Assembly: GCA_041690355.1 (NCBI GenBank)
Contig: JAWLHK010000001.1
Span: forward strand, 248,001 to 312,000
Length of the DNA: 64,000 nt
Reading direction: 5' to 3'
DNA from: JAWLHK01 sp041690355 [NCBI: bacterium]
GTDB lineage: Bacteria; J088; JAWLBW01
The notes under the pieces are model-generated. The model was not told the origin of the DNA and made no database searches. It was given only the letters and a program-made list of their open reading frames with translations. Of the stretch, positions 1 through 64,000 are shown one piece after another (position 1 is the first letter of the stretch; every line of letters starts with the position of its first letter). The translations under genes and the position numbers were made by a program.

Positions 1-1
1 G

Positions 2-913
2 CCCGGCTACTGGAACGGCAGGATGGCCTGGGATCGGGCCGACGGCATGGGGGCGCGAAGCCCGGCGCTCTCGTACTCGAATTCCTACCAGGCTTGGCGA
101 ATCGCCCGCCTCGACGGACACCTGGCCTACGAAATCTCGTCCGAGGAACCCCTGCCCCCGACGGACCGAACGTGGAACGTCTACAAGAACGGAATTGCGC
201 CGGCGCCTGAGATAGTGATCCACCACTGCGATCCGAGAGAGCCTTGCCCCGCGCCCAACGTTGTCTTCGTGCTCGGCGGACCCGGCGCCGGCAAGGGAAC
301 CATGTGCGAGCTCGCCGAACATCAGCTCGGGTGGACGCACCTGTCTGCCGGGGCCCTGTTGCGCGCCGAGCAGGAGGCGGGCGGGCCGATGGCGGCGTCC
401 ATCCGCGAGATTCTCGATGCCGGAAAGCTGGTCCCCAGCCACGTCACCGTGGGGCTGCTCAAGCAGGCCATGGAGAACGTCACCCGGAAGACGGGGAAGA
501 GGAACTTTCTGATCGACGGATTCCCCCGCTCGCTCGCCAACCTCGAAGGCTGGCTCGAGGTCTTCGGCCGCGAGGCGGCGCTTCCGAAGATGCTGTATCT
601 GGAGTGCCCCTTTCCCGTCCTCGAAAAGCGCATTCTGGGGCGCGCCAAGTACTCAGACCGCAGCGATGACAACGTGGAGAGCATCAAGCTGCGGTTCGAC
701 ACCTTCAAAGCAGAGACGCTGCCCACAGTGGACTACTTCAAGCGCGAAGGCCGGTGTGTCGAGGTCGACACCAGTCAGGACCGCCAGGCCGTCTATGCCC
801 TCGTCCGCGAACACCTCGCGGAATACACGGAGAGGGACTGCGCCGAAAAGCCCCTCACCGAGCGCTCGGAAATCCTTCTCGGTCTGCGGCCGTACCCCGA
901 ACGACTCAAGTGA
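2..913 (+). CDS. UMP-CMP kinase-like nucleoside monophosphate kinase, 5'-truncated by window edge
   Basis: Predicted to transfer phosphate from ATP to a pyrimidine NMP in the cytosol. Counting from the ATG at 23 (296 aa), the P-loop GGPGAGKGT is at residues 85-93, followed by THLSAG, the NMP-binding FLIDGFPRS and a short lid with RSDDN. FVLGGPGAGKGT, THLSAG, LIDGFPR, NLxGW and RSDDNxES are the wording of eukaryotic UMP-CMP kinases rather than bacterial Adk or Cmk. About 75 residues precede the kinase, with NGR, an aromatic-rich YQAWRI core and TWNVYKNG. The frame is open to the window edge and this motif block starts before the ATG at 23, so the gene probably begins outside the window. About 30 residues trail the kinase fold. 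The stop lies inside a heptamer repeat array. Kinase family is secure; the substrate (UMP/CMP rather than AMP) is inferred. Confidence 0.8.
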   Translation, partial: PGYWNGRMAWDRADGMGARSPALSYSNSYQAWRIARLDGHLAYEISSEEPLPPTDRTWNVYKNGIAPAPEIVIHHCDPREPCPAPNVVFVLGGPGAGKGTMCELAEHQLGWTHLSAGALLRAEQEAGGPMAASIREILDAGKLVPSHVTVGLLKQAMENVTRKTGKRNFLIDGFPRSLANLEGWLEVFGREAALPKMLYLECPFPVLEKRILGRAKYSDRSDDNVESIKLRFDTFKAETLPTVDYFKREGRCVEVDTSQDRQAVYALVREHLAEYTERDCAEKPLTERSEILLGLRPYPERLK

Positions 914-1066
914 CGAGTTACGAGTGACGAGTGACGAGTTTCAAACAAGGACGTAGAATCCGGCGCCCTTGCTTGATCGGCGCTTGATGCTTAGCGCTTG
1001 GCGCTTCGCCAAGTGACAAGTTTCCGACAAGGACAGAAGAATTCCTGCTCGGCGCTTAGCGCTTAC
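908..1066. repeat. Heptanucleotide tandem repeats, GTGACGA and GCGCTTG families
   Basis: Starting at the stop codon of the kinase, four to five copies of GTGACGA/GTTACGA run to about 940, followed by ACAAGGAC, then GCGCTTG/GCGCTTA heptamers at about 979-1007 and again at 1051-1065, with a second ACAAGGAC between them. The same units recur in ten intergenic places of this window. No gene is visible in 916-1409. Confidence 0.85.
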
Positions 1067-1296
1067 CCCCCCCCTCAATCACCCTGGCGCCGGCGATCGG
1101 GCTTCCTGCATCGGTCACCTCGCCGGTCGCATCCCCATCGATCCGCACGGGACGCGCAGCCGTTGGATTCGGCCGTGCGCGCGAGCGTTTCGAAGGCCGC
1201 TGGGTGGCAAAGAGAATGGAATTGCGGCCTACGGCCTCTTGCGTTGGCGATAGTGCAACCTGTCGACAACCGGAACACTGCATCGTTTCGTTACGT

Positions 1297-1325
1297 TTGA
1301 CACTTGGGGACGACGACTGTACCCT
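1297..1325 (+). promoter_or_regulatory. Sigma70-like promoter for the DUF4215 lipoprotein gene
   Basis: TTGACA at 1297-1302, a 17-bp spacer and TACCCT at 1320-1325. It would give a leader of about 78 nt before the ATG at 1410. The -35 is perfect and the -10 is weak. Nothing else is seen between 1067 and 1409. Confidence 0.5.
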
Positions 1326-1409
1326 GCCCTCAACAGACTTGGCTCTCCCGGGAGCACCCCGATTTCTTTCGGAAGCATTATCGCGCTGCGATCCACAGAA
1401 GGGTTACCG

Positions 1410-3761
1410 ATGGACCAGACTCGACGCTCGGCTGCTTGCTTCATCATCCTTGTACTGTCCGCCGTTCTTCTGTCGTGTTCGGCCGAAACCGACCCACAAC
1501 CCGTTCACCAGAACGTTTGCGGTGACGGCGTCGTCAGCGGCGCCGAAGTCTGCGATGACGGCAACCGCGATACCGAGAAAACGTGTGCCGACGGCGTCCC
1601 TGCGTGCGTCGCCTGCAACGATTCGTGCACCGGTTTCGAAAACCTCGTCGGAAACTGGTGCGGCGACGGGATAGTGAACGGCAGCGAGGTCTGCGACGAC
1701 GGCAATCTGCTCACCGAAACGGCCTGCCCGGCGGGCACCGCCTCCTGCACGCTCTGCAGCGCCGACTGCTCGCAAGAGCTCTCGCTGACGGGCCCGGTTT
1801 GCGGCGACGGTAAAGTCAACGGTACAGAAGTATGCGACGACGGCAACACCTTGACAGAGACGCGCTGTCCTGGCGGCGCGGCCAGCTGCACCGCATGCGA
1901 TTCGACCTGTACGATTCCGCTGACGTTACCGGGGGGGTTCTGCGGCGACGGCGTCAAACAAGCCTCTGAAGTCTGCGATGACGGCAACGCCGTAACCGAA
2001 ACCCAGTGCCCCTACGGCCAACCGGATTGCACGCGGTGCAATGCGACCTGTACGCAGACGCTCGTGTTGACCGGCCCCTGGTGCGGCGATACGCAAACGA
2101 CCAACGGCGAAGTCTGTGACGACGGCAACACGACGACCGAGGGCGCCTGCCCCTACGGTACGGCGTCGTGCACGCGCTGCGACGCGGCCTGCGCCACCTC
2201 GATGCAGCTCGTCGGCGGCTACTGCGGCGACGGCGTTCAGAACGGGAGCGAAGTCTGCGACGACGGCAATACGACGACCGAGATGGAGTGTCCCTACGGT
2301 CAGGCGACCTGCAGCCGGTGCGACGCGACGTGCTCTACAGTCTTGAACCTGAGTGGCGCGTACTGCGGCGACAATACAAAGAACGGGCCGGAAGCCTGCG
2401 ACGACGGCAACACCACCACCGAGACAAGCTGCCCCTACGGCTCCCCGAGCTGCACCGCCTGCGACGCGAACTGTTCGACACCCATGACGCTCGGCGGTCA
2501 ATTCTGCGGCGACGGCGTGACCAACGGTTCGGAGGTGTGCGATGACGGCAACACCGTCGACGAGACCAGCTGTCCCTACGGGCAAGCGACTTGCACGCGT
2601 TGCAACGCGACGTGTTCCGAGACACTCAGCCTGACCGGCGCGCACTGCGGCGACAACGCGGTGAACGACCCCTCCGAGGCGTGCGACGACGGCAACCGGG
2701 TCACCGAGATGACCTGCGATTACGGCACGGCAACCTGCAACCGCTGTGACGCCGCGTGCAGCCTGCAATATACGGTTGCCGGTGCCTATTGCGGCGACGG
2801 CGCCAGGAATGGCCCTGAAACCTGCGACGACGGCAACACCACGACCGAAACGAGCTGCCCCTACGGTGAGGCGAGCTGCGTGCGGTGCGCCGGCGACTGC
2901 AGCGAAACGCTCGCCCTCTCGGGCGCCTACTGCGGCGACAACTCGGTGAACGATCCCTCTGAGACGTGCGACGACGGAAACCAGGTCACCGAAACCAGCT
3001 GCCCCTACGGTGAGGCGAGCTGCACGCGGTGCAGCGCCGACTGCTCGACGATTCTGACGCTCGGCGGCAATCATTGCGGCGACGGCTCGGTCAACGACGC
3101 ATCGGAGACGTGCGACGACGGCAACACCACCACCGAGTCGGAGTGCCCGTACGGCCTGGCGACCTGCACGCGTTGCACCGACGACTGCAGCACGCCCTTG
3201 TGGCTCAGCGGGGCCTACTGCGGCGACGGCATCGTCAACGGTTCGGAGGTCTGTGACGACCTGAACGCCAACGCGTGCGGCACGTGCAATCAGACGTGCA
3301 GCGAGGCGCAATTGGCGGTGGCCACCGGCAGCATCACGGCCATCGCGGGCTCATCGATCGCCGACGGCGAAATCTTCTGGTTGAGCGACGGCATCAATCC
3401 GCCGGTTACCTTCGAGTTCGACAAGAACTCCTCGGTGGGAGCGGGGCGTACCGCCGTGATTATCTCGAACGTCATGACAGCCAATCAGGTTGCAACGGAG
3501 GTTGCGTCGGCGATTAACGGCGCCGCCTCGCTCAACATCTCGGCCGGCGCAACCGGTGCGACCATCGCTTTGAGCAACGACCTGCAGGGAAGCATCGGCA
3601 ACCAGACCATCATGGAGCAGGTCACGAACAGCGGATTCGTCGTGAGCGGGATGTCGGGCGGAAAAGGGTATGACTGCACAGCCGGCATCGCGTGTACGGT
3701 CAACGCCGACTGCAGCCATGGCTTGACGTGCCTGCCGACGAACGTTTGCGGCGTTCCCTGA
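1410..3761 (+). CDS. DUF4215 cysteine-repeat lipoprotein
   Basis: 783 aa, probably surface- or outer-membrane-anchored. Residues 1-23 form a lipoprotein signal (RR, hydrophobic stretch, LLSC lipobox), then 13 tandem units of about 42 residues follow the pattern CGDGxxNGxExCDDGNTxTExxCPYGxxxCTxCxxxC, i.e. DUF4215 (Myxococcus cysteine-rich repeat), each rich in cysteines expected to form disulfides and in Asp/Asn suited to Ca2+ binding. The last ~140 residues are non-repetitive (GSITAIAGSSIADGE...), then a short Cys-containing tail TVNADCSHGLTC. The ATG at 1410 is chosen because it starts the signal peptide directly. The gene stands alone between the repeat-rich gap upstream and a convergent tetR. 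Function unknown; such proteins are usually adhesins or surface decoration in predatory or social bacteria. Domain call secure, role inferred. Confidence 0.88.
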   Translation: MDQTRRSAACFIILVLSAVLLSCSAETDPQPVHQNVCGDGVVSGAEVCDDGNRDTEKTCADGVPACVACNDSCTGFENLVGNWCGDGIVNGSEVCDDGNLLTETACPAGTASCTLCSADCSQELSLTGPVCGDGKVNGTEVCDDGNTLTETRCPGGAASCTACDSTCTIPLTLPGGFCGDGVKQASEVCDDGNAVTETQCPYGQPDCTRCNATCTQTLVLTGPWCGDTQTTNGEVCDDGNTTTEGACPYGTASCTRCDAACATSMQLVGGYCGDGVQNGSEVCDDGNTTTEMECPYGQATCSRCDATCSTVLNLSGAYCGDNTKNGPEACDDGNTTTETSCPYGSPSCTACDANCSTPMTLGGQFCGDGVTNGSEVCDDGNTVDETSCPYGQATCTRCNATCSETLSLTGAHCGDNAVNDPSEACDDGNRVTEMTCDYGTATCNRCDAACSLQYTVAGAYCGDGARNGPETCDDGNTTTETSCPYGEASCVRCAGDCSETLALSGAYCGDNSVNDPSETCDDGNQVTETSCPYGEASCTRCSADCSTILTLGGNHCGDGSVNDASETCDDGNTTTESECPYGLATCTRCTDDCSTPLWLSGAYCGDGIVNGSEVCDDLNANACGTCNQTCSEAQLAVATGSITAIAGSSIADGEIFWLSDGINPPVTFEFDKNSSVGAGRTAVIISNVMTANQVATEVASAINGAASLNISAGATGATIALSNDLQGSIGNQTIMEQVTNSGFVVSGMSGGKGYDCTAGIACTVNADCSHGLTCLPTNVCGVP

Positions 3762-3793
3762 AGCGGCTCCATACCCCTCTCCTTTCGCCCCCC

Positions 3794-3918
3794 AAATGGG
3801 AAACCGTTTCCCATTTCGGAAATTAATTTCCAGGAGCGTGGTATGCAGGCACACCCCAACCAGTGCAATTGATTGCACTGACGGACCCCGTGTGGAAGCA
3901 TGCGCATTCCGCACGGGG
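3794..3918. terminator. Cluster of four consecutive palindromes between convergent genes
   Basis: Four separate dyads lie in the 209-bp gap between two convergent genes: AAATGGGAAA/TTTCCCATTT with a 3-nt loop (3794-3816); the 14-bp palindrome GGAAATTAATTTCC (3818-3831); CAGTGCAAT/ATTGCACTG with a 2-nt loop (3861-3880); and a 12-bp stem CCCCGTGTGGAA/TTCCGCACGGGG (3886-3918). One or more may be bidirectional terminators, but none has a T-tract and four in a row is unusual. Confidence 0.55.
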
Positions 3919-3970
3919 ATTCCGCCCGCGTGCCCCCTCGGCCAGCCGTGATTTCAGTCGGGCGCGTGCC

Positions 3971-4606
3971 CTACCCGAAGAACAGGCGCGAGAGAAACTC
4001 TGCGTGCTGCTCGATCGTCTGCTCGGACGATGGGTCGGTGCCGGTCACGGCGGCGCACTCCGAGGCGGCCGTGAAGATGTTTGACGCGGCGCCGAGGTAG
4101 GCGTAATAGTAGTGGGCCGGCGGCGCCGCGGGGATCAGCTTCAGGGCCACCGCTTTGGCCGCCATGCGCTGGAAGTCGCGGAACAGCGGCTTGAGGTGCG
4201 CCTCGGTGAGCCACTGCATGCGCGAGGATTGGAACTGCCCCTCGTGCACCATGATGCGCATCTGTTCGGGATGGCGCGCGGCGAAGCGCACAAAGCTCTT
4301 GAGGTTCTCGCGGATCCGCCGCTCGGGCGCCAGACGGGCGACGGCGGCGTCGGCTTCGCGCAGGTAGTTCCGGAGCCGGGTGAAGTGGTAGTCGACCGCC
4401 GCCTTCCACAGGTTCTCTTTGCTCCCGAAGTAGTAGGGAATGAGCCCCACGTTCTCGCCCGCGCGCTCGGCGATGCGCCGGACACTGGCGCCCTCGAAAC
4501 CGTGTGCGGCGAAATCCTGCACGGCGGCTTCGAGAATGCGCTGCCGGGTCGCCTCGCCCCGGTCCTGGACGGGGCGGCGAACCTTCGATGGGGCGGTGGT
4601 CTTCAT
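3971..4606 (-). CDS. TetR-family transcriptional regulator
   Basis: 211 aa. An N-terminal TetR helix-turn-helix occupies about residues 17-65 (RQRILEAAVQDFAAHGF, GASVRRIAERAGENVGLIPYYFGSKENLW), followed by an all-helical ligand-binding domain resembling the CerR/YbiH-type C-terminal domain (RIMVHEG, HYYYAYLGAASNIF). The ATG at 4606 is chosen: the frame stays open to 5131, but the HTH lies immediately after this start and the extension overlaps the divergent gene. It is transcribed away from the Ig-like lipoprotein gene at 4673; the 66-bp gap holds a perfect palindrome that is the obvious operator, so it probably represses itself and perhaps the lipoprotein gene. The ligand cannot be deduced. 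Confidence 0.9.
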   Translation of the reverse strand: MKTTAPSKVRRPVQDRGEATRQRILEAAVQDFAAHGFEGASVRRIAERAGENVGLIPYYFGSKENLWKAAVDYHFTRLRNYLREADAAVARLAPERRIRENLKSFVRFAARHPEQMRIMVHEGQFQSSRMQWLTEAHLKPLFRDFQRMAAKAVALKLIPAAPPAHYYYAYLGAASNIFTAASECAAVTGTDPSSEQTIEQHAEFLSRLFFG

Positions 4607-4627
4607 AGGCGTTCGCTTGACAGAAAG

Positions 4628-4645
4628 TTTATACGATCGTATAAA
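4628..4645. promoter_or_regulatory. Perfect 18-bp palindromic operator for the TetR regulator
   Basis: TTTATACGATCGTATAAA is fully symmetric and lies in the divergent intergenic region, 22 bp before the tetR start and 27 bp before the lipoprotein start. Its size and AT-rich arms suit a TetR dimer; assignment to the adjacent regulator is inference from position. Confidence 0.75.
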
Positions 4646-4672
4646 AAATGACAACTCTGCGTTGAGGCCTTC

Positions 4673-7441
4673 ATGACGAACCGCTCCCTCTCCCTCCCGT
4701 TTGCCGCCCTGCTCGTTTTCCTGGCGGGCTGTCCCACGCCGGATCCCGGCGGAGAGAACACATCCACGACGACGATCACCCTTGCAGGAGCGGCCGTCAC
4801 GACCGAGGAAGACACGCCGCTGCGTATCCAGCTGACGCCGGCCGTTACGGGAGATCCCGGCTCGCCCGTGGAGTTGATTCTCGCGGAGCCGCCCGCGCAT
4901 GGCACGGTCGCGCTCACCGAGGGCGTCTTCACGTACACACCGGAGGCAGACTATGCCGGCCCCGACGCCTTCCGGGCGCGGGCCCGGGCCGGCGACATCG
5001 AAAGCGCCGTCGCGCTCGTGGAAATCACCGTCAACCCGGTCAACGATGCGCCCACCGCCGCCGACGACGCTTACGCATTGCAGGAAGACAAGCCCTTCTC
5101 GCCGCTGCTCGGCCTGCTCGTCAACGACCACGACGTCGACGGCGACCTGCTCGAGGCGAGCGTGGTCACCCCGCCGTCACACGGAACGTTGATCCTGGCG
5201 CCTGAGGGAACCTTCCTCTATACCCCCGACCCCGACTACTTCGGGGCCGACTCGTTTACGTATCAGGTCTCCGACGGCGCCGACAGCGCCAGCGCCGCGG
5301 TCGCGCTCGACGTGGCGCCCGTCAACGACGCCCCCTCCCTCGAGTCGGCCACGCTGGGCGGCGCCTTCCATGGCGGCGTGACCGCCTACGTCACGGCGGC
5401 GGGCTGGAGCGACGCCGACCTCGATCCGCCGGGGTACTTCTACCGCTGGGTCGTCGACGGCGTCACCGTGCCGGTGGCGGGCGCCGTTCTCCCCGCGACC
5501 TACGTGACTAGCGGCGCCGTGCTGCAGCCGTTCGTCACCCCCTTCGACGGCCGGATGGCAGGGGCCGAGGTCGCCGCCGCGCCCGTGACGGTTCCCAACC
5601 GCGCACCCATGGCGTTCAACGCGGAATACACCGTGACGGCGCCGCATCCCCTCGAAGCGACGCTCGAGGCGGTCGACGCCGATGGCGACGCGCTCACCTA
5701 CGAGATCGTGACCGCCCCGGAGCACGGCGCGCTCACGCTGGGGTACGGTGGCGCCGTCACCTACACGCCGCTTCTGGGCTACGTCGGCGCCGACAGCTTC
5801 GCCTTCCGCGTCTCCGACGGCACCGGTATGTCGAACACAGCCCTGGTGTCGCTCACGATCGACCCCGTGCCGCTCCCGGCGTCCATTCCTCATCGCTATG
5901 GCATCGCTTCGGGACCGCTCCCCGCCTCGGCCTGCGATCTCGACCGCGCCTTCGGCATCGTCAGCATGTCGCCCGCCACCGACGCCGTTCTCCAACCGAA
6001 CACGACCTACGACTTCACGGCCGTGGTCAGTTACGCGGTGAAGACGACCGAGACCGTCTGGCTCGTCGCCATCGATGACCAGTGGAACTTTCACGACCCG
6101 CTGCCCGCCGAAGAGATAACGCTCGAGCCGTCGAACGGCTGCGCGCAGACGACCGTCAGCCTGCATGGCGTCACGACCGGGACGTCAGGCTCGATTGAGA
6201 TCAAGCTCGATGGCAGCAACGGCGGCGGCGAGGGCATCACCGGCCAGGCGGTGACCTACTTCATTGCGGGGGCGCCGTCGGTACGCGTCGTGGCTACCGA
6301 TCACCCGCTCGACGAACCCCTCGTGCTCGGCCCCGACAGTACGACCACGGTCACGTTCCTCGTCGCCTGGAACAACGTGCCCGACGGCTGGGCGGGACCG
6401 ATTCAGACCTACTCCCCATCTTTGAGTAACTTCGAGGGAAACTGGTTCGCCCTGTACCCGGGCGCCGGCACGGCCACGGTCACCGTCAGGGTGCGGCCGG
6501 GCCGCTGTACCGACGATTTCTCGGTCGTGGGCTTCGGGGTCACCAACCCTGATTGGAGCGTCGGCTCGTGGGAGCAGGTGAGCGTGTACTATACCTCGGC
6601 CAACGTCATGGTCAAGGGCATGACGACCTGGGCGCAGACCCTCTCGTCGGCGCCCCAGGACCATGCCATGGACGTGCAGAACTGCACCGCCGCGCCCATG
6701 CAGGTCACCGTCGCGACGCAGAGTTCGTGGATCTATCCGCAGGCGGCGACCGTCACGATCGCACCGGGGGCCACGCAGGCGGTCACCTACGCCACCGACG
6801 CGCAGAGTCTCGCCGCGGGCATCCACGCGGGTTCGCTCGACCTGCAATTGTCCGGCGCCGACATGCGAAGGGTGCCGATCCGTCTGATCGCCGCCTCTGG
6901 CTCGTACGTCGCCATGCCCACGACCTTCGCCTGGATGACCGAAGCCGTGACGCCCGACGCGCTCGTGAGCTGGTTCGGCGAAGACGAGGTCAACCACGCC
7001 ATCGCGCTCCCCTTCCCCTTTCCCTACTACGGCGTCACCGCCGACACGATCTATGTCAACACAAACGGCTACGTGACGTTCGGCCTCGAGTCTGACAGCG
7101 ATTACGGCGCGAGCACGCCGCCGGTCAGCCGGCTCCCCCTGGCGTTCTTCGTGAACTGGAACGACCTGAATCCCGACGCCGGCCAGGGCATCTACGTGGC
7201 CACGCTGGGCACGGCGCCGAACCGGGTCTTCGTCGTCACCTGGGATCAGATCGGCGACTGGGGCGACGCGGCGACGACCCGCACGGGGCAGCTCGTGCTC
7301 TACGAAAACTCCGACACCTTGCTCGTTCAGTACGCGACGGTGCAGGCGAACGACCGCTATGGAACGAACGTGGGCGACGGACTCGCGGCCACCATCTGGA
7401 CCCCCACCGATCAGAGCGCGTTCCTCGTCTACCCGAACTGA
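4673..7441 (+). CDS. Large lipoprotein with tandem Ig/cadherin-like domains and C-terminal nidogen-like domain
   Basis: 922 aa secreted lipoprotein: signal residues 1-20 end in the lipobox LAGC. Residues ~40-230 carry tandem-95/cadherin-like repeats marked by EDTPL, PPAHGTV..FTYTP, YAGPDAF, VNPVNDAPTA, VNDHDVDGD, PPSHGTL..FLYTPDPDYFGADSFTYQVSDG; a third copy is near 310-400 (PEHGALTL...YVGADSFAFRVSDGTG). The middle (~410-740) is beta-rich without a recognised family. The C-terminal ~150 residues (ALPFPFPYYG, IYVNTNGYVTFG, PLAFFVNWNDLNP, VFVVTWDQIGDW, LLVQYATV) match the nidogen-type extracellular domain. No catalytic domain is visible; an adhesin or surface structural role is likely. Divergent from tetR across a single operator. 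Followed by a hairpin terminator. Confidence 0.85.
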   Translation: MTNRSLSLPFAALLVFLAGCPTPDPGGENTSTTTITLAGAAVTTEEDTPLRIQLTPAVTGDPGSPVELILAEPPAHGTVALTEGVFTYTPEADYAGPDAFRARARAGDIESAVALVEITVNPVNDAPTAADDAYALQEDKPFSPLLGLLVNDHDVDGDLLEASVVTPPSHGTLILAPEGTFLYTPDPDYFGADSFTYQVSDGADSASAAVALDVAPVNDAPSLESATLGGAFHGGVTAYVTAAGWSDADLDPPGYFYRWVVDGVTVPVAGAVLPATYVTSGAVLQPFVTPFDGRMAGAEVAAAPVTVPNRAPMAFNAEYTVTAPHPLEATLEAVDADGDALTYEIVTAPEHGALTLGYGGAVTYTPLLGYVGADSFAFRVSDGTGMSNTALVSLTIDPVPLPASIPHRYGIASGPLPASACDLDRAFGIVSMSPATDAVLQPNTTYDFTAVVSYAVKTTETVWLVAIDDQWNFHDPLPAEEITLEPSNGCAQTTVSLHGVTTGTSGSIEIKLDGSNGGGEGITGQAVTYFIAGAPSVRVVATDHPLDEPLVLGPDSTTTVTFLVAWNNVPDGWAGPIQTYSPSLSNFEGNWFALYPGAGTATVTVRVRPGRCTDDFSVVGFGVTNPDWSVGSWEQVSVYYTSANVMVKGMTTWAQTLSSAPQDHAMDVQNCTAAPMQVTVATQSSWIYPQAATVTIAPGATQAVTYATDAQSLAAGIHAGSLDLQLSGADMRRVPIRLIAASGSYVAMPTTFAWMTEAVTPDALVSWFGEDEVNHAIALPFPFPYYGVTADTIYVNTNGYVTFGLESDSDYGASTPPVSRLPLAFFVNWNDLNPDAGQGIYVATLGTAPNRVFVVTWDQIGDWGDAATTRTGQLVLYENSDTLLVQYATVQANDRYGTNVGDGLAATIWTPTDQSAFLVYPN

Positions 7442-7465
7442 ACCGGGCGCCGGAAGCCATCCATG

Positions 7466-7499
7466 AAAACCCCCGCTTTCCGGTAGGGAAGCGGGGTTT
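7466..7499 (+). terminator. Hairpin terminator after the Ig-like lipoprotein gene
   Basis: AAACCCCCGCTT pairs with AAGCGGGGTTT (one bulged C) 25 bp after the stop codon. There is no long T-run beyond the TTT in the stem. The rest of 7500-7661 shows no gene. Confidence 0.65.
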
Positions 7500-7673
7500 G
7501 GATGCCGTACTCCGTTCCCCCCGACCGCAACGCATGGAATTCATGGTGGAAATCAGCCTGGCCCATTTTCTACACGAATACACACCAACACATTGATTTT
7601 ACTACGCATACTACAGTTCTTGACCTGGATTTTCAACTGGAATCCTGACTGCCTTTTCTGCTAGCATGGAGGC

Positions 7674-8879
7674 ATGAACAAGGGAGCAGATTCCACGACC
7701 CGGATGGAGCCCATGCTCCCCCGCGAAGACAAAAGTGGCGAGCTTCTCGACCTGGCAAGCAGCCTTGCACGCGAATCGGGACGTCTCGCGGGAGGCGCCA
7801 GCCTGCCTGTCCGCCAGGCGATTGCGCCGCTCCTTCGCGCCATGAATTCGTACTATTCGAACAAGATTGAAGGCCAGCACACACTCCCCAGCGACATTGC
7901 GCGGGCGCTGAAGCAGGACTTCGGCGACAACCTCGATCTTGTGAAGCGGCAGAAGCTTGCCGTTGCGCACCTCCGTACAGAAGAGGCACTCGAAGAAGAG
8001 GTCACCGGGAAAGGCCCGGGCCAACTCTACGATGTTCATTGGGTAGGTGGAATCCATCGTCACCTGTTCGAGCATCTTTCGCCGGAAGACAGAACGCTTG
8101 AAGATGGCACGGTTGTCGAGCCCGGAACACTCCGGATGCGTGAGGTTCAAGTCGGACACCATGTGCCGCCGAACTACGCCGACGTCCCGGCTTTCATGCG
8201 TCGTTGGTCCGAAGCCTACGGGAACTTCGGCGATGGGGCCCGAAGCCTGCTCGCCGTCGCCTGCGCCCATCACAGATTGGCATGGATACACCCGTTTCTT
8301 GACGGAAACGGGCGAGTGGCCAGGCTGCACTCTCATCTCGTGCTGCATGCGAGCGAACACAGCAACGGCATCTGGTCGGTCATGCGCGGTCTGGCCCGCA
8401 CGCACCAGGAATACTTTGAACGACTCCATCTCGCCGACGGCCCTCGCGAGGGGGACCTTGATGGACGCGGCAATCTCAGTGAACGCCGGCTGCTCGAGTT
8501 TGCCGAATACTTTCTGCGCGTGTGCCTGGATCAAGTCCGATTCATGAGCAGGATGCTGCACCTGGAGGATTTCAGGGACCGGCTGAAGGCTCTTCTGGCC
8601 TACGAGTCAGTTCAGGACTCCAGAATCCGCATGGACGCGTTGGCGCCGATGCATTATGTGTTTCTGACGGGAGCGGTGTCCCGCCAGGATTTCAAGCGCA
8701 TGACCGGACTGCACCCCAAGACCGCCCAGAAGCTGTTGGCGGCGCTGTTGTCGAGAGAGCTGCTGGAGAGCAACGGTCCGGCGAGCGACGTTCGATTCCG
8801 GATACCGCTTCACGCGCTGCGCTTCTATTTTCCCCAACTCTGGCCTGAGGCAGAAGCAGAGCTGGTCAGCCGGCGATGA
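7674..8879 (+). CDS. Class II Fic family protein with C-terminal winged helix
   Basis: 401 aa. The Fic core motif HPFLDGNGRVAR at residues 206-217 matches HPFxDGNGRxxR in full, so AMP transfer (or another nucleotidyl transfer) to a hydroxyl side chain of a target protein is expected. The inhibitory motif SNKIEG at 62-67 fits (S/T)xxxE(G/N) placed before the core, which defines class II, self-inhibited Fic proteins. The last ~100 residues contain a winged-helix (FLTGAVSRQDFKRMTGLHPKTAQKLLAALLSRELL), common in stand-alone Fic/DUF4172-type proteins. No antitoxin partner is adjacent; the inhibitory helix is internal. TAGCAT at 7662-7667 lies 6 bases before the ATG, suggesting a leaderless transcript. 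Targets unknown. Confidence 0.92.
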   Translation: MNKGADSTTRMEPMLPREDKSGELLDLASSLARESGRLAGGASLPVRQAIAPLLRAMNSYYSNKIEGQHTLPSDIARALKQDFGDNLDLVKRQKLAVAHLRTEEALEEEVTGKGPGQLYDVHWVGGIHRHLFEHLSPEDRTLEDGTVVEPGTLRMREVQVGHHVPPNYADVPAFMRRWSEAYGNFGDGARSLLAVACAHHRLAWIHPFLDGNGRVARLHSHLVLHASEHSNGIWSVMRGLARTHQEYFERLHLADGPREGDLDGRGNLSERRLLEFAEYFLRVCLDQVRFMSRMLHLEDFRDRLKALLAYESVQDSRIRMDALAPMHYVFLTGAVSRQDFKRMTGLHPKTAQKLLAALLSRELLESNGPASDVRFRIPLHALRFYFPQLWPEAEAELVSRR

Positions 8880-8903
8880 ACTCCTGGCGGTCGACATCGA
8901 CGT

Positions 8904-8930
8904 ACCGTTCGCGCTGAGCCTGTCGAAGCG
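8904..8930 (+). repeat. REP-like dispersed repeat containing CTGAGCCTGTCGAAG
   Basis: The string starting ACCGTTCGCGCTGAG and ending CTGTCGAAGCG is one half of a short dispersed element seen in many proteobacterial genomes (usually read as TTCGACAGGCTCAG). It resembles the ends of the 131-bp elements at 29472 and 43467, which start ACCGTTCGTGTCGAG. It lies in the 182-bp gap after the fic gene. Confidence 0.5.
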
Positions 8931-9061
8931 CCAGCGTACCCACCCGCCATGCTCAGAGCTTTCTCGCCGTGCGGCGGCCATGGCAGTCTCCATGTGCGTC
9001 AGACCTGCCTCATATTCCACCCGCGTGCCCCCTCGCCCCGCCCCGGCTACAATGGGAAGCG

Positions 9062-9745
9062 GTGTACGAAAAGCTGCGCACAATTGACCGCTTCGCCACG
9101 CTGCCCGAGCCGCTCCTGGCGGAACTGGAGCGCCGGGGACGCTTCTTCAACGTAGCGCGGGGCGAAACCATCTTCTACGAAGGGGATGAGCCCGACCGCC
9201 TGCTGCTCGTCGTCGCGGGGACGGTCAAGATCGCCCGTACGCTCGAGAGTGGCAAGGAGTTCATCGTCGACATCCTCGGCCCCGGCGAAACCCTGGGCGA
9301 AGTCGCGCTGCTCGATGACATGCCCTACCCCGCCTCGGCCGCCGCCCACGCGGATGCAGAGATCTTCGCGCTCCCCCGGGCGGATTACGACGCGCTCCTC
9401 GAGCGCCATCCAGAGCTGGCCCGCGCGACGATTCGCGATCTCGCGGGACGCCTGCGCCAGATCAGCCGGCGCATCAAGGACGTCTCGGGGGGGAACGTGG
9501 ATTACCGCATCGCCCACCTGTTTCTCACGCTGGCCGATCGGCTCGGCCAGGTCGAAGAGGGGCGCACCTGCATCCCGCTGGCCCTCTCGCGCAAGGAGAT
9601 CGCCGATCTCGTCGGCACCTCCGTCGAAACGACGATCCGCATCCTGAGCCGCTGGCAGAAGGAGGGGATCGTCGAGACGCGCAAAGAGGGCTTCTGCATC
9701 CTCGACGAACAGCGGCTCAAGCAGCTGAGCGAGTCGTCGCTGTAG
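9062..9745 (+). CDS. CRP/FNR-family transcriptional regulator, likely Dnr/NnrR-like
   Basis: 227 aa. An N-terminal cyclic-nucleotide-binding-type beta-roll (EGDEPDRLLLVVAGTVKI, GPGETLGEVALLDDMPYPASAAA) is followed by the dimer helix and a C-terminal HTH (LSRKEIADLVGTSVETTIRILSRWQKEG). FNR-type N-terminal cysteines are absent, so it is not an Fe-S FNR; a NO-sensing Dnr/NnrR-like role is inferred from the adjacent denitrification genes. GTG at 9062 is chosen because TACAAT at 9048-9053 lies 8 bases upstream; the frame stays open to 8969 but without supporting signals. The 3' end of this gene is present in three copies (9687, 13783, 15269), so its last 18 codons may come from an inserted element. 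Confidence 0.85.
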   Translation: MYEKLRTIDRFATLPEPLLAELERRGRFFNVARGETIFYEGDEPDRLLLVVAGTVKIARTLESGKEFIVDILGPGETLGEVALLDDMPYPASAAAHADAEIFALPRADYDALLERHPELARATIRDLAGRLRQISRRIKDVSGGNVDYRIAHLFLTLADRLGQVEEGRTCIPLALSRKEIADLVGTSVETTIRILSRWQKEGIVETRKEGFCILDEQRLKQLSESSL

Positions 9746-9748
9746 GCG
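9687..9748 (+). repeat. Direct repeat copy A: 3' end of the CRP-type gene
   Basis: Encodes GFCILDEQRLKQLSESSL plus stop and GGCGG. Copies B (13783-13843) and C (15269-15332) repeat this stretch; all three share CTGAGCGAGTCGTCGCTG followed by TAGGCGG. A is in frame with the intact regulator gene. The arrangement marks the left edge of an insert. Confidence 0.85.
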
Positions 9749-9883
9749 GGTGTGCCTCGCAATCCTCCCCAATAATGGCAGGGCACAGCCGTGCCTATAT
9801 GCCAAAGCCTGAGACACCATAAGCGTCAGACTTGCCAGGCCACCGTCCCCTGCGCCATATACCCTACAAAAACAAATATAGCT

Positions 9884-9912
9884 TGACATGCGCACATCCA
9901 GGCGCTACAGTC
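9884..9912 (+). promoter_or_regulatory. Strong sigma70-type promoter for the 868-aa lipoprotein gene
   Basis: TTGACA at 9884-9889, 17-bp spacer, TACAGT at 9907-9912; predicted start about 9919, giving a 25-nt leader with GAGGAT before the ATG at 9944. This is the best-looking housekeeping promoter in the window and lies inside the insert. Confidence 0.75.
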
Positions 9913-9943
9913 TGCCTACCTAGCAATCTTTACCGAGGATAAG

Positions 9944-12550
9944 ATGCGCAAACTAGTGTTTCGAGCTGCCGTCCTGCTTATCGCTGCCTGCACCGGACGT
10001 CAATGCACAGCCTGTGAGTCGTGTGAGCCCACACTTTACGACGAAATCACGCTGAACGAAGTCCCGACGGACACGACAAACGAAGCAGTAGAAAGCATCT
10101 TTCTCTATTTCTCACCCGGTCACCACACGGTGTCCAATGACGAGGTCCGGTTAGACAACATAACACCGAAGGGCAATGGGCCGGAGAGTTACCTTGTGGG
10201 TATGCAGTACAGTTACCTGGGTGGTACGTGCTTTGAGTCTGTGCCTATTCCTGGCACCGATCGTACTTTCGAACTCCCAGAGCCCCTCTGTCAATATGAG
10301 TTGGAATCGGTCATCCGGGTCGTGCCTAAGTCTGACGGCCGCTACGTTTCAGGTCGCACGGTGGGTGGGAAAGTCATTCGCGATCTGAACTTTACAGTCG
10401 AACAGCAAATCACGGGGGTTGTATACGATCCCCTTCCTTGCGAAGGCGACGCCGGCGAGCCCATTCTTGAGATACCGCTCCCACCCGTTGGTTTGGGGTG
10501 CGTCTACTCGTTCTCCGGGAATGCAACGATGCCTGCGAGGCACAGTTGGAACTGGGTGCGCCGCTATCGAGAACAGACAAGGATGATTGGACAGGCACTT
10601 GAAATTGGCGTCTCCCCGAATGATGAAGGATTCATTGTCAATGAACTTCCGGCTCCGGTTGGGGAGTGTGTCCCGGTCCGGCTGACTGAACTCAGCCACA
10701 ATGTCATAGGGGATTTGGCCTTCGCTTCAACCGGGGGGGTCAGCGAAGAGGCCGGGGCTTGGCTGCGAACGAACTTCCTGCCTACGATTCAAACCCTGGG
10801 CAGAACTGTAGCTCAAGAGGTGCTGACCAATTTCTCTCGCACCGGACCGGTTGCCGTCTCGACCGACCAGCGCCCCCCCGCCGGGGCCGTACTCCTGGAT
10901 TCTTTCTCAGGAGCCCATTCGGGGTTTCTCACGTGGCTTGAGAATCAAGACACGCACATCCGATTTGGGGTGCATGACGGGGGTGCCGATGTCATGCCGC
11001 CACAACCGTTGCTGGATTGCCACCCGATCAGTCAGGCGGCTACGCCGGGCTTCCCGCGCTCGTTTCATTCAGGGATGGCTCCGTCGGGGGAGGGCAATAT
11101 CCATTTCCGCTTCGAGCGTGGGAATCAAGTTCAGTCGACTCCGGATTCTTTGGCCCTGAGAGGGGCCCCACCCTTTAACGTTCTGGGCGACCCACTTTGG
11201 TTTGTCCAAATGTCACGGGTGAGACCTAGAGACAGTGACAAATTCTTCGTGATCCATAATTTGCATGAGAGCGTAGCTGTGCAGTTCTGTCCTTTGGGAC
11301 CGGATGGCAAGAGTTGCCCTCGCCCTGCCATCGGCGAAAGTTGTGGCTTCGGTTTGGACGGTGTGGAGGATGCCTTTACGTGCCGATGGCGAACAAACGC
11401 ACCGGATCCTGCCGACCCCTCAACGTGGGAGTACACCTACGAGCGACAGCCAATCGTGTTCAGCCCGTATTCAAAGGAAAACATGCACCCCTATCCGGAC
11501 ATTGGCTGGGCTGAGACGAATGGGGATGGCTATCTTAATCAGTCTGAACTTCCCGTAATGTTCGTGCCGAATTTCCGCTATGACATGACCCCCTACCTGG
11601 TGCCTGGGTCCTACGGTGTGAAGTTCTGGCTGTCCCATGAGCGTGACGCTGAGCAAGACTTCCATAAGGCCAATGACTTCGACCGCTCTACTGCAAGGCA
11701 GATGGGCCACGCCTCCACCTACTATTACGATGTAGAATCCGAAAGGTGCGCCGTTGAGGAGAGCGCAAGTATTGCGGGCGACACCGCCATCGTAACTGAA
11801 GCGCGCGCGTTTCGTGATGAAACACTGATGAAGCACAGACTTGGCTTCCTTGCCGCCCGTAAGTACTATCATGTGCAGGAAGATATCAAGAAGGCCGTCG
11901 TACAGAATCCTGCCCTGGCTGGCAAGTTCATTGAAATTGCAAGGGTTGCGCTGGAAGTAGCGGCCGCATTTGAAAATGCCAGTCCCACCGACTACTCAAG
12001 GCCGGTCATCGATCGCCGCTCAGGCGAGAAGATTAAGGCATTCATCGACGAGTTGATCGTCGCCAATGCAGGTAAGGGTTTACGTGACACGCTGGAGGCT
12101 TTCCGCATCGGCCTCATCATGGTGGCGCTCCCGAACGCGCAGAACCCATCCGGGGGCAACTACCTGACTTTCGGGGACGTCATACGCCTCAAGTCAGGGC
12201 AATTGGAGTGGAAATCTGCGACCAGCAGGAACGATCAGTGGCTCAACTACTTGAAACACTACCACCGAAAGCTGAACCCGGCGTTCAGCTCGAGGATAGA
12301 CTCTTTGGAGAGTCTGGTGACACAGAATTTCGAGGGGATGGTTGCCGTTTTCATCCAGTTCCCCGAGTTATTCATCCAGTTTATCGAGTCTGCGGGTGTC
12401 GACGCAGGGGATGAGCAGATCTCGCTGGCGCTGGCGGCAATCGCAGAAGCCTCACAGGACCCTGCAGTCATGGATAACATCCGTAACTTTCTAGAGTCGA
12501 ACGACCTTGACGACTATATAGACGTTGGCGACTGGGTGGAGCTTCCGTGA
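9944..12550 (+). CDS. Large secreted lipoprotein of unknown function with one EF-hand-like loop
   Basis: 868 aa. Signal peptide 1-16 with lipobox (IAAC). I recognise no family. Visible features: several cysteines spread through the N-terminal two-thirds, an EF-hand-like acidic loop (TNGDGYLNQSELP, about residue 527) and a helical C-terminal third (~630-868) with repeated aromatic/aliphatic helices (FIQFPELFIQFIES). It has its own strong promoter and overlaps the next gene by GTGA, so it is translationally coupled to the first RCC1 protein. Base composition is less G+C-rich than the flanks. It belongs to the insert bounded by CRP 3'-end repeats, so a surface complex with the RCC1 propellers is a reasonable inference but untested. 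Confidence 0.7.
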   Translation: MRKLVFRAAVLLIAACTGRQCTACESCEPTLYDEITLNEVPTDTTNEAVESIFLYFSPGHHTVSNDEVRLDNITPKGNGPESYLVGMQYSYLGGTCFESVPIPGTDRTFELPEPLCQYELESVIRVVPKSDGRYVSGRTVGGKVIRDLNFTVEQQITGVVYDPLPCEGDAGEPILEIPLPPVGLGCVYSFSGNATMPARHSWNWVRRYREQTRMIGQALEIGVSPNDEGFIVNELPAPVGECVPVRLTELSHNVIGDLAFASTGGVSEEAGAWLRTNFLPTIQTLGRTVAQEVLTNFSRTGPVAVSTDQRPPAGAVLLDSFSGAHSGFLTWLENQDTHIRFGVHDGGADVMPPQPLLDCHPISQAATPGFPRSFHSGMAPSGEGNIHFRFERGNQVQSTPDSLALRGAPPFNVLGDPLWFVQMSRVRPRDSDKFFVIHNLHESVAVQFCPLGPDGKSCPRPAIGESCGFGLDGVEDAFTCRWRTNAPDPADPSTWEYTYERQPIVFSPYSKENMHPYPDIGWAETNGDGYLNQSELPVMFVPNFRYDMTPYLVPGSYGVKFWLSHERDAEQDFHKANDFDRSTARQMGHASTYYYDVESERCAVEESASIAGDTAIVTEARAFRDETLMKHRLGFLAARKYYHVQEDIKKAVVQNPALAGKFIEIARVALEVAAAFENASPTDYSRPVIDRRSGEKIKAFIDELIVANAGKGLRDTLEAFRIGLIMVALPNAQNPSGGNYLTFGDVIRLKSGQLEWKSATSRNDQWLNYLKHYHRKLNPAFSSRIDSLESLVTQNFEGMVAVFIQFPELFIQFIESAGVDAGDEQISLALAAIAEASQDPAVMDNIRNFLESNDLDDYIDVGDWVELP

Positions 12551-13767
12551 ACAGATTCACCCTACTGATAATTAGTAGCATCGTGATCCAAGGGTGCCAA
12601 GGCGAACCGCCCTCGACCAAGCCAGGCGCCATCATTGAGGTAGAATACCCTACAGGCATCACGCAGGCTGCAGATCTATCAGAGGTCACAATCCTGTCGG
12701 CCGATCAGAACTATTCCTGTGCGGTCGCAACCGGGGGTGTGCCCTATTGCTGGGGCGACAATGAGACAGGACAGCTCGGCCACCAAGACCTCCCGAACTC
12801 GGCAACCCCCGTTTCGCTGCCCACGCCACTCGAACCACTCACACACTTTACGGCCGGCCTGAACAGGGTGTGCGGGCAGACAGTTCAGGGCCAGACTTAC
12901 TGCTGGGGAAATACCGATGTCGGCTCCATCAAACATCGCACACTCGAAACGCCGTATCAGATTCAAGGGCTACCGAAACTGCGCGTGCTGGATGCAGGCG
13001 GACTTTTCGACTGTGGGATTGATGACAGACATCGTGTCTTCTGCTGGTTCATCCATTGGCCCGTCGAAAAGGACCAGTTCGAGAACGCGTTTTACATGCC
13101 GAACACCGAGGCCGTTTCCGTCGCCGCAGGTGGTCTCCACGCGTGCGGCCTCGACCCACACGGTTTCGTATCATGCTGGGGCGAATGGGCGGTGACCCTG
13201 GGACCCGTATGGCAGAACCCGCCTGAAGGCGTCGGCAGCCCGGGAGATATTTACGACCTGAACGGTGTCCCTGCGATGCCCATTCATGCGTGGCAGGTGC
13301 CGCTACCAGCTTCCACAAAGAAGATCGCGGCTGGGGTGAACCATACGTGTGCGCTTCTGGAAACCGGGGCCGTCTATTGCTGGGGATACAACCTGAACGG
13401 CGTACTCGGTCTTCCACTTACAACCGAATACAGTGCCAATCCGGTTGCAGTCGTTTCTTCCGGGGCCACCGACCTGTATGCAGGCAATCTGACCACTTGC
13501 ATTCGGCGACAGGATGGAAAATTTTCCTGCTGGGGCCAATGGCTGTTTGAAGATGTCGACCTGGAGGCCTGTTCTTCAGCTTTTGAGCTTCCCGACGCTT
13601 GCATTCGTCTTCGGCCGGAGGTAACGCCCCTCCCACGCGAGCTGAGCTTGCTTGCGATCGGAAACTACCATCTTTGCTACTATACCGATCGGGTCTACTG
13701 CCTGGGAAAAGATCGGTACGGCCAGCTGGGGCTCGGTGAAGCCGCGTCGACTTCGACGCTACCATGA
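12547..13767 (+). CDS. RCC1-type seven-repeat propeller lipoprotein, copy 1
   Basis: 406 aa. Lipoprotein signal (MNRFTLLIISSIVIQGC, lipobox IQGC). Seven repeats each carry a cysteine pair in the pattern C-x(9-12)-CWG, e.g. YSCAVATGGVPYCWGDN, HACGLDPHGFVSCWGE, HTCALLETGAVYCWGYN and a final CYYTDRVYCLG, consistent with a seven-bladed RCC1-like beta-propeller with a disulfide per blade. The GTG start overlaps the previous stop (GTGA), indicating coupling. A close paralogue follows at 14031; both end in STSTLP. RCC1-like secreted proteins are common in Myxococcota; no enzymatic activity is expected and the ligand is unknown. Confidence 0.85.
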   Translation: MNRFTLLIISSIVIQGCQGEPPSTKPGAIIEVEYPTGITQAADLSEVTILSADQNYSCAVATGGVPYCWGDNETGQLGHQDLPNSATPVSLPTPLEPLTHFTAGLNRVCGQTVQGQTYCWGNTDVGSIKHRTLETPYQIQGLPKLRVLDAGGLFDCGIDDRHRVFCWFIHWPVEKDQFENAFYMPNTEAVSVAAGGLHACGLDPHGFVSCWGEWAVTLGPVWQNPPEGVGSPGDIYDLNGVPAMPIHAWQVPLPASTKKIAAGVNHTCALLETGAVYCWGYNLNGVLGLPLTTEYSANPVAVVSSGATDLYAGNLTTCIRRQDGKFSCWGQWLFEDVDLEACSSAFELPDACIRLRPEVTPLPRELSLLAIGNYHLCYYTDRVYCLGKDRYGQLGLGEAASTSTLP

Positions 13768-13782
13768 GCAAGGCGCCCAGAA

Positions 13783-13843
13783 GGGCTTCTGCATCCTCGA
13801 CGAACCGCGGCTCAGGAACTGAGCGAGTCGTCGCTGTAGGCGG
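13783..13843 (+). repeat. Direct repeat copy B: non-coding copy of the CRP-gene 3' end
   Basis: AGGGCTTCTGCATCCTCGAC and the following CTGAGCGAGTCGTCGCTG-TAGGCGG repeat 9687-9748 almost exactly, with a one-base deletion (CTCAGGAACTGAG against CTCAAGCAGCTGAG) that breaks the reading frame. It starts 16 bp after the first RCC1 gene and has no upstream CRP coding sequence, so it is a gene fragment. Confidence 0.85.
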
Positions 13844-13890
13844 AATGCGCATCCTGCCCGCGCTCTTCACGGGCGCCGGCCAAGCGATCG

Positions 13891-13920
13891 TTGACAGGAT
13901 CTTTCGCCCTGCGGTATAGT
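13891..13920 (+). promoter_or_regulatory. Sigma70-type promoter for the second RCC1 gene
   Basis: TTGACA at 13891-13896, 18-bp spacer, TATAGT at 13915-13920. It predicts a leader of about 105 nt before the ATG at 14031, unlike the leaderless style of many neighbours. Confidence 0.7.
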
Positions 13921-14030
13921 TCGTATCCTTAGCGATAACGCACAGGTGCGCTCGCCAAGGCTCTCCCAGGCGTGGAGGCCTGGTGCGGAACGCGAGGGAA
14001 TGGCCGCCCCCAAGGCTGACGGAGTCTCCA

Positions 14031-15254
14031 ATGCGAACACTGACCCTCCTGACCATCGGCTGCGCGATCTTCCTCGGATGCCGGGGGGATACGGGAACAT
14101 CCTCTCGCAGGCTCACAGACGACGTCGAGGTAGAGCACCCTGCCGGCATTACGCAGGCGGCTGATCTATCAGGGGTCATCATCCTGTCGGCCGAGCAGAA
14201 CTATACCTGCGCTGTTGTTGACAAGGGTACACCCTATTGCTGGGGCCAGAACCACAAAGAGCAGTTCGGCCACCAGGACATCCTGAGCTCAGCCACCCCC
14301 GTTTCACCGCCTACGCCCCTCGAGCCATTCACCCACCTTTCGGCCGGCCTGAGCAGGGTCTGCGCCCAAACGGAAAAGGGGGAGACCTACTGCTGGGGTC
14401 ATACCGATGTGGGCCTGCTCGCACATCGTAAGCTGAGCCAGCCATACCTTGTTCAAGGTCTGCCGAAACTTGAAGTTTTGGATACTGGAGCACTTTTTGA
14501 TTGCGGCGTAACCGCAGAGCAACGCGTCTATTGCTGGTTCATCTACTGGTCAGAAGAGAACAAACAATTCCAGAACGCGTTTTACATGCCGAACACCGAG
14601 GCTGTCTCCGTCGGCGTGGGCGGGCTCCACGCATGCGGCCTCGATGAAGATGGTTTTGTCTCCTGTTGGGGCGAGTGGGATGTGACCCTGGGTCCGATAT
14701 GGAATCAATCTCCGGAGAATACAGGCTCTCCGGGCAAACCCTTTGAACTGAATGGCATCTCTGCAACACCGATCCGTGCTTGGCGCGTTCCGCTTCCGGC
14801 TTCGACAACGAAGATTGCTGTCGGGGGGCGACACACTTGCGCGCTTCTAGATACGGGCGCCGTCTATTGCTGGGGGTACAACTGGGGTGGTGAGCTGGGA
14901 CTCCCACTCTCAACGGATATCAGCGCAACCCCTGTTCAAGTTATCGCCTCCGGCGCCACCGACGTGCACGCCGGAAATTGGCTGACCTGTGCTCGCCTGC
15001 AGAGTGGCGACTTTTCCTGCTGGGGCGAATGGATTTTCGATAGTGAGGACATGGACGCCTGTATACAACGTTCGGTTCCGGAGGACTCCTGCATCCGTAG
15101 GCCAACATCCGCGCCGCTCCCCAGGAACCTGAGCCTGCTCGCGATCGGGAATTACCACCTTTGCTACTATTCGGACCGGATACAATGCGTCGGTTGGGAT
15201 CGGTACGGCCAACTGGGGCTGGGTGAACCCGCGTCCACGTCGACGCTCCCATGA
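14031..15254 (+). CDS. RCC1-type seven-repeat propeller lipoprotein, copy 2
   Basis: 407 aa, a full-length paralogue of the protein at 12547, collinear throughout (ITQAADLSGVIILSAEQNYTC, seven C...CWG repeats, ending LGEPASTSTLP). Lipoprotein signal MRTLTLLTIGCAIFLGC. The ATG at 14031 is preferred over the in-frame ATG at 13983 because the signal peptide begins there and ACGGAG precedes it. Unlike copy 1 it lacks an upstream 868-aa partner and has its own promoter, so it looks like a separate cassette bounded by repeats B and C. DNA identity to copy 1 is high in blocks (for example around the FYMPNTEA codons), indicating duplication or gene conversion. Confidence 0.85.
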   Translation: MRTLTLLTIGCAIFLGCRGDTGTSSRRLTDDVEVEHPAGITQAADLSGVIILSAEQNYTCAVVDKGTPYCWGQNHKEQFGHQDILSSATPVSPPTPLEPFTHLSAGLSRVCAQTEKGETYCWGHTDVGLLAHRKLSQPYLVQGLPKLEVLDTGALFDCGVTAEQRVYCWFIYWSEENKQFQNAFYMPNTEAVSVGVGGLHACGLDEDGFVSCWGEWDVTLGPIWNQSPENTGSPGKPFELNGISATPIRAWRVPLPASTTKIAVGGRHTCALLDTGAVYCWGYNWGGELGLPLSTDISATPVQVIASGATDVHAGNWLTCARLQSGDFSCWGEWIFDSEDMDACIQRSVPEDSCIRRPTSAPLPRNLSLLAIGNYHLCYYSDRIQCVGWDRYGQLGLGEPASTSTLP

Positions 15255-15268
15255 CGCAGACTGCCTGG

Positions 15269-15332
15269 ACGGTTTCCGCTTCCCCGACGCGGCACGGCTC
15301 AAGGAGCTGAGCGAGTCGTCGCTGTAGGCGGA
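15269..15332 (+). repeat. Direct repeat copy C: diverged CRP-gene 3' end
   Basis: In frame it would encode DGFRFPDAARLKELSESSL plus stop, a diverged homologue of the end of the CRP-type protein (EGFCILDEQRLKQLSESSL). It sits 4 bp before the end of the convergent NnrS-like gene, which is where the 3' end of the CRP gene would have been before the insert arrived. Confidence 0.8.
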
Positions 15333-15336
15333 GGCG

Positions 15337-16557
15337 CTAGGCCTCGCTGCCGGCCGTGCGACGCGCGGGCCGTTGCGTGTCGGGCACCAGCGCGGGCGCG
15401 AGCTGAACGGCGTACCAGAAGACGCCCCCGTAGAGGAACACCGCCGAAGCCGCGACGATCCCCGCCGCTGCGGGGAGCATCGGTTCCGCCGTTCGCAGGA
15501 GCACGCCCAGCGTGACGAGCGCGAGCACGGCGCAGTATCCGCCAACGGATGCGCGGCGCGTGCGCAGCATGCTCGGGAACACGCGCTGCGTGAGCCCCAT
15601 GACGAGCAGCAGGGCGAACCCCGCGGCCACCTGGTGGCGGGCCACGTCGACCCAGAAGTAACCGTTGCCCGGCAGCCCGCCGGCGCGACCGAGCAGGTGC
15701 ACCAGCCCCGAGAGGGCGAGAAAGCCGAAGGCGATGCGCACGTAAAGTCGCAGCACGGCGTCGAGCTCGGGTTCGCGTTCGATCCCCATGCGCACGCGGC
15801 GCGGCGCGAAGACGCGCATCCCCCAGGCCGCTGCCAGCCCGCCAATGGCAGAAGCCGCCGCACCCGGAATCGACCACGGTGCGGGCGCCCAGTCGGCGAC
15901 GGCCATTCCCGCAGGGAGCAGGAAGGCCCCCGCCGCGACGATCCGCTCGTGGGGAAAATCGAGGCCGACCATGGCGGGCAGCATGCGCACCCCCATGGCG
16001 AGCGTGATCGGCACGATGCTTCCGTAGACGAGCAGGTGCGTTCCGCCCGGCGATCCCCACGGGGTAAAGAGGACGATCGCCGTGGCGACCGGGGCCATCG
16101 TCAATCCGCCGAGAAGCATGAGAAAGGGGGCCTCGAGAAGCGGCCGTTCGCTCTGCAGCGCCGCATGCCAGAGCACGGCCGTTCCGCCGAGGAGCGCGGC
16201 GAGGACCGCTGCGCCGGCCGCCATGCTTCCCGCGCGGAAATCCACCAAGTGGACGCTCACGAGCGCGGCGAGCGCGGCCGCCAGCGCGAACATCCACGCG
16301 ATCATGCGGGGACCCCAGGCGCGCCCGCCGCCGAGCATGCCCGGCATGCCGCGGACGAGAAAGGCCCAGATGAGCACGAGAAAGAACCCGAGCGACTGGA
16401 CGAGCGCGTGCACCCACGCCGGCACCGCCGCCAGGGGGAGCGGCCACCCCGCGTAGCCGAGCAGCCGCACGAGCCCGAGCGTGCTTCCGGGAATGACGAG
16501 AAACGCGAGCGCGATCGCGAGCGATGCCCGAATCGGGTGTGTGTTTTTCCAGAACAT
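15337..16557 (-). CDS. NnrS-like multi-pass membrane protein
   Basis: 406 aa, about 12 hydrophobic segments throughout, with the NnrS/heme-copper-like signature RHQVAAGFALLLVMGLTQRVFPSML near residue 320. NnrS proteins protect against or respond to NO during denitrification. The ATG at 16557 is chosen because TATACT (16570-16565) lies 7 bases before it; the frame runs on to 16611 but that would overlap the divergent DUF2249 gene. An ATGAT-N4-GTCAC dyad at 16594-16607 is centred about 42 bp from the predicted start, matching activation by a CRP/FNR protein. The 3' end abuts direct repeat C. Confidence 0.75.
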   Translation of the reverse strand: MFWKNTHPIRASLAIALAFLVIPGSTLGLVRLLGYAGWPLPLAAVPAWVHALVQSLGFFLVLIWAFLVRGMPGMLGGGRAWGPRMIAWMFALAAALAALVSVHLVDFRAGSMAAGAAVLAALLGGTAVLWHAALQSERPLLEAPFLMLLGGLTMAPVATAIVLFTPWGSPGGTHLLVYGSIVPITLAMGVRMLPAMVGLDFPHERIVAAGAFLLPAGMAVADWAPAPWSIPGAAASAIGGLAAAWGMRVFAPRRVRMGIEREPELDAVLRLYVRIAFGFLALSGLVHLLGRAGGLPGNGYFWVDVARHQVAAGFALLLVMGLTQRVFPSMLRTRRASVGGYCAVLALVTLGVLLRTAEPMLPAAAGIVAASAVFLYGGVFWYAVQLAPALVPDTQRPARRTAGSEA

Positions 16558-16593
16558 GACCAGAAGTATAGGGCCCCGGGGGCGAAAAGGGGT

Positions 16594-16607
16594 ATGATAT
16601 CCGTCAC
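16594..16607. promoter_or_regulatory. Probable CRP/FNR-type operator (ATGAT-ATCC-GTCAC)
   Basis: One mismatch from the ATGAC-N4-GTCAT palindrome seen before nirK and between nor and nnrS. Centred at about -42.5 relative to the start predicted from TATACT on the minus strand, it suits activation of the NnrS-like gene. It overlaps TATGAT (16593-16598), the likely -10 of the DUF2249 gene on the plus strand. Confidence 0.55.
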
Positions 16608-16609
16608 CC

Positions 16610-16897
16610 ATGCCCGTGTTTCCCAGCGATCTGCCCGACGACCCCCGTATCCGCGCGTGGCAGGATGAGACCGGGCGCCGTCACCTCGACGTGCGCGAGC
16701 TCCTGCTCGACGGCGGCGAGCCCTACCAGCACATCATGAGTGCCGTGAATTCGCTTGCCCCTGGCGAAACGATGACGCTGCACGCGATCTTCGAGCCGGT
16801 TCCCCTCCTCCGCAAACTCGGGCGCCAGGGCTACGGCCTCGCTTCCGTCCACGTCGGCCTCGACCACTGGGCCCTCGACATCCGCCGGCCGGAGTAA
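16610..16897 (+). CDS. DUF2249 domain protein
   Basis: 95 aa soluble protein covering one DUF2249 domain: LDVRELLLDGGEPYQHIMSAVNSLAPGETMTLHAIFEPVPL and a C-terminal LDHWALDIRRP. DUF2249 proteins are frequent beside nitrite/nitric oxide reductase genes and have a TusA-like fold; the molecular role is not established. Divergent from the NnrS-like gene with a 52-bp shared promoter gap and followed by nirK 121 bp downstream. TATGAT at 16593-16598 is 11 bases before the ATG, so the leader is at most a few bases. Confidence 0.85.
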   Translation: MPVFPSDLPDDPRIRAWQDETGRRHLDVRELLLDGGEPYQHIMSAVNSLAPGETMTLHAIFEPVPLLRKLGRQGYGLASVHVGLDHWALDIRRPE

Positions 16898-16929
16898 TTC
16901 ATCCGTCTGCTCAGAATTCTTTCCGCGTC

Positions 16930-16943
16930 ATGACGCTTGTCAT
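16930..16943. promoter_or_regulatory. CRP/FNR-type operator upstream of nirK
   Basis: ATGAC-GCTT-GTCAT, a perfect dyad. With CAGACT (16966-16971) as -10, the start would be about 16978 and the site is centred at -41.5, the classic position for class II activation by FNR/Dnr-type proteins. Confidence 0.7.
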
Positions 16944-17018
16944 ACCGGCGCCCTCGTGCTGCGGGCAGACTGAAGGCAAAGGAATCGCCCGCAACCCATT
17001 ATCTCCGAAGGAGCGAAC

Positions 17019-18464
17019 ATGAAAAAAACAGCCTTCACGACAGCCGCCGCCCTGCTGGCAGCGTCGCTGTCGCAGCCCGTCGAAGCGGCGCAGAGCAAGC
17101 TGCCCGTCGAAAAAGCCATTCTTACCGATGCGCCCGATGTGCCGCCGCCGATTACACGCAAAACCCCCGCGAAGGTCGTCGTCGAGCTCGAGGTCATCGA
17201 ACAGAAGGGCACCCTCGCCGACGGCGTCGAATACGTCTTCTGGACGTTCGGCGGCAAGGTGCCGGGCAAGTTCATCCGCGTGCGCGAAGGCGACACGGTG
17301 GAGTTCCACCTCATGAACCACCCGTCGAGCAAGATGCCGCATAACATCGACCTCCACGCCGTGACCGGCCCTGGCGGAGGAGCGACCAGCTCGTTCACCG
17401 CCCCCGGCAAGCAGTCGCAATTCACCTTCAAGGCGCTGAATCCGGGCCTGTACATCTATCACTGCGCCACCGCGCCCGTGCCGATGCACGTCGCCAACGG
17501 CATGTACGGCCTGATTCTCGTGGAACCGAAGGAAGGGATGCCGAAGGTCGATCGCGAGTTCTACGTCGTGCAGGGCGACTTCTACACGAAGGGGAACTTC
17601 GGCGAGAAGGGGCTGCAGCCGTTCGACATGCAGCGCGGCATCGACGAGAACCCCTCCTACGTCGTCTTCAACGGCGCCGTCGGATCGCTGGTCGGCGACA
17701 ACGCCCTGCAGGCGAAGAAGGGCGAATCGATCCGCATGTTCATCGGGAACGGCGGACCGAACCTGATCAGCTCCTTCCACGTCATCGGCGAAATCTTCGA
17801 CCGCGTCTTCACCGAGGGAGGCATCAAGGGGAATCAGGAGCAGGTGCAGACCACGTTGATCCCGGCCGGCGGCTCGGCCATCGTCGAGTTCAAGGTCGAC
17901 GTGCCGGGAACGTTCATCCTTGTGGACCACTCCCTCTTCCGCGCCTTCAACAAGGGAACGCTGGGGATGCTGAAGGTGAGCGGCGAAGAAGACAAGGCAA
18001 TCTACTCCGGCAAGGAAGTCGACGCCGTCTACCTCGGCAGCCAGACGAGCGAGGGCGTCAAGGCCCGCACCAAGGCCCAGGAAGCCCGCACGAAGCTGCA
18101 GGCCGACCCGAAGGTCAAGGCGCTCAGCCGCACGGCCATGATCGAAAAGGGGAACGCGGTCTATCTGGACAACTGCTCGGCCTGCCACCAGCCCAACGGT
18201 GCGGGGATCGCCTCGGTGTTTCCCCCGCTCGCGAAGAGCGATTACCTGATGGCCGACCGGGCCCGCGCCATCAACGTCGTGCTCAAGGGGCTGCACGGGC
18301 CGGTGACGGTCAACGGCACGCTCTACAACAGCGAGATGCCGCCGTTCGGCGCGTCGCTCTCCGACGACGAAGTGGCCGCAGTTGTCACCTACATCCGCAA
18401 CAGCTGGGGAAACAAGGGTGAAGTCACCAGCCCCGACGAAGTCAAGCAGGTGCGTTCTGAGTAA
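17019..18464 (+). CDS. nirK: Copper nitrite reductase fused to C-terminal cytochrome c
   Basis: 481 aa periplasmic enzyme reducing nitrite to NO. Signal peptide 1-23. Two cupredoxin domains: type 1 copper ligands H108, C149, H157 and M162 ([28 protein letters not shown]); type 2 copper ligands H113, H148 and H304 (LVDHS); catalytic D111 and H254 ([11 protein letters not shown]). Residues ~370-470 are a class I cytochrome c with CSACH at 386-390 and a likely Met ligand at 440 (SEMPPFG). This NirK-cytochrome c fusion occurs in several Proteobacteria and lets electrons enter through the tethered haem. ATG preceded by GAAGGAG. First gene of an operon with nirV, a SCO protein and a porin; an FNR-type site lies 76 bp upstream. 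Confidence 0.96.
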
Positions 18465-19257
18465 ACGGGCAACCATCGCCGCCATCCTCGCGATGGCGGC
18501 TTTCTTTTCCGCTCGCGCGGCCGGTGCCGAGCCGCCGCCGCGCGAACGGGTTTCTCTGCGGGCGGCGACCTTCACGCCGCTCTACAGTCCCGAAGGGACC
18601 GGAGCCACTGTGGCCATCGCCGCCTTTCAACTCGACGCGAAACCGGTGACGCAGGGCGAGTTCCGTGACTTCCTGCGCGAACAGCCGCGGTGGCAGCGTA
18701 CGAACGCGCCGCGCATCTTCCGCGACGAGCACTACCTGCGCGACTGGGCGGGCGACCTCGAACCGGGTTCCCCCGAAGCCCTGCAGCGACCTGCCGTGCA
18801 GGTTTCCTGGTTCGCCGCCCGCGCGTTCTGCCGGGCACATGGCGGCCGCCTGCCGACCCAGGCGGAGTGGGAATATGCGGCCCTGGCCGGCGACCATGGC
18901 CCCGACATGCGCCAGGAACCCGCCGTGCGCGAGGGGATCATGCGCTGGTACGTCACGCCCGCCGATGAAGACTTGGCCCCCGTCGGCGCGCGGCCGCCGA
19001 ACTACTGGGGCCTCTACGACATGCACTCGTTGATCTGGGAATGGGTCGACGATTTCAACACGAACATCACGACCGGCGACAACCGCGGCGACGGCGACAG
19101 CGAGCGGAATCTGTTCTGCGGCGCCTCGGCGGGCCTGTCGACCGACCGCGCAGACTATGCCGCCTACATGCGATTCGCGCTGCGCTCGAGCCTGACCCCG
19201 GCCTACACGGGCCGCAACCTCGGCTTCCGCTGTGCCTACGACGGAACAGGAGAATGA
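18382..19257 (+). CDS. nirV: NirV-like SUMF1/FGE-sulfatase-domain protein
   Basis: 291 aa from the first ATG. The domain is that of formylglycine-generating-enzyme-like proteins: [37 protein letters not shown] followed by [24 protein letters not shown] and a C-terminal [10 protein letters not shown]. NirV, encoded next to nirK in many denitrifiers, belongs to this family; its exact role in NirK activity is unsettled. The start is uncertain: the ATG at 18382 overlaps nirK by 83 bp, a GTG at 18418 by 47 bp, and the signal peptide ([22 protein letters not shown]) only begins near the nirK stop. Translation is probably coupled. The stop overlaps the next ATG (ATGA). Confidence 0.85.
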
Positions 19258-19913
19258 CCATGCGTACCCTCTGGATCCCCTTGCTGCTGGCCCTCACGGT
19301 AAATTGCGCGCATGGAACCCAGGCGGCCGAACCCGCCGCCGATCCCCATGCGCACCATCACGCCCATCACGCCATGCACGCGGAACCGGGCGCAGACAGT
19401 GCGGCCTTCGACCGCGGCGATGCGCCGAGCACCGATTCGCTCTACTGGCTCGAGGGGGCCTGGTCGACGTCAGAGGGAACGGAGATCGCGCTCCGGAACC
19501 TGGAGGGAAAACCGGTCGTGCTCACGATGCTGTACACGACGTGCAAGATGGCCTGCCCGGTGCTCGTCAACGACCTCATCCGCATCCAGAAGGGGTTCAC
19601 CGAAGCGGAACGGCAGCAGATCCGCTTCGTCGTCGTGACCATGGATCCCGAGGTCGACACCGTCGAAGTCCTGCGCGCCTTCCAGGCCAAGATTCCCGCG
19701 GCGGCGGCGTGGACGTTCCTGCGCGCCCCGGACGACCGCACCTACGAGCTTGCCGCTTTGCTCGGCATCCGCTACAAAAAGACAGGAGCCGATATCGTGC
19801 ATTCCAACAAGATTACCACCCTGAACGCCCGCGGCGAGATCACGCATCAAGCCGTGGGGCTCCGGGCCGATCCCGAGGAAACCATTCAGGCGGTGCGCAT
19901 GCTCCTGCAGTAA
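19254..19913 (+). CDS. SCO1/SenC-family copper-binding thioredoxin-fold protein
   Basis: 219 aa, exported (signal [21 protein letters not shown]; possible lipobox VNC). A histidine-rich stretch (PHAHHHAHHAMHAE) near the N-terminus is a likely metal-binding segment. The SCO core has the CxxxC copper/thiol motif in TTCKMACPVL and the third ligand His in IVHSNKI. SCO proteins deliver copper to CuA of cytochrome oxidase; beside nirK it may supply copper to the nitrite reductase. The ATG at 19254 overlaps the nirV stop and is preceded by ACAGGAG; a longer in-frame extension back to 19041 lies inside nirV and is rejected. Confidence 0.9.
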   Translation: MTMRTLWIPLLLALTVNCAHGTQAAEPAADPHAHHHAHHAMHAEPGADSAAFDRGDAPSTDSLYWLEGAWSTSEGTEIALRNLEGKPVVLTMLYTTCKMACPVLVNDLIRIQKGFTEAERQQIRFVVVTMDPEVDTVEVLRAFQAKIPAAAAWTFLRAPDDRTYELAALLGIRYKKTGADIVHSNKITTLNARGEITHQAVGLRADPEETIQAVRMLLQ

Positions 19914-19959
19914 CCGTCCCCGCCCGGCGCCGTCTGCCACCCCCAAGGAGTTACCCATC

Positions 19960-21129
19960 ATGAAAACGGCCGGAATCTCATCTGCAGTTCTGTTCACCAT
20001 GGTGCTCGCGGCGTCGCCCGCGGCCCAGGCCGAAGAAACCGATCTGTCCGTCAGTCTCGCCTACCGGCCGCGCGCCGAGGCGATCCACAAGCGGACCCCC
20101 GAAACGAATTACCTGGTCTCGCACCGCGCGGCCATCGGCGTGGCGGCGTCCCGCGACGCGTGGACCCTCTTCGGCGAGGCCCGCGACGCGCGCAACTGGG
20201 GCAAGGGTCCCGACCCGATCGCCGGCGACGGTCAGCTCACGTTGCACCAGGCGACCCTGCAGTACGGCGCGCCCGAGGCCTGGGTGCGCGTCGGCCGGCA
20301 GGAGATCAACTATCTGAACCAGCGGCTCATCGGCAGCCTCGACTGGGCGCAACCGGGCCGCAGCTTCGATGGCATCCGCGGACGCGCCGTCTGGGACCGT
20401 GTGGTCTTCGACGGTTTCGCCGCCTCCATCTCCGAAGCGGTCGGCCGCGGAACGCGCGATCACGGGCTCGCTGCCGGAACCATCGCGTGGACCAACGCCG
20501 GACGCGCGCTGGCCGCCTTTGCGGCGGCGGATTGGCGGCCGCGCAATGACCGCAAGACGTGGACGTTCGGCCCCTATTCCGAAGGGAAGCTCGGCGCGGG
20601 CTTCGGGTACCGCGTGGAGGCATATGGCCAGACGCACGCGGTCGGCGGCAACCTCTCGCTCGCGTACCTCGTGGGCGGCGAAGCGAACTGGACGCGCAAG
20701 TCGGAGACGGGCGGGTTCCGCATTGCAGCCGGTTATGACCGGTTGAGCGGCGCCGACGCCTCCCGTGACCAGGCGGCGTTCGACACGCTGTATGCGACGA
20801 ACCACAAGTTCTATGGCCACATGGACCTCTTCCTCAACCTTCCGCGCGACACGGCGGGCCTCGGCCTGCAGGATGCCTGGGCGGGCGTCTCGGGGAACCG
20901 CGGCCGTTGGTCGGCTTACGCGACGGGGCACCACTTTCTTCCGGAGACAGGCGGAACGGGCGCGTTCGGTTCGGAGCTCGATCTCGGCCTCGGTTTTCAG
21001 GCCGCCGAGAAGGTGCGCTTCGATCTCTTCTACTCCATCCTCGACGCGGGCCCGTCGTTCCAGGCGGCCAACCCGAATGCGCCGAACTACCCGACCTGGG
21101 GCGCACTGCAAGTGACGGCGGCGCTGTAG
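19960..21129 (+). CDS. Alginate-export-family outer-membrane porin-like protein
   Basis: 389 aa. Signal peptide 1-24 (AASPAAQAEE), then alternating aromatic/hydrophobic beta-strands across the whole length, with VRVGRQEINYLNQRLIGSLDW, RSFDGIRGRAVWDRV and a C-terminal beta-strand TWGALQVTAAL typical of beta-barrels. The alginate-export/porin family is often found in denitrification clusters without any alginate genes; nitrite or another small anion is a plausible substrate, but this is inference. Last gene of the nirK operon, 46 bp after the SCO gene with AAGGAG before the ATG. Confidence 0.8.
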   Translation: MKTAGISSAVLFTMVLAASPAAQAEETDLSVSLAYRPRAEAIHKRTPETNYLVSHRAAIGVAASRDAWTLFGEARDARNWGKGPDPIAGDGQLTLHQATLQYGAPEAWVRVGRQEINYLNQRLIGSLDWAQPGRSFDGIRGRAVWDRVVFDGFAASISEAVGRGTRDHGLAAGTIAWTNAGRALAAFAAADWRPRNDRKTWTFGPYSEGKLGAGFGYRVEAYGQTHAVGGNLSLAYLVGGEANWTRKSETGGFRIAAGYDRLSGADASRDQAAFDTLYATNHKFYGHMDLFLNLPRDTAGLGLQDAWAGVSGNRGRWSAYATGHHFLPETGGTGAFGSELDLGLGFQAAEKVRFDLFYSILDAGPSFQAANPNAPNYPTWGALQVTAAL

Positions 21130-21165
21130 AGAAAAGGGAAAACGCGGAGAATACGAGAGTCACAG

Positions 21166-21191
21166 GGGGGAATGCTTGTTTTGATTCCCCC
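21166..21191. terminator. Hairpin between convergent porin and norD genes
   Basis: GGGGGAAT and ATTCCCCC pair around a 10-nt T-rich loop, 37 bp after the porin stop; the following pyrimidine-rich run precedes the norD stop on the other strand. Likely a bidirectional terminator. Confidence 0.6.
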
Positions 21192-21244
21192 ACTCTCCCC
21201 CTCCCCCGCTCCCCCACTCCGCATCAATGCGTGGGCACCCACCG

Positions 21245-23146
21245 TTACCGCGCCCGCAGCCGCAGAAACAGATCGCCCAGGGCCGTCACGAGCTCACCCG
21301 GGTGCGGAAGCACGCGGTAATTTCGATGACCGAGCATGGCCGGCAGATAGTCACGCCCGTTACGCTCGACGGCGAGCGCATACGTGAGGATGCCACGTTG
21401 GTTTCCCTCCCGGATCGCCTGCCGGACGTCGGCGATGCCGTGACGCCCCTCGTAGCGATCGTAGTCGTTCGGCTTGCCGTCGGTGATCAGCAACAGACAT
21501 CTGCGCCGCGCTGAAGCCTTCGCCAGTCCGGCATGCGCGTGACGCACGGCCGGGCCGATGCGCGTGTACCCCTGCGGCTCGAGGCTCCCGAACCGATCGC
21601 GCGCGCGGCGCCACGGTTCGCGCATACCCTTGAGTTCCACATAATGACAGGCATGCCGCGTGTTGCTGTAGAAACCCGCGACGCCGAACCAGTCCGATTG
21701 CGCCTGCCAGGCTTCGCCAAGCACCACCAGACTTTCGCGCGCGACATCCAGCACGCGCCGGCCGTCGACGTAGCCATCCGTCGAAAGACTCAGATCGACG
21801 AGGAGCTGCAACGCGATCTCCGGCTCGTCCCGCTGCGAACGGATGTACAACCGCTCATCGGGCGAATGCCCGGACGAAAGGGTCGCGTGCGCGTCGACCA
21901 CGGCGTCGACGTCGATCTCACTCCCGTCAAGTTGACGCGGGCGCATCCGGGGGGCCGCGTTCAGCACGGCAAGCCGCCGTTGCAACGTCCGCAAGGTAGC
22001 GCCGTTACGGCGCAACACTTCGGCTGCGTATCCGTGTGCGCCCGTTCCGGCCGTGCGCGGATAGACCGTGCACCATCCGCTGCGATAGGCCCGCTTGCGC
22101 GCGTCCCACTCGTCGTACGGAATGCCGACGGCCTCGGCCGCTTCAGGATCGGCCATTTCCGGGGCTGCCGTATCGAGCATCAGATCGGCGCGGAAGATCG
22201 TGTGCGCGGCCTCCTTCGTGCGGATGACTTCGCGCAGATCCAGCTCCCGCATCGCCTCTCCCTGCTCGTCGAGCTGATCGCTGCCGTCCATGGGCCGCAT
22301 GGAACCGTTGAACTCCTCGAGTGATTCGGTGGACTCGAACTGCGGCGCGAAGACCTTCTTCTTCCAGCGCTCTTCGTCGACGGTGATCACCTTGACCTGC
22401 TCGCGCTGCGGCGCCTCGAGCTCCCGCCCGTCAGCATGCGACGCGGCGCGTTCGCCGTCGGGAGGTCCGGCTTCTTCCCCTGCGGGAGCAACAGGCGGAT
22501 ACAGGCGGCCCCAGAGCAGGTGCGGAGACAAGGCGGCCGGAGCGAACGGCACGAACCCCGCGCGCAAGTATCGAAGTGCAGACTCGAACGGCTCGGTCGT
22601 CAACAGGTTCCACAGCGCGGGATCCGCTTCGGGCCGCCGCGCCAGTGCGATCACCCCTCTGTGCCAGCGATCCGACTCGGTCGCCCCGGCGTGCGAAAGC
22701 ACTTGCGTTTCCCGGTCGAGCGCAAGCTCGATCCACGGATACAGCCCCCGCAGCCGCCGCCGAACCCGCGCGAGGGCGCGAAGACCGGCCAGCGCCGCGC
22801 GCGACTGCCGCTCGGCCTCGGTCGCTCCGGGCTCGGCCGCTTCGATCTCCGCAAGCAGCGCGACGCGGAACAGGTAGAAGCGATGGTTATCCTCGGCCGA
22901 TCCGTATCGATCGATGCACGCGGGGAGGAGCAGAATGTCGCCGCTGCGCCCGCCCCAGTCTTCGGCTTTGCGGATTTCGACGTTGCGCCCCGTCAGCGCG
23001 CGGGCAAGGATGAGCAACGGCCCCTGGATGTCGGCCAGGCGCACTTCTGTTTCCGAAGGCACCGGACGGGGCCGGAACAGCCGCGCGTAACCCGCTTCCA
23101 GCGCGCGCCAGACGGTCAGTTCCAGTTCGAATTCCGGCAGCTTCAC
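21245..23146 (-). CDS. norD: NorD-type von Willebrand A protein
   Basis: 633 aa cytosolic protein needed with NorQ for assembly of active nitric oxide reductase. The C-terminal VWA domain (~435-630) has an intact MIDAS (DLSLSTDGYVDG, later TRIGPAVRH and LLLITDGKPNDYDRYEG). The N-terminal half is the NorD/CbbO helical region. The Asp/Glu-rich segment in the middle (FNGSMRPMDGSDQLDEQGEAM) is usual for the family. Last gene of the norCBQD operon; 15 bp after norQ. Confidence 0.93.
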   Translation of the reverse strand: MKLPEFELELTVWRALEAGYARLFRPRPVPSETEVRLADIQGPLLILARALTGRNVEIRKAEDWGGRSGDILLLPACIDRYGSAEDNHRFYLFRVALLAEIEAAEPGATEAERQSRAALAGLRALARVRRRLRGLYPWIELALDRETQVLSHAGATESDRWHRGVIALARRPEADPALWNLLTTEPFESALRYLRAGFVPFAPAALSPHLLWGRLYPPVAPAGEEAGPPDGERAASHADGRELEAPQREQVKVITVDEERWKKKVFAPQFESTESLEEFNGSMRPMDGSDQLDEQGEAMRELDLREVIRTKEAAHTIFRADLMLDTAAPEMADPEAAEAVGIPYDEWDARKRAYRSGWCTVYPRTAGTGAHGYAAEVLRRNGATLRTLQRRLAVLNAAPRMRPRQLDGSEIDVDAVVDAHATLSSGHSPDERLYIRSQRDEPEIALQLLVDLSLSTDGYVDGRRVLDVARESLVVLGEAWQAQSDWFGVAGFYSNTRHACHYVELKGMREPWRRARDRFGSLEPQGYTRIGPAVRHAHAGLAKASARRRCLLLITDGKPNDYDRYEGRHGIADVRQAIREGNQRGILTYALAVERNGRDYLPAMLGHRNYRVLPHPGELVTALGDLFLRLRAR

Positions 23147-23161
23147 CGTGCCCTCATTCCG

Positions 23162-23959
23162 TCAAAGGTGAAGCGAAACGAGATCGCGCAGCGCCCGCAC
23201 GGTGTCGGGATCGTCGGTGAGCGGTTGCACGATGGCTGCATCGGCCGCCTGGCGTGCGGGAAGTCCCGCTCCGATCAGCCGGCCGGCATCGACGAGCAGC
23301 CGGGTCGAGGCCGACTCGGCAAGCCCGAGCTCGTCGAGGCCCCGGATCTTCTGGCCGATGCGCACGAGCTGAAGGGTCGTTCTGGAGTCGAGACCCGTCT
23401 CTTCGACCACGATCTCGACTTCGACCTCGGTCTCCGGGTACTGAAAGGAGAGGGCCACGAAGCGCTGACGCGTCGACGGCTTCAGCTCCTTCAGGCTGCG
23501 CTGGTAACCGGGGTTGTAGCTCACGATGAGCATGAACTCCGGGGGCGCCGTGAGCGCCTCGTCGTGGCGCTCGACGAAGAGCTGCCGGCGATGGTCGGTC
23601 AGCGGGTGGAGAACGACGATAGTGTCGCTGCGCGCCTCGGCGACCTCGTCCAGGTAGCAGATGGCCCCCTCGCGCACGGCCCGGGTGAGCGGGCCGTCCT
23701 GCCAGACCGTCTCGCCGCCGCGGATGAGGTACCGGCCAAGCAGATCGTGGGCCGAGGTGTCATCGTGGCAGGCCACGGTGACGAGCGGGCGGCCCAGCAG
23801 GGCCGCCAGATGCTCGACATACCGTGATTTTCCGCACCCTGTCGGTCCCTTGAGCAGCAAAGGCAGGCGGTGCTCGTAGGCCTTCTTCCCAAGCTCGATC
23901 TCGTAGCCCTGCGGACGGTAATACGGTAACGCCTCTTCGCGCGTAGCAAGCAACGTCAT
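23162..23959 (-). CDS. norQ: NorQ AAA+ MoxR-type ATPase
   Basis: 265 aa. Walker A GPTGCGKS at residues 38-45, Walker B ICYLDEVAEA, sensor-1 region MLIVSYNPGYQRSLKELKPSTRQRF, all as in NorQ/CbbQ. With NorD it inserts the non-haem iron of nitric oxide reductase. The start overlaps the norB stop by 4 bp, indicating coupling. Confidence 0.94.
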   Translation of the reverse strand: MTLLATREEALPYYRPQGYEIELGKKAYEHRLPLLLKGPTGCGKSRYVEHLAALLGRPLVTVACHDDTSAHDLLGRYLIRGGETVWQDGPLTRAVREGAICYLDEVAEARSDTIVVLHPLTDHRRQLFVERHDEALTAPPEFMLIVSYNPGYQRSLKELKPSTRQRFVALSFQYPETEVEVEIVVEETGLDSRTTLQLVRIGQKIRGLDELGLAESASTRLLVDAGRLIGAGLPARQAADAAIVQPLTDDPDTVRALRDLVSLHL

Positions 23960-25338
23960 TGGGCCGCTCCCTCCGCCCAGGCGCCCGGGACGGCATCGTC
24001 GGCGCCGGGAACCCGTTCGGCGCGCGCAACGGGAAGTCCGTAGCGGATGAAGTTGTAGATGAACAACGTTATTCCGGTCGTGAAGAGCGTGGCCGCGAGA
24101 ACGAGCCCCAGAAAGTGCACTTCGGTTGCCTTCTGCGCTTCGAGAAAGTCCATGCCCATCTTCCGTTCCAGATAGACCTGCGTGATGCCGGCGACGGCAA
24201 AGGCCGCGGTCATCGAGACCATGCCGATGTTGCTCGTCCAGAAGGCCAGCTGCGCGCTCGCGGTGTCATACAGGCGCCGCCCCGTCATTTCGGGCAGGGC
24301 GTAGGTGATGATGCCGAGCACGATCATGGCGTAGGCGCCCCAGAAGGCCAGATGGCCGTGCATGGCCGTCACGAGCGTGCCGTGAGTCCACTTGTTCACC
24401 TGGGGAAGCGTGTGGGCGAATCCGAGAAAGCCCGCGCCGACGAACGCCAGGACGGCGCAGCCGACGGTCCACAGCAGCGCCGTCTGGTTCGGATGGTTGC
24501 GCTGGGCCTTGCGTGCCATGGTGACTGCATAGACGGCCATGGCCAGAAACGCCAGCGGCTCGAGCGCGCTGAAGACGCCCCCGAGCATCAGCCAGTAGCG
24601 CGGTCCGCCGGTCCAGTAGTAGTGGTGACCGGTACCGATGATGCCTGAGAGAAACGTGATGCCCACAATGACGAACAGCCATTTCTCGATGACCTCGCGG
24701 TCGACCCCCGTCAGCTTGATGAGCAGAAACGCGAGAATGCCGCTCATGATGAGTTCCCACACCCCCTCGACCCAGAGGTGCACCACCCACCAGCGGAAGT
24801 AGGACTCATAGGCCAGATTGTCGAAGGTGATCATGCCGGGCAGGTAGAGCAGCGCCGCCGAGATCAGCCCGCCGAGCAGGACGGTCGCCGTTGTGGTCGT
24901 CTGTTTTCCGCGCAGCGCCGTCCATCCGACGTTGAAGAGAAAGAGCAGCACGTTGGCGACGACCAGATAGTCGAGCGGGCGGGGAATCTCAAGGAACTTG
25001 CGCCCTTCCCACCAGTTCATGTGGAAGCCGGCGATGGCGATCACTCCGACGAGCACGAGCGAGACGAGCTGGACGTATGCGAGTTTGACGGAATAAAGCT
25101 CGCGCCCCGACTCTTCGGGAATGATGTAGTAGGCGGCCCCCATGAACCCGGTCAGCAGCCATACGACAAGCAGGTTGTTGTGAGTGGCGCGCGCCGTATT
25201 GAACGGAATCCACGGGTGCAGCCCATCGTAGCCCATGTGGGCGAAGGCCATGATGAACCCGTAGACGATCTGCAGCGACAGCAGCAGCATGCAGGTCGCA
25301 AAGAACCAGTAGGCGACTTTCTGACTTTCGTATTTCAT
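23956..25338 (-). CDS. norB: Nitric oxide reductase large subunit (cNOR)
   Basis: 460 aa, 12 hydrophobic segments. NorB reduces two NO to N2O in the membrane. Visible active-site elements: low-spin haem ligands near ARATHNNLL and HGHLAFWGAY; FeB/haem b3 region HLWVEGVWELI with the conserved glutamates, GTGHHYYW and the later SNIGMVSMT. No fused N-terminal cytochrome, so it is the cytochrome-c-dependent type rather than qNOR. Immediately downstream of norC (25 bp). Confidence 0.96.
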   Translation of the reverse strand: MKYESQKVAYWFFATCMLLLSLQIVYGFIMAFAHMGYDGLHPWIPFNTARATHNNLLVVWLLTGFMGAAYYIIPEESGRELYSVKLAYVQLVSLVLVGVIAIAGFHMNWWEGRKFLEIPRPLDYLVVANVLLFLFNVGWTALRGKQTTTTATVLLGGLISAALLYLPGMITFDNLAYESYFRWWVVHLWVEGVWELIMSGILAFLLIKLTGVDREVIEKWLFVIVGITFLSGIIGTGHHYYWTGGPRYWLMLGGVFSALEPLAFLAMAVYAVTMARKAQRNHPNQTALLWTVGCAVLAFVGAGFLGFAHTLPQVNKWTHGTLVTAMHGHLAFWGAYAMIVLGIITYALPEMTGRRLYDTASAQLAFWTSNIGMVSMTAAFAVAGITQVYLERKMGMDFLEAQKATEVHFLGLVLAATLFTTGITLFIYNFIRYGLPVARAERVPGADDAVPGAWAEGAAQ

Positions 25339-25363
25339 ATGCGTTCTCCGAAGACGTCTCGGG

Positions 25364-26056
25364 TTATCGGCGGGCCGCGAGGTAGGCGGCGATTTCGTTG
25401 CGCTCGGCCTCGGACAGCGGAATCTTCGGCATGGCGGTGCCCGGCCGGATCGCCTGCGGGTCGGTCAGCCAGGCCACGAGCTGGGCCTCATCCATCCGCT
25501 GCCCGATGGTGTCGAGCGCGGGCCCGACGGCTCCCCCCTGACCGCCGATGGCATGGCAGGCGCTGCAGACCGCGGCGTACATCGCCGGCGCCGGCGGAAC
25601 CTCGGCTTCCGGGACCGGGGCCGCTGCCGCAGCCGATACTTTAAGATCGGGCTCCGGCGGCCAGTCGTTCGTATCGATCTCGCCGGCCCACTGGAAGAAG
25701 GCGATCAGGTCGGTGATCTCCTGTTCGCTGAAGCCGTAATTGGGCATGCGGCGCTGGCCGGGAAACATCGCTTCCGGATCCTTGAGGAACAGGCGGATCC
25801 AGGCTTCGCCTCGCCGCGTATACACCTTGGTCAGCTCGGGACCGTAGTAGGCCCCCTCGCCGAGCAGCGTGTGGCAGCCCATGCAGTTGTTGCCGGTCCA
25901 GAGGTGATTGCCGCGCACCACCGATTCGTTCATGTTGCGCGCTTTGGTTCGTTCGGGGATCTGCCGCATGGTGTCGACGGTCAGCCCGAGAAAGATGAGG
26001 GAGAACAGAATCGTTCCCCCGAGAAAGAAGCGTCGAGACTGCGATTTGCTGAGCAC
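25364..26056 (-). CDS. norC: Nitric oxide reductase cytochrome c subunit with a second haem c domain
   Basis: 230 aa, longer than the usual ~150. An N-terminal membrane anchor (RRFFLGGTILFSLIFLGLTV) leads to the NorC haem domain with CMGCH at 58-62 and MPNYGFSEQE. After an Ala/Pro linker a second cytochrome c domain carries CSACH at 164-168 and GTAMPKIPLSEAERNEIAAYL. So this subunit brings two haems c. GTG at 26056 is chosen (GGGAG eight bases before); the frame runs to 26110 without a better signal. A FNR-type dyad at 26128-26141 is centred 41.5 bp before the start predicted from TAGAGT (26105-26100). Confidence 0.92.
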   Translation of the reverse strand: MLSKSQSRRFFLGGTILFSLIFLGLTVDTMRQIPERTKARNMNESVVRGNHLWTGNNCMGCHTLLGEGAYYGPELTKVYTRRGEAWIRLFLKDPEAMFPGQRRMPNYGFSEQEITDLIAFFQWAGEIDTNDWPPEPDLKVSAAAAAPVPEAEVPPAPAMYAAVCSACHAIGGQGGAVGPALDTIGQRMDEAQLVAWLTDPQAIRPGTAMPKIPLSEAERNEIAAYLAARR

Positions 26057-26127
26057 GGAGTTCTCCCTGGTTCGAGGCGTAACGTGGCGATCTGTTCTCA
26101 CTCTACGCAACAGCGCAGGCGCCGGGC

Positions 26128-26141
26128 ATGATGCATGTCAT
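26128..26141. promoter_or_regulatory. CRP/FNR-type operator for the nor operon
   Basis: ATGAT-GCAT-GTCAT. Centre at -41.5 from the minus-strand start predicted from TAGAGT. One of two dyads in the nor/nnrS divergent gap. Confidence 0.7.
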
Positions 26142-26164
26142 ATCGCGTCAGATGATGCCGAGAG

Positions 26165-26178
26165 ATGACCGATGTCAT
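26165..26178. promoter_or_regulatory. CRP/FNR-type operator for nnrS
   Basis: ATGAC-CGAT-GTCAT, a perfect dyad. A start near 26213-26214 would place it at about -42; the -10 there (TTCCAT, 26202-26207) is weak, as expected for an activated promoter. Confidence 0.65.
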
Positions 26179-26227
26179 AGGCACGCGAGGGGCCGGTGTG
26201 GTTCCATGGTGAAAGGAGGAATACGCT

Positions 26228-27388
26228 TTGGATGTGATTCGAATCCGTACGCAGGAGTCCGGCGGACCCGCTCTCTGGGCCACGGGGTTCCGCCCTTTCT
26301 TTCTGCTGGCCGGCGCGTGGAGCACCCTGCTCGTGGTGCTGTGGGGCGGCTTTCTTGCCGGCGTGCTCCCGCTCCCCGCCTGGAATCCGGTCGCCTGGCA
26401 CGGCCATGAAATGCTCTTCGGCTATACGTCCGCCGTCATCGCGGGCTTTCTGCTCACGGCCGCGCGCAACTGGACGCAGCTGCCGACCGCGAGCGGACGT
26501 GCGCTCCAGGGTCTCGCGGCGCTCTGGCTGGCAGGACGTGTACTGCTGCTTGCCGGCACCGCCGTTCCCCCCGCGCTGGCGCTCGCCGTAGACGTCGCTT
26601 TCTTCCCCGCGCTCGCGCTGGTGGTCGCGCGGCCGGTCGTGCGCAGCCGTAACTGGCGCAATCTTGCCTTCGTCCCCATGCTGCTCGGATTGGCGGCGCT
26701 GAATCTGTTCTGGCACCTGCGCCCTGAACTTTCGTCGCGCCTGCTGTGGACGGCAACGGGAATCGTCGTGCTCATGATGACCCTCGTCGGCGGGCGCATC
26801 ATTCCCTTCTTCACGCGCAACGCCCTCGAAGTTCCCGCGCGCCCGCTGCGCTGGGCCGACTGGAGCGCCTTGTTCCTGACGCTGGCCGTCGTCCTGCTCG
26901 ACGCGGCCGCCTGGGCCGAACCGGTTCCGTGGATCGCCGGCGCCGCCGCCCTCTTTCACCTGATCCGCATGCTCGGCTGGCAGTCTCTCGCGACGGCGCG
27001 CACGCCGATCCTCTGGGTGCTCCACCTCGGCTATCTGTGGATCCCCATCGGGTTTCTCCTGCGCGCGCTGCCGCTCTCGATTCCCCCGACGGCCGCGCTG
27101 CACGCCTTCACCGCCGGGGCCATCGGCATGCTCACCCTCGGCATGATGACCCGCGTCTCACTCGGGCATACCGGCCGGAACATTGCGGCCGATGGCGGAA
27201 CCGCGGTCGCCTTTCTGCTCGTTCTGCTCGCGGCGGCGCTCCGGGTCGCCGGGCCGATCGCCGCGCCCGCCTTCGCGAACACCTGGCACCTGTCCGCCGC
27301 CGCGGCATGGACCGTCGCGTTCGCCTGGTTCGTCATGCGCTATGCCGGCATTCTGGTCACCCCGCGCCCCGACGGACGTCCGGGGTGA
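26228..27388 (+). CDS. nnrS: NnrS family membrane protein
   Basis: 386 aa, about 12 transmembrane segments. N-terminal GFRPFFLLAGAWSTLLVVLW and WHGHEMLFGYTSAVIAGFLLTAARNW, then GGRIIPFFTRNA and HAFTAGAIGMLTLGMMTRVSLGHTGR are the NnrS signature blocks (conserved His and Met, haem- and copper-containing in the characterised Rhodobacter protein). It limits NO/nitrosative stress. TTG at 26228 is the start, with AAAGGAGG 8 bases upstream. Divergent from norC with two shared FNR-type sites. Confidence 0.93.
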   Translation: MDVIRIRTQESGGPALWATGFRPFFLLAGAWSTLLVVLWGGFLAGVLPLPAWNPVAWHGHEMLFGYTSAVIAGFLLTAARNWTQLPTASGRALQGLAALWLAGRVLLLAGTAVPPALALAVDVAFFPALALVVARPVVRSRNWRNLAFVPMLLGLAALNLFWHLRPELSSRLLWTATGIVVLMMTLVGGRIIPFFTRNALEVPARPLRWADWSALFLTLAVVLLDAAAWAEPVPWIAGAAALFHLIRMLGWQSLATARTPILWVLHLGYLWIPIGFLLRALPLSIPPTAALHAFTAGAIGMLTLGMMTRVSLGHTGRNIAADGGTAVAFLLVLLAAALRVAGPIAAPAFANTWHLSAAAAWTVAFAWFVMRYAGILVTPRPDGRPG

Positions 27389-27400
27389 GCGGGACAGCGG

Positions 27401-27982
27401 TCACGGATTGAAGGAAGGCGAATCGCTCGCGGGGAAAGATTCCGCCGAGGCCTCGTCTACGCGATCGGCCCCCGCATCGGCCCGAACCTCGCGCGCCGAG
27501 AATGCCGACGTGGTCGTACCCGTCGGCCGCGGCATGCCGAACGGAACCGCACGCCACTCGTTCCCCTCGCGCAAGAAGGCGTCTGGACGGTGCGCCCGGG
27601 TTCCGCCTGTTTTCCGCTTGGCCGCGCGCGCCTGGAACAACGCGACGGCGTGCAGCGCCGCAAATCCCGCCTCGACCACGCCGTCGACGAGATAGACCCG
27701 CGAGATGCGGCCGCGCAGACCGTAAGTGAAGTCGGCTCCGCCGAGGACAAGTGCGCGGCTCAGCCCGTGCACAGCGCGACGCTCACGCAGCAGATGCCAA
27801 CCGTCGGCCGCCAGCAGCGCGCCCATCGTTTTCACGAGCCAGACATCGGTTTTGGGGCCGGTGACCCGCTGGAACGAGCGCGGCGCAAGAATCGGCCAGA
27901 GCCCGGTCGTCAGATAGAGCAGCCCCTGTGCCGTCGCGGCCGTGCGCCCGATTCCGTCTGTTCTGGAGCGATGCGGATCCAC
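27401..27982 (-). CDS. Small membrane protein with C-terminal SFPASD motif
   Basis: 193 aa from a GTG. Three or four hydrophobic segments (GLLYLTTGLWPILA, VKTMGALLAADGW, VYLVDGVVEAGFAALHAVAL) in the first 120 residues, then a hydrophilic tail ending VDEASAESFPASDSPSFNP, close to the EASEESFPASDPPSW tail found on many small bacterial proteins of unknown function. Convergent with nnrS, 12 bp from its stop. No function can be assigned. Confidence 0.65.
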   Translation of the reverse strand: MDPHRSRTDGIGRTAATAQGLLYLTTGLWPILAPRSFQRVTGPKTDVWLVKTMGALLAADGWHLLRERRAVHGLSRALVLGGADFTYGLRGRISRVYLVDGVVEAGFAALHAVALFQARAAKRKTGGTRAHRPDAFLREGNEWRAVPFGMPRPTGTTTSAFSAREVRADAGADRVDEASAESFPASDSPSFNP

Positions 27983-28083
27983 GCTGCCATCATGCCACCG
28001 AGCCTGGCGGGGCGCTGCCTTCAGCGCCGGCCCGGTGGACGCACGCTGAGCCTACTCATCGGTAGGTAAACCCTGTATGCTGT

Positions 28084-28095
28084 AGGTTCGAACCT
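28084..28095. promoter_or_regulatory. 12-bp palindrome in the leader of the MpaB-type gene
   Basis: AGGTTCGAACCT, perfectly symmetric, just after a TATGCT -10-like hexamer (28075-28080) and 18 bp before the ATG at 28113 (CAGGAG in between). It could be an operator near the transcription start. Confidence 0.35.
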
Positions 28096-28112
28096 CGTAC
28101 CCAGGAGCCCCC

Positions 28113-29390
28113 ATGGCTCGCGCCAAGACCAAGGTTTCTCCGGCCCCCGACGTGACGGATCGGATTCCCACCGAGTTCCGCTACTTCGAAAACGTGACGT
28201 CGCCGAAGATCCAGCGGCGGCGCAAGGCGATGCAGCGGTTCCTGCGGGTCGATCCGCTGCTTCCCGACGACGTGGTGCGCACGTGGGCGCACACGTACTT
28301 CGACGCCGACCCCGTCGCCGAAGCGTTTGTCGAAGAAGTCTACATCCCGCGCGGACAGGCCGCGGGGCGCAAGCTGCTCGACCAGGCGCTCGAGAAGGGG
28401 GTCGACTCTATCGCCGACGCCCCCGCCTCGCTGCGCCGGCTCTTTGCGGAACTGGAGCAGCCGCCCGCGTGGCTCGACTGGAAGCTGGTGGAACTGGGCG
28501 CGCGCACCTTCCGCCGTTATGGTCCGCATCTGTACAGCTTCGCCGGCGCCATCACGCTCGAAGGGTACCTGGAGAATTCCGTCGCCAAGCCGCTCGCGTT
28601 CACGGGGGCGTACACGGGGGAATCGGCGAACCGCCGCTTTCTCGAAACGGCCGCCTTCTGGATCGACGTCTCGTCGCAGGACGGCCTGCGCCCGGGCGGC
28701 ATCGGCGTCAAGACCGCGCTGCGCGTGCGGCTCATGCATGTCTTCGTGCGCAAGCGTCTCCTCAACCATCCGCAGTGGAATCTGGATGCGTGGGGCGTGC
28801 CCATCAGCCAGGGCGACGCCATCCTCACGCTGATGGGCGGCAGCGTTGCGCCCGGGCTCGGCCTCAAGGCGTTGGGCTACCGGCCGAGCAGGCAGGAAAT
28901 CGAAGCCATGATGCACTTCTGGCGCTACGTCGGCCACATCATGGGCGTGCAGCCGCGCTGGTATCCCGAGACGATCGAAGACGGCCTGCGCCTGCTCTTC
29001 GCGAACTTCATCAAGGGGGCGCGTCAATCGGGGGACGACGGACGCAACCTCGCGCACTCCTACGTGCAGTCCTATGCCCCGACGCCGCAGGACGCGGGAT
29101 TCGCCGCGCTGCGCAAGCGGATTGATTACTATCTGGAGCTCGGGTACACGGCGCTGTTTCTCCCGCCGGGCACCTTCCGCCAATACGGATTGCCGAAGGC
29201 GGGACTGCTGCGCTTTCACGCCGCCGCGCAGTTCCCCGTCATCTTCGCAGCCGAGACCCTGCGCCGGCACAGCCGCACGGTCGATGACGCCCTGGACGCG
29301 GTCGCGCAGTGGCGCTCGAAGCGCTGGCTGGCGGCGCGGCTCGGCAAGCGGTCGGCCGAGTACAAGGCGGTCGAGGAGTTCACGCGGTAG
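28113..29390 (+). CDS. Oxygenase MpaB/DUF2236-family protein
   Basis: 425 aa, no signal peptide. Family blocks: FAGAITLEGYLENSVAKPLAFTG near residue 145, the helix ALRVRLMHVFVRKRL with the conserved haem-proximal His region, WGVPISQGDAILTL and FWRYVGHIMGV. The DUF2236/MpaB family includes the b-haem latex-clearing protein Lcp and MpaB of mycophenolate biosynthesis, which cleave double bonds with O2. The substrate here is unknown. Stands alone, with ACCCAGGAG before the ATG, between convergent or unrelated neighbours and followed by a complex repeat region. Confidence 0.82.
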   Translation: MARAKTKVSPAPDVTDRIPTEFRYFENVTSPKIQRRRKAMQRFLRVDPLLPDDVVRTWAHTYFDADPVAEAFVEEVYIPRGQAAGRKLLDQALEKGVDSIADAPASLRRLFAELEQPPAWLDWKLVELGARTFRRYGPHLYSFAGAITLEGYLENSVAKPLAFTGAYTGESANRRFLETAAFWIDVSSQDGLRPGGIGVKTALRVRLMHVFVRKRLLNHPQWNLDAWGVPISQGDAILTLMGGSVAPGLGLKALGYRPSRQEIEAMMHFWRYVGHIMGVQPRWYPETIEDGLRLLFANFIKGARQSGDDGRNLAHSYVQSYAPTPQDAGFAALRKRIDYYLELGYTALFLPPGTFRQYGLPKAGLLRFHAAAQFPVIFAAETLRRHSRTVDDALDAVAQWRSKRWLAARLGKRSAEYKAVEEFTR

Positions 29391-29401
29391 GCGGCGCGTA
29401 C

Positions 29402-29441
29402 AAAGCGCCAAGCGCCAAGCGCCAAGCACTGAGCGCTGAGC
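29402..29441. repeat. Heptamer array, CAAGCGC (GCGCTTG) family
   Basis: Five to six copies of a 7-bp unit reading GCGCCAA/GCACTGA/GCGCTGA, 11 bp after the stop of the MpaB-type gene. Confidence 0.85.
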
Positions 29442-29471
29442 ATGAGGACGGGAAGGTTTCCCGGTTCTCCT

Positions 29472-29602
29472 ACCGTTCGTGTCGAGCCGACGGTCGCAGG
29501 CGGTAGCCGGAGACGACGGCGAGACAGTCTCATCGTTCTCAGGTGCGCTCCCTCGCTGTCGCGCTCCGCTCTGCTTCACGCGGTCAGCTCGGGACGAACG
29601 GT
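29472..29602. repeat. 131-bp palindromic repeat element, copy 1
   Basis: Begins ACCGTTCGTGTCGAG and ends CTCGGGACGAACGGT, so the termini are inverted repeats of about 20 bp; an inner pair CGGCGAGACAG/CTCGCTGTCG adds a second stem. A second copy is at 43467-43598. No coding capacity; a REP/MITE-like non-autonomous element. Confidence 0.8.
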
Positions 29603-29635
29603 CGGGGGCGCTGGGCGCTGGGATGTTCTTGCCTA

Positions 29636-29687
29636 AAAATCGTCAATCGTAAATCGTCAATCGTAAATTCGCGTCACTCGTCACTTG
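29636..29687. repeat. Heptamer arrays, TTGACGA and GTGACGA families
   Basis: Read on the minus strand: GTGACGA units at the PII gene stop, then alternating TTTACGA/TTGACGA heptamers. The first units encode the last residues (SDE) and stop codon of the PII-like gene. Confidence 0.85.
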
Positions 29688-30009
29688 GAAGATAGGTGAG
29701 GGCCCGCAGCACGGGAACCATGTAGATGAATCCCTTGCCCGGAAGTTCGATCTCGCCCGCCTTGGCCATGGCGTCGAAGATTCCGTCGGCCGTCGCGTGG
29801 GGGGCGACGATGTAGATGACCTCTTTTTCGGGGCTGATGGCGATCTTGAGCAGCCCCAGCCGTTCCCGGATCCCCGTGCCGCGCGCGAACGAGATGGTCG
29901 CCGCCGGCGCTCCCGCGGCCATGGCCGCCTTCACGACCGCGTCGGCCTTGCCGCGTTCCACGATGCACGTGATCTGCACCAGATTCTCGAGGAGTTTCGT
30001 ATTTCCCAT
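29674..30009 (-). CDS. PII-like nitrogen regulatory protein next to DUF1538
   Basis: 111 aa. The ferredoxin-like PII fold is visible: QITCIVERGKADAVVKAAMAAG, the short loop FARGTGIRERLG, EVIYIVAPHATADGIFDAMAKAG and the C-terminal PGKGFIYMVPV corresponding to the GxGxIxVxPV strand. The T-loop is shorter than in GlnB/GlnK and lacks the uridylylation Tyr, so it is a PII-like partner protein. It follows the DUF1538 gene by 26 bp; PII-like proteins commonly pair with DUF1538 membrane proteins and may gate them. The final codons and stop come from a heptamer array. Confidence 0.82.
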   Translation of the reverse strand: MGNTKLLENLVQITCIVERGKADAVVKAAMAAGAPAATISFARGTGIRERLGLLKIAISPEKEVIYIVAPHATADGIFDAMAKAGEIELPGKGFIYMVPVLRALTYLPSDE

Positions 30010-30035
30010 GAGCGCGGTCTCCGGAACGGGTAGGG

Positions 30036-31670
30036 TTATCGGCGCCGGCCGACGATGAGGCCGACGGTGAGCACGGAAAGGATGGGGCCGACGCTGGCGG
30101 CGGCGAGCATGCCGAAACCTTCCACCACGCCCGGCACGTTGCCGCCGAGGCTGAGCCCGACCGCGATGACGAGGGGAACGGTGATGGGCCCGGTCGTCAC
30201 GCCCGCGCCGTCCCAGGCCACGTTCACGAACTCCTCCGTGGAAAAGAGCGTGAGCGGAATCAGGATCAGGTACGCCGGCGCCAGCAGATACAACAGCGGA
30301 AGGTTGAACACGAGCTTGATCACGCCCGCCGCCAGGCCGAGGCCGACCCCCGCGGCCACGGAGTGCATGAGCAGCGGCTTCGGAAAGGCGCCCACCGTGA
30401 TCTCCTCCACCTGAACCGCCATCGTGTTCAGCGCCGGCTCGGCCAGCGTCGCGCCGTAGCCGAGAAAGAAGGCGAACAACACGGTCACCGCAACGCCGCC
30501 GGCATAGCCGAAGAGGGGACCGAACGGCTGGGGCGGTTGGCCGGCGGCGATCTCCGAAAACGTCCCGGGGACCAGGGATCCCACCTGGAGCCCGAGCGGC
30601 GACAGCCCCTGCAGCAGGCCGAGCGAGAAGAGGATCATGCCGGCGAGCGTGAACGCGATCCCCAGGGCGATCTCGTCGGCGTGGGCCAGGCGTTCGCGCA
30701 ACAGAACGAGCTGAACGACGAAGAGGAATGCGCAGAGCGGCAGGATCGCCTGGGCCGAACCGACCACGGCCTGCACCAGCGGCGAGGCGAGCAGCTGCGC
30801 GAACAGACTCGTTCCGCCCGCCGGTTCCGCCAGTTGCGCAAGCGCCGGTTCGTAGCCGGTGTGATGCAGGTAGAGTCCGAGCCCGAGCACGGTCACGATG
30901 GGGAGCAGCGAAGCCAGCGTCACGATGCCGAAGCCCGACATGCCGGTGTTCGACTGCCCGAGCGCCAGACAGACACCCGCGCCCAATGCGAGCACGAGGG
31001 GAACGGTGACCGGACCGGTCGTGACCCCGCCCGAATCCCACGCGAGGCCGACAATGGCGGCCGTATCCGGATGCTGCATGGCCCAGGCCGAGAGTCCCAG
31101 CGCGATCAGAACCAGCGGAATGACAAACGGTTTGAGCGAAAAACCGCGCAGGAAGCGCAGGATGCCGAGCACGGCCGCCACCCCGACCCCGAGCCCCACG
31201 GCGCCCACGAGCGCGCCGGAGTAGCGGGTGAGCATCGCCGCCAGCAGCGGCGCCTCTCCCGGGCGCACGTTCGCGCCGGCGGATTTGAGGACGCCGATGG
31301 CCGGCTCGGCCAGGGTGGCGCCGATGCCGAGAAGAAAGGCGAAGCCGAGAATTCCCCCGGCCGAGGCCTTGACGGGAAGGCGGTGGCCGATGGTTTCGCC
31401 CAGCGGCATGAGCCCGAGGCGCAGCCCTTCCATGAAAAACATGAGCCCGACGATGACGAGCGAGAGCGCCGCCCCGATGGCCCCGGCACGCGCGACGGGC
31501 ACCCCGAGCACCGCCCATTGGAAGAGGAAGAGGTAGACGACGATCGGCAGGACGCTCGGCACCTGTTCGCGCAGTTTGCGGCCGAAGTAATCGGCCAGGA
31601 TGCGCACGGCATGTATCCGGCGGACGCGGATTCGTTCCGGTGTTGCGGGGGGACTCGCGGGAAACGACAT
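30036..31670 (-). CDS. DUF1538 membrane protein with internal duplication
   Basis: 544 aa, roughly 14 hydrophobic segments built from two homologous halves: each contains GATLAEPA, WDSGGVTTGPVTVPLV or WDGAGVTTGPITVPLV, and GFGI/GFGM. DUF1538 proteins are predicted transporters of unknown substrate. The two inverted or parallel halves each carry the glycine-rich GGVTTGP loop, suggesting pore loops. Co-transcribed with a PII-like protein downstream, so transport is probably controlled by a small-molecule signal. The ATG at 31670 has no clear Shine-Dalgarno. Divergent from the P-type ATPase. Confidence 0.85.
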   Translation of the reverse strand: MSFPASPPATPERIRVRRIHAVRILADYFGRKLREQVPSVLPIVVYLFLFQWAVLGVPVARAGAIGAALSLVIVGLMFFMEGLRLGLMPLGETIGHRLPVKASAGGILGFAFLLGIGATLAEPAIGVLKSAGANVRPGEAPLLAAMLTRYSGALVGAVGLGVGVAAVLGILRFLRGFSLKPFVIPLVLIALGLSAWAMQHPDTAAIVGLAWDSGGVTTGPVTVPLVLALGAGVCLALGQSNTGMSGFGIVTLASLLPIVTVLGLGLYLHHTGYEPALAQLAEPAGGTSLFAQLLASPLVQAVVGSAQAILPLCAFLFVVQLVLLRERLAHADEIALGIAFTLAGMILFSLGLLQGLSPLGLQVGSLVPGTFSEIAAGQPPQPFGPLFGYAGGVAVTVLFAFFLGYGATLAEPALNTMAVQVEEITVGAFPKPLLMHSVAAGVGLGLAAGVIKLVFNLPLLYLLAPAYLILIPLTLFSTEEFVNVAWDGAGVTTGPITVPLVIAVGLSLGGNVPGVVEGFGMLAAASVGPILSVLTVGLIVGRRR

Positions 31671-31854
31671 GAAAAACGTGCGGAAAAACTTTGGCTGACG
31701 CGAGCGCGGCGAGCGGTCGCACCCCGGGTCCCCATATCGTGTCCGAGCGGGCAGGAAAGGTCAAGCAGCAAGGGCCCGGCTTGAAAGAAGGCTTTCGCTC
31801 TGACGGCGCAGAGCCCGTCACCCCCCTTCGGCGCCTGCAGTACAATTTCCGTCA

Positions 31855-34602
31855 ATGGAACCGCGACTCGACACACACTGGTATCGACTCTCCTCCGAAG
31901 AATCGCTCCGCAGGCAGAACGTCGACGAGGCCCGGGGACTTTCCGATGACGAAGCCCGGAAGCGTCTCGAAACGTTCGGGCCCAATGAGCTGACCGAGAA
32001 GCAGACCCGCCCGGCGTGGAAGATCTTCGCCGCCCAGTTTGCATCGACGATCATCGTCGTACTTATCGTCGCGGCCGGTGTTTCTGCATTCATGGGCAGT
32101 TACAAGGATGCGATCGCCATTCTGGCCATCGTGTTTCTGAACGCCATTCTCGGCCTCGTTCAGGAATACCGTGCCGAGCAGGCGATGGCCGCCCTGCGCA
32201 GGATGTCGACCCCGACGGTACGGGTGCGCCGCGAAGGCGGCATCCGGGAAATCGACGCAGTGCAGATCGTGCCGGGGGACCTCCTGGTTCTGGAGACCGG
32301 GAACCTCGTGCCCGCCGACGGCCGCGTTCTCGAGGAGGCCAATCTGCGCGTGCAGGAAGCGGCGCTGACCGGCGAGTCCGAAGCGGTCGAGAAAGACGCC
32401 GACCCCTTGACCGGCGAAGACATTTCCCTCGGCGATCGGAACAACATGGTCTTTCGCGGAACCTACGTGACCTACGGCCGCGGCTCCGTGCTGGTGACGG
32501 CGACGGGCATGCAGACCGAACTCGGCCACATCGCGACCCTGCTGCAGAGCGTCGAGCGCGAGGCGACTCCCCTGCAGCGGCGGCTCGCGTCGCTCGGACA
32601 CGGTCTCGTGCTTCTCGCCCTGGTGGTCGCCGCGGTCATTTTCGCCCTCGGCTATCTGCGCGGCGAGTCGATGCAGGTGCTGTTCATGACGGCCGTGAGT
32701 ATCGCGGTCGCCGCCATTCCCGAAGGTCTGCCCGCCGTCGTGACCATCGCCCTCGCCCTCGGCGCGCAACGGATGCTGCGGCGCCGCGCCCTGATTCGCA
32801 AGCTTCCGGCCGTCGAGACCCTCGGCTCCGTCACGGTCATCTGTTCCGACAAGACCGGTACGCTGACCGAAAACCGGATGACCGTCACCATGCTCGACAC
32901 GGCCAACCACCGCGTCGACCTTTCAGAACATCTGCGGCGGACGACCGGCGTCATCGACACCGACGCACCTGAACTTGCACCGGTATCCACGGCCCCATCG
33001 ATGAAGCTGCTGCTCGCCGGCGGCGCCCTCTGCAACGATGCGGAACTGCAGAAGCGCAAGACCGAGCAGGATCACTATCACGCCGTCGGAGAACCGACCG
33101 AGGCAGCCCTCGTCGTCGCCGCGGCCCGCTTCGGATTCAATCGCGGCGAACTCGCCGGGCATCTGCCGCGCCTCGATGAAAAACCGTTCGACTCGGAGCG
33201 GAAACGGATGTCGACGCTGCACCGGATCGCCGGCGACGGCGAGGTGAGCGGGATCCTCGGGGCCGCAAATGGCGGCACGCGACCCGGGGCGGCCGTCTTC
33301 ACGAAGGGCGCCGTCGACAGCCTGCTCACCGTCTGCGATCGCGTGCTCGCGGCCGAAGGCGTCGAGCCGTTGAACGATCACTGGTGCCGGCGGATACTCT
33401 CGGCCCACGACGAACTCGCCTCCCAGGGCGTGCGCGTGCTCGGGTTTGCCTGGCGCCCGGTCGACGACCCCGCCGCCCCGGGCGAACTGGAAGAGAAACT
33501 CATCTTCGTCGGCTTTTTCGGCATCATCGATCCGCCGCGGCCCGAGGTGCGCGACGCGATTCTCACCTGCCGCTCGGCGGGGATCCGTCCGATCATGATC
33601 ACCGGCGACCACCCGGCCACGGCGCGGTCCATCGCCGAAGATCTGCACATCGCGGATAATCCCGGCACGGTCGAGGGGAGACAGCTCGACAGGATGAGCC
33701 CCGAGGAACTGTACGAGCGGGTCGAGACCACGTCGGTGTTCGCGCGGGTTTCTCCCGAGCACAAGCTGCGGATCGTAGAGGCGCTTCAGAAGCGGAGCCA
33801 TGTCGTCGCCATGACCGGTGACGGCGTGAACGACGCCCCCGCGCTCCGGCGCGCGGATATCGGCGTCGCCATGGGGATCACGGGAACGGACGTCTCGCGT
33901 GAAGCGGCCCACATGGTTCTCCTGGACGACAACTTCACGACCATCGTGTCGGCCGTCGAAGAGGGGCGGACGATTTACGACAACATCCGCAAGTTCGTGA
34001 AGTACTCCGTCGGGGGGAACCTCGGCAAGATCCTGGTCGTGCTCCTGGCCCCGCTCCTGCTCATGCCGATGCCGCTCACGCCCCTGCAGATCCTGTGGCT
34101 GAATCTATTGACCGACGGGCTGCTCGGCCTTGGCCTGAGCGTTGAACCGCCGGAGCCGGGGGTCATGCAACGCCGGCCGATCCCCCGCTCACAGCCGTTC
34201 TTTTCCCGCGGCATGCTCGGGCAGATCGTTCTCGTCGGCGTTCTGGTCGGCGGAGTGTCGCTCGGCCTCGGGTACTGGACCTGGGCGACGGGCGAGGGCG
34301 AGTGGCAGACGCTGGTCTTCACGACGATCGCCACGGCTCAGATATGGCAGGCGCTCGCGGTGCGAACCAATGTGCAGAGCCTCTTCCACGTCGGGCTCTT
34401 CAGCAACCGGGCCATGCTCGGCGCGGTCGCAGCGGTCGTGCTGTTGCAGCTGGCCGTCGTGTACCTGCCCGTCCTGCAGGGCGTCTTCGGGACGAGGCCG
34501 CTCGCGCCGGAGCAGCTGTTGCTTTCCATCGCGGCGGGAAGCCTGGTCTTCTGGGTCCTCGAGTTCCGCAAAGCCCTCGTCAGGCGCGCGATTGATTCCT
34601 AA
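31855..34602 (+). CDS. Calcium-type P-type ATPase (P2A, SERCA-like)
   Basis: 915 aa cation pump. N-terminal cation-ATPase domain ([19 protein letters not shown]), actuator TGES at 172-175, M4 motif [10 protein letters not shown] (ion-binding PEGLP, 289-293), phosphorylation D332 in [10 protein letters not shown], hinge [22 protein letters not shown] and a C-terminal set of four to six membrane helices ([22 protein letters not shown]). The PEGL motif and NLLTDGL favour Ca2+ (or Mn2+) export. TACAAT at 31841-31846 lies 8 bases before the ATG with no Shine-Dalgarno, so the mRNA is probably leaderless. The last codons (D, S, stop) are the first unit of a TTCCTGA-type repeat. Confidence 0.93.
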
Positions 34603-34717
34603 TTCCTGATTCGCGTCTGATTCCTGATTCCTGATTCTTAATTCCTAAGAAGCAAGGACAAAGGAACCCACGTCCTTTCGGGTCAATCGTCAATCGTAAA
34701 TCGTAAATTGTCAATCG
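34593..34717. repeat. Heptamer arrays, TTCCTGA then TTGACGA families
   Basis: TTCCTAA/TTCCTGA/TTCTTAA heptamers run from the ATPase stop to 34647, then GCAAGGACAAAGG, then TTGACGA/TTTACGA units (minus-strand reading) up to the stop of the GMC gene at 34721. The whole 118-bp gap between convergent genes is repeat. Confidence 0.88.
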
Positions 34718-34720
34718 AGT

Positions 34721-36436
34721 TCATCCGCGGTCGCCGATGACGTCGCCGCCCGTGCGCTCGATTTCTTCCATCGGCACGTCGAGGCCCTTGTCGAGGACCG
34801 GCGGCTGCGCGAGCGCCTCGTAGCCGATCGGCGGGCGCGGCTCGACCCCCGCTTTGGCGGGAACGTGAGCCATGGCGAACTCGCTGAGCGCCGTGATGCT
34901 CAGGCTCGGGTTGACCCCCAGGTTCGCCGGGAGCATCGACCCGTCGCAGACGTAGAGGTTCTCGTAGTTGAAAACTTTGCAGTGCTGATCGACGACACCG
35001 CTCTCGGCGTCGCGGCCGATGCAGGCGCCGCCCATGATGTGGGCCGTCGTCGGCACGTCGAAGAGCACTTCGTTGAAGGAGCTGAGCGGAATTCCGTTCA
35101 CGCGCTTCGCCAGGCGGCGCACGAAGTCGTTGGCGATGGGGATGTAGCTCGGCGGCTTCTTCTGGCCGGGGGCGTAGTGGCTGTCGAGCGTCTTGGAGAA
35201 GGGCCACCACCAGCGCCGCCGCAGGCCGAGGCTCATGTAGTTGTCGAGCGTCTGCATGACGAGAATGATGATCGTGCGCTTCGCGAAGTTCACCGGCGAA
35301 AGGGTGCGCAGAAAGTGCAGCGGGTGGCGGAAAATGTTCCCCACGAAACGCAGCTGGCGGGGGACGGCGCCGCCGCCATCGGTGAGAATCGTCGAGAGGG
35401 GCGCGATGGCGTCGCTCCCCTGGGAATAGCGGACGATCTCGATGTGCGTATCCTCGTCGGGATGGACGCCGGAGGTAATCGCGATCCCCTTGCTGACGTC
35501 GACCGTGGCGTCTTTCTGGCGCACGCCTAGGATCGCCTCGCTGTTCGTACGCACGTAGTCGCCGAGGCGGGGCGAGAGGCGTGGAAGCGTCCCCTTCTCC
35601 TTGCAACGCAGCAGCAGCTCGTTGGTCCCCAGGGCGCCGCCCGCGACGACGACGCCGCGCGCGCGGTATGTCTTTTTCCCCTTGAAGAAGCGGGCCGTGG
35701 AGTGCACGGTCTCCACCTCATAGCCGCCCCCCTCGAGCTCGCGGATGAGCGTAGCCTTCGTTTCGGGGATCACGGTCGCGCCGCGTTTCTCGGCGAGGTA
35801 AAGATAATTCTTGTCGAGCGTGTTCTTCGCGCCGACACGACAGCCGACCATGCATCCGCCGCAGTAATTGCAGCCGATGCGATCCGGACCTTCGCCGCCG
35901 AAGTACGGGTCGGGGACCGTCTTGCCGGGGGTGCCGAAGTGGACGCCGACCGTGGGGCGGTGGTAGGTATCGGCCTTGCCGTACTCCGCGGCCACGTCCT
36001 TCAGCAGGCGGTCCATCGGGGTCGTGATCGGGCTCTTCGTCACGCCGAGCATGCGCTGCGCGAGCTGATAGTACGGCAGCAGCTCATGATAGACGTCGGC
36101 GCCCTCGGCTCGTCCGAACGGAGCGGGCTTGAAGACCTTTTCGGGCGGAACGAGCAACGTGTTCGCGTAGACCAGCGACCCGCCGCCCACCCCGACGCCG
36201 CTCAGGATGAGCCCGTCGCGCAACATCGTCATGCGCATGATCCCGTGCATCCCCAGGGCGGGAGCCCAGAAGAACTTGCGCAGGTTCCAGTTGGTCTTGG
36301 GGAAGTCGGTGGGTCCGAAGCGCTTGCCCGCCTCGAGCACGGCGACCTTGTACCCCTTTTCGCTCAGGCGCAGGGCAGAGACCGAGCCGCCGAAGCCGGA
36401 TCCGATGACGATATAGTCGTAGTCGAAGGTCTGCAT
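34721..36436 (-). CDS. GMC-type FAD-dependent oxidoreductase, cholesterol-oxidase-like
   Basis: 571 aa. N-terminal FAD-binding GSGFGGSVSALRLSEKGYKVAVLEAG, substrate/FAD loop GVGVGGGSLVYANTLL and C-terminal GMC signature (AHIMGGACIGRDAESGVVD, YVCDGSMLPANLGVNPSLSITALSEF). The cysteine cluster IGCNYCGGCMVGCRVGAKNT is typical of the ChoD-like/steroid-oxidoreductase branch. Cytosolic or membrane-associated; it likely oxidises a sterol-like or long-chain alcohol. ATG at 36436 chosen since the FAD motif follows directly; the open frame to 36667 crosses a repeat array and is rejected. Confidence 0.88.
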   Translation of the reverse strand: MQTFDYDYIVIGSGFGGSVSALRLSEKGYKVAVLEAGKRFGPTDFPKTNWNLRKFFWAPALGMHGIMRMTMLRDGLILSGVGVGGGSLVYANTLLVPPEKVFKPAPFGRAEGADVYHELLPYYQLAQRMLGVTKSPITTPMDRLLKDVAAEYGKADTYHRPTVGVHFGTPGKTVPDPYFGGEGPDRIGCNYCGGCMVGCRVGAKNTLDKNYLYLAEKRGATVIPETKATLIRELEGGGYEVETVHSTARFFKGKKTYRARGVVVAGGALGTNELLLRCKEKGTLPRLSPRLGDYVRTNSEAILGVRQKDATVDVSKGIAITSGVHPDEDTHIEIVRYSQGSDAIAPLSTILTDGGGAVPRQLRFVGNIFRHPLHFLRTLSPVNFAKRTIIILVMQTLDNYMSLGLRRRWWWPFSKTLDSHYAPGQKKPPSYIPIANDFVRRLAKRVNGIPLSSFNEVLFDVPTTAHIMGGACIGRDAESGVVDQHCKVFNYENLYVCDGSMLPANLGVNPSLSITALSEFAMAHVPAKAGVEPRPPIGYEALAQPPVLDKGLDVPMEEIERTGGDVIGDRG

Positions 36437-36487
36437 ATAGTTTTCAACGATAACACTTTTGGGCGGCAGCCGGTACCTTGAGCCATT

Positions 36488-36614
36488 CAAGTGACGAGTG
36501 ACGAGTGACGAATCAGGGCAATTTACGATTGACGATTTACAATTGACGATTTGTCGGCAAGAACAGGACCTAGTCCTTGTTTCCTTGGCGCTCAGCGCTT
36601 GGCGCTTGGCGCTC
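36488..36614. repeat. Composite heptamer mosaic (GTGACGA, TTGACGA, linker, GCGCTTG)
   Basis: On the plus strand: GTGACGA units, AATCAGGGCA, TTTACGATTGACGA units, a linker GTCGGCAAGAACAGGAC, then GGCGCTCAGCGCTTG units. The same order recurs at 47917-48060 and, inverted, at 42479-42577. Fills the gap between the GMC and fumC genes. Confidence 0.88.
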
Positions 36615-36623
36615 GAAATCCGC

Positions 36624-38011
<1,388 letters not shown>

Positions 38012-38015
<4 letters not shown>

Positions 38016-38827
38016 GGCGTCACCTCCGTCTCGCGCTCGCCGGAATGCCTCAGGAGGTGCGTGCGCAGAAAGCGCACGACGTCGGTCTCGACGCGCTCGC
38101 GTTCGCGGTCGACGGTAATGACGTGGTAGCTGTCGGTCAGGATGATCTTCTCGACCACGCGGCTGCGCACCCCGCGGTCGATGATGTCGGCGCTGGCGAC
38201 GAGGGCCGTCGTGTCGTAGCGCGAGTGGGCGATGAGCAGCGGCGCCGAAATCCCGGAGAGCTTGCGGCGCGTCTCATGGACCAGGTTCCGCAATTCGTTC
38301 AACGCCGACAGCGGCGCCCAGCGCAGGGAGGGATGGCGGGACCGGGCCGCCGCGTCCTTGATGTTCCCAGGCGACTCCTTGGTCCAGCGCAGTCGTGCGC
38401 CGAGCGGACTCGCGCCGAGCACGGGGAGGAGGATCTGTGTCTTCCACCCGTAGAGAAACATGGGCGCGGCCAGGGTGACCACGGCGTCGGGGGGCGGGGC
38501 GCCGGTCGCCGCCAGATCGAGCGAGAGTACGCCCCCCATCGACATCCCGACGAGGGCGACGCGTTCATGGCACGCCCGGAGTTCGGCGTAGGCTTCGCGA
38601 ACGGCGCGCCGCCAGTCGTCGCGCGTGACGGCGGCCAGCGCCTCGGAGCGCTCGTGCCCGGGAAGCCGGATGCCGCGCGCGCGGATGCCGGCGGAGAACA
38701 GCGCTTCGCCGATCCCGCGCATCTCGTAGGGGGTTCCCGTAAAGCCGTGCACGCACAGGGCCGCGGCCGGAGCCGCGCCGGGATCGAGGTCGAACGGTTC
38801 GGCGTCTACGATCACAGGCGGATTCAT
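38012..38827 (-). CDS. Alpha/beta-hydrolase, Est30-like carboxylesterase
   Basis: 271 aa. Oxyanion-hole motif VHGFTGTPYEM, nucleophile elbow VGMSMGG (Ser in GMSMG), late Asp in HSRYDTTALV and His in LTDSYHVITVDRERE, i.e. a full catalytic triad in the order of thermophilic carboxylesterase Est30 and bacterial monoacylglycerol lipases. Cytosolic esterase; substrate unknown. Overlaps truD (upstream) and fumC (downstream) by 4 bp each. Confidence 0.88.
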
Positions 38828-39891
38828 TCGCGCCCCTCCTCTTCGTCCCCCGCGCCGGCGGCGGGGGTTCCCATGAGTTCCCCCAGGACGACCGTCGCGA
38901 AGCTCCCTTTCGGCAGGAAGAAGGACGCCACGACGCCGTCGGCATCCGCGGCGAGCGTCAGGTCTTCGGGGAGGAGCAGGAGCGCCCTGCGCGACCCCGT
39001 GGTCGCCGTCCGCGAGCGCGCCCAGTCAGCTTCCGCGATCCCCGACGCGGCCAACACTTCCGCTTCGAGCGCCGCCGGTTCTCCCGAGGGCCGCTTCATC
39101 TCGGGCCCGAAGAGGGGACCGGTCGGTATGACTTCGCGCCGATCGTAGCGCTCCTGATCGGCGGCCGCATCCGTACATTCGAAGAGGCCGCCCGACTCCC
39201 GCTTCTTGAGGATATCGCCGGCGAGCACGCGAAACAGCAGATCGCGGGCCATGCGCTCGGCGGCGACCCGGTTGAACAGCTCGCTCTGCAGGGCCGAGAG
39301 AAGAAACTGGGCTTCGCGCCGGGGAAGCCGCCGCTCGCCGCGCAGAACGCGCAGCCCTTCGACGGCATTGTCCCCTTCGCGGCCGAAGCGCTGGCCGCCG
39401 AAGTAATTGGGAACGCCGCGCTCCTGCAGGCGGGCCGTCCAGGCCGCGAGCAGCTCCGGTTCCGCCGTGGCGCCGCGCAGACGGATGCGGAACCGGTTGC
39501 CGCGCAGGTGACCCGTTTTCAATTTGTTGCCGTGGGGAACGGCTTCGAGCACGCGCATCCCCTCGGGCGCGGAAGCGGCCATGGCCGGCTCCCAGCGGCG
39601 CCGTTCCACCGAGATCCACTGGGTCGTGACCGCCTGCCGATCCTTGCGGCCGGCCACGCCGATCTCGGCGAAGCCGAGCCTGCGCAGCCAGCGGACGACA
39701 TCCTCTGTGTTTCGGCCGCGCTTCTCCACGTGCAGGTACAGGTGCTGCCCGTCTCCCGAGGGGAGGTAGAGCGGCACCTCCTCGACGCGGAAGTCTTCGG
39801 GCTCGGTGCGCAGGCGTCCGCCGAGCGGCGTCAGGTCGACGTGCAGCCGGGGGGGTTCAGCGAAGGAACTGATCGAGAAGTCGCTGGGCAT
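38824..39891 (-). CDS. truD: tRNA pseudouridine(13) synthase TruD
   Basis: 355 aa. Catalytic loop GRKDRQAVTTQW with D84, and family blocks FRVEEVPLYLPSGDGQHLYLHVEKRG shortened here as EDFRVEE, GNRFRIRLRG, GVPNYFGGQRFG and FLLSALQSELFN. It converts U13 of certain tRNAs to pseudouridine. The C-terminal DEEEGRE tail is acidic. Its 5' end overlaps the 3' end of the unknown gene at 39857 by 35 bp, indicating tight coupling. Confidence 0.95.
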   Translation of the reverse strand: MPSDFSISSFAEPPRLHVDLTPLGGRLRTEPEDFRVEEVPLYLPSGDGQHLYLHVEKRGRNTEDVVRWLRRLGFAEIGVAGRKDRQAVTTQWISVERRRWEPAMAASAPEGMRVLEAVPHGNKLKTGHLRGNRFRIRLRGATAEPELLAAWTARLQERGVPNYFGGQRFGREGDNAVEGLRVLRGERRLPRREAQFLLSALQSELFNRVAAERMARDLLFRVLAGDILKKRESGGLFECTDAAADQERYDRREVIPTGPLFGPEMKRPSGEPAALEAEVLAASGIAEADWARSRTATTGSRRALLLLPEDLTLAADADGVVASFFLPKGSFATVVLGELMGTPAAGAGDEEEGRE

Positions 39892-41362
39892 GTTCGGTAT
39901 CGAGCGGCAGATCGCGCAGCTCCTCGCGATGGCGCACGTGCCCGAGCGTCGTCTCGACGAACCGGTTGAAGTAGTTTAGTTTTTTGCGGAAGTCGTTCAG
40001 CTTGCCCAGGTTCTCGGCCGTCTGATCCGTCAGCGACTGGGCGACCATGAAGAAGCGTTCGAGCTCATCGTGGTCGGAGTAGCGCACGAACTTGAAGCTC
40101 AGGTTCTGGAAGTAGCTGAGAAACTGGCGCAGGGGGGCGATGGCTGCGCCGAACTCGGCCGCCGTAAGTCCGTCTTTGAGGATCTGCTGCTCGACGGCGT
40201 CGCAGAGCTTGTTGAGCACCCAGAGATCCTCGCGCAGGCGCAGCGACTGCTCGCGCTTCGAAACGAAGCCGGGAAAGACGTCGCGGCCGGCGGTCTGCGG
40301 CGCGAAGACCTGGACGACGACGATGATCGCCTGCTCGAAGAAGTTCCGCAGAACGCCCGCGCCGGCCGCCATCGTGCCCCGCAGCTTGAGCGTGTTCGTG
40401 ACCGACAGGGCTTCGCGCAAAACCTGCTGAAAGACCTTGCGCATCTCCATCGTGCACTGGAAGGCAAGCGAATCGGCGGCGGCCTGGAAGTCCTCGGCGT
40501 GCGGTCGATCTTCAGCGCCGGCAAGCAGCTCGGGAATCTCCTTTTCGAGATACTGGACGAGCATGCGCGTCTCGGAGTGGATGAGCGCGAAGACGAGCAC
40601 GGCCTGCTGCACTTCGTCGCGCTGATCGGCGTCGACATCGATCTGTTCCAGATAACGGAGCAGGCGGAAAAAGGCGAGCATCGTGATGGTGACCTGCTTG
40701 CGCAGGCGCTGATCGGCAATCCCGCGCACCAGCTCGGCCACCAGGGGGCTGCGCAGGCGATCGATCTCGGGGCGGAAAACGTCGCCGGCCATCGGATTGA
40801 AAAAGCGGTTGGCCGAGATGGTGCGCGAGATCATCTGCCCGAGGCTGCTGAAGAGCGGAAAGCTCACGGTGTTGAGGCGCGTCAGGGCCTGGGCGACGTC
40901 CGCGATGTTCTGAAAGGATTCTCCGAGGAGGAACAGGGATTCGGCCGGGGTCGACTGGCGCAGCTGCTCTTCGATGAACAGGTCGCGCACCCGGTCGCCG
41001 AGCATGCGGTGCTCGATGTAGCTGCGAAAGGTGAAGGCGTTGGAGTCTTCGCGCAGCAGCGCGCGGGCCTGGCGGGCGATGCGCGCCGCGGCCACCGCGA
41101 CGACGCGCACCTCGTGGCTGAAGTCGCGCGAGATGACCGAGTCGGTCTGCGTGATCGGCTGATTGTCGAGGTTGAAGAAGCGATCGAGGGCCTTCAGCTG
41201 CATGTCGAGCCCGAAGAACCGCTCCTCGCGGTTCGAGACGTCGAGACTCGCCATCCACGCTTCGCGCATCTGGCGGGCTTCGTCCCCCTCCCGGCTCTCT
41301 TTCGAGGAGACGTTCTGCGGGTCTGCCGGGGCCGAGGCCTGGGGGGTCAGCGTTCTTGCCAT
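39857..41362 (-). CDS. Predicted all-helical protein of unknown function
   Basis: 501 aa, not recognised. The first ~35 residues are polar and probably disordered (SAPADPQNVSSKESREGDE). The rest is predicted helical with regular charged and leucine heptads, without membrane segments or signal peptide. Notable strings are FFGLDMQLKALDRFFNLDNQPI, whose first half is FFGLDMQLKALDRF, MISRTISANRFFNPMAGDVF and NDFRKKLNYFNRFVETTLGHVR. The ATG at 41362 is preferred to the open frame reaching 42550, which crosses the divergent TPR gene; TATGTG six bases upstream fits the local leaderless pattern. Heads the operon with truD, hydrolase and fumC. Confidence 0.7.
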   Translation of the reverse strand: MARTLTPQASAPADPQNVSSKESREGDEARQMREAWMASLDVSNREERFFGLDMQLKALDRFFNLDNQPITQTDSVISRDFSHEVRVVAVAAARIARQARALLREDSNAFTFRSYIEHRMLGDRVRDLFIEEQLRQSTPAESLFLLGESFQNIADVAQALTRLNTVSFPLFSSLGQMISRTISANRFFNPMAGDVFRPEIDRLRSPLVAELVRGIADQRLRKQVTITMLAFFRLLRYLEQIDVDADQRDEVQQAVLVFALIHSETRMLVQYLEKEIPELLAGAEDRPHAEDFQAAADSLAFQCTMEMRKVFQQVLREALSVTNTLKLRGTMAAGAGVLRNFFEQAIIVVVQVFAPQTAGRDVFPGFVSKREQSLRLREDLWVLNKLCDAVEQQILKDGLTAAEFGAAIAPLRQFLSYFQNLSFKFVRYSDHDELERFFMVAQSLTDQTAENLGKLNDFRKKLNYFNRFVETTLGHVRHREELRDLPLDTEHAQRLLDQFLR

Positions 41363-41464
41363 AAAATCCACATACGCAGCTTTCAGGGTAACAAATTGCA
41401 GGCCGTTCCCGGTAGGCACCCCGCGCATTTGCACCGGCCTGCGGCGCCCCGTTACGCTGTGAGA

Positions 41465-42472
41465 ATGCAGACGCTCGCACTCCTTGCGCTGGCAGGCGCC
41501 CTCTTGGCCGCCGTTCCCGGAGGCCTTCCTGAAGGCCTTCGTGAGGGAATGACGCCGGCCGACGCCGCCCGCGCGGGGGCCCGGGCCGAAGCGGCGGGAG
41601 ACTACGCGGCGGCCGCCGCCTTCTACCGGGGAATTCTGGTGGACGCTCCCAACCATGCGGGCGCGCGCAACGCGGCCCTGCGGGTCGAGGAACTCGACGC
41701 CTACGCGGATTTCGACTGGGAACCCTACCGGCGCTACCGAGCCATCGTCGATCGCTATCCCGAGCTGGGTTCCGAGAAGGCCGAGGACGAAGCGCGGGCG
41801 ATTCTCGAACGCTGGCCCACGGCACGCGTCGCTCCGAAGGCCGCTTTCTGGCTGGGGAACGAGTACCGCGAGATGCGCCGGGATCCGGCCGCGGCCCTCC
41901 CCTGGTACCGCCGCGTGGTCGATGAGTATCCGGCGGATCCGCTCGCCCCGGTGGCGCTCGACTGGATCGGCCGCATTCACGAAGCGGCGGGGAACCTGGA
42001 GGCGGCCGAGGCGGCCTATGTGGAAATGGCGCAACGGTTCCCCCAGGCGAGCCCGGCGGGACGGCTGGCGACCCTGGCCCGCCTGGGCCTGCGCGCCCGG
42101 CTGGTGGCCGCAGCGTGGAGCGCGCTCACCCTCGGCCTGCTCGTCTTCGTCGCGGTCGGCGGCTGGCGCGCGGACGTGCGGACGGCGTGGCGCGAGGGGC
42201 GGCGGCGGGCGGGGCTGGCGCTGTCCATCGGCATCCCCCCGGCGGCGTTTCTCTGGTGGTACGACGACCTGTGGTCCCCCTCGCTTACGGCCATCGGCGT
42301 TTCGTTCGCGGCGTACGGACTGTTCACGGCGGCGCTCGCGTCCCGCCCGCATCCCCCCGCGGCCCGGTGGACCGTGTGGCTCGAGCGCGCCGTGTGGAAC
42401 TTCGCCGTTCCGCTGGCGCTGCTCATCCTGATCGTCGACCGGTTTCAATTGTGGGAGGCGTTCTCGCTGTAG
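41465..42472 (+). CDS. TPR-repeat membrane protein
   Basis: 335 aa. Signal-like N-terminus (MQTLALLALAGALLAAVPGG), then TPR units over ~35-200 (AGDYAAAAAFYRGILVDAPNHAGA, DPAAALPWYRRVVDEYPADPLAP, AGNLEAAEAAYVEMAQRFPQASPAG), and three to four C-terminal membrane helices (LVAAAWSALTLGLLVFVAVGG, ALSIGIPPAAFLWWY, LTAIGVSFAAYGLFTAALA, AVPLALLILIVDRF-like). TPRs are therefore displayed on the periplasmic side, probably as a scaffold. TACGCT six bases before the ATG suggests a leaderless mRNA. Divergent from the unknown operon. No enzyme domain. Confidence 0.75.
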   Translation: MQTLALLALAGALLAAVPGGLPEGLREGMTPADAARAGARAEAAGDYAAAAAFYRGILVDAPNHAGARNAALRVEELDAYADFDWEPYRRYRAIVDRYPELGSEKAEDEARAILERWPTARVAPKAAFWLGNEYREMRRDPAAALPWYRRVVDEYPADPLAPVALDWIGRIHEAAGNLEAAEAAYVEMAQRFPQASPAGRLATLARLGLRARLVAAAWSALTLGLLVFVAVGGWRADVRTAWREGRRRAGLALSIGIPPAAFLWWYDDLWSPSLTAIGVSFAAYGLFTAALASRPHPPAARWTVWLERAVWNFAVPLALLILIVDRFQLWEAFSL

Positions 42473-42478
42473 CTGCGG

Positions 42479-42577
42479 AAGCGCCAAGCGCCAAGCGCTG
42501 AGCGCCAAGGAAACAAGGGCCATGTCCTGTCCTTGCCGGCAAATCGTCATTCGTCATTCGTAAATTGTCAATCGTCG
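42479..42577. repeat. Composite heptamer mosaic, inverted orientation
   Basis: GCGCCAA units, then GGAAACAAGGGCCATGTCCT, then CTTGCCGGC linker, then TCGTCAT/TCGTAAA/TTGTCAA units: the reverse complement of the mosaic at 36520-36614. Its right end supplies the TTG start codon and first codons of the symporter gene at 42565. Confidence 0.88.
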
Positions 42578-43428
42578 ACCTGTACGTCATTGCGCTCGCG
42601 TTCCTGACCCTGTTCTCGATGGGGCTCGGGCTGACCCCGCGCGCCATCCTGCGGTCGCTGGCCCGCGCGCCGGGAACGACGGCGGCCGCGCTGGTTGTCA
42701 ACTTCCTCGTACTTCCTCTCGTGCTGCTCGGGCTCGACGCCGTGCTCGAGCTGCCGCAGCCGATCTTTCTCGGGCTGCTGCTCTGCATGGCCGCGCCCGG
42801 CGGGGGCACCGGGTCGCTGCTGACGTATCTCGCGCGCGGCGACGTGGCTTTCTCGCTGGGGCTGCTCGTGCTCTTCACGCTGCTCAGCTTCGTGCTCACG
42901 CCGCTGTGGATGGCCCCGTTCTCGCCCCAGAGCGGAGCGAGCCTGATTGCGGATGCGGTTCCCATGGTGCTGCGGATTCTCGCCTTCATCCTCCTGCCCC
43001 TCGGGCTCGGCCTGGCCGTGGCGCGCAGACTTCCGCCGTGGGTAGAACGCTGGCAGCCCCGGCTGGCCCGCGTGAGCCTGCTGATGCTGCTCGGGCTCGT
43101 GGCGGGGCTCCTCGTCACCAAGGGGCATCTCTTGTGGACCATCGGGTGGCCGGCCCTCGCCGCGGCGGCGATTACCGTCGGCGTTGGCCTGCTCTCTGGA
43201 TTGCTGACCGGCCGGGGTCTGCGCGCCGCCTTCTCCTTCACGACGGCCGTGCGCAACGTGACGCTGGCCATGCTGCTCGCGACCACCCATTACGCGGACG
43301 AGCTGGTGCTCATGGCGGTGCTGGCCTACGGGCTGTTCATGTATGGGGTGGGGATGCCGGCCGCGCTCGTCGTCAAGCGGTCGCAGGCCGCGGCCGGCAG
43401 TCGTCAGTCTTCAGTCGTCAGTCGATAG
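42565..43428 (+). CDS. Bile acid:sodium symporter family transporter
   Basis: 287 aa, eight to nine membrane helices. Family blocks: FSMGLGLTPRAI (BASS-type SMGL), CMAAPGGGTGSLLTYLARGDVAFSLGL (the crossover region APGGxxSN-like) and AFSFTTAVRNVTLAMLLA. Substrate unknown; relatives import bile acids, pantoate or pyruvate with Na+. The best start is a TTG at 42565 that lies within a TTGACGA-family heptamer array, and the last ~10 residues (GSRQSSVVSR) are encoded by a CAGTCGT heptamer array, so both ends have been remodelled by repeats. Confidence 0.82.
   Translation: MSIVDLYVIALAFLTLFSMGLGLTPRAILRSLARAPGTTAAALVVNFLVLPLVLLGLDAVLELPQPIFLGLLLCMAAPGGGTGSLLTYLARGDVAFSLGLLVLFTLLSFVLTPLWMAPFSPQSGASLIADAVPMVLRILAFILLPLGLGLAVARRLPPWVERWQPRLARVSLLMLLGLVAGLLVTKGHLLWTIGWPALAAAAITVGVGLLSGLLTGRGLRAAFSFTTAVRNVTLAMLLATTHYADELVLMAVLAYGLFMYGVGMPAALVVKRSQAAAGSRQSSVVSR
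43389..43425. repeat. Heptamer array, CAGTCGT family
   Basis: CAGTCGT/CAGTCTT/CAGTCGT/CAGTCGA in tandem, coding for the symporter C-terminal tail; a related CAGTCGT array is at 59694-59711. Confidence 0.85.
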
Positions 43429-43466
43429 TCCGGGGGGAAATTCCGGTACCCCCGTCTCGAACTTTT

Positions 43467-43598
43467 ACCGTTCGTGTCGAGCCGACGGCGGAAGGCAGTG
43501 CCTGAAGCGACGGCGAGACAGGCCCGTGGGTATCCAGGCGCGACCTCTCGCTGTCGGCCTCCGCTTCCGCTGCGGCCCGTCAGCTCGAGACGAACGGC
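43467..43598. repeat. 131-bp palindromic repeat element, copy 2
   Basis: Begins ACCGTTCGTGTCGAG and ends CTCGAGACGAACGGC; matches the element at 29472-29602 at both ends and in the inner GACGGCGAGACAG/CTCGCTGTCGG stem, with a divergent centre. Confidence 0.8.
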
Positions 43599-43605
43599 AA
43601 CTTGC

Positions 43606-43650
43606 GTCCTTGCCGGCAAATCGTCAATCGTAAATCGTAAATCGTCAATG
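43606..43650. repeat. Linker plus TTGACGA-family heptamers
   Basis: GTCCTTGCCGGCAAA followed by TCGTCAA/TCGTAAA units, i.e. the right half of the composite mosaic seen at 42530. No gene in 43429-43788; the remainder holds TAAGAT at 43768-43773, a possible -10 for ftsK. Confidence 0.8.
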
Positions 43651-43788
43651 GAGACAGCCTCTGTCTCACCCTTGTGCGACCCTATGATGCGCGTTCTTGC
43701 TGGTACCGACGTCCGACGTCCGGCGTCCGACGACCGCTCGGGTTTGACGATCCGCCGCTCCGCTCAGTAAGATGTAGAGGCCGCCCTC

Positions 43789-46200
43789 ATGAGCCGTAAG
43801 AAAAAAGAAGTTCCAGACAGCGCCGCCAAGCCGCGCCCCGAGCCCGAGGCCAGGCTGAAGCGCAGCCGGGGGAAGGATCTCTCCGGCCTCGCGCTCGTCT
43901 TTCTCACGCTCTACCTGCTGCTCGCGTTCGCCTCCTACCACCCCGACGACGGCTCCTCCGGTTCGCTCCAGAACTGGACGGGCATTCTCGGGCACGCCCC
44001 CGTCGACGCCTTCGTGCGCCTGGCGGGCGTGAGCGCGCTCGGGTTCGTGCTGCTCCCCGCCGTCGTCGGCATCGGACTGCTGCGCCAGTTGCGCGCCCTG
44101 CTCATCGCGCGTCACGTCTTCGGCGTGCTGCTCGTCATGCTCGCCTCGTCGGTCTTCGCCGAGGTCTTCTGGCTCACAATCCACTTCGAGAGCCGGCCCG
44201 TCGACGCCGGCGGCAAGCTGGGGATGGCCGTGGCGCCGCTGCTGCTGCGCGCCGCCAACAAGCCCGGCACGGCGATTCTCACGACGGCCCTGTTTCTCAT
44301 CGGCGCCCTGCTCGCCACCGGCATCCCCCTGCGCGTGCTCGGGACGGCCGCCCGGTGGATCGGCGGAGCCCTCGGCGGAGCCGCCGTGCGCGTCTCGCGC
44401 GGCCTGGCCGAATGGTTCCAGAAGCGGCTCGAGCAGAAGCGCCGCCACAAGGAATTTCTCGCGCGGCGCGCCGAAGCCGAACGGGAAGCCGTTCAGGACG
44501 TCCCCCGCCCGCCGCAGCGCCCGGCCGCCGCCGCAAGATCGCCGAAGGAGCGCCCGAAGCGCCCCGCCTACGTCGACGAACCGTCCGAGGACACCGCGCC
44601 CCCGGCGCCCGCCCGCAAGCCGCTGACCGTCCGCAAGGAGGTCGAAATCCGCCCGCGCGAAACGGCGCGCACGCAGCCCGAGCTCGACATGCAGCGCAAG
44701 CGCGGCAAGTACGAGCTGCCGCCGACGAAGCTCATGAATCCGCCCAAGAGCTCAGGGCTGGAGATCGATCGGAAGAGCCTGGAGTTCAACTCCCGCCAGC
44801 TCGAGAAGAAGCTGGGCGACTTCAACGTGCAGGGGCAAGTCGTGGCCGTGCAGCCCGGACCGGTCGTCACCATGTACGAGCTGGAACCCGCGCCCGGCGT
44901 GAAGGTACAGAAGTTCGTGAGCCTGACCGACGATATCGCCATGGCCATGCGGGCCGTGAGCGTGCGCATCGTCGCGCCCATTCCCGGCAAGAACTGCGTG
45001 GGGATTGAAATCCCGAACAACCAGCGCGAGACCGTCTTCCTGCGCGAGATCATCGAGTCGTCGGCCTTCCAGGAGCCGAAGCTCAAGATCCCCATCGCGC
45101 TCGGCAAGGACATCAGCGGCGAACCGGTCGTGAGCGACCTCGCGCAGATGCCGCACCTGCTCGTGGCCGGCTCGACCGGCAGCGGCAAGAGCGTGAGCGT
45201 GAACGCCATGATCCTCTCGATCCTCTACCGGTTCACGCCCGAGCAGGTCAAGTTCATCATGGTCGATCCGAAGATGATCGAGCTTTCCGCGTACGACGGT
45301 ATCCCCCACCTGCGCACCCCCGTCGTCACGAATCCCAAGAAGGCCGCCATCGCCCTGCGCCGCTGCGTCGATGAAATGGAGCGCCGCTACGCGCTCATGA
45401 AGGCGCTCGGCCGCGCCAAGGATCTCGAGACGTTCAATCGCCGCGTGAGCGACGAGATCAAGGCCAAGGGGAAAATCGAGGTCACAATCTCCTACGGCGA
45501 AGGGCAGAACACCGTCGAAGAGGTGGTGGATCTCAAGCCGCTCCCCTACTGGGTCATCATCATCGACGAGCTGGCGGATCTGATGATGGTCGCCAAGAAA
45601 GACATCGAAGACTCCATCGCGCGCCTCACGGCCAAAGCGCGCGCGGCTGGCCTCCACCTCATCGTGGCGACGCAGCGCCCGTCGGTCGACGTCATCACCG
45701 GCGTCATCAAGAGCAACCTGCCGACGCGCCTGTCGTTTCAGGTCGCGAGCGGAACGGACTCGCGCACCATCATCGACGGCTCGGGCGCCGAGAATCTGCT
45801 TGGCCAGGGAGATTCGCTCTTCATTCCGCCCAAGAGCAGCCGGCTCACGCGCGTGCACGGCGCCTACGTGGGCGAAGAAGAGATCGCCGAGATCGTCGAG
45901 TTCCTGCGCCGCCAGGGGGAACCGGAATACGACGAGGGGCTGCTGCAGGCCAAGCCGGGCGAAGGGGACGACGAGGGGGGCGAGCGCGCGGGCGGCGGCG
46001 ATGCCGAGAAGGATCCGCTCTACGACGAGATCGTCGCCTTCGTCATGCAGACCAAGCGCGCCAGCACGAGCGCCGTGCAGCGCAAGTTCAGCATCGGCTA
46101 CAACCGTGCCGCCCGCGTGCTCGACCAGATGCAGGACGCGGGGCTGGTGGGTCCGCCCAACGGCTCGAACCCGCGTGAGATCCTGCGCGAATCCCTGTAA
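43789..46200 (+). CDS. ftsK: DNA translocase FtsK/SpoIIIE
   Basis: 803 aa inner-membrane ATPase that pumps chromosomal DNA at the division septum. Four N-terminal membrane helices (~30-180), a basic/proline linker (~190-320), then the motor: Walker A GSTGSGKS around residue 461, Walker B WVIIIDELADLMMV, RPSVDVITGVIKSNLPTRLSF, and a C-terminal gamma winged helix (YDEIVAFVMQTKRASTSAVQRKFSIG, DQMQDAGLVGP) that reads KOPS-type sites. Linker is short, as in SpoIIIE. Its stop codon overlaps the -10 hexamer of the following gene. Confidence 0.97.
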   Translation: MSRKKKEVPDSAAKPRPEPEARLKRSRGKDLSGLALVFLTLYLLLAFASYHPDDGSSGSLQNWTGILGHAPVDAFVRLAGVSALGFVLLPAVVGIGLLRQLRALLIARHVFGVLLVMLASSVFAEVFWLTIHFESRPVDAGGKLGMAVAPLLLRAANKPGTAILTTALFLIGALLATGIPLRVLGTAARWIGGALGGAAVRVSRGLAEWFQKRLEQKRRHKEFLARRAEAEREAVQDVPRPPQRPAAAARSPKERPKRPAYVDEPSEDTAPPAPARKPLTVRKEVEIRPRETARTQPELDMQRKRGKYELPPTKLMNPPKSSGLEIDRKSLEFNSRQLEKKLGDFNVQGQVVAVQPGPVVTMYELEPAPGVKVQKFVSLTDDIAMAMRAVSVRIVAPIPGKNCVGIEIPNNQRETVFLREIIESSAFQEPKLKIPIALGKDISGEPVVSDLAQMPHLLVAGSTGSGKSVSVNAMILSILYRFTPEQVKFIMVDPKMIELSAYDGIPHLRTPVVTNPKKAAIALRRCVDEMERRYALMKALGRAKDLETFNRRVSDEIKAKGKIEVTISYGEGQNTVEEVVDLKPLPYWVIIIDELADLMMVAKKDIEDSIARLTAKARAAGLHLIVATQRPSVDVITGVIKSNLPTRLSFQVASGTDSRTIIDGSGAENLLGQGDSLFIPPKSSRLTRVHGAYVGEEEIAEIVEFLRRQGEPEYDEGLLQAKPGEGDDEGGERAGGGDAEKDPLYDEIVAFVMQTKRASTSAVQRKFSIGYNRAARVLDQMQDAGLVGPPNGSNPREILRESL

Positions 46201-46209
46201 ACTGCAGGC

Positions 46210-46659
46210 ATGAACTCGCTCGACCGCCGGCTGTGGGGGCTGTACTGGGTCTTCGTGGCCACGAAGACCGGCTTCGGCGTCATGGCCTTCTTCACGCTGT
46301 GGAACGCGCGCCCGGTGCCCCCCGACGACCTGCTCCCCATCCTCGGGGCCGCGCTGGGCGTGGCCGCCACGGGGCTCGGGGGCGCTTCGCTCTTCATCCG
46401 CGAGTATCTGATCCGCCGGCCGCTCGCCGAGGGAACGCTCGACGTGACTCGCGAAGAAGACCAGGTGCGCCTGTCGGTGCGCTTTCTGATCCTGTGGGGC
46501 CTGGCCGACCTGGTGGCGGTCGTCGGACTCTTCTTCGCCTTCTTCACGCAGAGCTTCGTGCTGTTCGTCCCCTTTCTGACAGGCGCGCTCTTTCTCATGC
46601 TGCGCCACGCGCCGCGTATCCCCTCTTCCGGCGGCACGCCCCCGCCCGCGCCCCGCTGA
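46210..46659 (+). CDS. Small four-helix membrane protein
   Basis: 149 aa, not recognised. Four hydrophobic segments: LYWVFVATKTGFGVMAFFTLW, here counted at residues ~11-31, then LLPILGAALGVAATGLG, FLILWGLADLVAVVGLFFAF and FVLFVPFLTGALFLML, with a Pro-rich tail. TAAACT (46198-46203), formed by the ftsK stop and the next bases, is six bases before the ATG, suggesting a leaderless mRNA. Lies between ftsK and lolA, in the same direction. Confidence 0.65.
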   Translation: MNSLDRRLWGLYWVFVATKTGFGVMAFFTLWNARPVPPDDLLPILGAALGVAATGLGGASLFIREYLIRRPLAEGTLDVTREEDQVRLSVRFLILWGLADLVAVVGLFFAFFTQSFVLFVPFLTGALFLMLRHAPRIPSSGGTPPPAPR

Positions 46660-46730
46660 TTCCGGCCCCCGGCACCGCCCACCGCCGCGCGCAACGGCAA
46701 GGCGCCCCTGTTTTCCGCTATACTGAGGGG

Positions 46731-47396
46731 ATGCGAATTCTACGGTTCCACGCCCTCTTCCTGCTCCTGCTGACGGCACTCGCCGCGCCGGCGCAGGCGG
46801 CTCCGCCCGCGGCCGATCAGCTCGTCGCGCGCATCCAGAAGCTCTACGACACGGCCGGATCCTACCAGGCCGATTTCGCCCAGACGTCGACCCTGAAGAC
46901 GACGGGGCAGAAGACCGAGGCGTCGGGCAAGGTCGTCTTCAAGAAGCCGGGCAAGATGCGCTGGATCTACGAGAAGCCGATCGATCAGGAGCTGATCTCC
47001 GACGGCAAGACGCTCTGGATCGTGCAGCCCGACGACAAGCAGGCCGTGCGCAGCGACGCCGAGAAGTACCTCAAGAACCGCGCGTCGATCACCTTTCTCG
47101 CCGGCAAGGGGCGCCTGACCGACGAGTTCACGGTCGCCCTCGGCGCAGCGCCCGCAGGAGCCGGCGAGGGGACGCCGCTGGTGCTCACCCCGAAGCAGCC
47201 CGACCCGACCGTGAGCAAGGTCGTGCTCATCGCCGATGCAAAAACCGGTGCGGTGCGCGAGACGTGGGTGTATGATTTTCTGGGGAACGTCACGCGCGTG
47301 CAGTTCCAAAACCCCGTGCACGGCAAGAAGGTCGACGAGAAGCAGTTCTCGTACACGCCGCCGAAGGGGTTCGACGTCATCGAACAGAATTTCTGA
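46731..47396 (+). CDS. lolA: Outer-membrane lipoprotein carrier protein LolA
   Basis: 221 aa periplasmic chaperone that ferries lipoproteins to the outer membrane. Signal peptide 1-22 (ALAAPAQAA), then LolA blocks SYQADFAQTSTLKTTGQ, GKVVFKKPGKMRWIYEKPIDQELISDGKTLW (read in two parts), DDKQAV and GNVTRVQFQNPV. The ATG at 46731 is chosen because TATACT (46719-46724) ends 6 bases before it; the frame extends to 46233 inside the preceding gene without support. The many lipoproteins of this window depend on it. Confidence 0.92.
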   Translation: MRILRFHALFLLLLTALAAPAQAAPPAADQLVARIQKLYDTAGSYQADFAQTSTLKTTGQKTEASGKVVFKKPGKMRWIYEKPIDQELISDGKTLWIVQPDDKQAVRSDAEKYLKNRASITFLAGKGRLTDEFTVALGAAPAGAGEGTPLVLTPKQPDPTVSKVVLIADAKTGAVRETWVYDFLGNVTRVQFQNPVHGKKVDEKQFSYTPPKGFDVIEQNF

Positions 47397-47428
47397 TTCC
47401 ACTCACCGTCTATCGTCCGAGGATCGCC

Positions 47429-47914
47429 ATGCCCAGTTTCGACGTGGTCAGCGAAGTCAATCTGCAGGAAGTCGACAATGCCGTGAACCAGGCCATGAAG
47501 GAGATCGGCCAGCGCTACGACTTCAAGGGGACCAAGTGCGAGATCACGCACAAGGAGAAGGTGCTGCACATCGTCGCCGACGACGACTACAAGCTCAAGG
47601 CGACCATCGACGTGCTGCTGGGCAAGCTGGTGAAGCGCGGCATTCCGCTGAACAACCTCGACCACGGCAAGGTCGAACCGGGGCCGGGCGGCACGGTCAA
47701 GCAGGACCTGACGATCGTCGTGGGCATCCCGACCGAGAAGGCCAAGAAGATCGTCAAGGAGATCAAGGACTCCAAGATCAAGGTCCAGGGGGCCATCCAG
47801 GGCGAAGAGGTCCGCTTCACGGGCAAGAACCGCGACGACCTGCAGGAGACCATCGCGCTGCTCAAGAGCAAGGACTTCGGGCTGAGCCTGCAGTTCACGA
47901 ACTTTCGCGAATGA
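47429..47914 (+). CDS. yajQ: YajQ-family nucleotide-binding protein
   Basis: 161 aa, full length for the family. Starts PSFDVVSEVNLQEVDNAVNQ and contains RYDFKGTKCEI, DDDYKLKATIDVL, KQDLTIVVGIPTEKAKKIVKEIKDSKIKV (in parts) and EVRFTGKNRDDLQ. YajQ proteins bind nucleotides; one homologue binds cyclic di-GMP and modulates transcription. 32 bp after lolA, probably the same operon. The stop is followed within 3 bp by a heptamer array. Confidence 0.95.
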   Translation: MPSFDVVSEVNLQEVDNAVNQAMKEIGQRYDFKGTKCEITHKEKVLHIVADDDYKLKATIDVLLGKLVKRGIPLNNLDHGKVEPGPGGTVKQDLTIVVGIPTEKAKKIVKEIKDSKIKVQGAIQGEEVRFTGKNRDDLQETIALLKSKDFGLSLQFTNFRE

Positions 47915-47916
47915 CG

Positions 47917-48060
47917 CGAATTGACGATTTACAATTTACGATTGACGATTTGCCGGCAAGGACCTGAGCACCTTGTTGCCGGTCAGCGCTTGGCGCTTCT
48001 CCAAGACCGCTTCGTTCTTATTTCCTCGGCGCTTGGCGCCTAGTGCTTAGCGCTTGGCGC
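47917..48060. repeat. Composite heptamer mosaic
   Basis: TTGACGA/TTTACAA/TTTACGA units, linker GCCGGCAAGGACC (47952-47964), then GCGCTTG-family units at 47984-47998 and 48028-48060. Same order as 36520-36614. The right end encodes the C-terminus and stop (PSAKH, TAG) of the SRPBCC gene on the minus strand. Confidence 0.88.
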
Positions 48061-48693
48061 CGGGCGCTCTGCGCCCGTCGTGACCGCCTGCGGATTGGCC
48101 GGCGGCGCGATGTGGGCCTGGGTGGGGGTCTTGCGGCGGCGGGCGACCTCGGCGCGCACGTCGTCGACCAGACGGCGCGAAGCGCCCTGCTGCAGACTGT
48201 CGCGGACGAAGCCGGGAACCCACATCCCCGCATCCGCATACTGCTCCATGACGAGCCAGGTCCCCTTTCCCTCGGGTCCCGGGAGAAAGTGGTAGCGCCC
48301 CGTGAGCGACTTGAAGTCGCCGCTGTGGCGGGTCCAGCGCACTTCGCGTTCGGCCGGAAAGTGCACGCGGCGCAGGACGTACTTTGCGGTCTTGAACGTG
48401 AAGTCCATCTCATAGGCCACGTCGATCGTCTTCTCGTCGACGCGGGTGGTCGTCGTCTTCTCGACCTTGTTCAGCCACTTCGGGAACGAGGCGTAGTCGG
48501 TCAGCACCGCGTAAACCTCGTCGGGCTTCGCGTCGACCCAGCCGCAGAAACGCGCGCCCCGCACGCCGTCATCGCTCGTCCGCTCTTCGACGCGGATGTC
48601 GCCGTCGGCCTTCGCAGCCACGGTCGCGCAGAATTCCGCATCCGACATCCCGATCATTCCGGCGAGCGCCATCGCCAATACCGCTGTCAGCAT
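48040..48693 (-). CDS. SRPBCC/START-like lipid-binding-fold protein
   Basis: 217 aa, exported (signal AVLAMALAGMIGMSDA). SRPBCC/polyketide-cyclase fold: GWVDAKPDEVYAVLTDYASFPKWLNKVEKT is the hallmark first helix-strand (positions ~52-80), then YEMDFTFKTAKYVLRRVHF, RYHFLPGPEGKGTWLVMEQYAD and the C-terminal helix VRDSLQQGASRRLVDDVRAEVARRR. A periplasmic lipid or hydrophobic ligand binder is likely. The last residues (ERPAPSAKH) and the TAG stop are read from a GCGCTTG-family heptamer array, so the native C-terminus has been replaced. Confidence 0.8.
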   Translation of the reverse strand: MLTAVLAMALAGMIGMSDAEFCATVAAKADGDIRVEERTSDDGVRGARFCGWVDAKPDEVYAVLTDYASFPKWLNKVEKTTTTRVDEKTIDVAYEMDFTFKTAKYVLRRVHFPAEREVRWTRHSGDFKSLTGRYHFLPGPEGKGTWLVMEQYADAGMWVPGFVRDSLQQGASRRLVDDVRAEVARRRKTPTQAHIAPPANPQAVTTGAERPAPSAKH

Positions 48694-48897
48694 GTCTGAT
48701 TTGTATCACGAAGGGGGGCCTGGGCGCCACCGGGCCGCCCGGTCGTCTTCTTTTTCCGCCTCCGCCGTCTTGGGCGGATCTCCCTTTTCGGCGCACCAGA
48801 TGGCCTTGCCGGCACGCGGCAGGATATCGTCCCCCCGCCACTTGACAGCCCAGCATTCCGCGGGTAATCTCCAGGCGGATCACCCAAGGAGTTCCCC

Positions 48898-49461
48898 ATG
48901 CAGAAAATCATCCCCTGTCTGATCCTCGCCCTCCTCGCCGCCGGCTGCGGCGTCGCCCCCGAAGAGACGGAACCCGTGAAGTGGGCGCAAGTCGCCTACA
49001 GCGTGACCGCGGGGAGCTCGTCCTCCCTGGACAGCAGCTTTCTGAGTAAGCGGGAACGCTTCCGGAACGAGAGCGACGGCAAACCCACGCTCGTCGCCTG
49101 GGAAGGGGAAAACGGCAGCGGCACGCAGGTCGAGGTGTTCTTTGCGAGCTCGCCGGCCGATGGCGACTCCTATGCCTTCTCGAGTGGCGGGCAGCTAGCC
49201 GACATCCGGATGCTCATCCGGCCGGATGCCGAGTGCATGGTCGCGTGCGACGAATGGACCGCCTCCGGCGGCGCCGCGACGGTCAAGGTAAGTGGAGAGA
49301 ACGTGACGCTGACCTTCGAGAACGTCACGCTTCAGCTGCGGCCGGGCTCCAACTTCGGGGTCACCGTTCCGGAAGAAACCGAGTCGGTTACGATCCGCGG
49401 CGGCGCCGAGTGGACGCGCGCGTGCGAGACCGGCGGCTCGTGCGACGGGGAGAAGCTTTGA
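48898..49461 (+). CDS. Small lipoprotein, paralogue 1 of a tandem pair
   Basis: 187 aa, function unknown. Lipoprotein signal MQKIIPCLILALLAAGC. A single beta-rich domain (~30-187) contains KWAQVAYSVTAG, PTLVAWEGENGSGTQVEVFF, PADGDSYAFSSGG, IRPDAECMVACDEW and ends EWTRACETGGSCDGEKL. AAGGAG precedes the ATG. A diverged copy follows 41 bp downstream at 49503; both keep DxYxFSxG, PDAEC and the Cys-rich tail EWTRACETGGxCDGE, so four cysteines probably form two disulfides. Preceded by a 204-bp gap with no other gene. Confidence 0.75.
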   Translation: MQKIIPCLILALLAAGCGVAPEETEPVKWAQVAYSVTAGSSSSLDSSFLSKRERFRNESDGKPTLVAWEGENGSGTQVEVFFASSPADGDSYAFSSGGQLADIRMLIRPDAECMVACDEWTASGGAATVKVSGENVTLTFENVTLQLRPGSNFGVTVPEETESVTIRGGAEWTRACETGGSCDGEKL

Positions 49462-49502
49462 ACTGCAACGCCGACACCAAAGCGGAACAGGAAGGAAGAC
49501 AC

Positions 49503-50105
49503 GTGCACAGAAACCCGCTGGTTAGAATGCGACTGGTTTCACGCGGAATGCTGCTTCTGCTGTTTGCAGCCTGCGGCGCGGATGACAATGTAGATACGCC
49601 GCAAGAGCCCGCGGTGGAGGCGCCACGGTGGGCGCACGCCCAATACACCATCGTCGAAGGTGAACTGGCGCCGGGGAACGATGCAATACCCCGCTCGTTC
49701 GACGGTCGTCTTGCGACCTTCACCCAAACGGATGAAGGCGACCTGGTCGTTGCGTTCCGGGATGCCGAAGACGGGGCTTCAGTGCTGGTCGTGTTTGCCT
49801 TCCGCGAGTCACCGCAGCATGGAGACACGTACTCCTTCTCGAAGGGGTACGGAGCGAGCGTCGAGCTGAGTATCATTCCCGATGCCGAGTGCGAGTGGAT
49901 TTGCAATGGGTATCAGGGCTTCGGCGGCACTGCGCATGTAACGGCGACGACCGAAACGGTTCGGATCACGTACCGGGACGTGACTTTGAACTACAGGGAG
50001 CTCTTCCCTGACAGCGAAACCGATTATCAGTCGACGGTTCAGGGCGTGGTCGAGTGGACGCGCGCGTGCGAGACCGGCGGCGCGTGCGACGGGGAGCAAC
50101 CGTAG
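49503..50105 (+). CDS. Small lipoprotein, paralogue 2 of a tandem pair
   Basis: 200 aa, paralogue of the 48898 protein (RWAHAQYTIVEG, VLVVFAFRESPQHGDTYSFSKG, PDAECEWICNGYQG, VEWTRACETGGACDGEQP). Lipoprotein signal VSRGMLLLLFAAC. GTG at 49503 is preferred because AGGAAGG lies 6-12 bases before it; an internal ATG at 49527 would also keep the lipobox. Followed directly by a rho-independent-type hairpin, so the pair forms one transcription unit. Function unknown. Confidence 0.75.
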   Translation: MHRNPLVRMRLVSRGMLLLLFAACGADDNVDTPQEPAVEAPRWAHAQYTIVEGELAPGNDAIPRSFDGRLATFTQTDEGDLVVAFRDAEDGASVLVVFAFRESPQHGDTYSFSKGYGASVELSIIPDAECEWICNGYQGFGGTAHVTATTETVRITYRDVTLNYRELFPDSETDYQSTVQGVVEWTRACETGGACDGEQP

Positions 50106-50112
50106 ACGAAGA

Positions 50113-50137
50113 AAAGCCCCGGACGAACCGGGGCTTT
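50113..50137 (+). terminator. Rho-independent-type terminator after the lipoprotein pair
   Basis: AAAGCCCCGG/CCGGGGCTTT, a perfect 10-bp stem with loop ACGAA, 7 bp after the stop. T-run limited to the stem end; usable from either strand because pckA converges on it. Confidence 0.8.
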
Positions 50138-50182
50138 GGAAAGCGTTGCACTGTTGCAGGCAGAGCGCCCGCGCTGCGTGCC

Positions 50183-51955
50183 TTACCAGAGGCAGGTCGC
50201 CTTGACGATCTCGGGATCGACGTCGTGCTTCTCGAGGTACTCGCGGCGTTCTTTGTGCATGCGGTCGACCCAGGCCTTGTACTCGTCCATGCGGCCGGCC
50301 TTTTCGAAGAACCGGCGCGGCTGAAGGACTTCGGCCGGAACCGCTTCCACCAGCGCCTTGTTCTCGGGCGCGTCGACGTCGACGACTTCGTAGCCGAAAT
50401 CCTTGTCGATCGTCCACTTCACGCGGTCGCGCAAGAGCGCTTCGAGCATGGCCGAGCTGTGGCGGATCTTCACCTTGAGGGCCGAACCCTTCTTCACGTC
50501 GAGGTCGTCGCCGCCGATGTAGCCCGTGTTCATCATCCACATGGAGACCGACGGGATCGTACGCACGATCTCGTCGAAGCGCGACGCCTGCAGGCCGGCC
50601 GCCAGGGGAAAGAAGGGCTGCGTGAACGGCGAGCGGGTCTTGCCGCGCTCCTTGCCCGCCGCCGAGGTCTTCGAGGTCTCGCCGAGCATGAAGTAGCCCG
50701 ACGCCTGCTCTGCGGACGTAAAGCGGACGATCCCCGGCGTGGCCGCATCGGGGCCCTCGTCGCGATTCAGGATGCCGATGCTCGCCACCGGCGGCACGTC
50801 ATGCAGGTCGGCGGCGTTGGGAATGGCGGACAGGGGGAAGATCGAGCGGCCGTTCTGCGTCCACACGACGAAGTCCCAGCCGTCTTTCGGGATGCCGTGC
50901 GCATCCACGACCTCTTCGGCGGACACCTTGCCGGCGATGTAGGCGTCGAGGTTCTCGGCGTTGACGCGCGAGCTGATCAGGATCTCGCGGTGGGCGGCGG
51001 CCTCTTCGGGGGTGATGACCCCCTTGGAGAAATCGACCTTGCCCTGCGCATCCTGATAGACGTTCTCGAGCCACGCCGAGCGCTGCGTGCTGCCGCGGTA
51101 GATCTCCGGTTCCGTCTCGGGCGTGAGGCCGATCGTCTTCGCGAAGCAGCCGTTCTCGGTAATCGACAATTCCCCGTTCGGCCACAGGGTGATCATGTCG
51201 TCCTGCAGCGGGTGCGTTCCCTCGCCGTGCTTGGCGAAGGTGGTCGTCGTCTTGCCCGTTCCTGACAGCCCCATGATGGCCATCGTCAACTTCTTGCCGC
51301 CCAGGTCGATGACCTTGGCGCCGGCATGCATGACGAGCCCGCCGCGGCGGTACTGCAGATCGTTCAGCATCCGCAGGGCGCTCTTCTTGCTCTCGCCGAA
51401 GTAGTCGGGGCCGAGGATGTAGGTGTGGAATTTTTCGAGGTCGACGAGGATGGCCTGGCCCCCCGGCATCCCCGGGGCGTCACAGCCCGGCGTGTAGACG
51501 ATTGTGAGCGGCGCCTCGAACGGCTTGTCGGCCGCGCCGGGGCCCTCGACCGTTTCGCGCGAGAAGGCGAGCACCGACTGCATGCCGGCGATGTTGGCTC
51601 CCTCGATCGTGTAGAACCACTGCGCGCCCACCGCGCGGGGGCCGACGCCGAGGTAGCCGTCGACGCGGATCAGCCTGCCGGCCTGTTCGATGTAGCGCTG
51701 CTGGTGCGCGATCAGTTCCGCCGCCTTCTCGGGGGCGATCGTCTTCGCGCTGTACTTCTTCTCGTTGCCCGGCGGGGCGATGACGTAGGTATAGCCGGCG
51801 ACGCGGTTCTTGTTGTAAGAGGCGACCTTGTTGAGCGCGCCATAATCGGTCTCGCGCATGGCCGGGGTGTGCTCGAGCGCCAGCGCGCGAAGCTCGTCCT
51901 GACTCGGGTTGGCGATAATCTCGATCGTCCGGTTCCACGTGGCCGAAGCAGTCAT
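50183..51955 (-). CDS. pckA: ATP-type phosphoenolpyruvate carboxykinase
   Basis: 590 aa, somewhat longer than the ~540 of typical ATP-PEPCK. P-loop GLSGTGKTTTTF at 229-240, preceded by KKLTMAIM, and followed by LQDDMITLW and SITENGCFAKTIGL, matching the ATP-dependent family (GLSGTGKTTLS, EGGCYAK). N-terminal GALNKVASYNKNR and the oxaloacetate region YTPGCDAPGMPGGQAI are diverged. Reaction: oxaloacetate + ATP to PEP + CO2 + ADP in gluconeogenesis. Minus strand, alone, ending 46 bp from the shared terminator. ATG at 51955, with GAGAATC before it but no strong Shine-Dalgarno. Confidence 0.88.
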   Translation of the reverse strand: MTASATWNRTIEIIANPSQDELRALALEHTPAMRETDYGALNKVASYNKNRVAGYTYVIAPPGNEKKYSAKTIAPEKAAELIAHQQRYIEQAGRLIRVDGYLGVGPRAVGAQWFYTIEGANIAGMQSVLAFSRETVEGPGAADKPFEAPLTIVYTPGCDAPGMPGGQAILVDLEKFHTYILGPDYFGESKKSALRMLNDLQYRRGGLVMHAGAKVIDLGGKKLTMAIMGLSGTGKTTTTFAKHGEGTHPLQDDMITLWPNGELSITENGCFAKTIGLTPETEPEIYRGSTQRSAWLENVYQDAQGKVDFSKGVITPEEAAAHREILISSRVNAENLDAYIAGKVSAEEVVDAHGIPKDGWDFVVWTQNGRSIFPLSAIPNAADLHDVPPVASIGILNRDEGPDAATPGIVRFTSAEQASGYFMLGETSKTSAAGKERGKTRSPFTQPFFPLAAGLQASRFDEIVRTIPSVSMWMMNTGYIGGDDLDVKKGSALKVKIRHSSAMLEALLRDRVKWTIDKDFGYEVVDVDAPENKALVEAVPAEVLQPRRFFEKAGRMDEYKAWVDRMHKERREYLEKHDVDPEIVKATCLW

Positions 51956-52111
51956 AATCCGATTCTCTCCGTGCAGGATGGGTGGGTGTCGCCGCTGGGC
52001 GGAGGGGTCTCTTCTCAGGCCCCTGCTTCCAGCCTATCGCGGACGCGGCCACTTTGCCACCTGCGGCGGCGGCCGGCGCTCAATTCCGTTGACATGGGGC
52101 GGCCGCCGCCG

Positions 52112-52244
52112 CATTCCTGATTCCTGATTCTTGATTCTTGAGCCGGAGAGGGCCAGGGAGGGAACGTGAGCGCACGAAAGCGCAAATGCCTACCCAACGT
52201 GCTTGCTCTTGCCTCTCAGGAATCAAGAATCAAGCATCAGGAAT
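52112..52244. repeat. Inverted pair of TTCCTGA-family heptamer arrays
   Basis: ATTCCTGATTCCTGATTC... (52112-52140) is mirrored by TCAGGAATCAAGAATCAAGC... (52216-52244) across a ~75-bp centre, so the transcript could form a long hairpin. It ends 15 bp from the cytochrome-FTR1 stop. The 51956-52111 stretch between pckA and the array shows no gene. Confidence 0.85.
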
Positions 52245-52259
52245 GACGCGCTCTGCGCG

Positions 52260-54221
52260 TCAGGCCGGTGCGCCCACGGCGCGGCGCTGGCGGCGCGAGC
52301 GGAGATGCCAGAGCACGAAGAGGAACACCGCGAGGGCGACCTGGGCGAGAAAGCTCTCGACGGTGGGGAAGATGCCGAGAATCTCGGCCCGCAGATTCAC
52401 GGGGAGCGAGGTGACCGAGATGAGGCCCGCTTCCTGCAGCGAGTGAATCCCCTTGCCGAGCAGGACGACCGAGAGCAGGAGAATGAGCCCGGCCGAAAGC
52501 TGGAAGAAGCGCTGCAGCGGCAGGCGCGCGCCGAGGCGCAGCATGGCCCAGGTCATGATCGCAATGCCCACGAGCCCCACGACGAAGCCGAGCAGCAGGG
52601 CCGAACCGGTACCCTCGCCGGCTTCGAGGGAGAGCGCACGGTAGAAGAGCACGGTCTCGAAGACTTCGCGGTAGACAGCGAGAAAGGCGATGCCGGCGAA
52701 GGTGTAGAACCGGTTCTCGCGCACGGCCTGGCGCGCCCGCTGGTTCACGAAGGCGGCCCACTTCTGAATTTCCCCCTGCCCGTGCAGCCAGAGCCCGACG
52801 AAGAGGAGCACGACGACGGCGAGCAGCCCGACGACCCCCTCGAGCACCTCGCGCCCCGCGCCGCTGATATCGAGCAGGGTGTCGGAGAGAACCCACGTCA
52901 AGATCCCCGCCGCAATGGCCGCGATCCAGCCGGCGTGCGTCCAGTGGCGCGCGCGGGGCACCTGCATGCGGCGCAGAACGGCCAGCAGGGCGACGACGAC
53001 GAGCACCGCCTCGAACCCCTCGCGCAGCAGAATGAGCAGGGCCGCGAGCGCCGTCATGCCGAAACTCAGCTTGTCGCCGCCGAGCAACGATTCTGCTCGG
53101 CGGATCGTTTTGCGCGCCTCGGCGGCCGCGATCTCCGTCCGTTCCACATCCCCCGATTCCACCGCGTTGCGCAGCCCCATCATGGCCGCCTCGAGCTCGA
53201 CGACGATGTTCGCGTCCCGGGCGCGCAGGCGGGCCTCGAACGGCTCGATGCCGTCGAGATAGGCGGAAAGGGCAAGACTCCGGGCCTCGTCGTCGTTGCC
53301 GCCGCGCAGGGCGCCGACGGTCTTGTCGATCTGGCTCAGGGCGAGATCGAGCTGGCGGCGCGAGGCGAGAAAGCGGGCCGGGTCGAGACGCAGGGCGAGG
53401 AAAAGGGGATCGTCCTCGCCGCCGAGGGCCGCAGCCAGCTGGCGGTCGTTCTGCACAGCCAGGTCGTTCAGGTTCGGAAGCGTCCGCTCGCCGACGTCGA
53501 TTGCCGCATAGTCGGCCGCATCGAGCCGCCCCTGGTACTTCATGCCCGTGATGTAGAAGGCGAGCGACCACGCTTCCTCATCGGTGAGCTGCGGAAAGGC
53601 CGGCATCCCGGTCCCCTGCACGCCGTTGCGGATCGTGTTGAAGTACTGGAAGGGGGAGATGGACTTGGCGTCTTCGGTGCGGAAGCTGGCGGGCGCCGGT
53701 TCGAGCCCCGCGCCATCCGGTCCGTCGCCGCGCCCCTCGACGCCGTGGCAGGAGGCGCACTGTCCCGCATACAACCGCGCGGCGACCTTCATGTCGGGCC
53801 ACTCCGTCGGGGCCATGGGGATGCCGGTGCGCTCGAGCACGACGTCGCGCAGCTTCCCGGTCCGCTCGGCGATCTCTTCGGGGGGAACTTTGGCGTCGAC
53901 CGCCGCGCCGAGCGCCTCGAGTTCCGCGAGGAAGGCCGCGTCGTTGCGCAGCGCCTCGACCTCGCCGGCGGACTTGCGCACGGTGGCGACGAATTCCTGC
54001 TGTTCCTCATATTCCGGCGCGCTGATCACCTGGCCGTCCTGCACGGCGACGCCGTAGTCGCGGCCGATGTAGTCGAGCAGGTGCACCATGAGGCGCGGCA
54101 GCTCGCTCGCCTCGGAAGTTCCCTGGGCCGCGGCGGGCGCCGCAGCGGCGAGCAAGATCGCGCCGGCCAGCAGGGGCAGGAACAGGGCGGAACGGAGTAG
54201 GCGGAAGGGTGTCGTGCGCAT
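52260..54221 (-). CDS. Cytochrome c-FTR1 iron permease fusion
   Basis: 653 aa. Signal peptide 1-33; a helical periplasmic region; class I cytochrome c with CASCH at 155-159 and GTGMPAFPQLTDEE; a second helical segment (~240-380); then the FTR1 permease with seven or so membrane helices, REGFE at 400-404 and YREVFE at 517-522, the two REGLE-type Fe-binding motifs. The periplasmic haem domain is suited to oxidise Fe2+ before uptake, replacing the copper oxidase of yeast Fet3/Ftr1. Downstream of fur by 14 bp and covered by a Fur box, so iron-repressed. Such fusions occur across Proteobacteria (FTR1/Efe-like family). Confidence 0.92.
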   Translation of the reverse strand: MRTTPFRLLRSALFLPLLAGAILLAAAAPAAAQGTSEASELPRLMVHLLDYIGRDYGVAVQDGQVISAPEYEEQQEFVATVRKSAGEVEALRNDAAFLAELEALGAAVDAKVPPEEIAERTGKLRDVVLERTGIPMAPTEWPDMKVAARLYAGQCASCHGVEGRGDGPDGAGLEPAPASFRTEDAKSISPFQYFNTIRNGVQGTGMPAFPQLTDEEAWSLAFYITGMKYQGRLDAADYAAIDVGERTLPNLNDLAVQNDRQLAAALGGEDDPLFLALRLDPARFLASRRQLDLALSQIDKTVGALRGGNDDEARSLALSAYLDGIEPFEARLRARDANIVVELEAAMMGLRNAVESGDVERTEIAAAEARKTIRRAESLLGGDKLSFGMTALAALLILLREGFEAVLVVVALLAVLRRMQVPRARHWTHAGWIAAIAAGILTWVLSDTLLDISGAGREVLEGVVGLLAVVVLLFVGLWLHGQGEIQKWAAFVNQRARQAVRENRFYTFAGIAFLAVYREVFETVLFYRALSLEAGEGTGSALLLGFVVGLVGIAIMTWAMLRLGARLPLQRFFQLSAGLILLLSVVLLGKGIHSLQEAGLISVTSLPVNLRAEILGIFPTVESFLAQVALAVFLFVLWHLRSRRQRRAVGAPA

Positions 54222-54235
54222 GGGAAATCCTGGAA

Positions 54236-54703
54236 TCAGGAGGCTCGGGTCGAACGCGGGCGCCCGGCGGCGGAACAGCGGCGGCAGTAGCCGTAGAGTT
54301 CCATGTTGTGATGGGTCACCGTGAAGCCGTGCTCGCGGGCGACCTGCTCCTGCATGCGCTCGATGCGATCATTTTCAAACTCCTCGATGTTGCCGCAGCC
54401 GATGCAGATCATGTGGTCGTGATGTTCGTCCATGTCGCGCACGTGCTCGTAGCGGGCGTGACCGTCGCCGAAGTTCCACTCGCGGGCCAGGCCGGCCTCC
54501 TTGAGCAGCTTGAGCGTGCGGTAGACCGTGGCAAAGCCAATGTTGGCGTGACGCTTCTTGATCTCGTTGTAGAGCTCTTCGACGCTGGAGTGACGGTCGA
54601 CCTCGAAGAAGACCTCGACGATCAGGTCGCGCTGCTGCGTGTTCTTCAGGCCCTTCTGGCGGATGAAGTCGCGGAAGTGTTCGCGGGGGTCGACGGCGGT
54701 CAC
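54236..54703 (-). CDS. fur: Ferric uptake regulator Fur
   Basis: 155 aa. N-terminal winged helix (TQQRDLIVEVFFEVDRHSSVEEL, ANIGFATVYRTLKLLKEAGLA) and dimer domain with the metal-site motif HHDHMICIGCG (residues 94-104, C100, C103) and a second C-x2-C (C140, C143). GTG at 54703 is chosen: GGAG lies 9 bases upstream, and the longer frame to 54766 would translate through the Fur box itself. Represses itself and the downstream cytochrome c-FTR1 gene when Fe2+ is plentiful. Confidence 0.94.
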   Translation of the reverse strand: MTAVDPREHFRDFIRQKGLKNTQQRDLIVEVFFEVDRHSSVEELYNEIKKRHANIGFATVYRTLKLLKEAGLAREWNFGDGHARYEHVRDMDEHHDHMICIGCGNIEEFENDRIERMQEQVAREHGFTVTHHNMELYGYCRRCSAAGRPRSTRAS

Positions 54704-54721
54704 CTGGGCTCCATTGAAATT

Positions 54722-54740
54722 GATAATGATTATCATTAGG
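54722..54740. promoter_or_regulatory. Fur box upstream of fur-ftr1
   Basis: TAATGAT-T-ATCATTA (54724-54738) is a perfect 7-1-7 palindrome, extended to GATAATGATTATCATTA, within two positions of the classical 19-bp Fur box. It lies 19 bp before the fur start. Confidence 0.92.
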
Positions 54741-54896
54741 ATACTCGATGCGTGAGCGGGTTGCAAGGGGCACGGGGGCTTTCAGTCTTCCGTTTGTCGC
54801 GGGCTCTCCTGCATTCCACCCGGGCCGCCCCCCCCTGCCGCCGATCCGTAACCCTTGCTATTTTGGAAAGAGCCAACGGCCATCCAGGGGGGGATC

Positions 54897-55703
54897 ATGG
54901 GGTGGATGCTCGTCAGCGCGGCGGCACTCTTCGTGTCGATTTCCGTCGCGCGCCCCGATGAGGCGGCACATTCAACGCCGGTCATCGTCGACTTTCGGTC
55001 CGCAGCCGGCGCCGATCCGGAATCCACCGCCCGGGCGTTGTGCCTGCGCTTCGGCTGCACCGTGCGCCACGTCTACCGCATTCTGCCCGGCATGGCCGTG
55101 AGCGGCGGCGACACCGTGCGCCTGGCGCGCGCCGCCGAGGTAGCGCGCGTCGTTGCCGATCCGGTCGTGCGCCTCGCACCGCACGGCCCGCATCTCATGG
55201 GTTCGCCGCCGGGAGCGCTGGTTGTCGTCGGGGCCCTCCCGGGCGACACGTTCGCCCCCGTGCGCCGCTGGCGGATGCGCACCGTGCCCACGGCCGCGCC
55301 CCCCGCCGCCGCCTCGCCGGCCGCCGCACCGTTCGGCAGGGTCGGAAGCGATCCGGCCGCGGGCTCGCCGGCCGGAGATCGCGGAGACGCGGTCCGCATC
55401 GCCCGGGAGCTGCTGCGCGACCCGATGCGTCCGCTCTGGCTCTTCGACGTCGTCGACGAAGACGGGCGGGGGCGCGCCTCGGACGTTCTCGCCGCGCTCG
55501 AGACGCTGGTGACGATGCGCTTCGCCGTAGGGGTCGTCTTCATGCCGCTCGCCTTCGCCGAGGCGCCGCGTTCGTCCCCCGACGATCCCGCGCGCGCTCC
55601 GGTGCTGCGCCTGTGCCGCATGGTCGACGACGTGCTGCGGCGCGGGTTGCTGGTCGTCACGGACCTGGATCGCGGGTGTCTGGCGGATCCGGCGCTGCCG
55701 TGA
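54897..55703 (+). CDS. Exported subtilase-like remnant with I9-type prodomain
   Basis: 268 aa. Signal-like N-terminus (WMLVSAAALFVSISVA). Residues ~25-90 resemble a peptidase inhibitor I9 prodomain (RHVYRILPGMAVSGGDTVRLARAAEVARVVADPVV). After a Pro/Ala linker, DVVDEDGRGRASDVLAALETLVTMRFAVGVVFMPLAF followed by RRGLLVVTDLDRG (read in parts) resembles the subtilase core between the catalytic His and the oxyanion Asn, but the His, catalytic Ser and GTSMA motif are absent. So it is a catalytically dead or truncated S8 homologue at best. ATG at 54897 chosen for AGGGGGG upstream; the TTG at 54855 is less likely. Assignment tentative. Confidence 0.5.
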   Translation: MGWMLVSAAALFVSISVARPDEAAHSTPVIVDFRSAAGADPESTARALCLRFGCTVRHVYRILPGMAVSGGDTVRLARAAEVARVVADPVVRLAPHGPHLMGSPPGALVVVGALPGDTFAPVRRWRMRTVPTAAPPAAASPAAAPFGRVGSDPAAGSPAGDRGDAVRIARELLRDPMRPLWLFDVVDEDGRGRASDVLAALETLVTMRFAVGVVFMPLAFAEAPRSSPDDPARAPVLRLCRMVDDVLRRGLLVVTDLDRGCLADPALP

Positions 55704-55828
55704 GCGCTCGAGGCGCCCGAAGAATTCCGCGGCCACGTTAGGCGTTCCTACGTCAAGCGTCCCTTCCAAAGAGCCGTTCCCATTCGGACCATTGCTCCAT
55801 ACCGTGCTCCGTAGCTGGGCCGCCGTGA

Positions 55829-55952
55829 AGATCCGCCCTCTGGGCGGAGGAAGGGCAAAAAAACGATCGGGGGCGTCCTTACCTCAAGAGTGCGACCCCG
55901 CTGGGGTCGAAGGGCAAAGAACGAACAACGGGAGGCGTGCCTGATCGCAAGC
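55829..55952. repeat. Two tandem ~60-bp hairpin repeats
   Basis: Unit 1 (55829-55887): CCGCCC-TCT-GGGCGG, then GAAGGGCAAAAAAACG and GGGGGCGTCCTTACCTCAAG. Unit 2 (55888-55950): CGACCCC-GCT-GGGGTCG, then AAGGGCAAAGAACGAAC and GGGAGGCGTGCCTGATCGCAAG. Stem sequences differ while the pairing and flanks are kept, which suggests selection on structure. The 55704-56140 gap otherwise holds no gene. Confidence 0.6.
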
Positions 55953-56048
55953 GTGGGCACCGACCGACTACCGCGGAAAATGGTGCGCGGTCGACTCGGG
56001 AGCCGATGACAAGGGCGCCTCGCACGCAAATCAGGAATCCATCGTCCT

Positions 56049-56080
56049 CGGGTCCCCCCTCGGGCGACGACAGGGGGGCC
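56049..56080. repeat. Short dispersed repeat, GGGTCCCCCCTCGGG type, copy 1
   Basis: GGGTCCCCCCTCGGGCGACG followed by ACAGGGGGGCC; matched at 59791-59836. The arms CCCCCCTCG/CGACAGGGGGG can pair imperfectly. Confidence 0.7.
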
Positions 56081-56141
56081 CCGCGGCTCCCGCCACGCCG
56101 GAGCTACCGCTCGCCGTTGGCGCCCGTTGCGCCCGTGGGGG

Positions 56142-56150
56142 TACTATGAT
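56142..56150 (+). promoter_or_regulatory. -10 region for speA
   Basis: TACTATGAT contains two overlapping hexamers (TACTAT, TATGAT) about 50 bp before the chosen TTG start. It argues against the earlier in-frame TTG at 56127, which lies upstream of this promoter. Confidence 0.45.
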
Positions 56151-56198
56151 CGGAATTGTCTTTATTCCGTTTCTGCCCGCACCAAGGGGACGCCTGCA

Positions 56199-58127
56199 TT
56201 GGAAGAAAACGTCATTGACCGTGAGGCCTGGGCCATCGAAGACTCTACGCGCCTCTACATGATCGACCGCTGGGGGCTCGACTATTTCCGCGTCAACGAA
56301 CAGGGGAACCTGATCGTCACCCCGACGGAAGATCCGACGGCGACCATCCCCATCGTCGACGTCGTCGAAGAAGCCCTCGCCCGCGGCCTGCGCACCCCTC
56401 TGCTCATCCGCTTTCAGGATCTGCTCCGCCACCGCGTCGAACAGATCAACCAGGCCTTCGCGCGCGCCATTGCCGAGAACAAGTTCAACGGCAAGTACAT
56501 GGGCGTGTTCCCCATCAAGGTCAACCAGCTGCGCGAGGTGGTCGAAGAGATCAACGACGCCGGCCGTCCCTTCAACTACGGCCTCGAAGCCGGCAGCAAG
56601 CCCGAGCTCATGGCCGCGCTCTCGATCCACAACCATCCCGAGAGCCTGATCGTCTGCAACGGCTATAAGGACCGCCAGTTCATCCGCATGGCGCTGCTGG
56701 GCAACAAGCTCGGCAAGAAGGTCGTCATGGTGGCCGAGAAGCTGAGCGAGATTCAGTCGATCATCCGCCAGAGTCAGGAGATGGGGGTCGAGCCGATCGT
56801 GGGCATCCGCGTGCGCCTGTTCGCCAAGGGCGAGGGCAAGTGGGCCACCTCGGCCGGCGAGAACGCCAAGTTCGGCCTCTCGACCGCCGAGCTGCTCGAA
56901 GCGGTCGACATGCTCAAGCGCGAAGGGCTCGGGCACACCTTCAAGCTGCTCCACTTTCACATCGGCTCGCAGGTCCCGAACATCTTCACCATCAAGCGGG
57001 CCGTGCGCGAAGCCGCGCGCTTCTACGCCAAGCTGGTCAAGATGGGCGCCCAGCTCGATTACATGGACGTCGGCGGCGGCCTCGGCGTCGACTACAGCGG
57101 CAACCGCGCCAGCTTCCACAGCTCGACCAACTACTCGCTGCAGGAATACGCCAACGACATCGTCTACAACATCCTCGACGTCTGCGACGAAGAAAAAGTT
57201 CCCCACCCGAACATCGTGAGCGAGAGCGGCCGCGCCGTCGTCGCCCACCACTCGGTGCTCATCGCCGAAACCTTCGGACAGATCGAGAAGGCGCGCGGCG
57301 TGCACGAGGTCGAGATCACGAAGGAGAGCCACAAGCTCCTGCGCGACCTGGGCTACCTGCGCGACAACCTCGACCGTCGCGACCTGCGTGAGTCGCAGCA
57401 CGACCTGATGGCGATCAAAGAAGAGTCGCAGGCCATGTTCAACCTCGGCCTGCTCGATCTGGTCGTCAAGGCGCAGGTCGAACAGCTGTTCTGGCACCTG
57501 GCCGCCGAGATCCTCAAGCGCTTCCGGGACTTTCCGCCCGAGGAAATTCCCGAAGAAGTGAGCGACCTGCAGAACAAGCTCTCCGACCAGTTCCTCATGA
57601 ACTTCTCGGTCTTCCAGTCGCTGCTCGACCACTGGGCGCTCGGCCAGCTGTTTCCCATCAGCCCGATTCACCGGCTGCATGAGGAACCGGTTCGCAACAG
57701 CACGCTCGTCGACATCACCTGCGACTCCGACGGCAAGGTGAGCCGCTTCATCGATCCCTCCGACTACCGCGACACCCTGCCCCTGCACGCGCCCGACGGC
57801 AAGCCGTACTATCTCGGCTTCTTCATGACGGGCGCCTACCAGGAGATCATGGGCGACATGCACAATCTCTTCGGCCGCGTGCACGAAGTGCACGTCTTTC
57901 TGGATCCGGACGAGGAAGACGGCTGGTATATCGAGGAAATCATCGAGGGCTCGACCATTGAAACCGTGCTGCGCCTCACGCAGTACCACGAGAACGAGCT
58001 GGTCAAGGGGCTCAAGGCCCAGGTCGACGCGGCCATCAAGGGCGACCGCCTGAAACCCAACGAGGGGATGCGGCTGCTCGCCGAGTACGAGAAGACGCTG
58101 AAGGAATATACGTACTTGCAGTTCTAG
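56199..58127 (+). CDS. speA: Biosynthetic arginine decarboxylase
   Basis: 642 aa, normal for SpeA. PLP-dependent, converts arginine to agmatine for putrescine synthesis. PLP-lysine region GVFPIKVNQLREVV, FNYGLEAGSKPEL, LHFHIGSQ, DVGGGLGVDYSG, the C-terminal acceptor SESGRAVVAHHSVL and the SpeA-specific late DPDEEDGWYIEEIIEG. The TTG at 56199 is chosen because AAGGGGA precedes it and the conserved sequence (WAIEDSTRLYMIDRWG) follows shortly; the open frame to 56127 starts upstream of the apparent promoter. Confidence 0.95.
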   Translation: MEENVIDREAWAIEDSTRLYMIDRWGLDYFRVNEQGNLIVTPTEDPTATIPIVDVVEEALARGLRTPLLIRFQDLLRHRVEQINQAFARAIAENKFNGKYMGVFPIKVNQLREVVEEINDAGRPFNYGLEAGSKPELMAALSIHNHPESLIVCNGYKDRQFIRMALLGNKLGKKVVMVAEKLSEIQSIIRQSQEMGVEPIVGIRVRLFAKGEGKWATSAGENAKFGLSTAELLEAVDMLKREGLGHTFKLLHFHIGSQVPNIFTIKRAVREAARFYAKLVKMGAQLDYMDVGGGLGVDYSGNRASFHSSTNYSLQEYANDIVYNILDVCDEEKVPHPNIVSESGRAVVAHHSVLIAETFGQIEKARGVHEVEITKESHKLLRDLGYLRDNLDRRDLRESQHDLMAIKEESQAMFNLGLLDLVVKAQVEQLFWHLAAEILKRFRDFPPEEIPEEVSDLQNKLSDQFLMNFSVFQSLLDHWALGQLFPISPIHRLHEEPVRNSTLVDITCDSDGKVSRFIDPSDYRDTLPLHAPDGKPYYLGFFMTGAYQEIMGDMHNLFGRVHEVHVFLDPDEEDGWYIEEIIEGSTIETVLRLTQYHENELVKGLKAQVDAAIKGDRLKPNEGMRLLAEYEKTLKEYTYLQF

Positions 58128-58137
58128 GGCCAGACGT

Positions 58138-58245
58138 AAAGCGCCAAGTGCCAAGCGCTGAGCGCTGAGCGCCGACAAAAGCTAGGACCTGCGGCTCGAG
58201 TGTCTTTGCCTGTATTCGTCACTCGTCACTCGTAACTCGTCACTT
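58138..58245. repeat. Heptamer arrays, GCGCTTG and GTGACGA families
   Basis: GCGCCAA/GTGCCAA/GCGCTGA units begin 10 bp after speA; GTGACGA-family units (minus-strand reading) end at the stop of the lipoprotein gene at 58245 and, over about 30 bp including the variant unit GTTACGA, equal the array after the kinase gene at 908-938. Confidence 0.88.
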
Positions 58246-58790
58246 CATTCGTACCGAATCTCTCCGCTGCACGAATCCTTCCACCCGGTGCGCTCGTCGA
58301 TGCACAGGCGCGGGCGGCTGAGTTCAAAGGGTCCGATGTCCTCGCCCTCGGCGTAGACGCGGCCGCGGAGGTAGACCGTGTCGGACGAGACCGTGTAGGC
58401 GCCGCGGAACTCCCAGGGCTCGTAGGGGCTGTACCAGGCGCGGAAACTGTTCTGGCTGCGCCCCAGCGCATCGGTGTGCGAGAAGGTTCCCCCCCGGAAG
58501 AACACTTCGCGCGCCCCCTGGCGTCCCACGTCGAGGGTGTAGACGTCGTAGTCCCACCGCATGGCCAGCGGCTGCTCGAAAAGCAGGTGGTGAAAGCCGC
58601 CGTCATAAGTTCCGCTCCAGCTCCCTTGGGGCAGCAGCGTGGCCGGCGACTCCCATCCGTGGCAGACGGTCACCGCCCTGTCTTCGCACCAATAGGGATC
58701 GCCGTCTTCGCCGCAGGCAGGCGTCAGCACGCCGAGCAGAAGCACGAATACGAAGCGGTGGAACCGGCGCACGGTCGTTTCCGGCATCAC
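58245..58790 (-). CDS. Lipoprotein, paralogue 2 of a tandem pair
   Basis: 181 aa, unknown function. Lipoprotein signal RFVFVLLLGVLTPAC. A single beta-rich domain with cysteines: DRAVTVCHGWESPATL, GSWSGTYDGGFHHLLF, VYTLDVGRQGAREVFF, WYSPYEPWEFRGAYTV, RPRLCIDERTGWKDSCSGE. It is collinear with the upstream protein at 58787 (GFWTGSYDAGHHHLLY, YSPWEAWEFRGGYY, RRRLCVREET). The ATGA overlap shows they are co-translated. The stop is the start of a heptamer array. Confidence 0.72.
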   Translation of the reverse strand: MMPETTVRRFHRFVFVLLLGVLTPACGEDGDPYWCEDRAVTVCHGWESPATLLPQGSWSGTYDGGFHHLLFEQPLAMRWDYDVYTLDVGRQGAREVFFRGGTFSHTDALGRSQNSFRAWYSPYEPWEFRGAYTVSSDTVYLRGRVYAEGEDIGPFELSRPRLCIDERTGWKDSCSGEIRYE

Positions 58791-59620
58791 GGCGTCACGG
58801 TGAGCGTCTGTTCGACCTCGCGCGTCTCTTCGCCGTTGTCGACGCTGAAGGAGACGGTGTAGTCGCCCGGCTGCGTCGGCGCGCTGACGACGAACGAGAA
58901 GGTCGTGCCCGTGCGGCTCCAGTTGCCCACGACATCCGTCGGCGCCGTCACGGGGGTCATCCGGATCTCCCAGGCATAGGCGCCGCCCGCGGGCTGCGCT
59001 TCGGCGCTGATGCCGAGGTGCGTCCCCGCCGTAACGGGATTCGGAGCGAGCGTCGCGCGCGCGATGGCGAATCCGTCGTCGGTCGTGTCGGTGACGTCGT
59101 CGTCATAGTCGCGCGTCCAGTCGATGCAGACGTCTTCGGTCTTCGTCTCTTCGCGCACGCAGAGCCGGCGGCGGCGCATCTGGAAGCTGCCGACGGAGTC
59201 GCCTTCGGCAAGCAGGTTGCCGCTGAAGACGATGTCGCTCCCCTGCGTGTAGTAGCCGCCGCGGAACTCCCAGGCCTCCCACGGGCTGTAGCTCGCGAAG
59301 AAGCTGGCCTGGTCGGGAAACAGCGGCCCGTAGCCGTGAAAGGGCGCCGTGCGGAAGAACGGATAGCGAATCGCCCCCTCGCGTTCGACCCGCAGTTCGT
59401 AGGCGTCACCCTGCCAGGTCATCATGACCTCGTTCGTGTAGAGCAGGTGGTGGTGCCCCGCGTCATAGCTGCCGGTCCAGAAGCCCTCCATGACAAGCGT
59501 GTCAGGGGTCTCGTACTCGGCGCAGTAGCTGACCGATTCGGGAAAACAGGTGCTCCCGCCCGGGCCGCAGGCGGTCGTCAGCAGGGGAAGCAGAAGAAGC
59601 AGGGGGGTGAAGATTCGCAT
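58787..59620 (-). CDS. Lipoprotein, paralogue 1 of a tandem pair, with C-terminal Ig-like domain
   Basis: 277 aa. Lipoprotein signal MRIFTPLLLLLPLLTTAC. N-terminal domain as in the 58245 protein (SVSYCAEYETPDTLVMEGFW, HHHLLYTNEVMMTW, YSPWEAWEFRGGYYTQGSD, RRRLCVREETKTEDVCIDW), then an Asp-rich linker (DYDDDVTDTTDDG) and a ~90-residue Ig/PKD-like domain (TLAPNPVTAGTHLGISAEA, TTFSFVVSAPTQPGDYTVSF). The ATG at 59620 is chosen for AAGGAG upstream; the frame extends to 59650. The Asp-rich linker may bind Ca2+. Function unknown. Confidence 0.75.
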   Translation of the reverse strand: MRIFTPLLLLLPLLTTACGPGGSTCFPESVSYCAEYETPDTLVMEGFWTGSYDAGHHHLLYTNEVMMTWQGDAYELRVEREGAIRYPFFRTAPFHGYGPLFPDQASFFASYSPWEAWEFRGGYYTQGSDIVFSGNLLAEGDSVGSFQMRRRRLCVREETKTEDVCIDWTRDYDDDVTDTTDDGFAIARATLAPNPVTAGTHLGISAEAQPAGGAYAWEIRMTPVTAPTDVVGNWSRTGTTFSFVVSAPTQPGDYTVSFSVDNGEETREVEQTLTVTP

Positions 59621-59661
59621 CGTTGTCTCCTTGCAGGAGAGGGTAAGCAAGGGTCGTGCCA

Positions 59662-59711
59662 GTTGAGTCGAGAGTCGAGAGTCTTCGTCGTCGGTCTTCA
59701 GTCGTCAGTCA
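59662..59711. repeat. Heptamer arrays, GAGTCGA and CAGTCGT families
   Basis: GAGTCGAGAGTCGAGAGTC at 59664-59682, then CTTCAGTCGTCAGTC at 59696-59710, upstream of the lipoprotein pair. Confidence 0.8.
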
Positions 59712-59790
59712 TTCCGCGCAGCAGCAGAGCATGGCGTATCCGCAATGAGACCGAACCGTGTCCCATGCCGCCGCAATCACCCCGCAGTTT

Positions 59791-59836
59791 TGGGTCCCCC
59801 CTCGGGGGACGACAGGGGGTCTTGCGACAGGGGGGC
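59791..59836. repeat. Short dispersed repeat, GGGTCCCCCCTCGGG type, copy 2
   Basis: GGGTCCCCCCTCGGGGGACG followed by ACAGGGGGTCTTGCGACAGG; shares its core with 56049-56080. Confidence 0.7.
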
Positions 59837-59901
59837 CGTATGCAGGCAGGGGGCCAGCGGGTCACTCTACCACGGCCGGAAGCCGGCCTCCAGAAACAGA
59901 A

Positions 59902-59930
59902 ACGCCCCGGCGGGGGAACCGCCGGGGCGT
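59902..59930 (-). terminator. Rho-independent terminator of rpoD
   Basis: ACGCCCCGGCGG/CCGCCGGGGCGT, a perfect 12-bp stem with a 5-nt loop, 22 bp after the rpoD stop; on the minus strand it is followed by TTTCTGTTTCTGG. Confidence 0.88.
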
Positions 59931-59951
59931 GGAAATGGTGCCGTCAGACGC

Positions 59952-61685
59952 TCAGGACTGTTCGACGAAGCACTTGAGCTTCTTGCTGCGGCTCGGGTGC
60001 AGCAACTTCTTGAGCGCCTTGGCTTCAATCTGGCGGATGCGCTCGCGCGTGACCGCAAAGTCGCTCCCCACCTCTTCGAGCGTGTGGTCGCTCCCCTCGC
60101 CGATGCCGAAGCGCAGGCGCAACACGCGCTCTTCCTTCGGCGAGAGCGTGGCGAGCACCTTGCGGGTCTGCTCAGAGAGGTCGCCGTTGATGATCGACTC
60201 GACCGGGGTCAGCGTGTTCTTGTCTTCGATGAAATCCCCCAGGTTGCTCTCCTCGTCGTCGGCCACCGGGGTCTCGAGCGAGATCGGCTCCTTCGAGATG
60301 CGCAGCACCTTGCGCACCTTCTCTTCGGAGATCTCCATGCGCACTCCGATTTCCTCCGGAGTCGGTTCGCGGCCGAGCTCCTGGGTGAGAAAGCGCTGCG
60401 TGCGCACGACCTTGTTGATCGTCTCGATCATGTGGACCGGAATGCGGATCGTGCGCGCCTGGTCGGCAATGGAGCGCGTGATCGCCTGGCGGATCCACCA
60501 CGTCGCGTAGGTGGAAAACTTGTAGCCGCGGCGGTACTCGAACTTCTCGACCGCCTTCATGAGCCCGATGTTCCCCTCCTGGATGAGATCGAGGAACTGG
60601 AGGCCGCGGTTCGTGTACTTCTTGGCGATCGAGACCACGAGTCGCAGGTTCGCCTCGGTGAGCTGCTTACGGGCACGGTCCATGCGCACCTTGCCCTTGC
60701 GCACCTGGTCGATGGCTTGCTTGAGCTGATTGACCGAGACCTCGGCCTGCTCGACTTCGCGACGGATGCGCTCGATGGCCCCGTAGGCGCGCTTGTCGTA
60801 CCGGTCGCCCCCCTTGAGCTTGAGCAGCGTCTTCTTCGGCACCGTGCCCGGGCCGAAGCCGTCGTCGAGCTTGCGCGCCCGGATGTAGTCGCGAAGAATC
60901 GCCTCGGCACGCTCGATACGGGCCAGCGAATCGAAGAGCGAGCGGATGAACCCCTGCTCGAACTCGGGCGAGATCGACAGGTCGTCGATGGTCTTGAGGA
61001 TCTTCTCGCGCAGCTCCTGATCCTGCGCGCGCAGGGTTTCGCGCTGCCTGGCCGGCGTGGTCGCCTTGAGCAGCTTGCGCGAGATGTCGCGGCGCTTGTC
61101 GGTCAAATCGACGAGCGTGTCCATGTGCTTGAGCAGGCGCCGCTTCTCCTTGACCTCGTCCCACTTCTGCTCGGGATTGTAGTCGTTGGTGAATTTGCGG
61201 GCCGAGAGCTTGCCGGCGCGCATCTGATCGCCGAGGGCCGTGATGAGGCGGATCGTGCCGGGCAGGCCATAGATGGCCACACGCTGCAGCTCGCGCCCCT
61301 CTTCGAGGCGCTTGGCGATTTCGATTTCGTCTTCGCGCTTGAGCAGGCTCACGCTCCCCATCTCGGTGAGGTACATGCGCACCGTGTCGTTGGCCTGCTG
61401 CGAATCGAACTCGTCGCCGGGCTCCTCGTCGGCGTCCTCCTCTTCTTCGTGGTCGTCGATCGCGCCCACCGAGAAATCGGGAGTCTCGCCCTCGGGCCGG
61501 CGCGGCGCGGCGCCGAAGAGGTCGGTCATGTCGTCGCCCGGTTCTTCGTCGGCAAGCAGGGCGACTTCTTCGTAACTGAGATAGCCTTCGCCCGATTTGG
61601 CGCTCGCGCGCCCCCGCCGGCGTCCGGCGGCTTTGTTCGGGGTGGGCTGGTCCGTGCTCTTACTGGTCTTGCTCCTGGTAGACAT
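59952..61685 (-). CDS. rpoD: Primary sigma factor RpoD (sigma70)
   Basis: 577 aa. An acidic N-terminal region 1.1 (residues ~1-95, [18 protein letters not shown]), region 1.2 ([28 protein letters not shown] in parts), a non-conserved insert, region 2 ([40 protein letters not shown]), region 3 and region 4 with the [20 protein letters not shown]. It directs recognition of TTGACA/TATAAT promoters. GAGGAGG before the ATG. Third gene of the yqeY-dnaG-rpoD macromolecular-synthesis cluster. Confidence 0.97.
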
Positions 61686-61785
61686 TCACGTCCTCCTCAA
61701 GCTGAACGCTGCGTGCCCCACGCAACGCACGGAATCATTCGACGGACGAATCTGGGCCTGCGGAACCGTCGAATCAAGTAGCGAA

Positions 61786-63603
61786 TCAATGAATCCGGGA
61801 CAGCGTCGCCAGCGATCGCTCGCCGCGCCGCAATGACTCCCGGATGTGCTGAAGGCGGATGACCTCCTGGGTGATGGATTCGACCTCGGGCCCTTCGAGC
61901 CCGATGAGCGAAAGTTTCATATCCCGCACCCGCTCTTCGATATGGCGCACAAAAAGCAACGACAGCGCATCCAGCAGACTGCCGTGAGCGACCTCCTCAT
62001 GCTGTTCGCTGCCGGTCAAGCCGTCGACCAGCAGGCGGTTGATGAACCCTCCGAGCTCTTCGTCGGCATACAGGGCGTCGGGCACCTCGCGGGCCTGATC
62101 GTCTGCCCCCGGATCCCACTCGAGCAGGATCGAGGCGGCGCGCCGCAGAAGCGGATCGGAAAACTTGTCGACGAAGCGCAGGTCGCGGAACGTCGGGATG
62201 AGTTTCGGGTAATGCAGAAGAAGTTTGACGACCATGACTTCTTCCTGGGGAAAACGGGCCAGCGTCGAGAGCTGCGCCGCCGGGGCCTCGACCCGCGGAC
62301 GCTCACGCGAGGCCTGCACGAGCCGGCTCGCGATCTGATGGCGCAGATTGCCCTCGTCGAACTGCGAGCGCTCGGCCACCTTCTTGAGGTAGAGCGAGCG
62401 CTCGAACGGATCGCGCAGCCGCGCAACGGTATCGAGTGCGTGGCGCACCCAGCCGGCCACACCGGGGGCGTCCTTGGGGGCCTTGTCCCAGGCGCGGTTG
62501 AGAAAGTAGCCGACGAGCGGTTCGGCGTTCTTCAGCCGTTCGCGCAGGGCGTCGCCGCCGTGGCGCAGGACGAAATCATCGGGATCGAGGTTGTCTTCGA
62601 GACGCACCATGCGCGCCGGAATGCCGACCTCGAGCACAAGATCGACGGCGCGCTCGGCGGCCTTTTCACCCGCATTGTCGCCGTCGAATAGAAAAACCGC
62701 CGACGAGGCGTAGCGCTGCACGAGGTCGAGGTGTTCGCGCGTGAGGGCCGTGCCGAGCGGCGCGACGACGTTGCGGATCCCCGCCTGCCAGAGCGCGATG
62801 ACGTCGACGTAACCCTCGACGAAGACGACGTAGCCTTCGCGCCCGATGGCGGGAATCGCTTCGGACAGCCCGTAGAGGGTCTGCCCCTTCTTGAAGAGCG
62901 CCGTTTCGGGGGAATTCAGGTATTTCGGCGTTTCGTCGCCGAGGGCCCGCCCGCCGAAGCCGACGACATGGCCGCGCGTGTCCCGGATGGGGAAGACGAT
63001 GCGGTTGCGGAACATGTCGTAGTAGTCGTGCTTCTTGACGATGAGCCCGAGCTCGGCCGCCATGGCCAGATCGGCCCCCTTCTTGCGCAGAAATTCGACG
63101 AGCGTCGTCCACTGGTTCGGGGCGTAGCCGATCTGAAAGGCGGCGACAGCCGCTTCTTCGAGCCTGCGTTTTTCAAGGTAGGCCCGGGCCTCGGCGGCCG
63201 ACTGCTGCGATTTACGCAGGATCTGGTGATAGAACTGGGCGACGAGATCCTGCAGGTCTTCGAGCCGGCGCTTCTTCTCACGCCGCTTCTCCCAGTCGGG
63301 GCTGACCGTGCGCTCGGGCAGCGCCACGCCGGCCTCGCGGGCCAGCTCTTCGAGGGCCTCGGGAAAGCTGAGGCCGCGGATCTTCATCAGAAAGCCCAGC
63401 GCGTCGCCGTTGGCCTGGCAGCCGAAGCAGTAGAAGACCCCTTTGGCTTCGTTGACCGAGAAGCTGGGGCTCTTTTCGGTATGAAACGGGCAGAGACCGA
63501 CGAGATTCTTCCCTCCGCGACGCAGCGTCGTGTACCGCCCCACGAGGGTGGCGATGTTCACGCGACGCTTGACTTCGTCGATGATGGAGGGATCGACAAT
63601 CAC
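61786..63603 (-). CDS. dnaG: DNA primase DnaG
   Basis: 605 aa. N-terminal zinc ribbon with C38, H41, C59 and C62 (LCPFHTEKSPSFSV, FYCFGC), the RNA-polymerase core and TOPRIM domain (VFVEGYVDVIALWQAG, FLFDGDNAGEKAA, LDPDDFVLRHGGDAL) and a helicase-binding C-terminal helical domain. Makes RNA primers for replication. The GTG start overlaps the yqeY stop (GTGA). 100 bp before rpoD, where the gap includes an imperfect CGACGG/CCGTCG dyad. Confidence 0.97.
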   Translation of the reverse strand: MIVDPSIIDEVKRRVNIATLVGRYTTLRRGGKNLVGLCPFHTEKSPSFSVNEAKGVFYCFGCQANGDALGFLMKIRGLSFPEALEELAREAGVALPERTVSPDWEKRREKKRRLEDLQDLVAQFYHQILRKSQQSAAEARAYLEKRRLEEAAVAAFQIGYAPNQWTTLVEFLRKKGADLAMAAELGLIVKKHDYYDMFRNRIVFPIRDTRGHVVGFGGRALGDETPKYLNSPETALFKKGQTLYGLSEAIPAIGREGYVVFVEGYVDVIALWQAGIRNVVAPLGTALTREHLDLVQRYASSAVFLFDGDNAGEKAAERAVDLVLEVGIPARMVRLEDNLDPDDFVLRHGGDALRERLKNAEPLVGYFLNRAWDKAPKDAPGVAGWVRHALDTVARLRDPFERSLYLKKVAERSQFDEGNLRHQIASRLVQASRERPRVEAPAAQLSTLARFPQEEVMVVKLLLHYPKLIPTFRDLRFVDKFSDPLLRRAASILLEWDPGADDQAREVPDALYADEELGGFINRLLVDGLTGSEQHEEVAHGSLLDALSLLFVRHIEERVRDMKLSLIGLEGPEVESITQEVIRLQHIRESLRRGERSLATLSRIH

Positions 63604-64000
63604 TTCGCGGCCCCCGCCAGTCTCTCGCGCACCCGTGCGCTCACGATCTTGCCGTCGGCGCGCCCCTTCACGTGGGGCATGAGCGCCGCCATGACCTTGC
63701 CCATGTCGCCGGGCGAGGCGGCTCCGCTTTCTGCGACGGCCCGCTCGATCAGGCCGTCGAGCTCTTCGGTCGACAGCTGCGCGGGCATGTACTGTTCGAT
63801 GACGGCCAGCTCACTCTTCTCGCGCTCGGCGACGTCGTCGCGCCCGGCCGCCTCGGCCTCGGCGATGGCGTCGCGGCGCTTCTTGATGATGGAGCTCAGG
63901 GCGTCGACCGTCTCCTCTTCGGTGAGCGGGGCGCGCTTGTCGATTTCGCGGTTCTTCAGCTCGGCGAGCACCATGCGCACGGTGGTCAGGGCCACCGCGT
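63600..64000 (-). CDS. yqeY: GatB/YqeY domain protein, 5'-truncated by window edge
   Basis: At least 133 codons. The GatB/YqeY domain is recognisable: LTTVRMVLAELKNREIDKRAPLTEEE in two parts, IIKKRRDAIAEAEAAGRDDVAEREKSE, VIEQYMPAQLSTEEL, GDMGKVMAALMPHVKGRADGKIVS. Homologues start about 20 residues earlier (the KAMKAKDxxRLxTLR region), and the frame stays open to the edge, so the true start is beyond the window. YqeY relates to the tRNA-binding tail of GatB; its function is uncertain. Overlaps dnaG by GTGA. Confidence 0.93.
   Translation of the reverse strand, partial: AVALTTVRMVLAELKNREIDKRAPLTEEETVDALSSIIKKRRDAIAEAEAAGRDDVAEREKSELAVIEQYMPAQLSTEELDGLIERAVAESGAASPGDMGKVMAALMPHVKGRADGKIVSARVRERLAGAAK

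Follow-up and report, generated by a model that had tools for sequence, protein, structure and literature searches.

The locus described here raises the question of how the 3' end of a Crp/Fnr-type regulator gene (crp) came to be present three times in a row, with genes for lipoproteins lying between the copies. It is located in a stretch of 64,000 nucleotides of bacterial DNA, all of which was analysed and which is referred to below as the window. Directly observed in this DNA are the three copies and the order in which they stand, the unequal divergence among them, and the atypical composition of the cargo that they enclose (Table 1). As an explanation we propose two successive Campbell-type insertions at the 3' end of crp, with the most distal copy as the displaced original end, and we judge this reading to be moderately likely.

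Table 1. Coordinates of the crp gene, the copies of its 3' end, the two proposed units with their genes, and the neighbouring gene (positions in the window).
Feature	Coordinates	Strand	Remarks
crp, Crp/Fnr-type regulator gene	9062-9745	+	cNMP_binding 83.8 bits, HTH_Crp_2 67.0 bits
Copy A	9688-9749	+	Present crp 3' end plus GCGG
Unit E1 (~4.1 kb)	9750-13843	+	Ends in copy B; spacing of copies A and B 4094
Sigma-70-like site upstream of the E1 genes	9883-9911	+	TTGACA-17-TACAGT; 10/12 matches, consensus only
868-aa lipoprotein gene (E1)	9944-12550	+	No known family
RCC1a, RCC1-repeat lipoprotein gene (E1)	12547-13767	+	RCC1_2 74.3 bits, RCC1 69.4 bits, both above cut-off
Copy B	13783-13843	+	One base deleted, frameshifted; 25-bp core identical
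Unit E2 (~1.49 kb)	13844-15331	+	Ends in copy C; spacing of copies B and C 1488
Sigma-70-like site upstream of RCC1b	13891-13920	+	TTGACA-18-TATAGT; 11/12 matches, consensus only
RCC1b, second RCC1-repeat lipoprotein gene (E2)	14031-15254	+	RCC1_2 68.5 bits (ORF from 13983)
Copy C	15270-15331	+	In frame, diverged; probably the original crp end
Convergent gene	15337-16611	-	Hydrophobic product (by eye)

The last 62 bp of crp (9688-9749) were found twice more downstream, as copies B and C. For the gene itself we picked the GTG at 9062 as the start codon; the open reading frame opens at 8969. Copies A and B match in 58 of 62 alignment columns (58/61 ungapped), and copy C is in frame and identical to copy A at 51 of 62 positions. 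Common to all three is an exact 25-mer, CTGAGCGAGTCGTCGCTGTAGGCGG, located at 9725, 13819, and 15307. With up to three mismatches permitted, this core had no match in any of 100 shuffles. The claim of an earlier note on this DNA, that the tail of the regulator gene recurs once in a frameshifted form and once in a diverged, in-frame form, is confirmed. In the 37 columns 5' of the core, matches number 33 between copies A and B (with one gap), 26 between A and C, and 26 between B and C (with one gap). At the 13 columns that vary, copy B is like A at nine, like C at two, and like neither at two, one of the latter being the gap of copy B. A reading of the repeat as an RNA structure was rejected, as an Rfam gathering search of the window returned no matches and folding of the core was not significant (z of 0.10 to 0.22 in four folds, by a general fold test that is not specific for attC sites).

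As a control, the 3'-terminal 62 bp of 43 predicted genes, each extended by 6 bp, served as queries against the whole window. Apart from crp, only the two RCC1 genes, matching one another, and a lipoprotein gene at 48898-49461 had a second copy of the 3' end at E < 1e-10. Weaker matches, with E values from 5e-6 to 0.01, were obtained for other genes, and several of these are intergenic simple repeats. Imperfect intergenic runs of units of about 7 bp (for example TCGTCAA/TCGTAAA and GCGCTTG) are scattered over both strands of the window, at 909-1064, 29396-29685, 34595-34729, 36490-36614, 42478-42576, 43605-43653, 47906-48062, and 58111-58252.

The content of E1 and E2 is limited to three lipoprotein genes, and the units have no integrase or transfer genes of their own. 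All three genes encode cysteine lipoboxes, as read by eye. When codon use was compared, as the earlier note had proposed, the insert genes held the lowest GC3 values of the 44 genes in the window (0.631, 0.634, and 0.654). These values are at least 5 sd under the mean of 39 other genes (0.853, sd 0.039, minimum 0.735), a mean that leaves out the five lowest genes, namely the three cargo genes, a Fic gene (0.697), and the gene at 49527-50105 (0.72). The note had described segments of lower G+C that carry only lipoprotein genes and have their own promoters. The lipoboxes and the three lowest GC3 values uphold the first two parts of this description, but the promoters do not go beyond consensus sites, and the three sigma-70-like sites in the region are not in excess of the number in shuffles (mean 2.0, sd 1.3). 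Within E1 the start of RCC1a overlaps the 3' end of the 868-aa gene by 4 bp. RCC1a also matches WD40_RLD with 139.2 bits, which is below the cut-off of 150 for that profile. The 868-aa protein matched nothing in Pfam at E ≤ 10, in NCBIfam at 0.001, or by tblastn at 0.01 among plasmids and phages, and had no relative in viral contigs; its predicted fold, with a mean pLDDT of 33.8, is uninformative.

To assess which copy could be the original end, the body of Crp was scored against the HTH_Crp_2 profile with tail A (67.0 bits), with tail C (62.7 bits), and with no tail (53.9 bits). While below tail A, tail C scored above 10/10 randomly decayed tails (55.9-61.2 bits) in a control of ten draws only, for which tail A received an equal number of changes and any draw that contained a stop codon was removed ahead of the scoring. 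Based on its score relative to the random decays, which is modest evidence, copy C looks like a former coding end of crp, and it is probably the displaced original end. The stop codon in copy C lies approximately 10 bp from the stop codon of the convergent gene. The layout is that of the e14/icd type, in that copy A is full and in frame at the near side and copy C is in frame and profile-compatible at the far side.

The convergent gene beside copy C had been labelled NnrS-like in the earlier note. This label was not sustained, as no Pfam NnrS match was obtained at E ≤ 10. The gene has no Pfam or NCBIfam match; at E ≤ 10 there is one chance-level Pfam match, which is far below the cut-off. A gene at 26228-27388, away from the crp repeats, is recognised as NnrS by Pfam. 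Between 17019 and 19913 the window contains nirK, to which a cytochrome c is fused, together with an FGE-domain gene and a SCO gene. This nirK-FGE-SCO order is shared with the Azoarcus plasmid pAZKH, where NirK is 62.7% identical; the 19.3 kb of pAZKH examined has no annotated crp-type gene.

Judged by their divergence, RCC1a and RCC1b are old paralogues, with identities of 69% at the nucleotide and 65% at the amino acid level, a dN of 0.25, a dS of 1.14, and an identity at fourfold sites of 0.49 over 157 sites. Copies A and B are near-identical by comparison; the binomial probability of 58 matches in 61 ungapped positions is about 5e-15 at an identity of 0.49 and 7e-7 at 0.693. In-place duplication with free drift is thus unlikely, and the split of the RCC1 genes seems to be far older than the repeats around E1. 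For the core of copies B and C, the probability of 25/25 matches under drift is about 2e-8 at the fourfold-site identity of 0.49 and 1e-4 at the overall identity of 0.693. The RCC1 pair itself contains a 31-nt identical run, so an identical 25-bp core is by itself not exceptional. Pairwise comparison of the 60 bp immediately to the right of copies A, B, and C gave no significant similarity (P 0.25, 0.24, and 0.31), nor did comparison of the initial ~190 bp of E1 and E2 (P 0.79). The drift probabilities, together with the dissimilar right flanks and unit starts, favour segments that diverged elsewhere and came separately, E1 being the latest. The junction between RCC1 and the tail is homologous in E1 and E2 and has nearly equal spacing, a result that duplication would yield likewise.

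In the mechanism that we propose, segments with lipoprotein genes would enter the 3' end of the resident crp-type gene one after another, each by a single reciprocal (Campbell-type) recombination. Each insertion would supply a new working last 62 bp and shift the old end downstream. Copy A would thereby be the current end, copy B the junction between two segments, now degenerate, and copy C the displaced original end beside the convergent gene, with the insertion of E1 presumably the last event. The agent may have been an integrase acting in trans, which would correspond to a CIME-like state, or host recombination across short repeats. The earlier note had likewise suggested a two-step integration at the 3' end with copy C displaced. 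This suggestion is supported in part, as it fits the pattern of divergence (near-identical copies A and B beside an RCC1 dS of 1.14), the spacing of the stop codons, and the score of tail C.

The absence of an integrase or transposase, also claimed in that note, holds for the window: no integrase, recombinase, or transposase family was listed among the 44 predicted genes, which were searched with Pfam or NCBIfam and comprise ORFs of 90 aa or more. Matches to mobile or transfer families that stayed below the cut-offs were judged uninformative, namely those of the Fic protein to 'mobile mystery protein B' (34 bits against a cut-off of 124.4) and of the FtsK gene to the TraB and TraD ATPases. ARAGORN found no tRNA target within the window. 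Just 5' of crp, a 22-bp direct repeat with one mismatch (3919-3940 and 9014-9035) encloses a TetR gene, a gene for a 922-aa tandem-95 repeat protein, and the low-GC3 Fic gene.

The lipoprotein gene identified in the 43-gene control has a paralogue directly downstream of it, at 49527-50105. The bodies of these two genes (48898-49461 and 49527-50105) are 51% identical at the DNA level, and at their ends 45 bases match over a common stretch of 46 bp. Third bases at codons for the same residue agree in 14/15 cases in the ends and in 31/54 cases in the bodies (Fisher P 0.013). The downstream gene has a low GC3, which is 0.694 in its body, and is followed by a terminator-like hairpin that is not found after the upstream gene (by eye). 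Also judged by eye, the 46-bp repeat is unrelated to the crp core. The repeat may be the result of gene conversion, and it could be the product of the process acting at crp, here at another gene. As a second, sequence-unrelated 3'-end repeat in the window it hints at host recombination or gene conversion, and on this basis we lean slightly towards host recombination, rather than an integrase in trans, as the agent at crp.

Flanking direct repeats are natural substrates for tandem duplication. A single insertion into the crp 3' end, of a segment ending in RCC1 with a crp tail, could have been followed by unequal crossing-over at the flanking repeats, which would duplicate RCC1 and tail in place, the extra lipoprotein gene being either gained by E1 or lost from E2. 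The paralogy of RCC1a and RCC1b and the nearly equal spacing at which the tail is joined to them are in keeping with such a history. At a dS of 1.14, however, tails B and C, being free of selection, would be expected to have drifted, and a 25/25 core would have the probabilities given above (2e-8 or 1e-4, for identities of 0.49 or 0.693) unless conversion or constraint had acted. Conversion or constraint would also be needed to account for the near-identity of copies A and B, and the starts of E1 and E2, which lack significant similarity (P 0.79), argue against duplication as well. We consider this course of events unlikely, though not far-fetched.

Gene conversion might instead have kept alike the remnants of old crp paralogues, with no mobile segment being involved. 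Copy B, a mosaic of nine A-like, two C-like, and two other columns, would suit this explanation, and another gene pair in the window has a 3' end that looks converted. The low-GC cargo between the copies would nevertheless be left unexplained, as would the fact that copies B and C hold just the last 62 bp of crp, and we regard conversion of this kind as quite improbable. Copy C could also be viewed as an in-frame alternative tail, as expected if the regulator had a system that generates diversity or shuffles its C-terminus, with copies B and C as the donor tails. Yet copy A has adenines at 4/11 of the A/C differences only, the 44 scanned genes contain no reverse transcriptase or recombinase family, and a reciprocal exchange between direct repeats would be expected to delete the cargo; we find such a system scarcely credible. 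A diversity-generating retroelement in particular was rejected on the grounds of the missing reverse transcriptase family and the 4/11 adenines. An integron cassette array was rejected as well, given that no integrase family was found in the 44 genes and that the fold of the core has a z of 0.10 to 0.22.

The layout at crp follows a known pattern, while the target is unusual and no recombinase gene is nearby. The e14 prophage of E. coli is described as sitting in the 3' end of the protein-coding gene icd, to which it brings a replacement end, leaving the 163-bp old end as a downstream pseudo-end (PMC6379469). Going by that description, the crp locus is similar in having a replacement end near and a putative old end far. 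It differs in that e14 is a prophage, whereas E1 and E2 are only ~4.1 and ~1.5 kb, contain lipoprotein genes only, and have no recombinase among the scanned genes. CIMEs of Streptococcus salivarius are described as integrase-less units of 1.2-13 kb that are bracketed by att sites and stacked at the 3' ends of genes (rpmG, rpsI, and fda) (PMC7563491, PMC5704250). E1 and E2 resemble the units so described, as they lack an integrase and are stacked at a gene 3' end; the copies that bracket them, with their identical 25-bp core, may act as att sites. However, CIMEs are by definition decayed ICEs or IMEs, whereas the crp locus gives no sign of such an ancestry or of a helper element, and it is a crp-type gene that is targeted. 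The H47 genomic island of E. coli is reported to be small, to lack its own site-specific recombinase, and to excise over short direct repeats in a RecA-independent manner by an unknown agent (PMC5426353). The units at crp are similar in being small, with short direct repeats and no recombinase of their own, although the repeats and the cargo differ. Integron gene cassettes are single-gene units, each of which ends in a recombination-like site. E1 and E2 likewise end in a repeat, but this repeat is the end of a gene and does not fold significantly, and no integron integrase is present in the scanned genes. Among the literature matches listed (titles and starts of abstracts), there was no report of a crp 3' end as a target, which is no proof of absence.

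The searches for relatives of the locus returned distant matches only. The scan of genome contigs returned one distant Crp (26% identity) and no uninterrupted crp junction, and the genome contigs and viral contigs scanned contained no empty site, no excised form, and no further insertion of E1 or E2. A Crp match was present in 55 of 60 genomes treated as relatives, none of them close (best E 1.4e-28, 30% identity). The viral contigs contained no close relative of the Crp, RCC1, or 868-aa proteins, and a 23-mer of the core was absent from them. In plasmids, Crp matches were obtained in 1055 records and RCC1 matches in 31, all below 60% identity, with a best Crp identity of 36.8% among the matches listed; in phages, RCC1 matches were limited to three Synechococcus phage records at 21-22% identity. 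Searched as DNA against plasmids, the crp 3' end matched one record over 23 bp (E 0.09), outside the repeat.

Should the insertion reading be correct, a crp-type regulator gene would be a further protein-coding gene whose 3' end serves as a docking site, and the units docked there would be very small, with one or two genes, no recombinase, and lipoproteins as their cargo. With a second such case, unrelated in sequence, within these 64 kb, one could test whether host recombination by itself is able to stack genes at gene ends. A broader proposal, which we hold to be very unlikely at present, is that this lineage adds foreign lipoprotein genes, one or two at once, to the 3' ends of various resident genes by means of 46-62 bp end copies and host recombination, with no dedicated integrase. 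If true, this would provide a cassette-like route to a larger lipoprotein repertoire.
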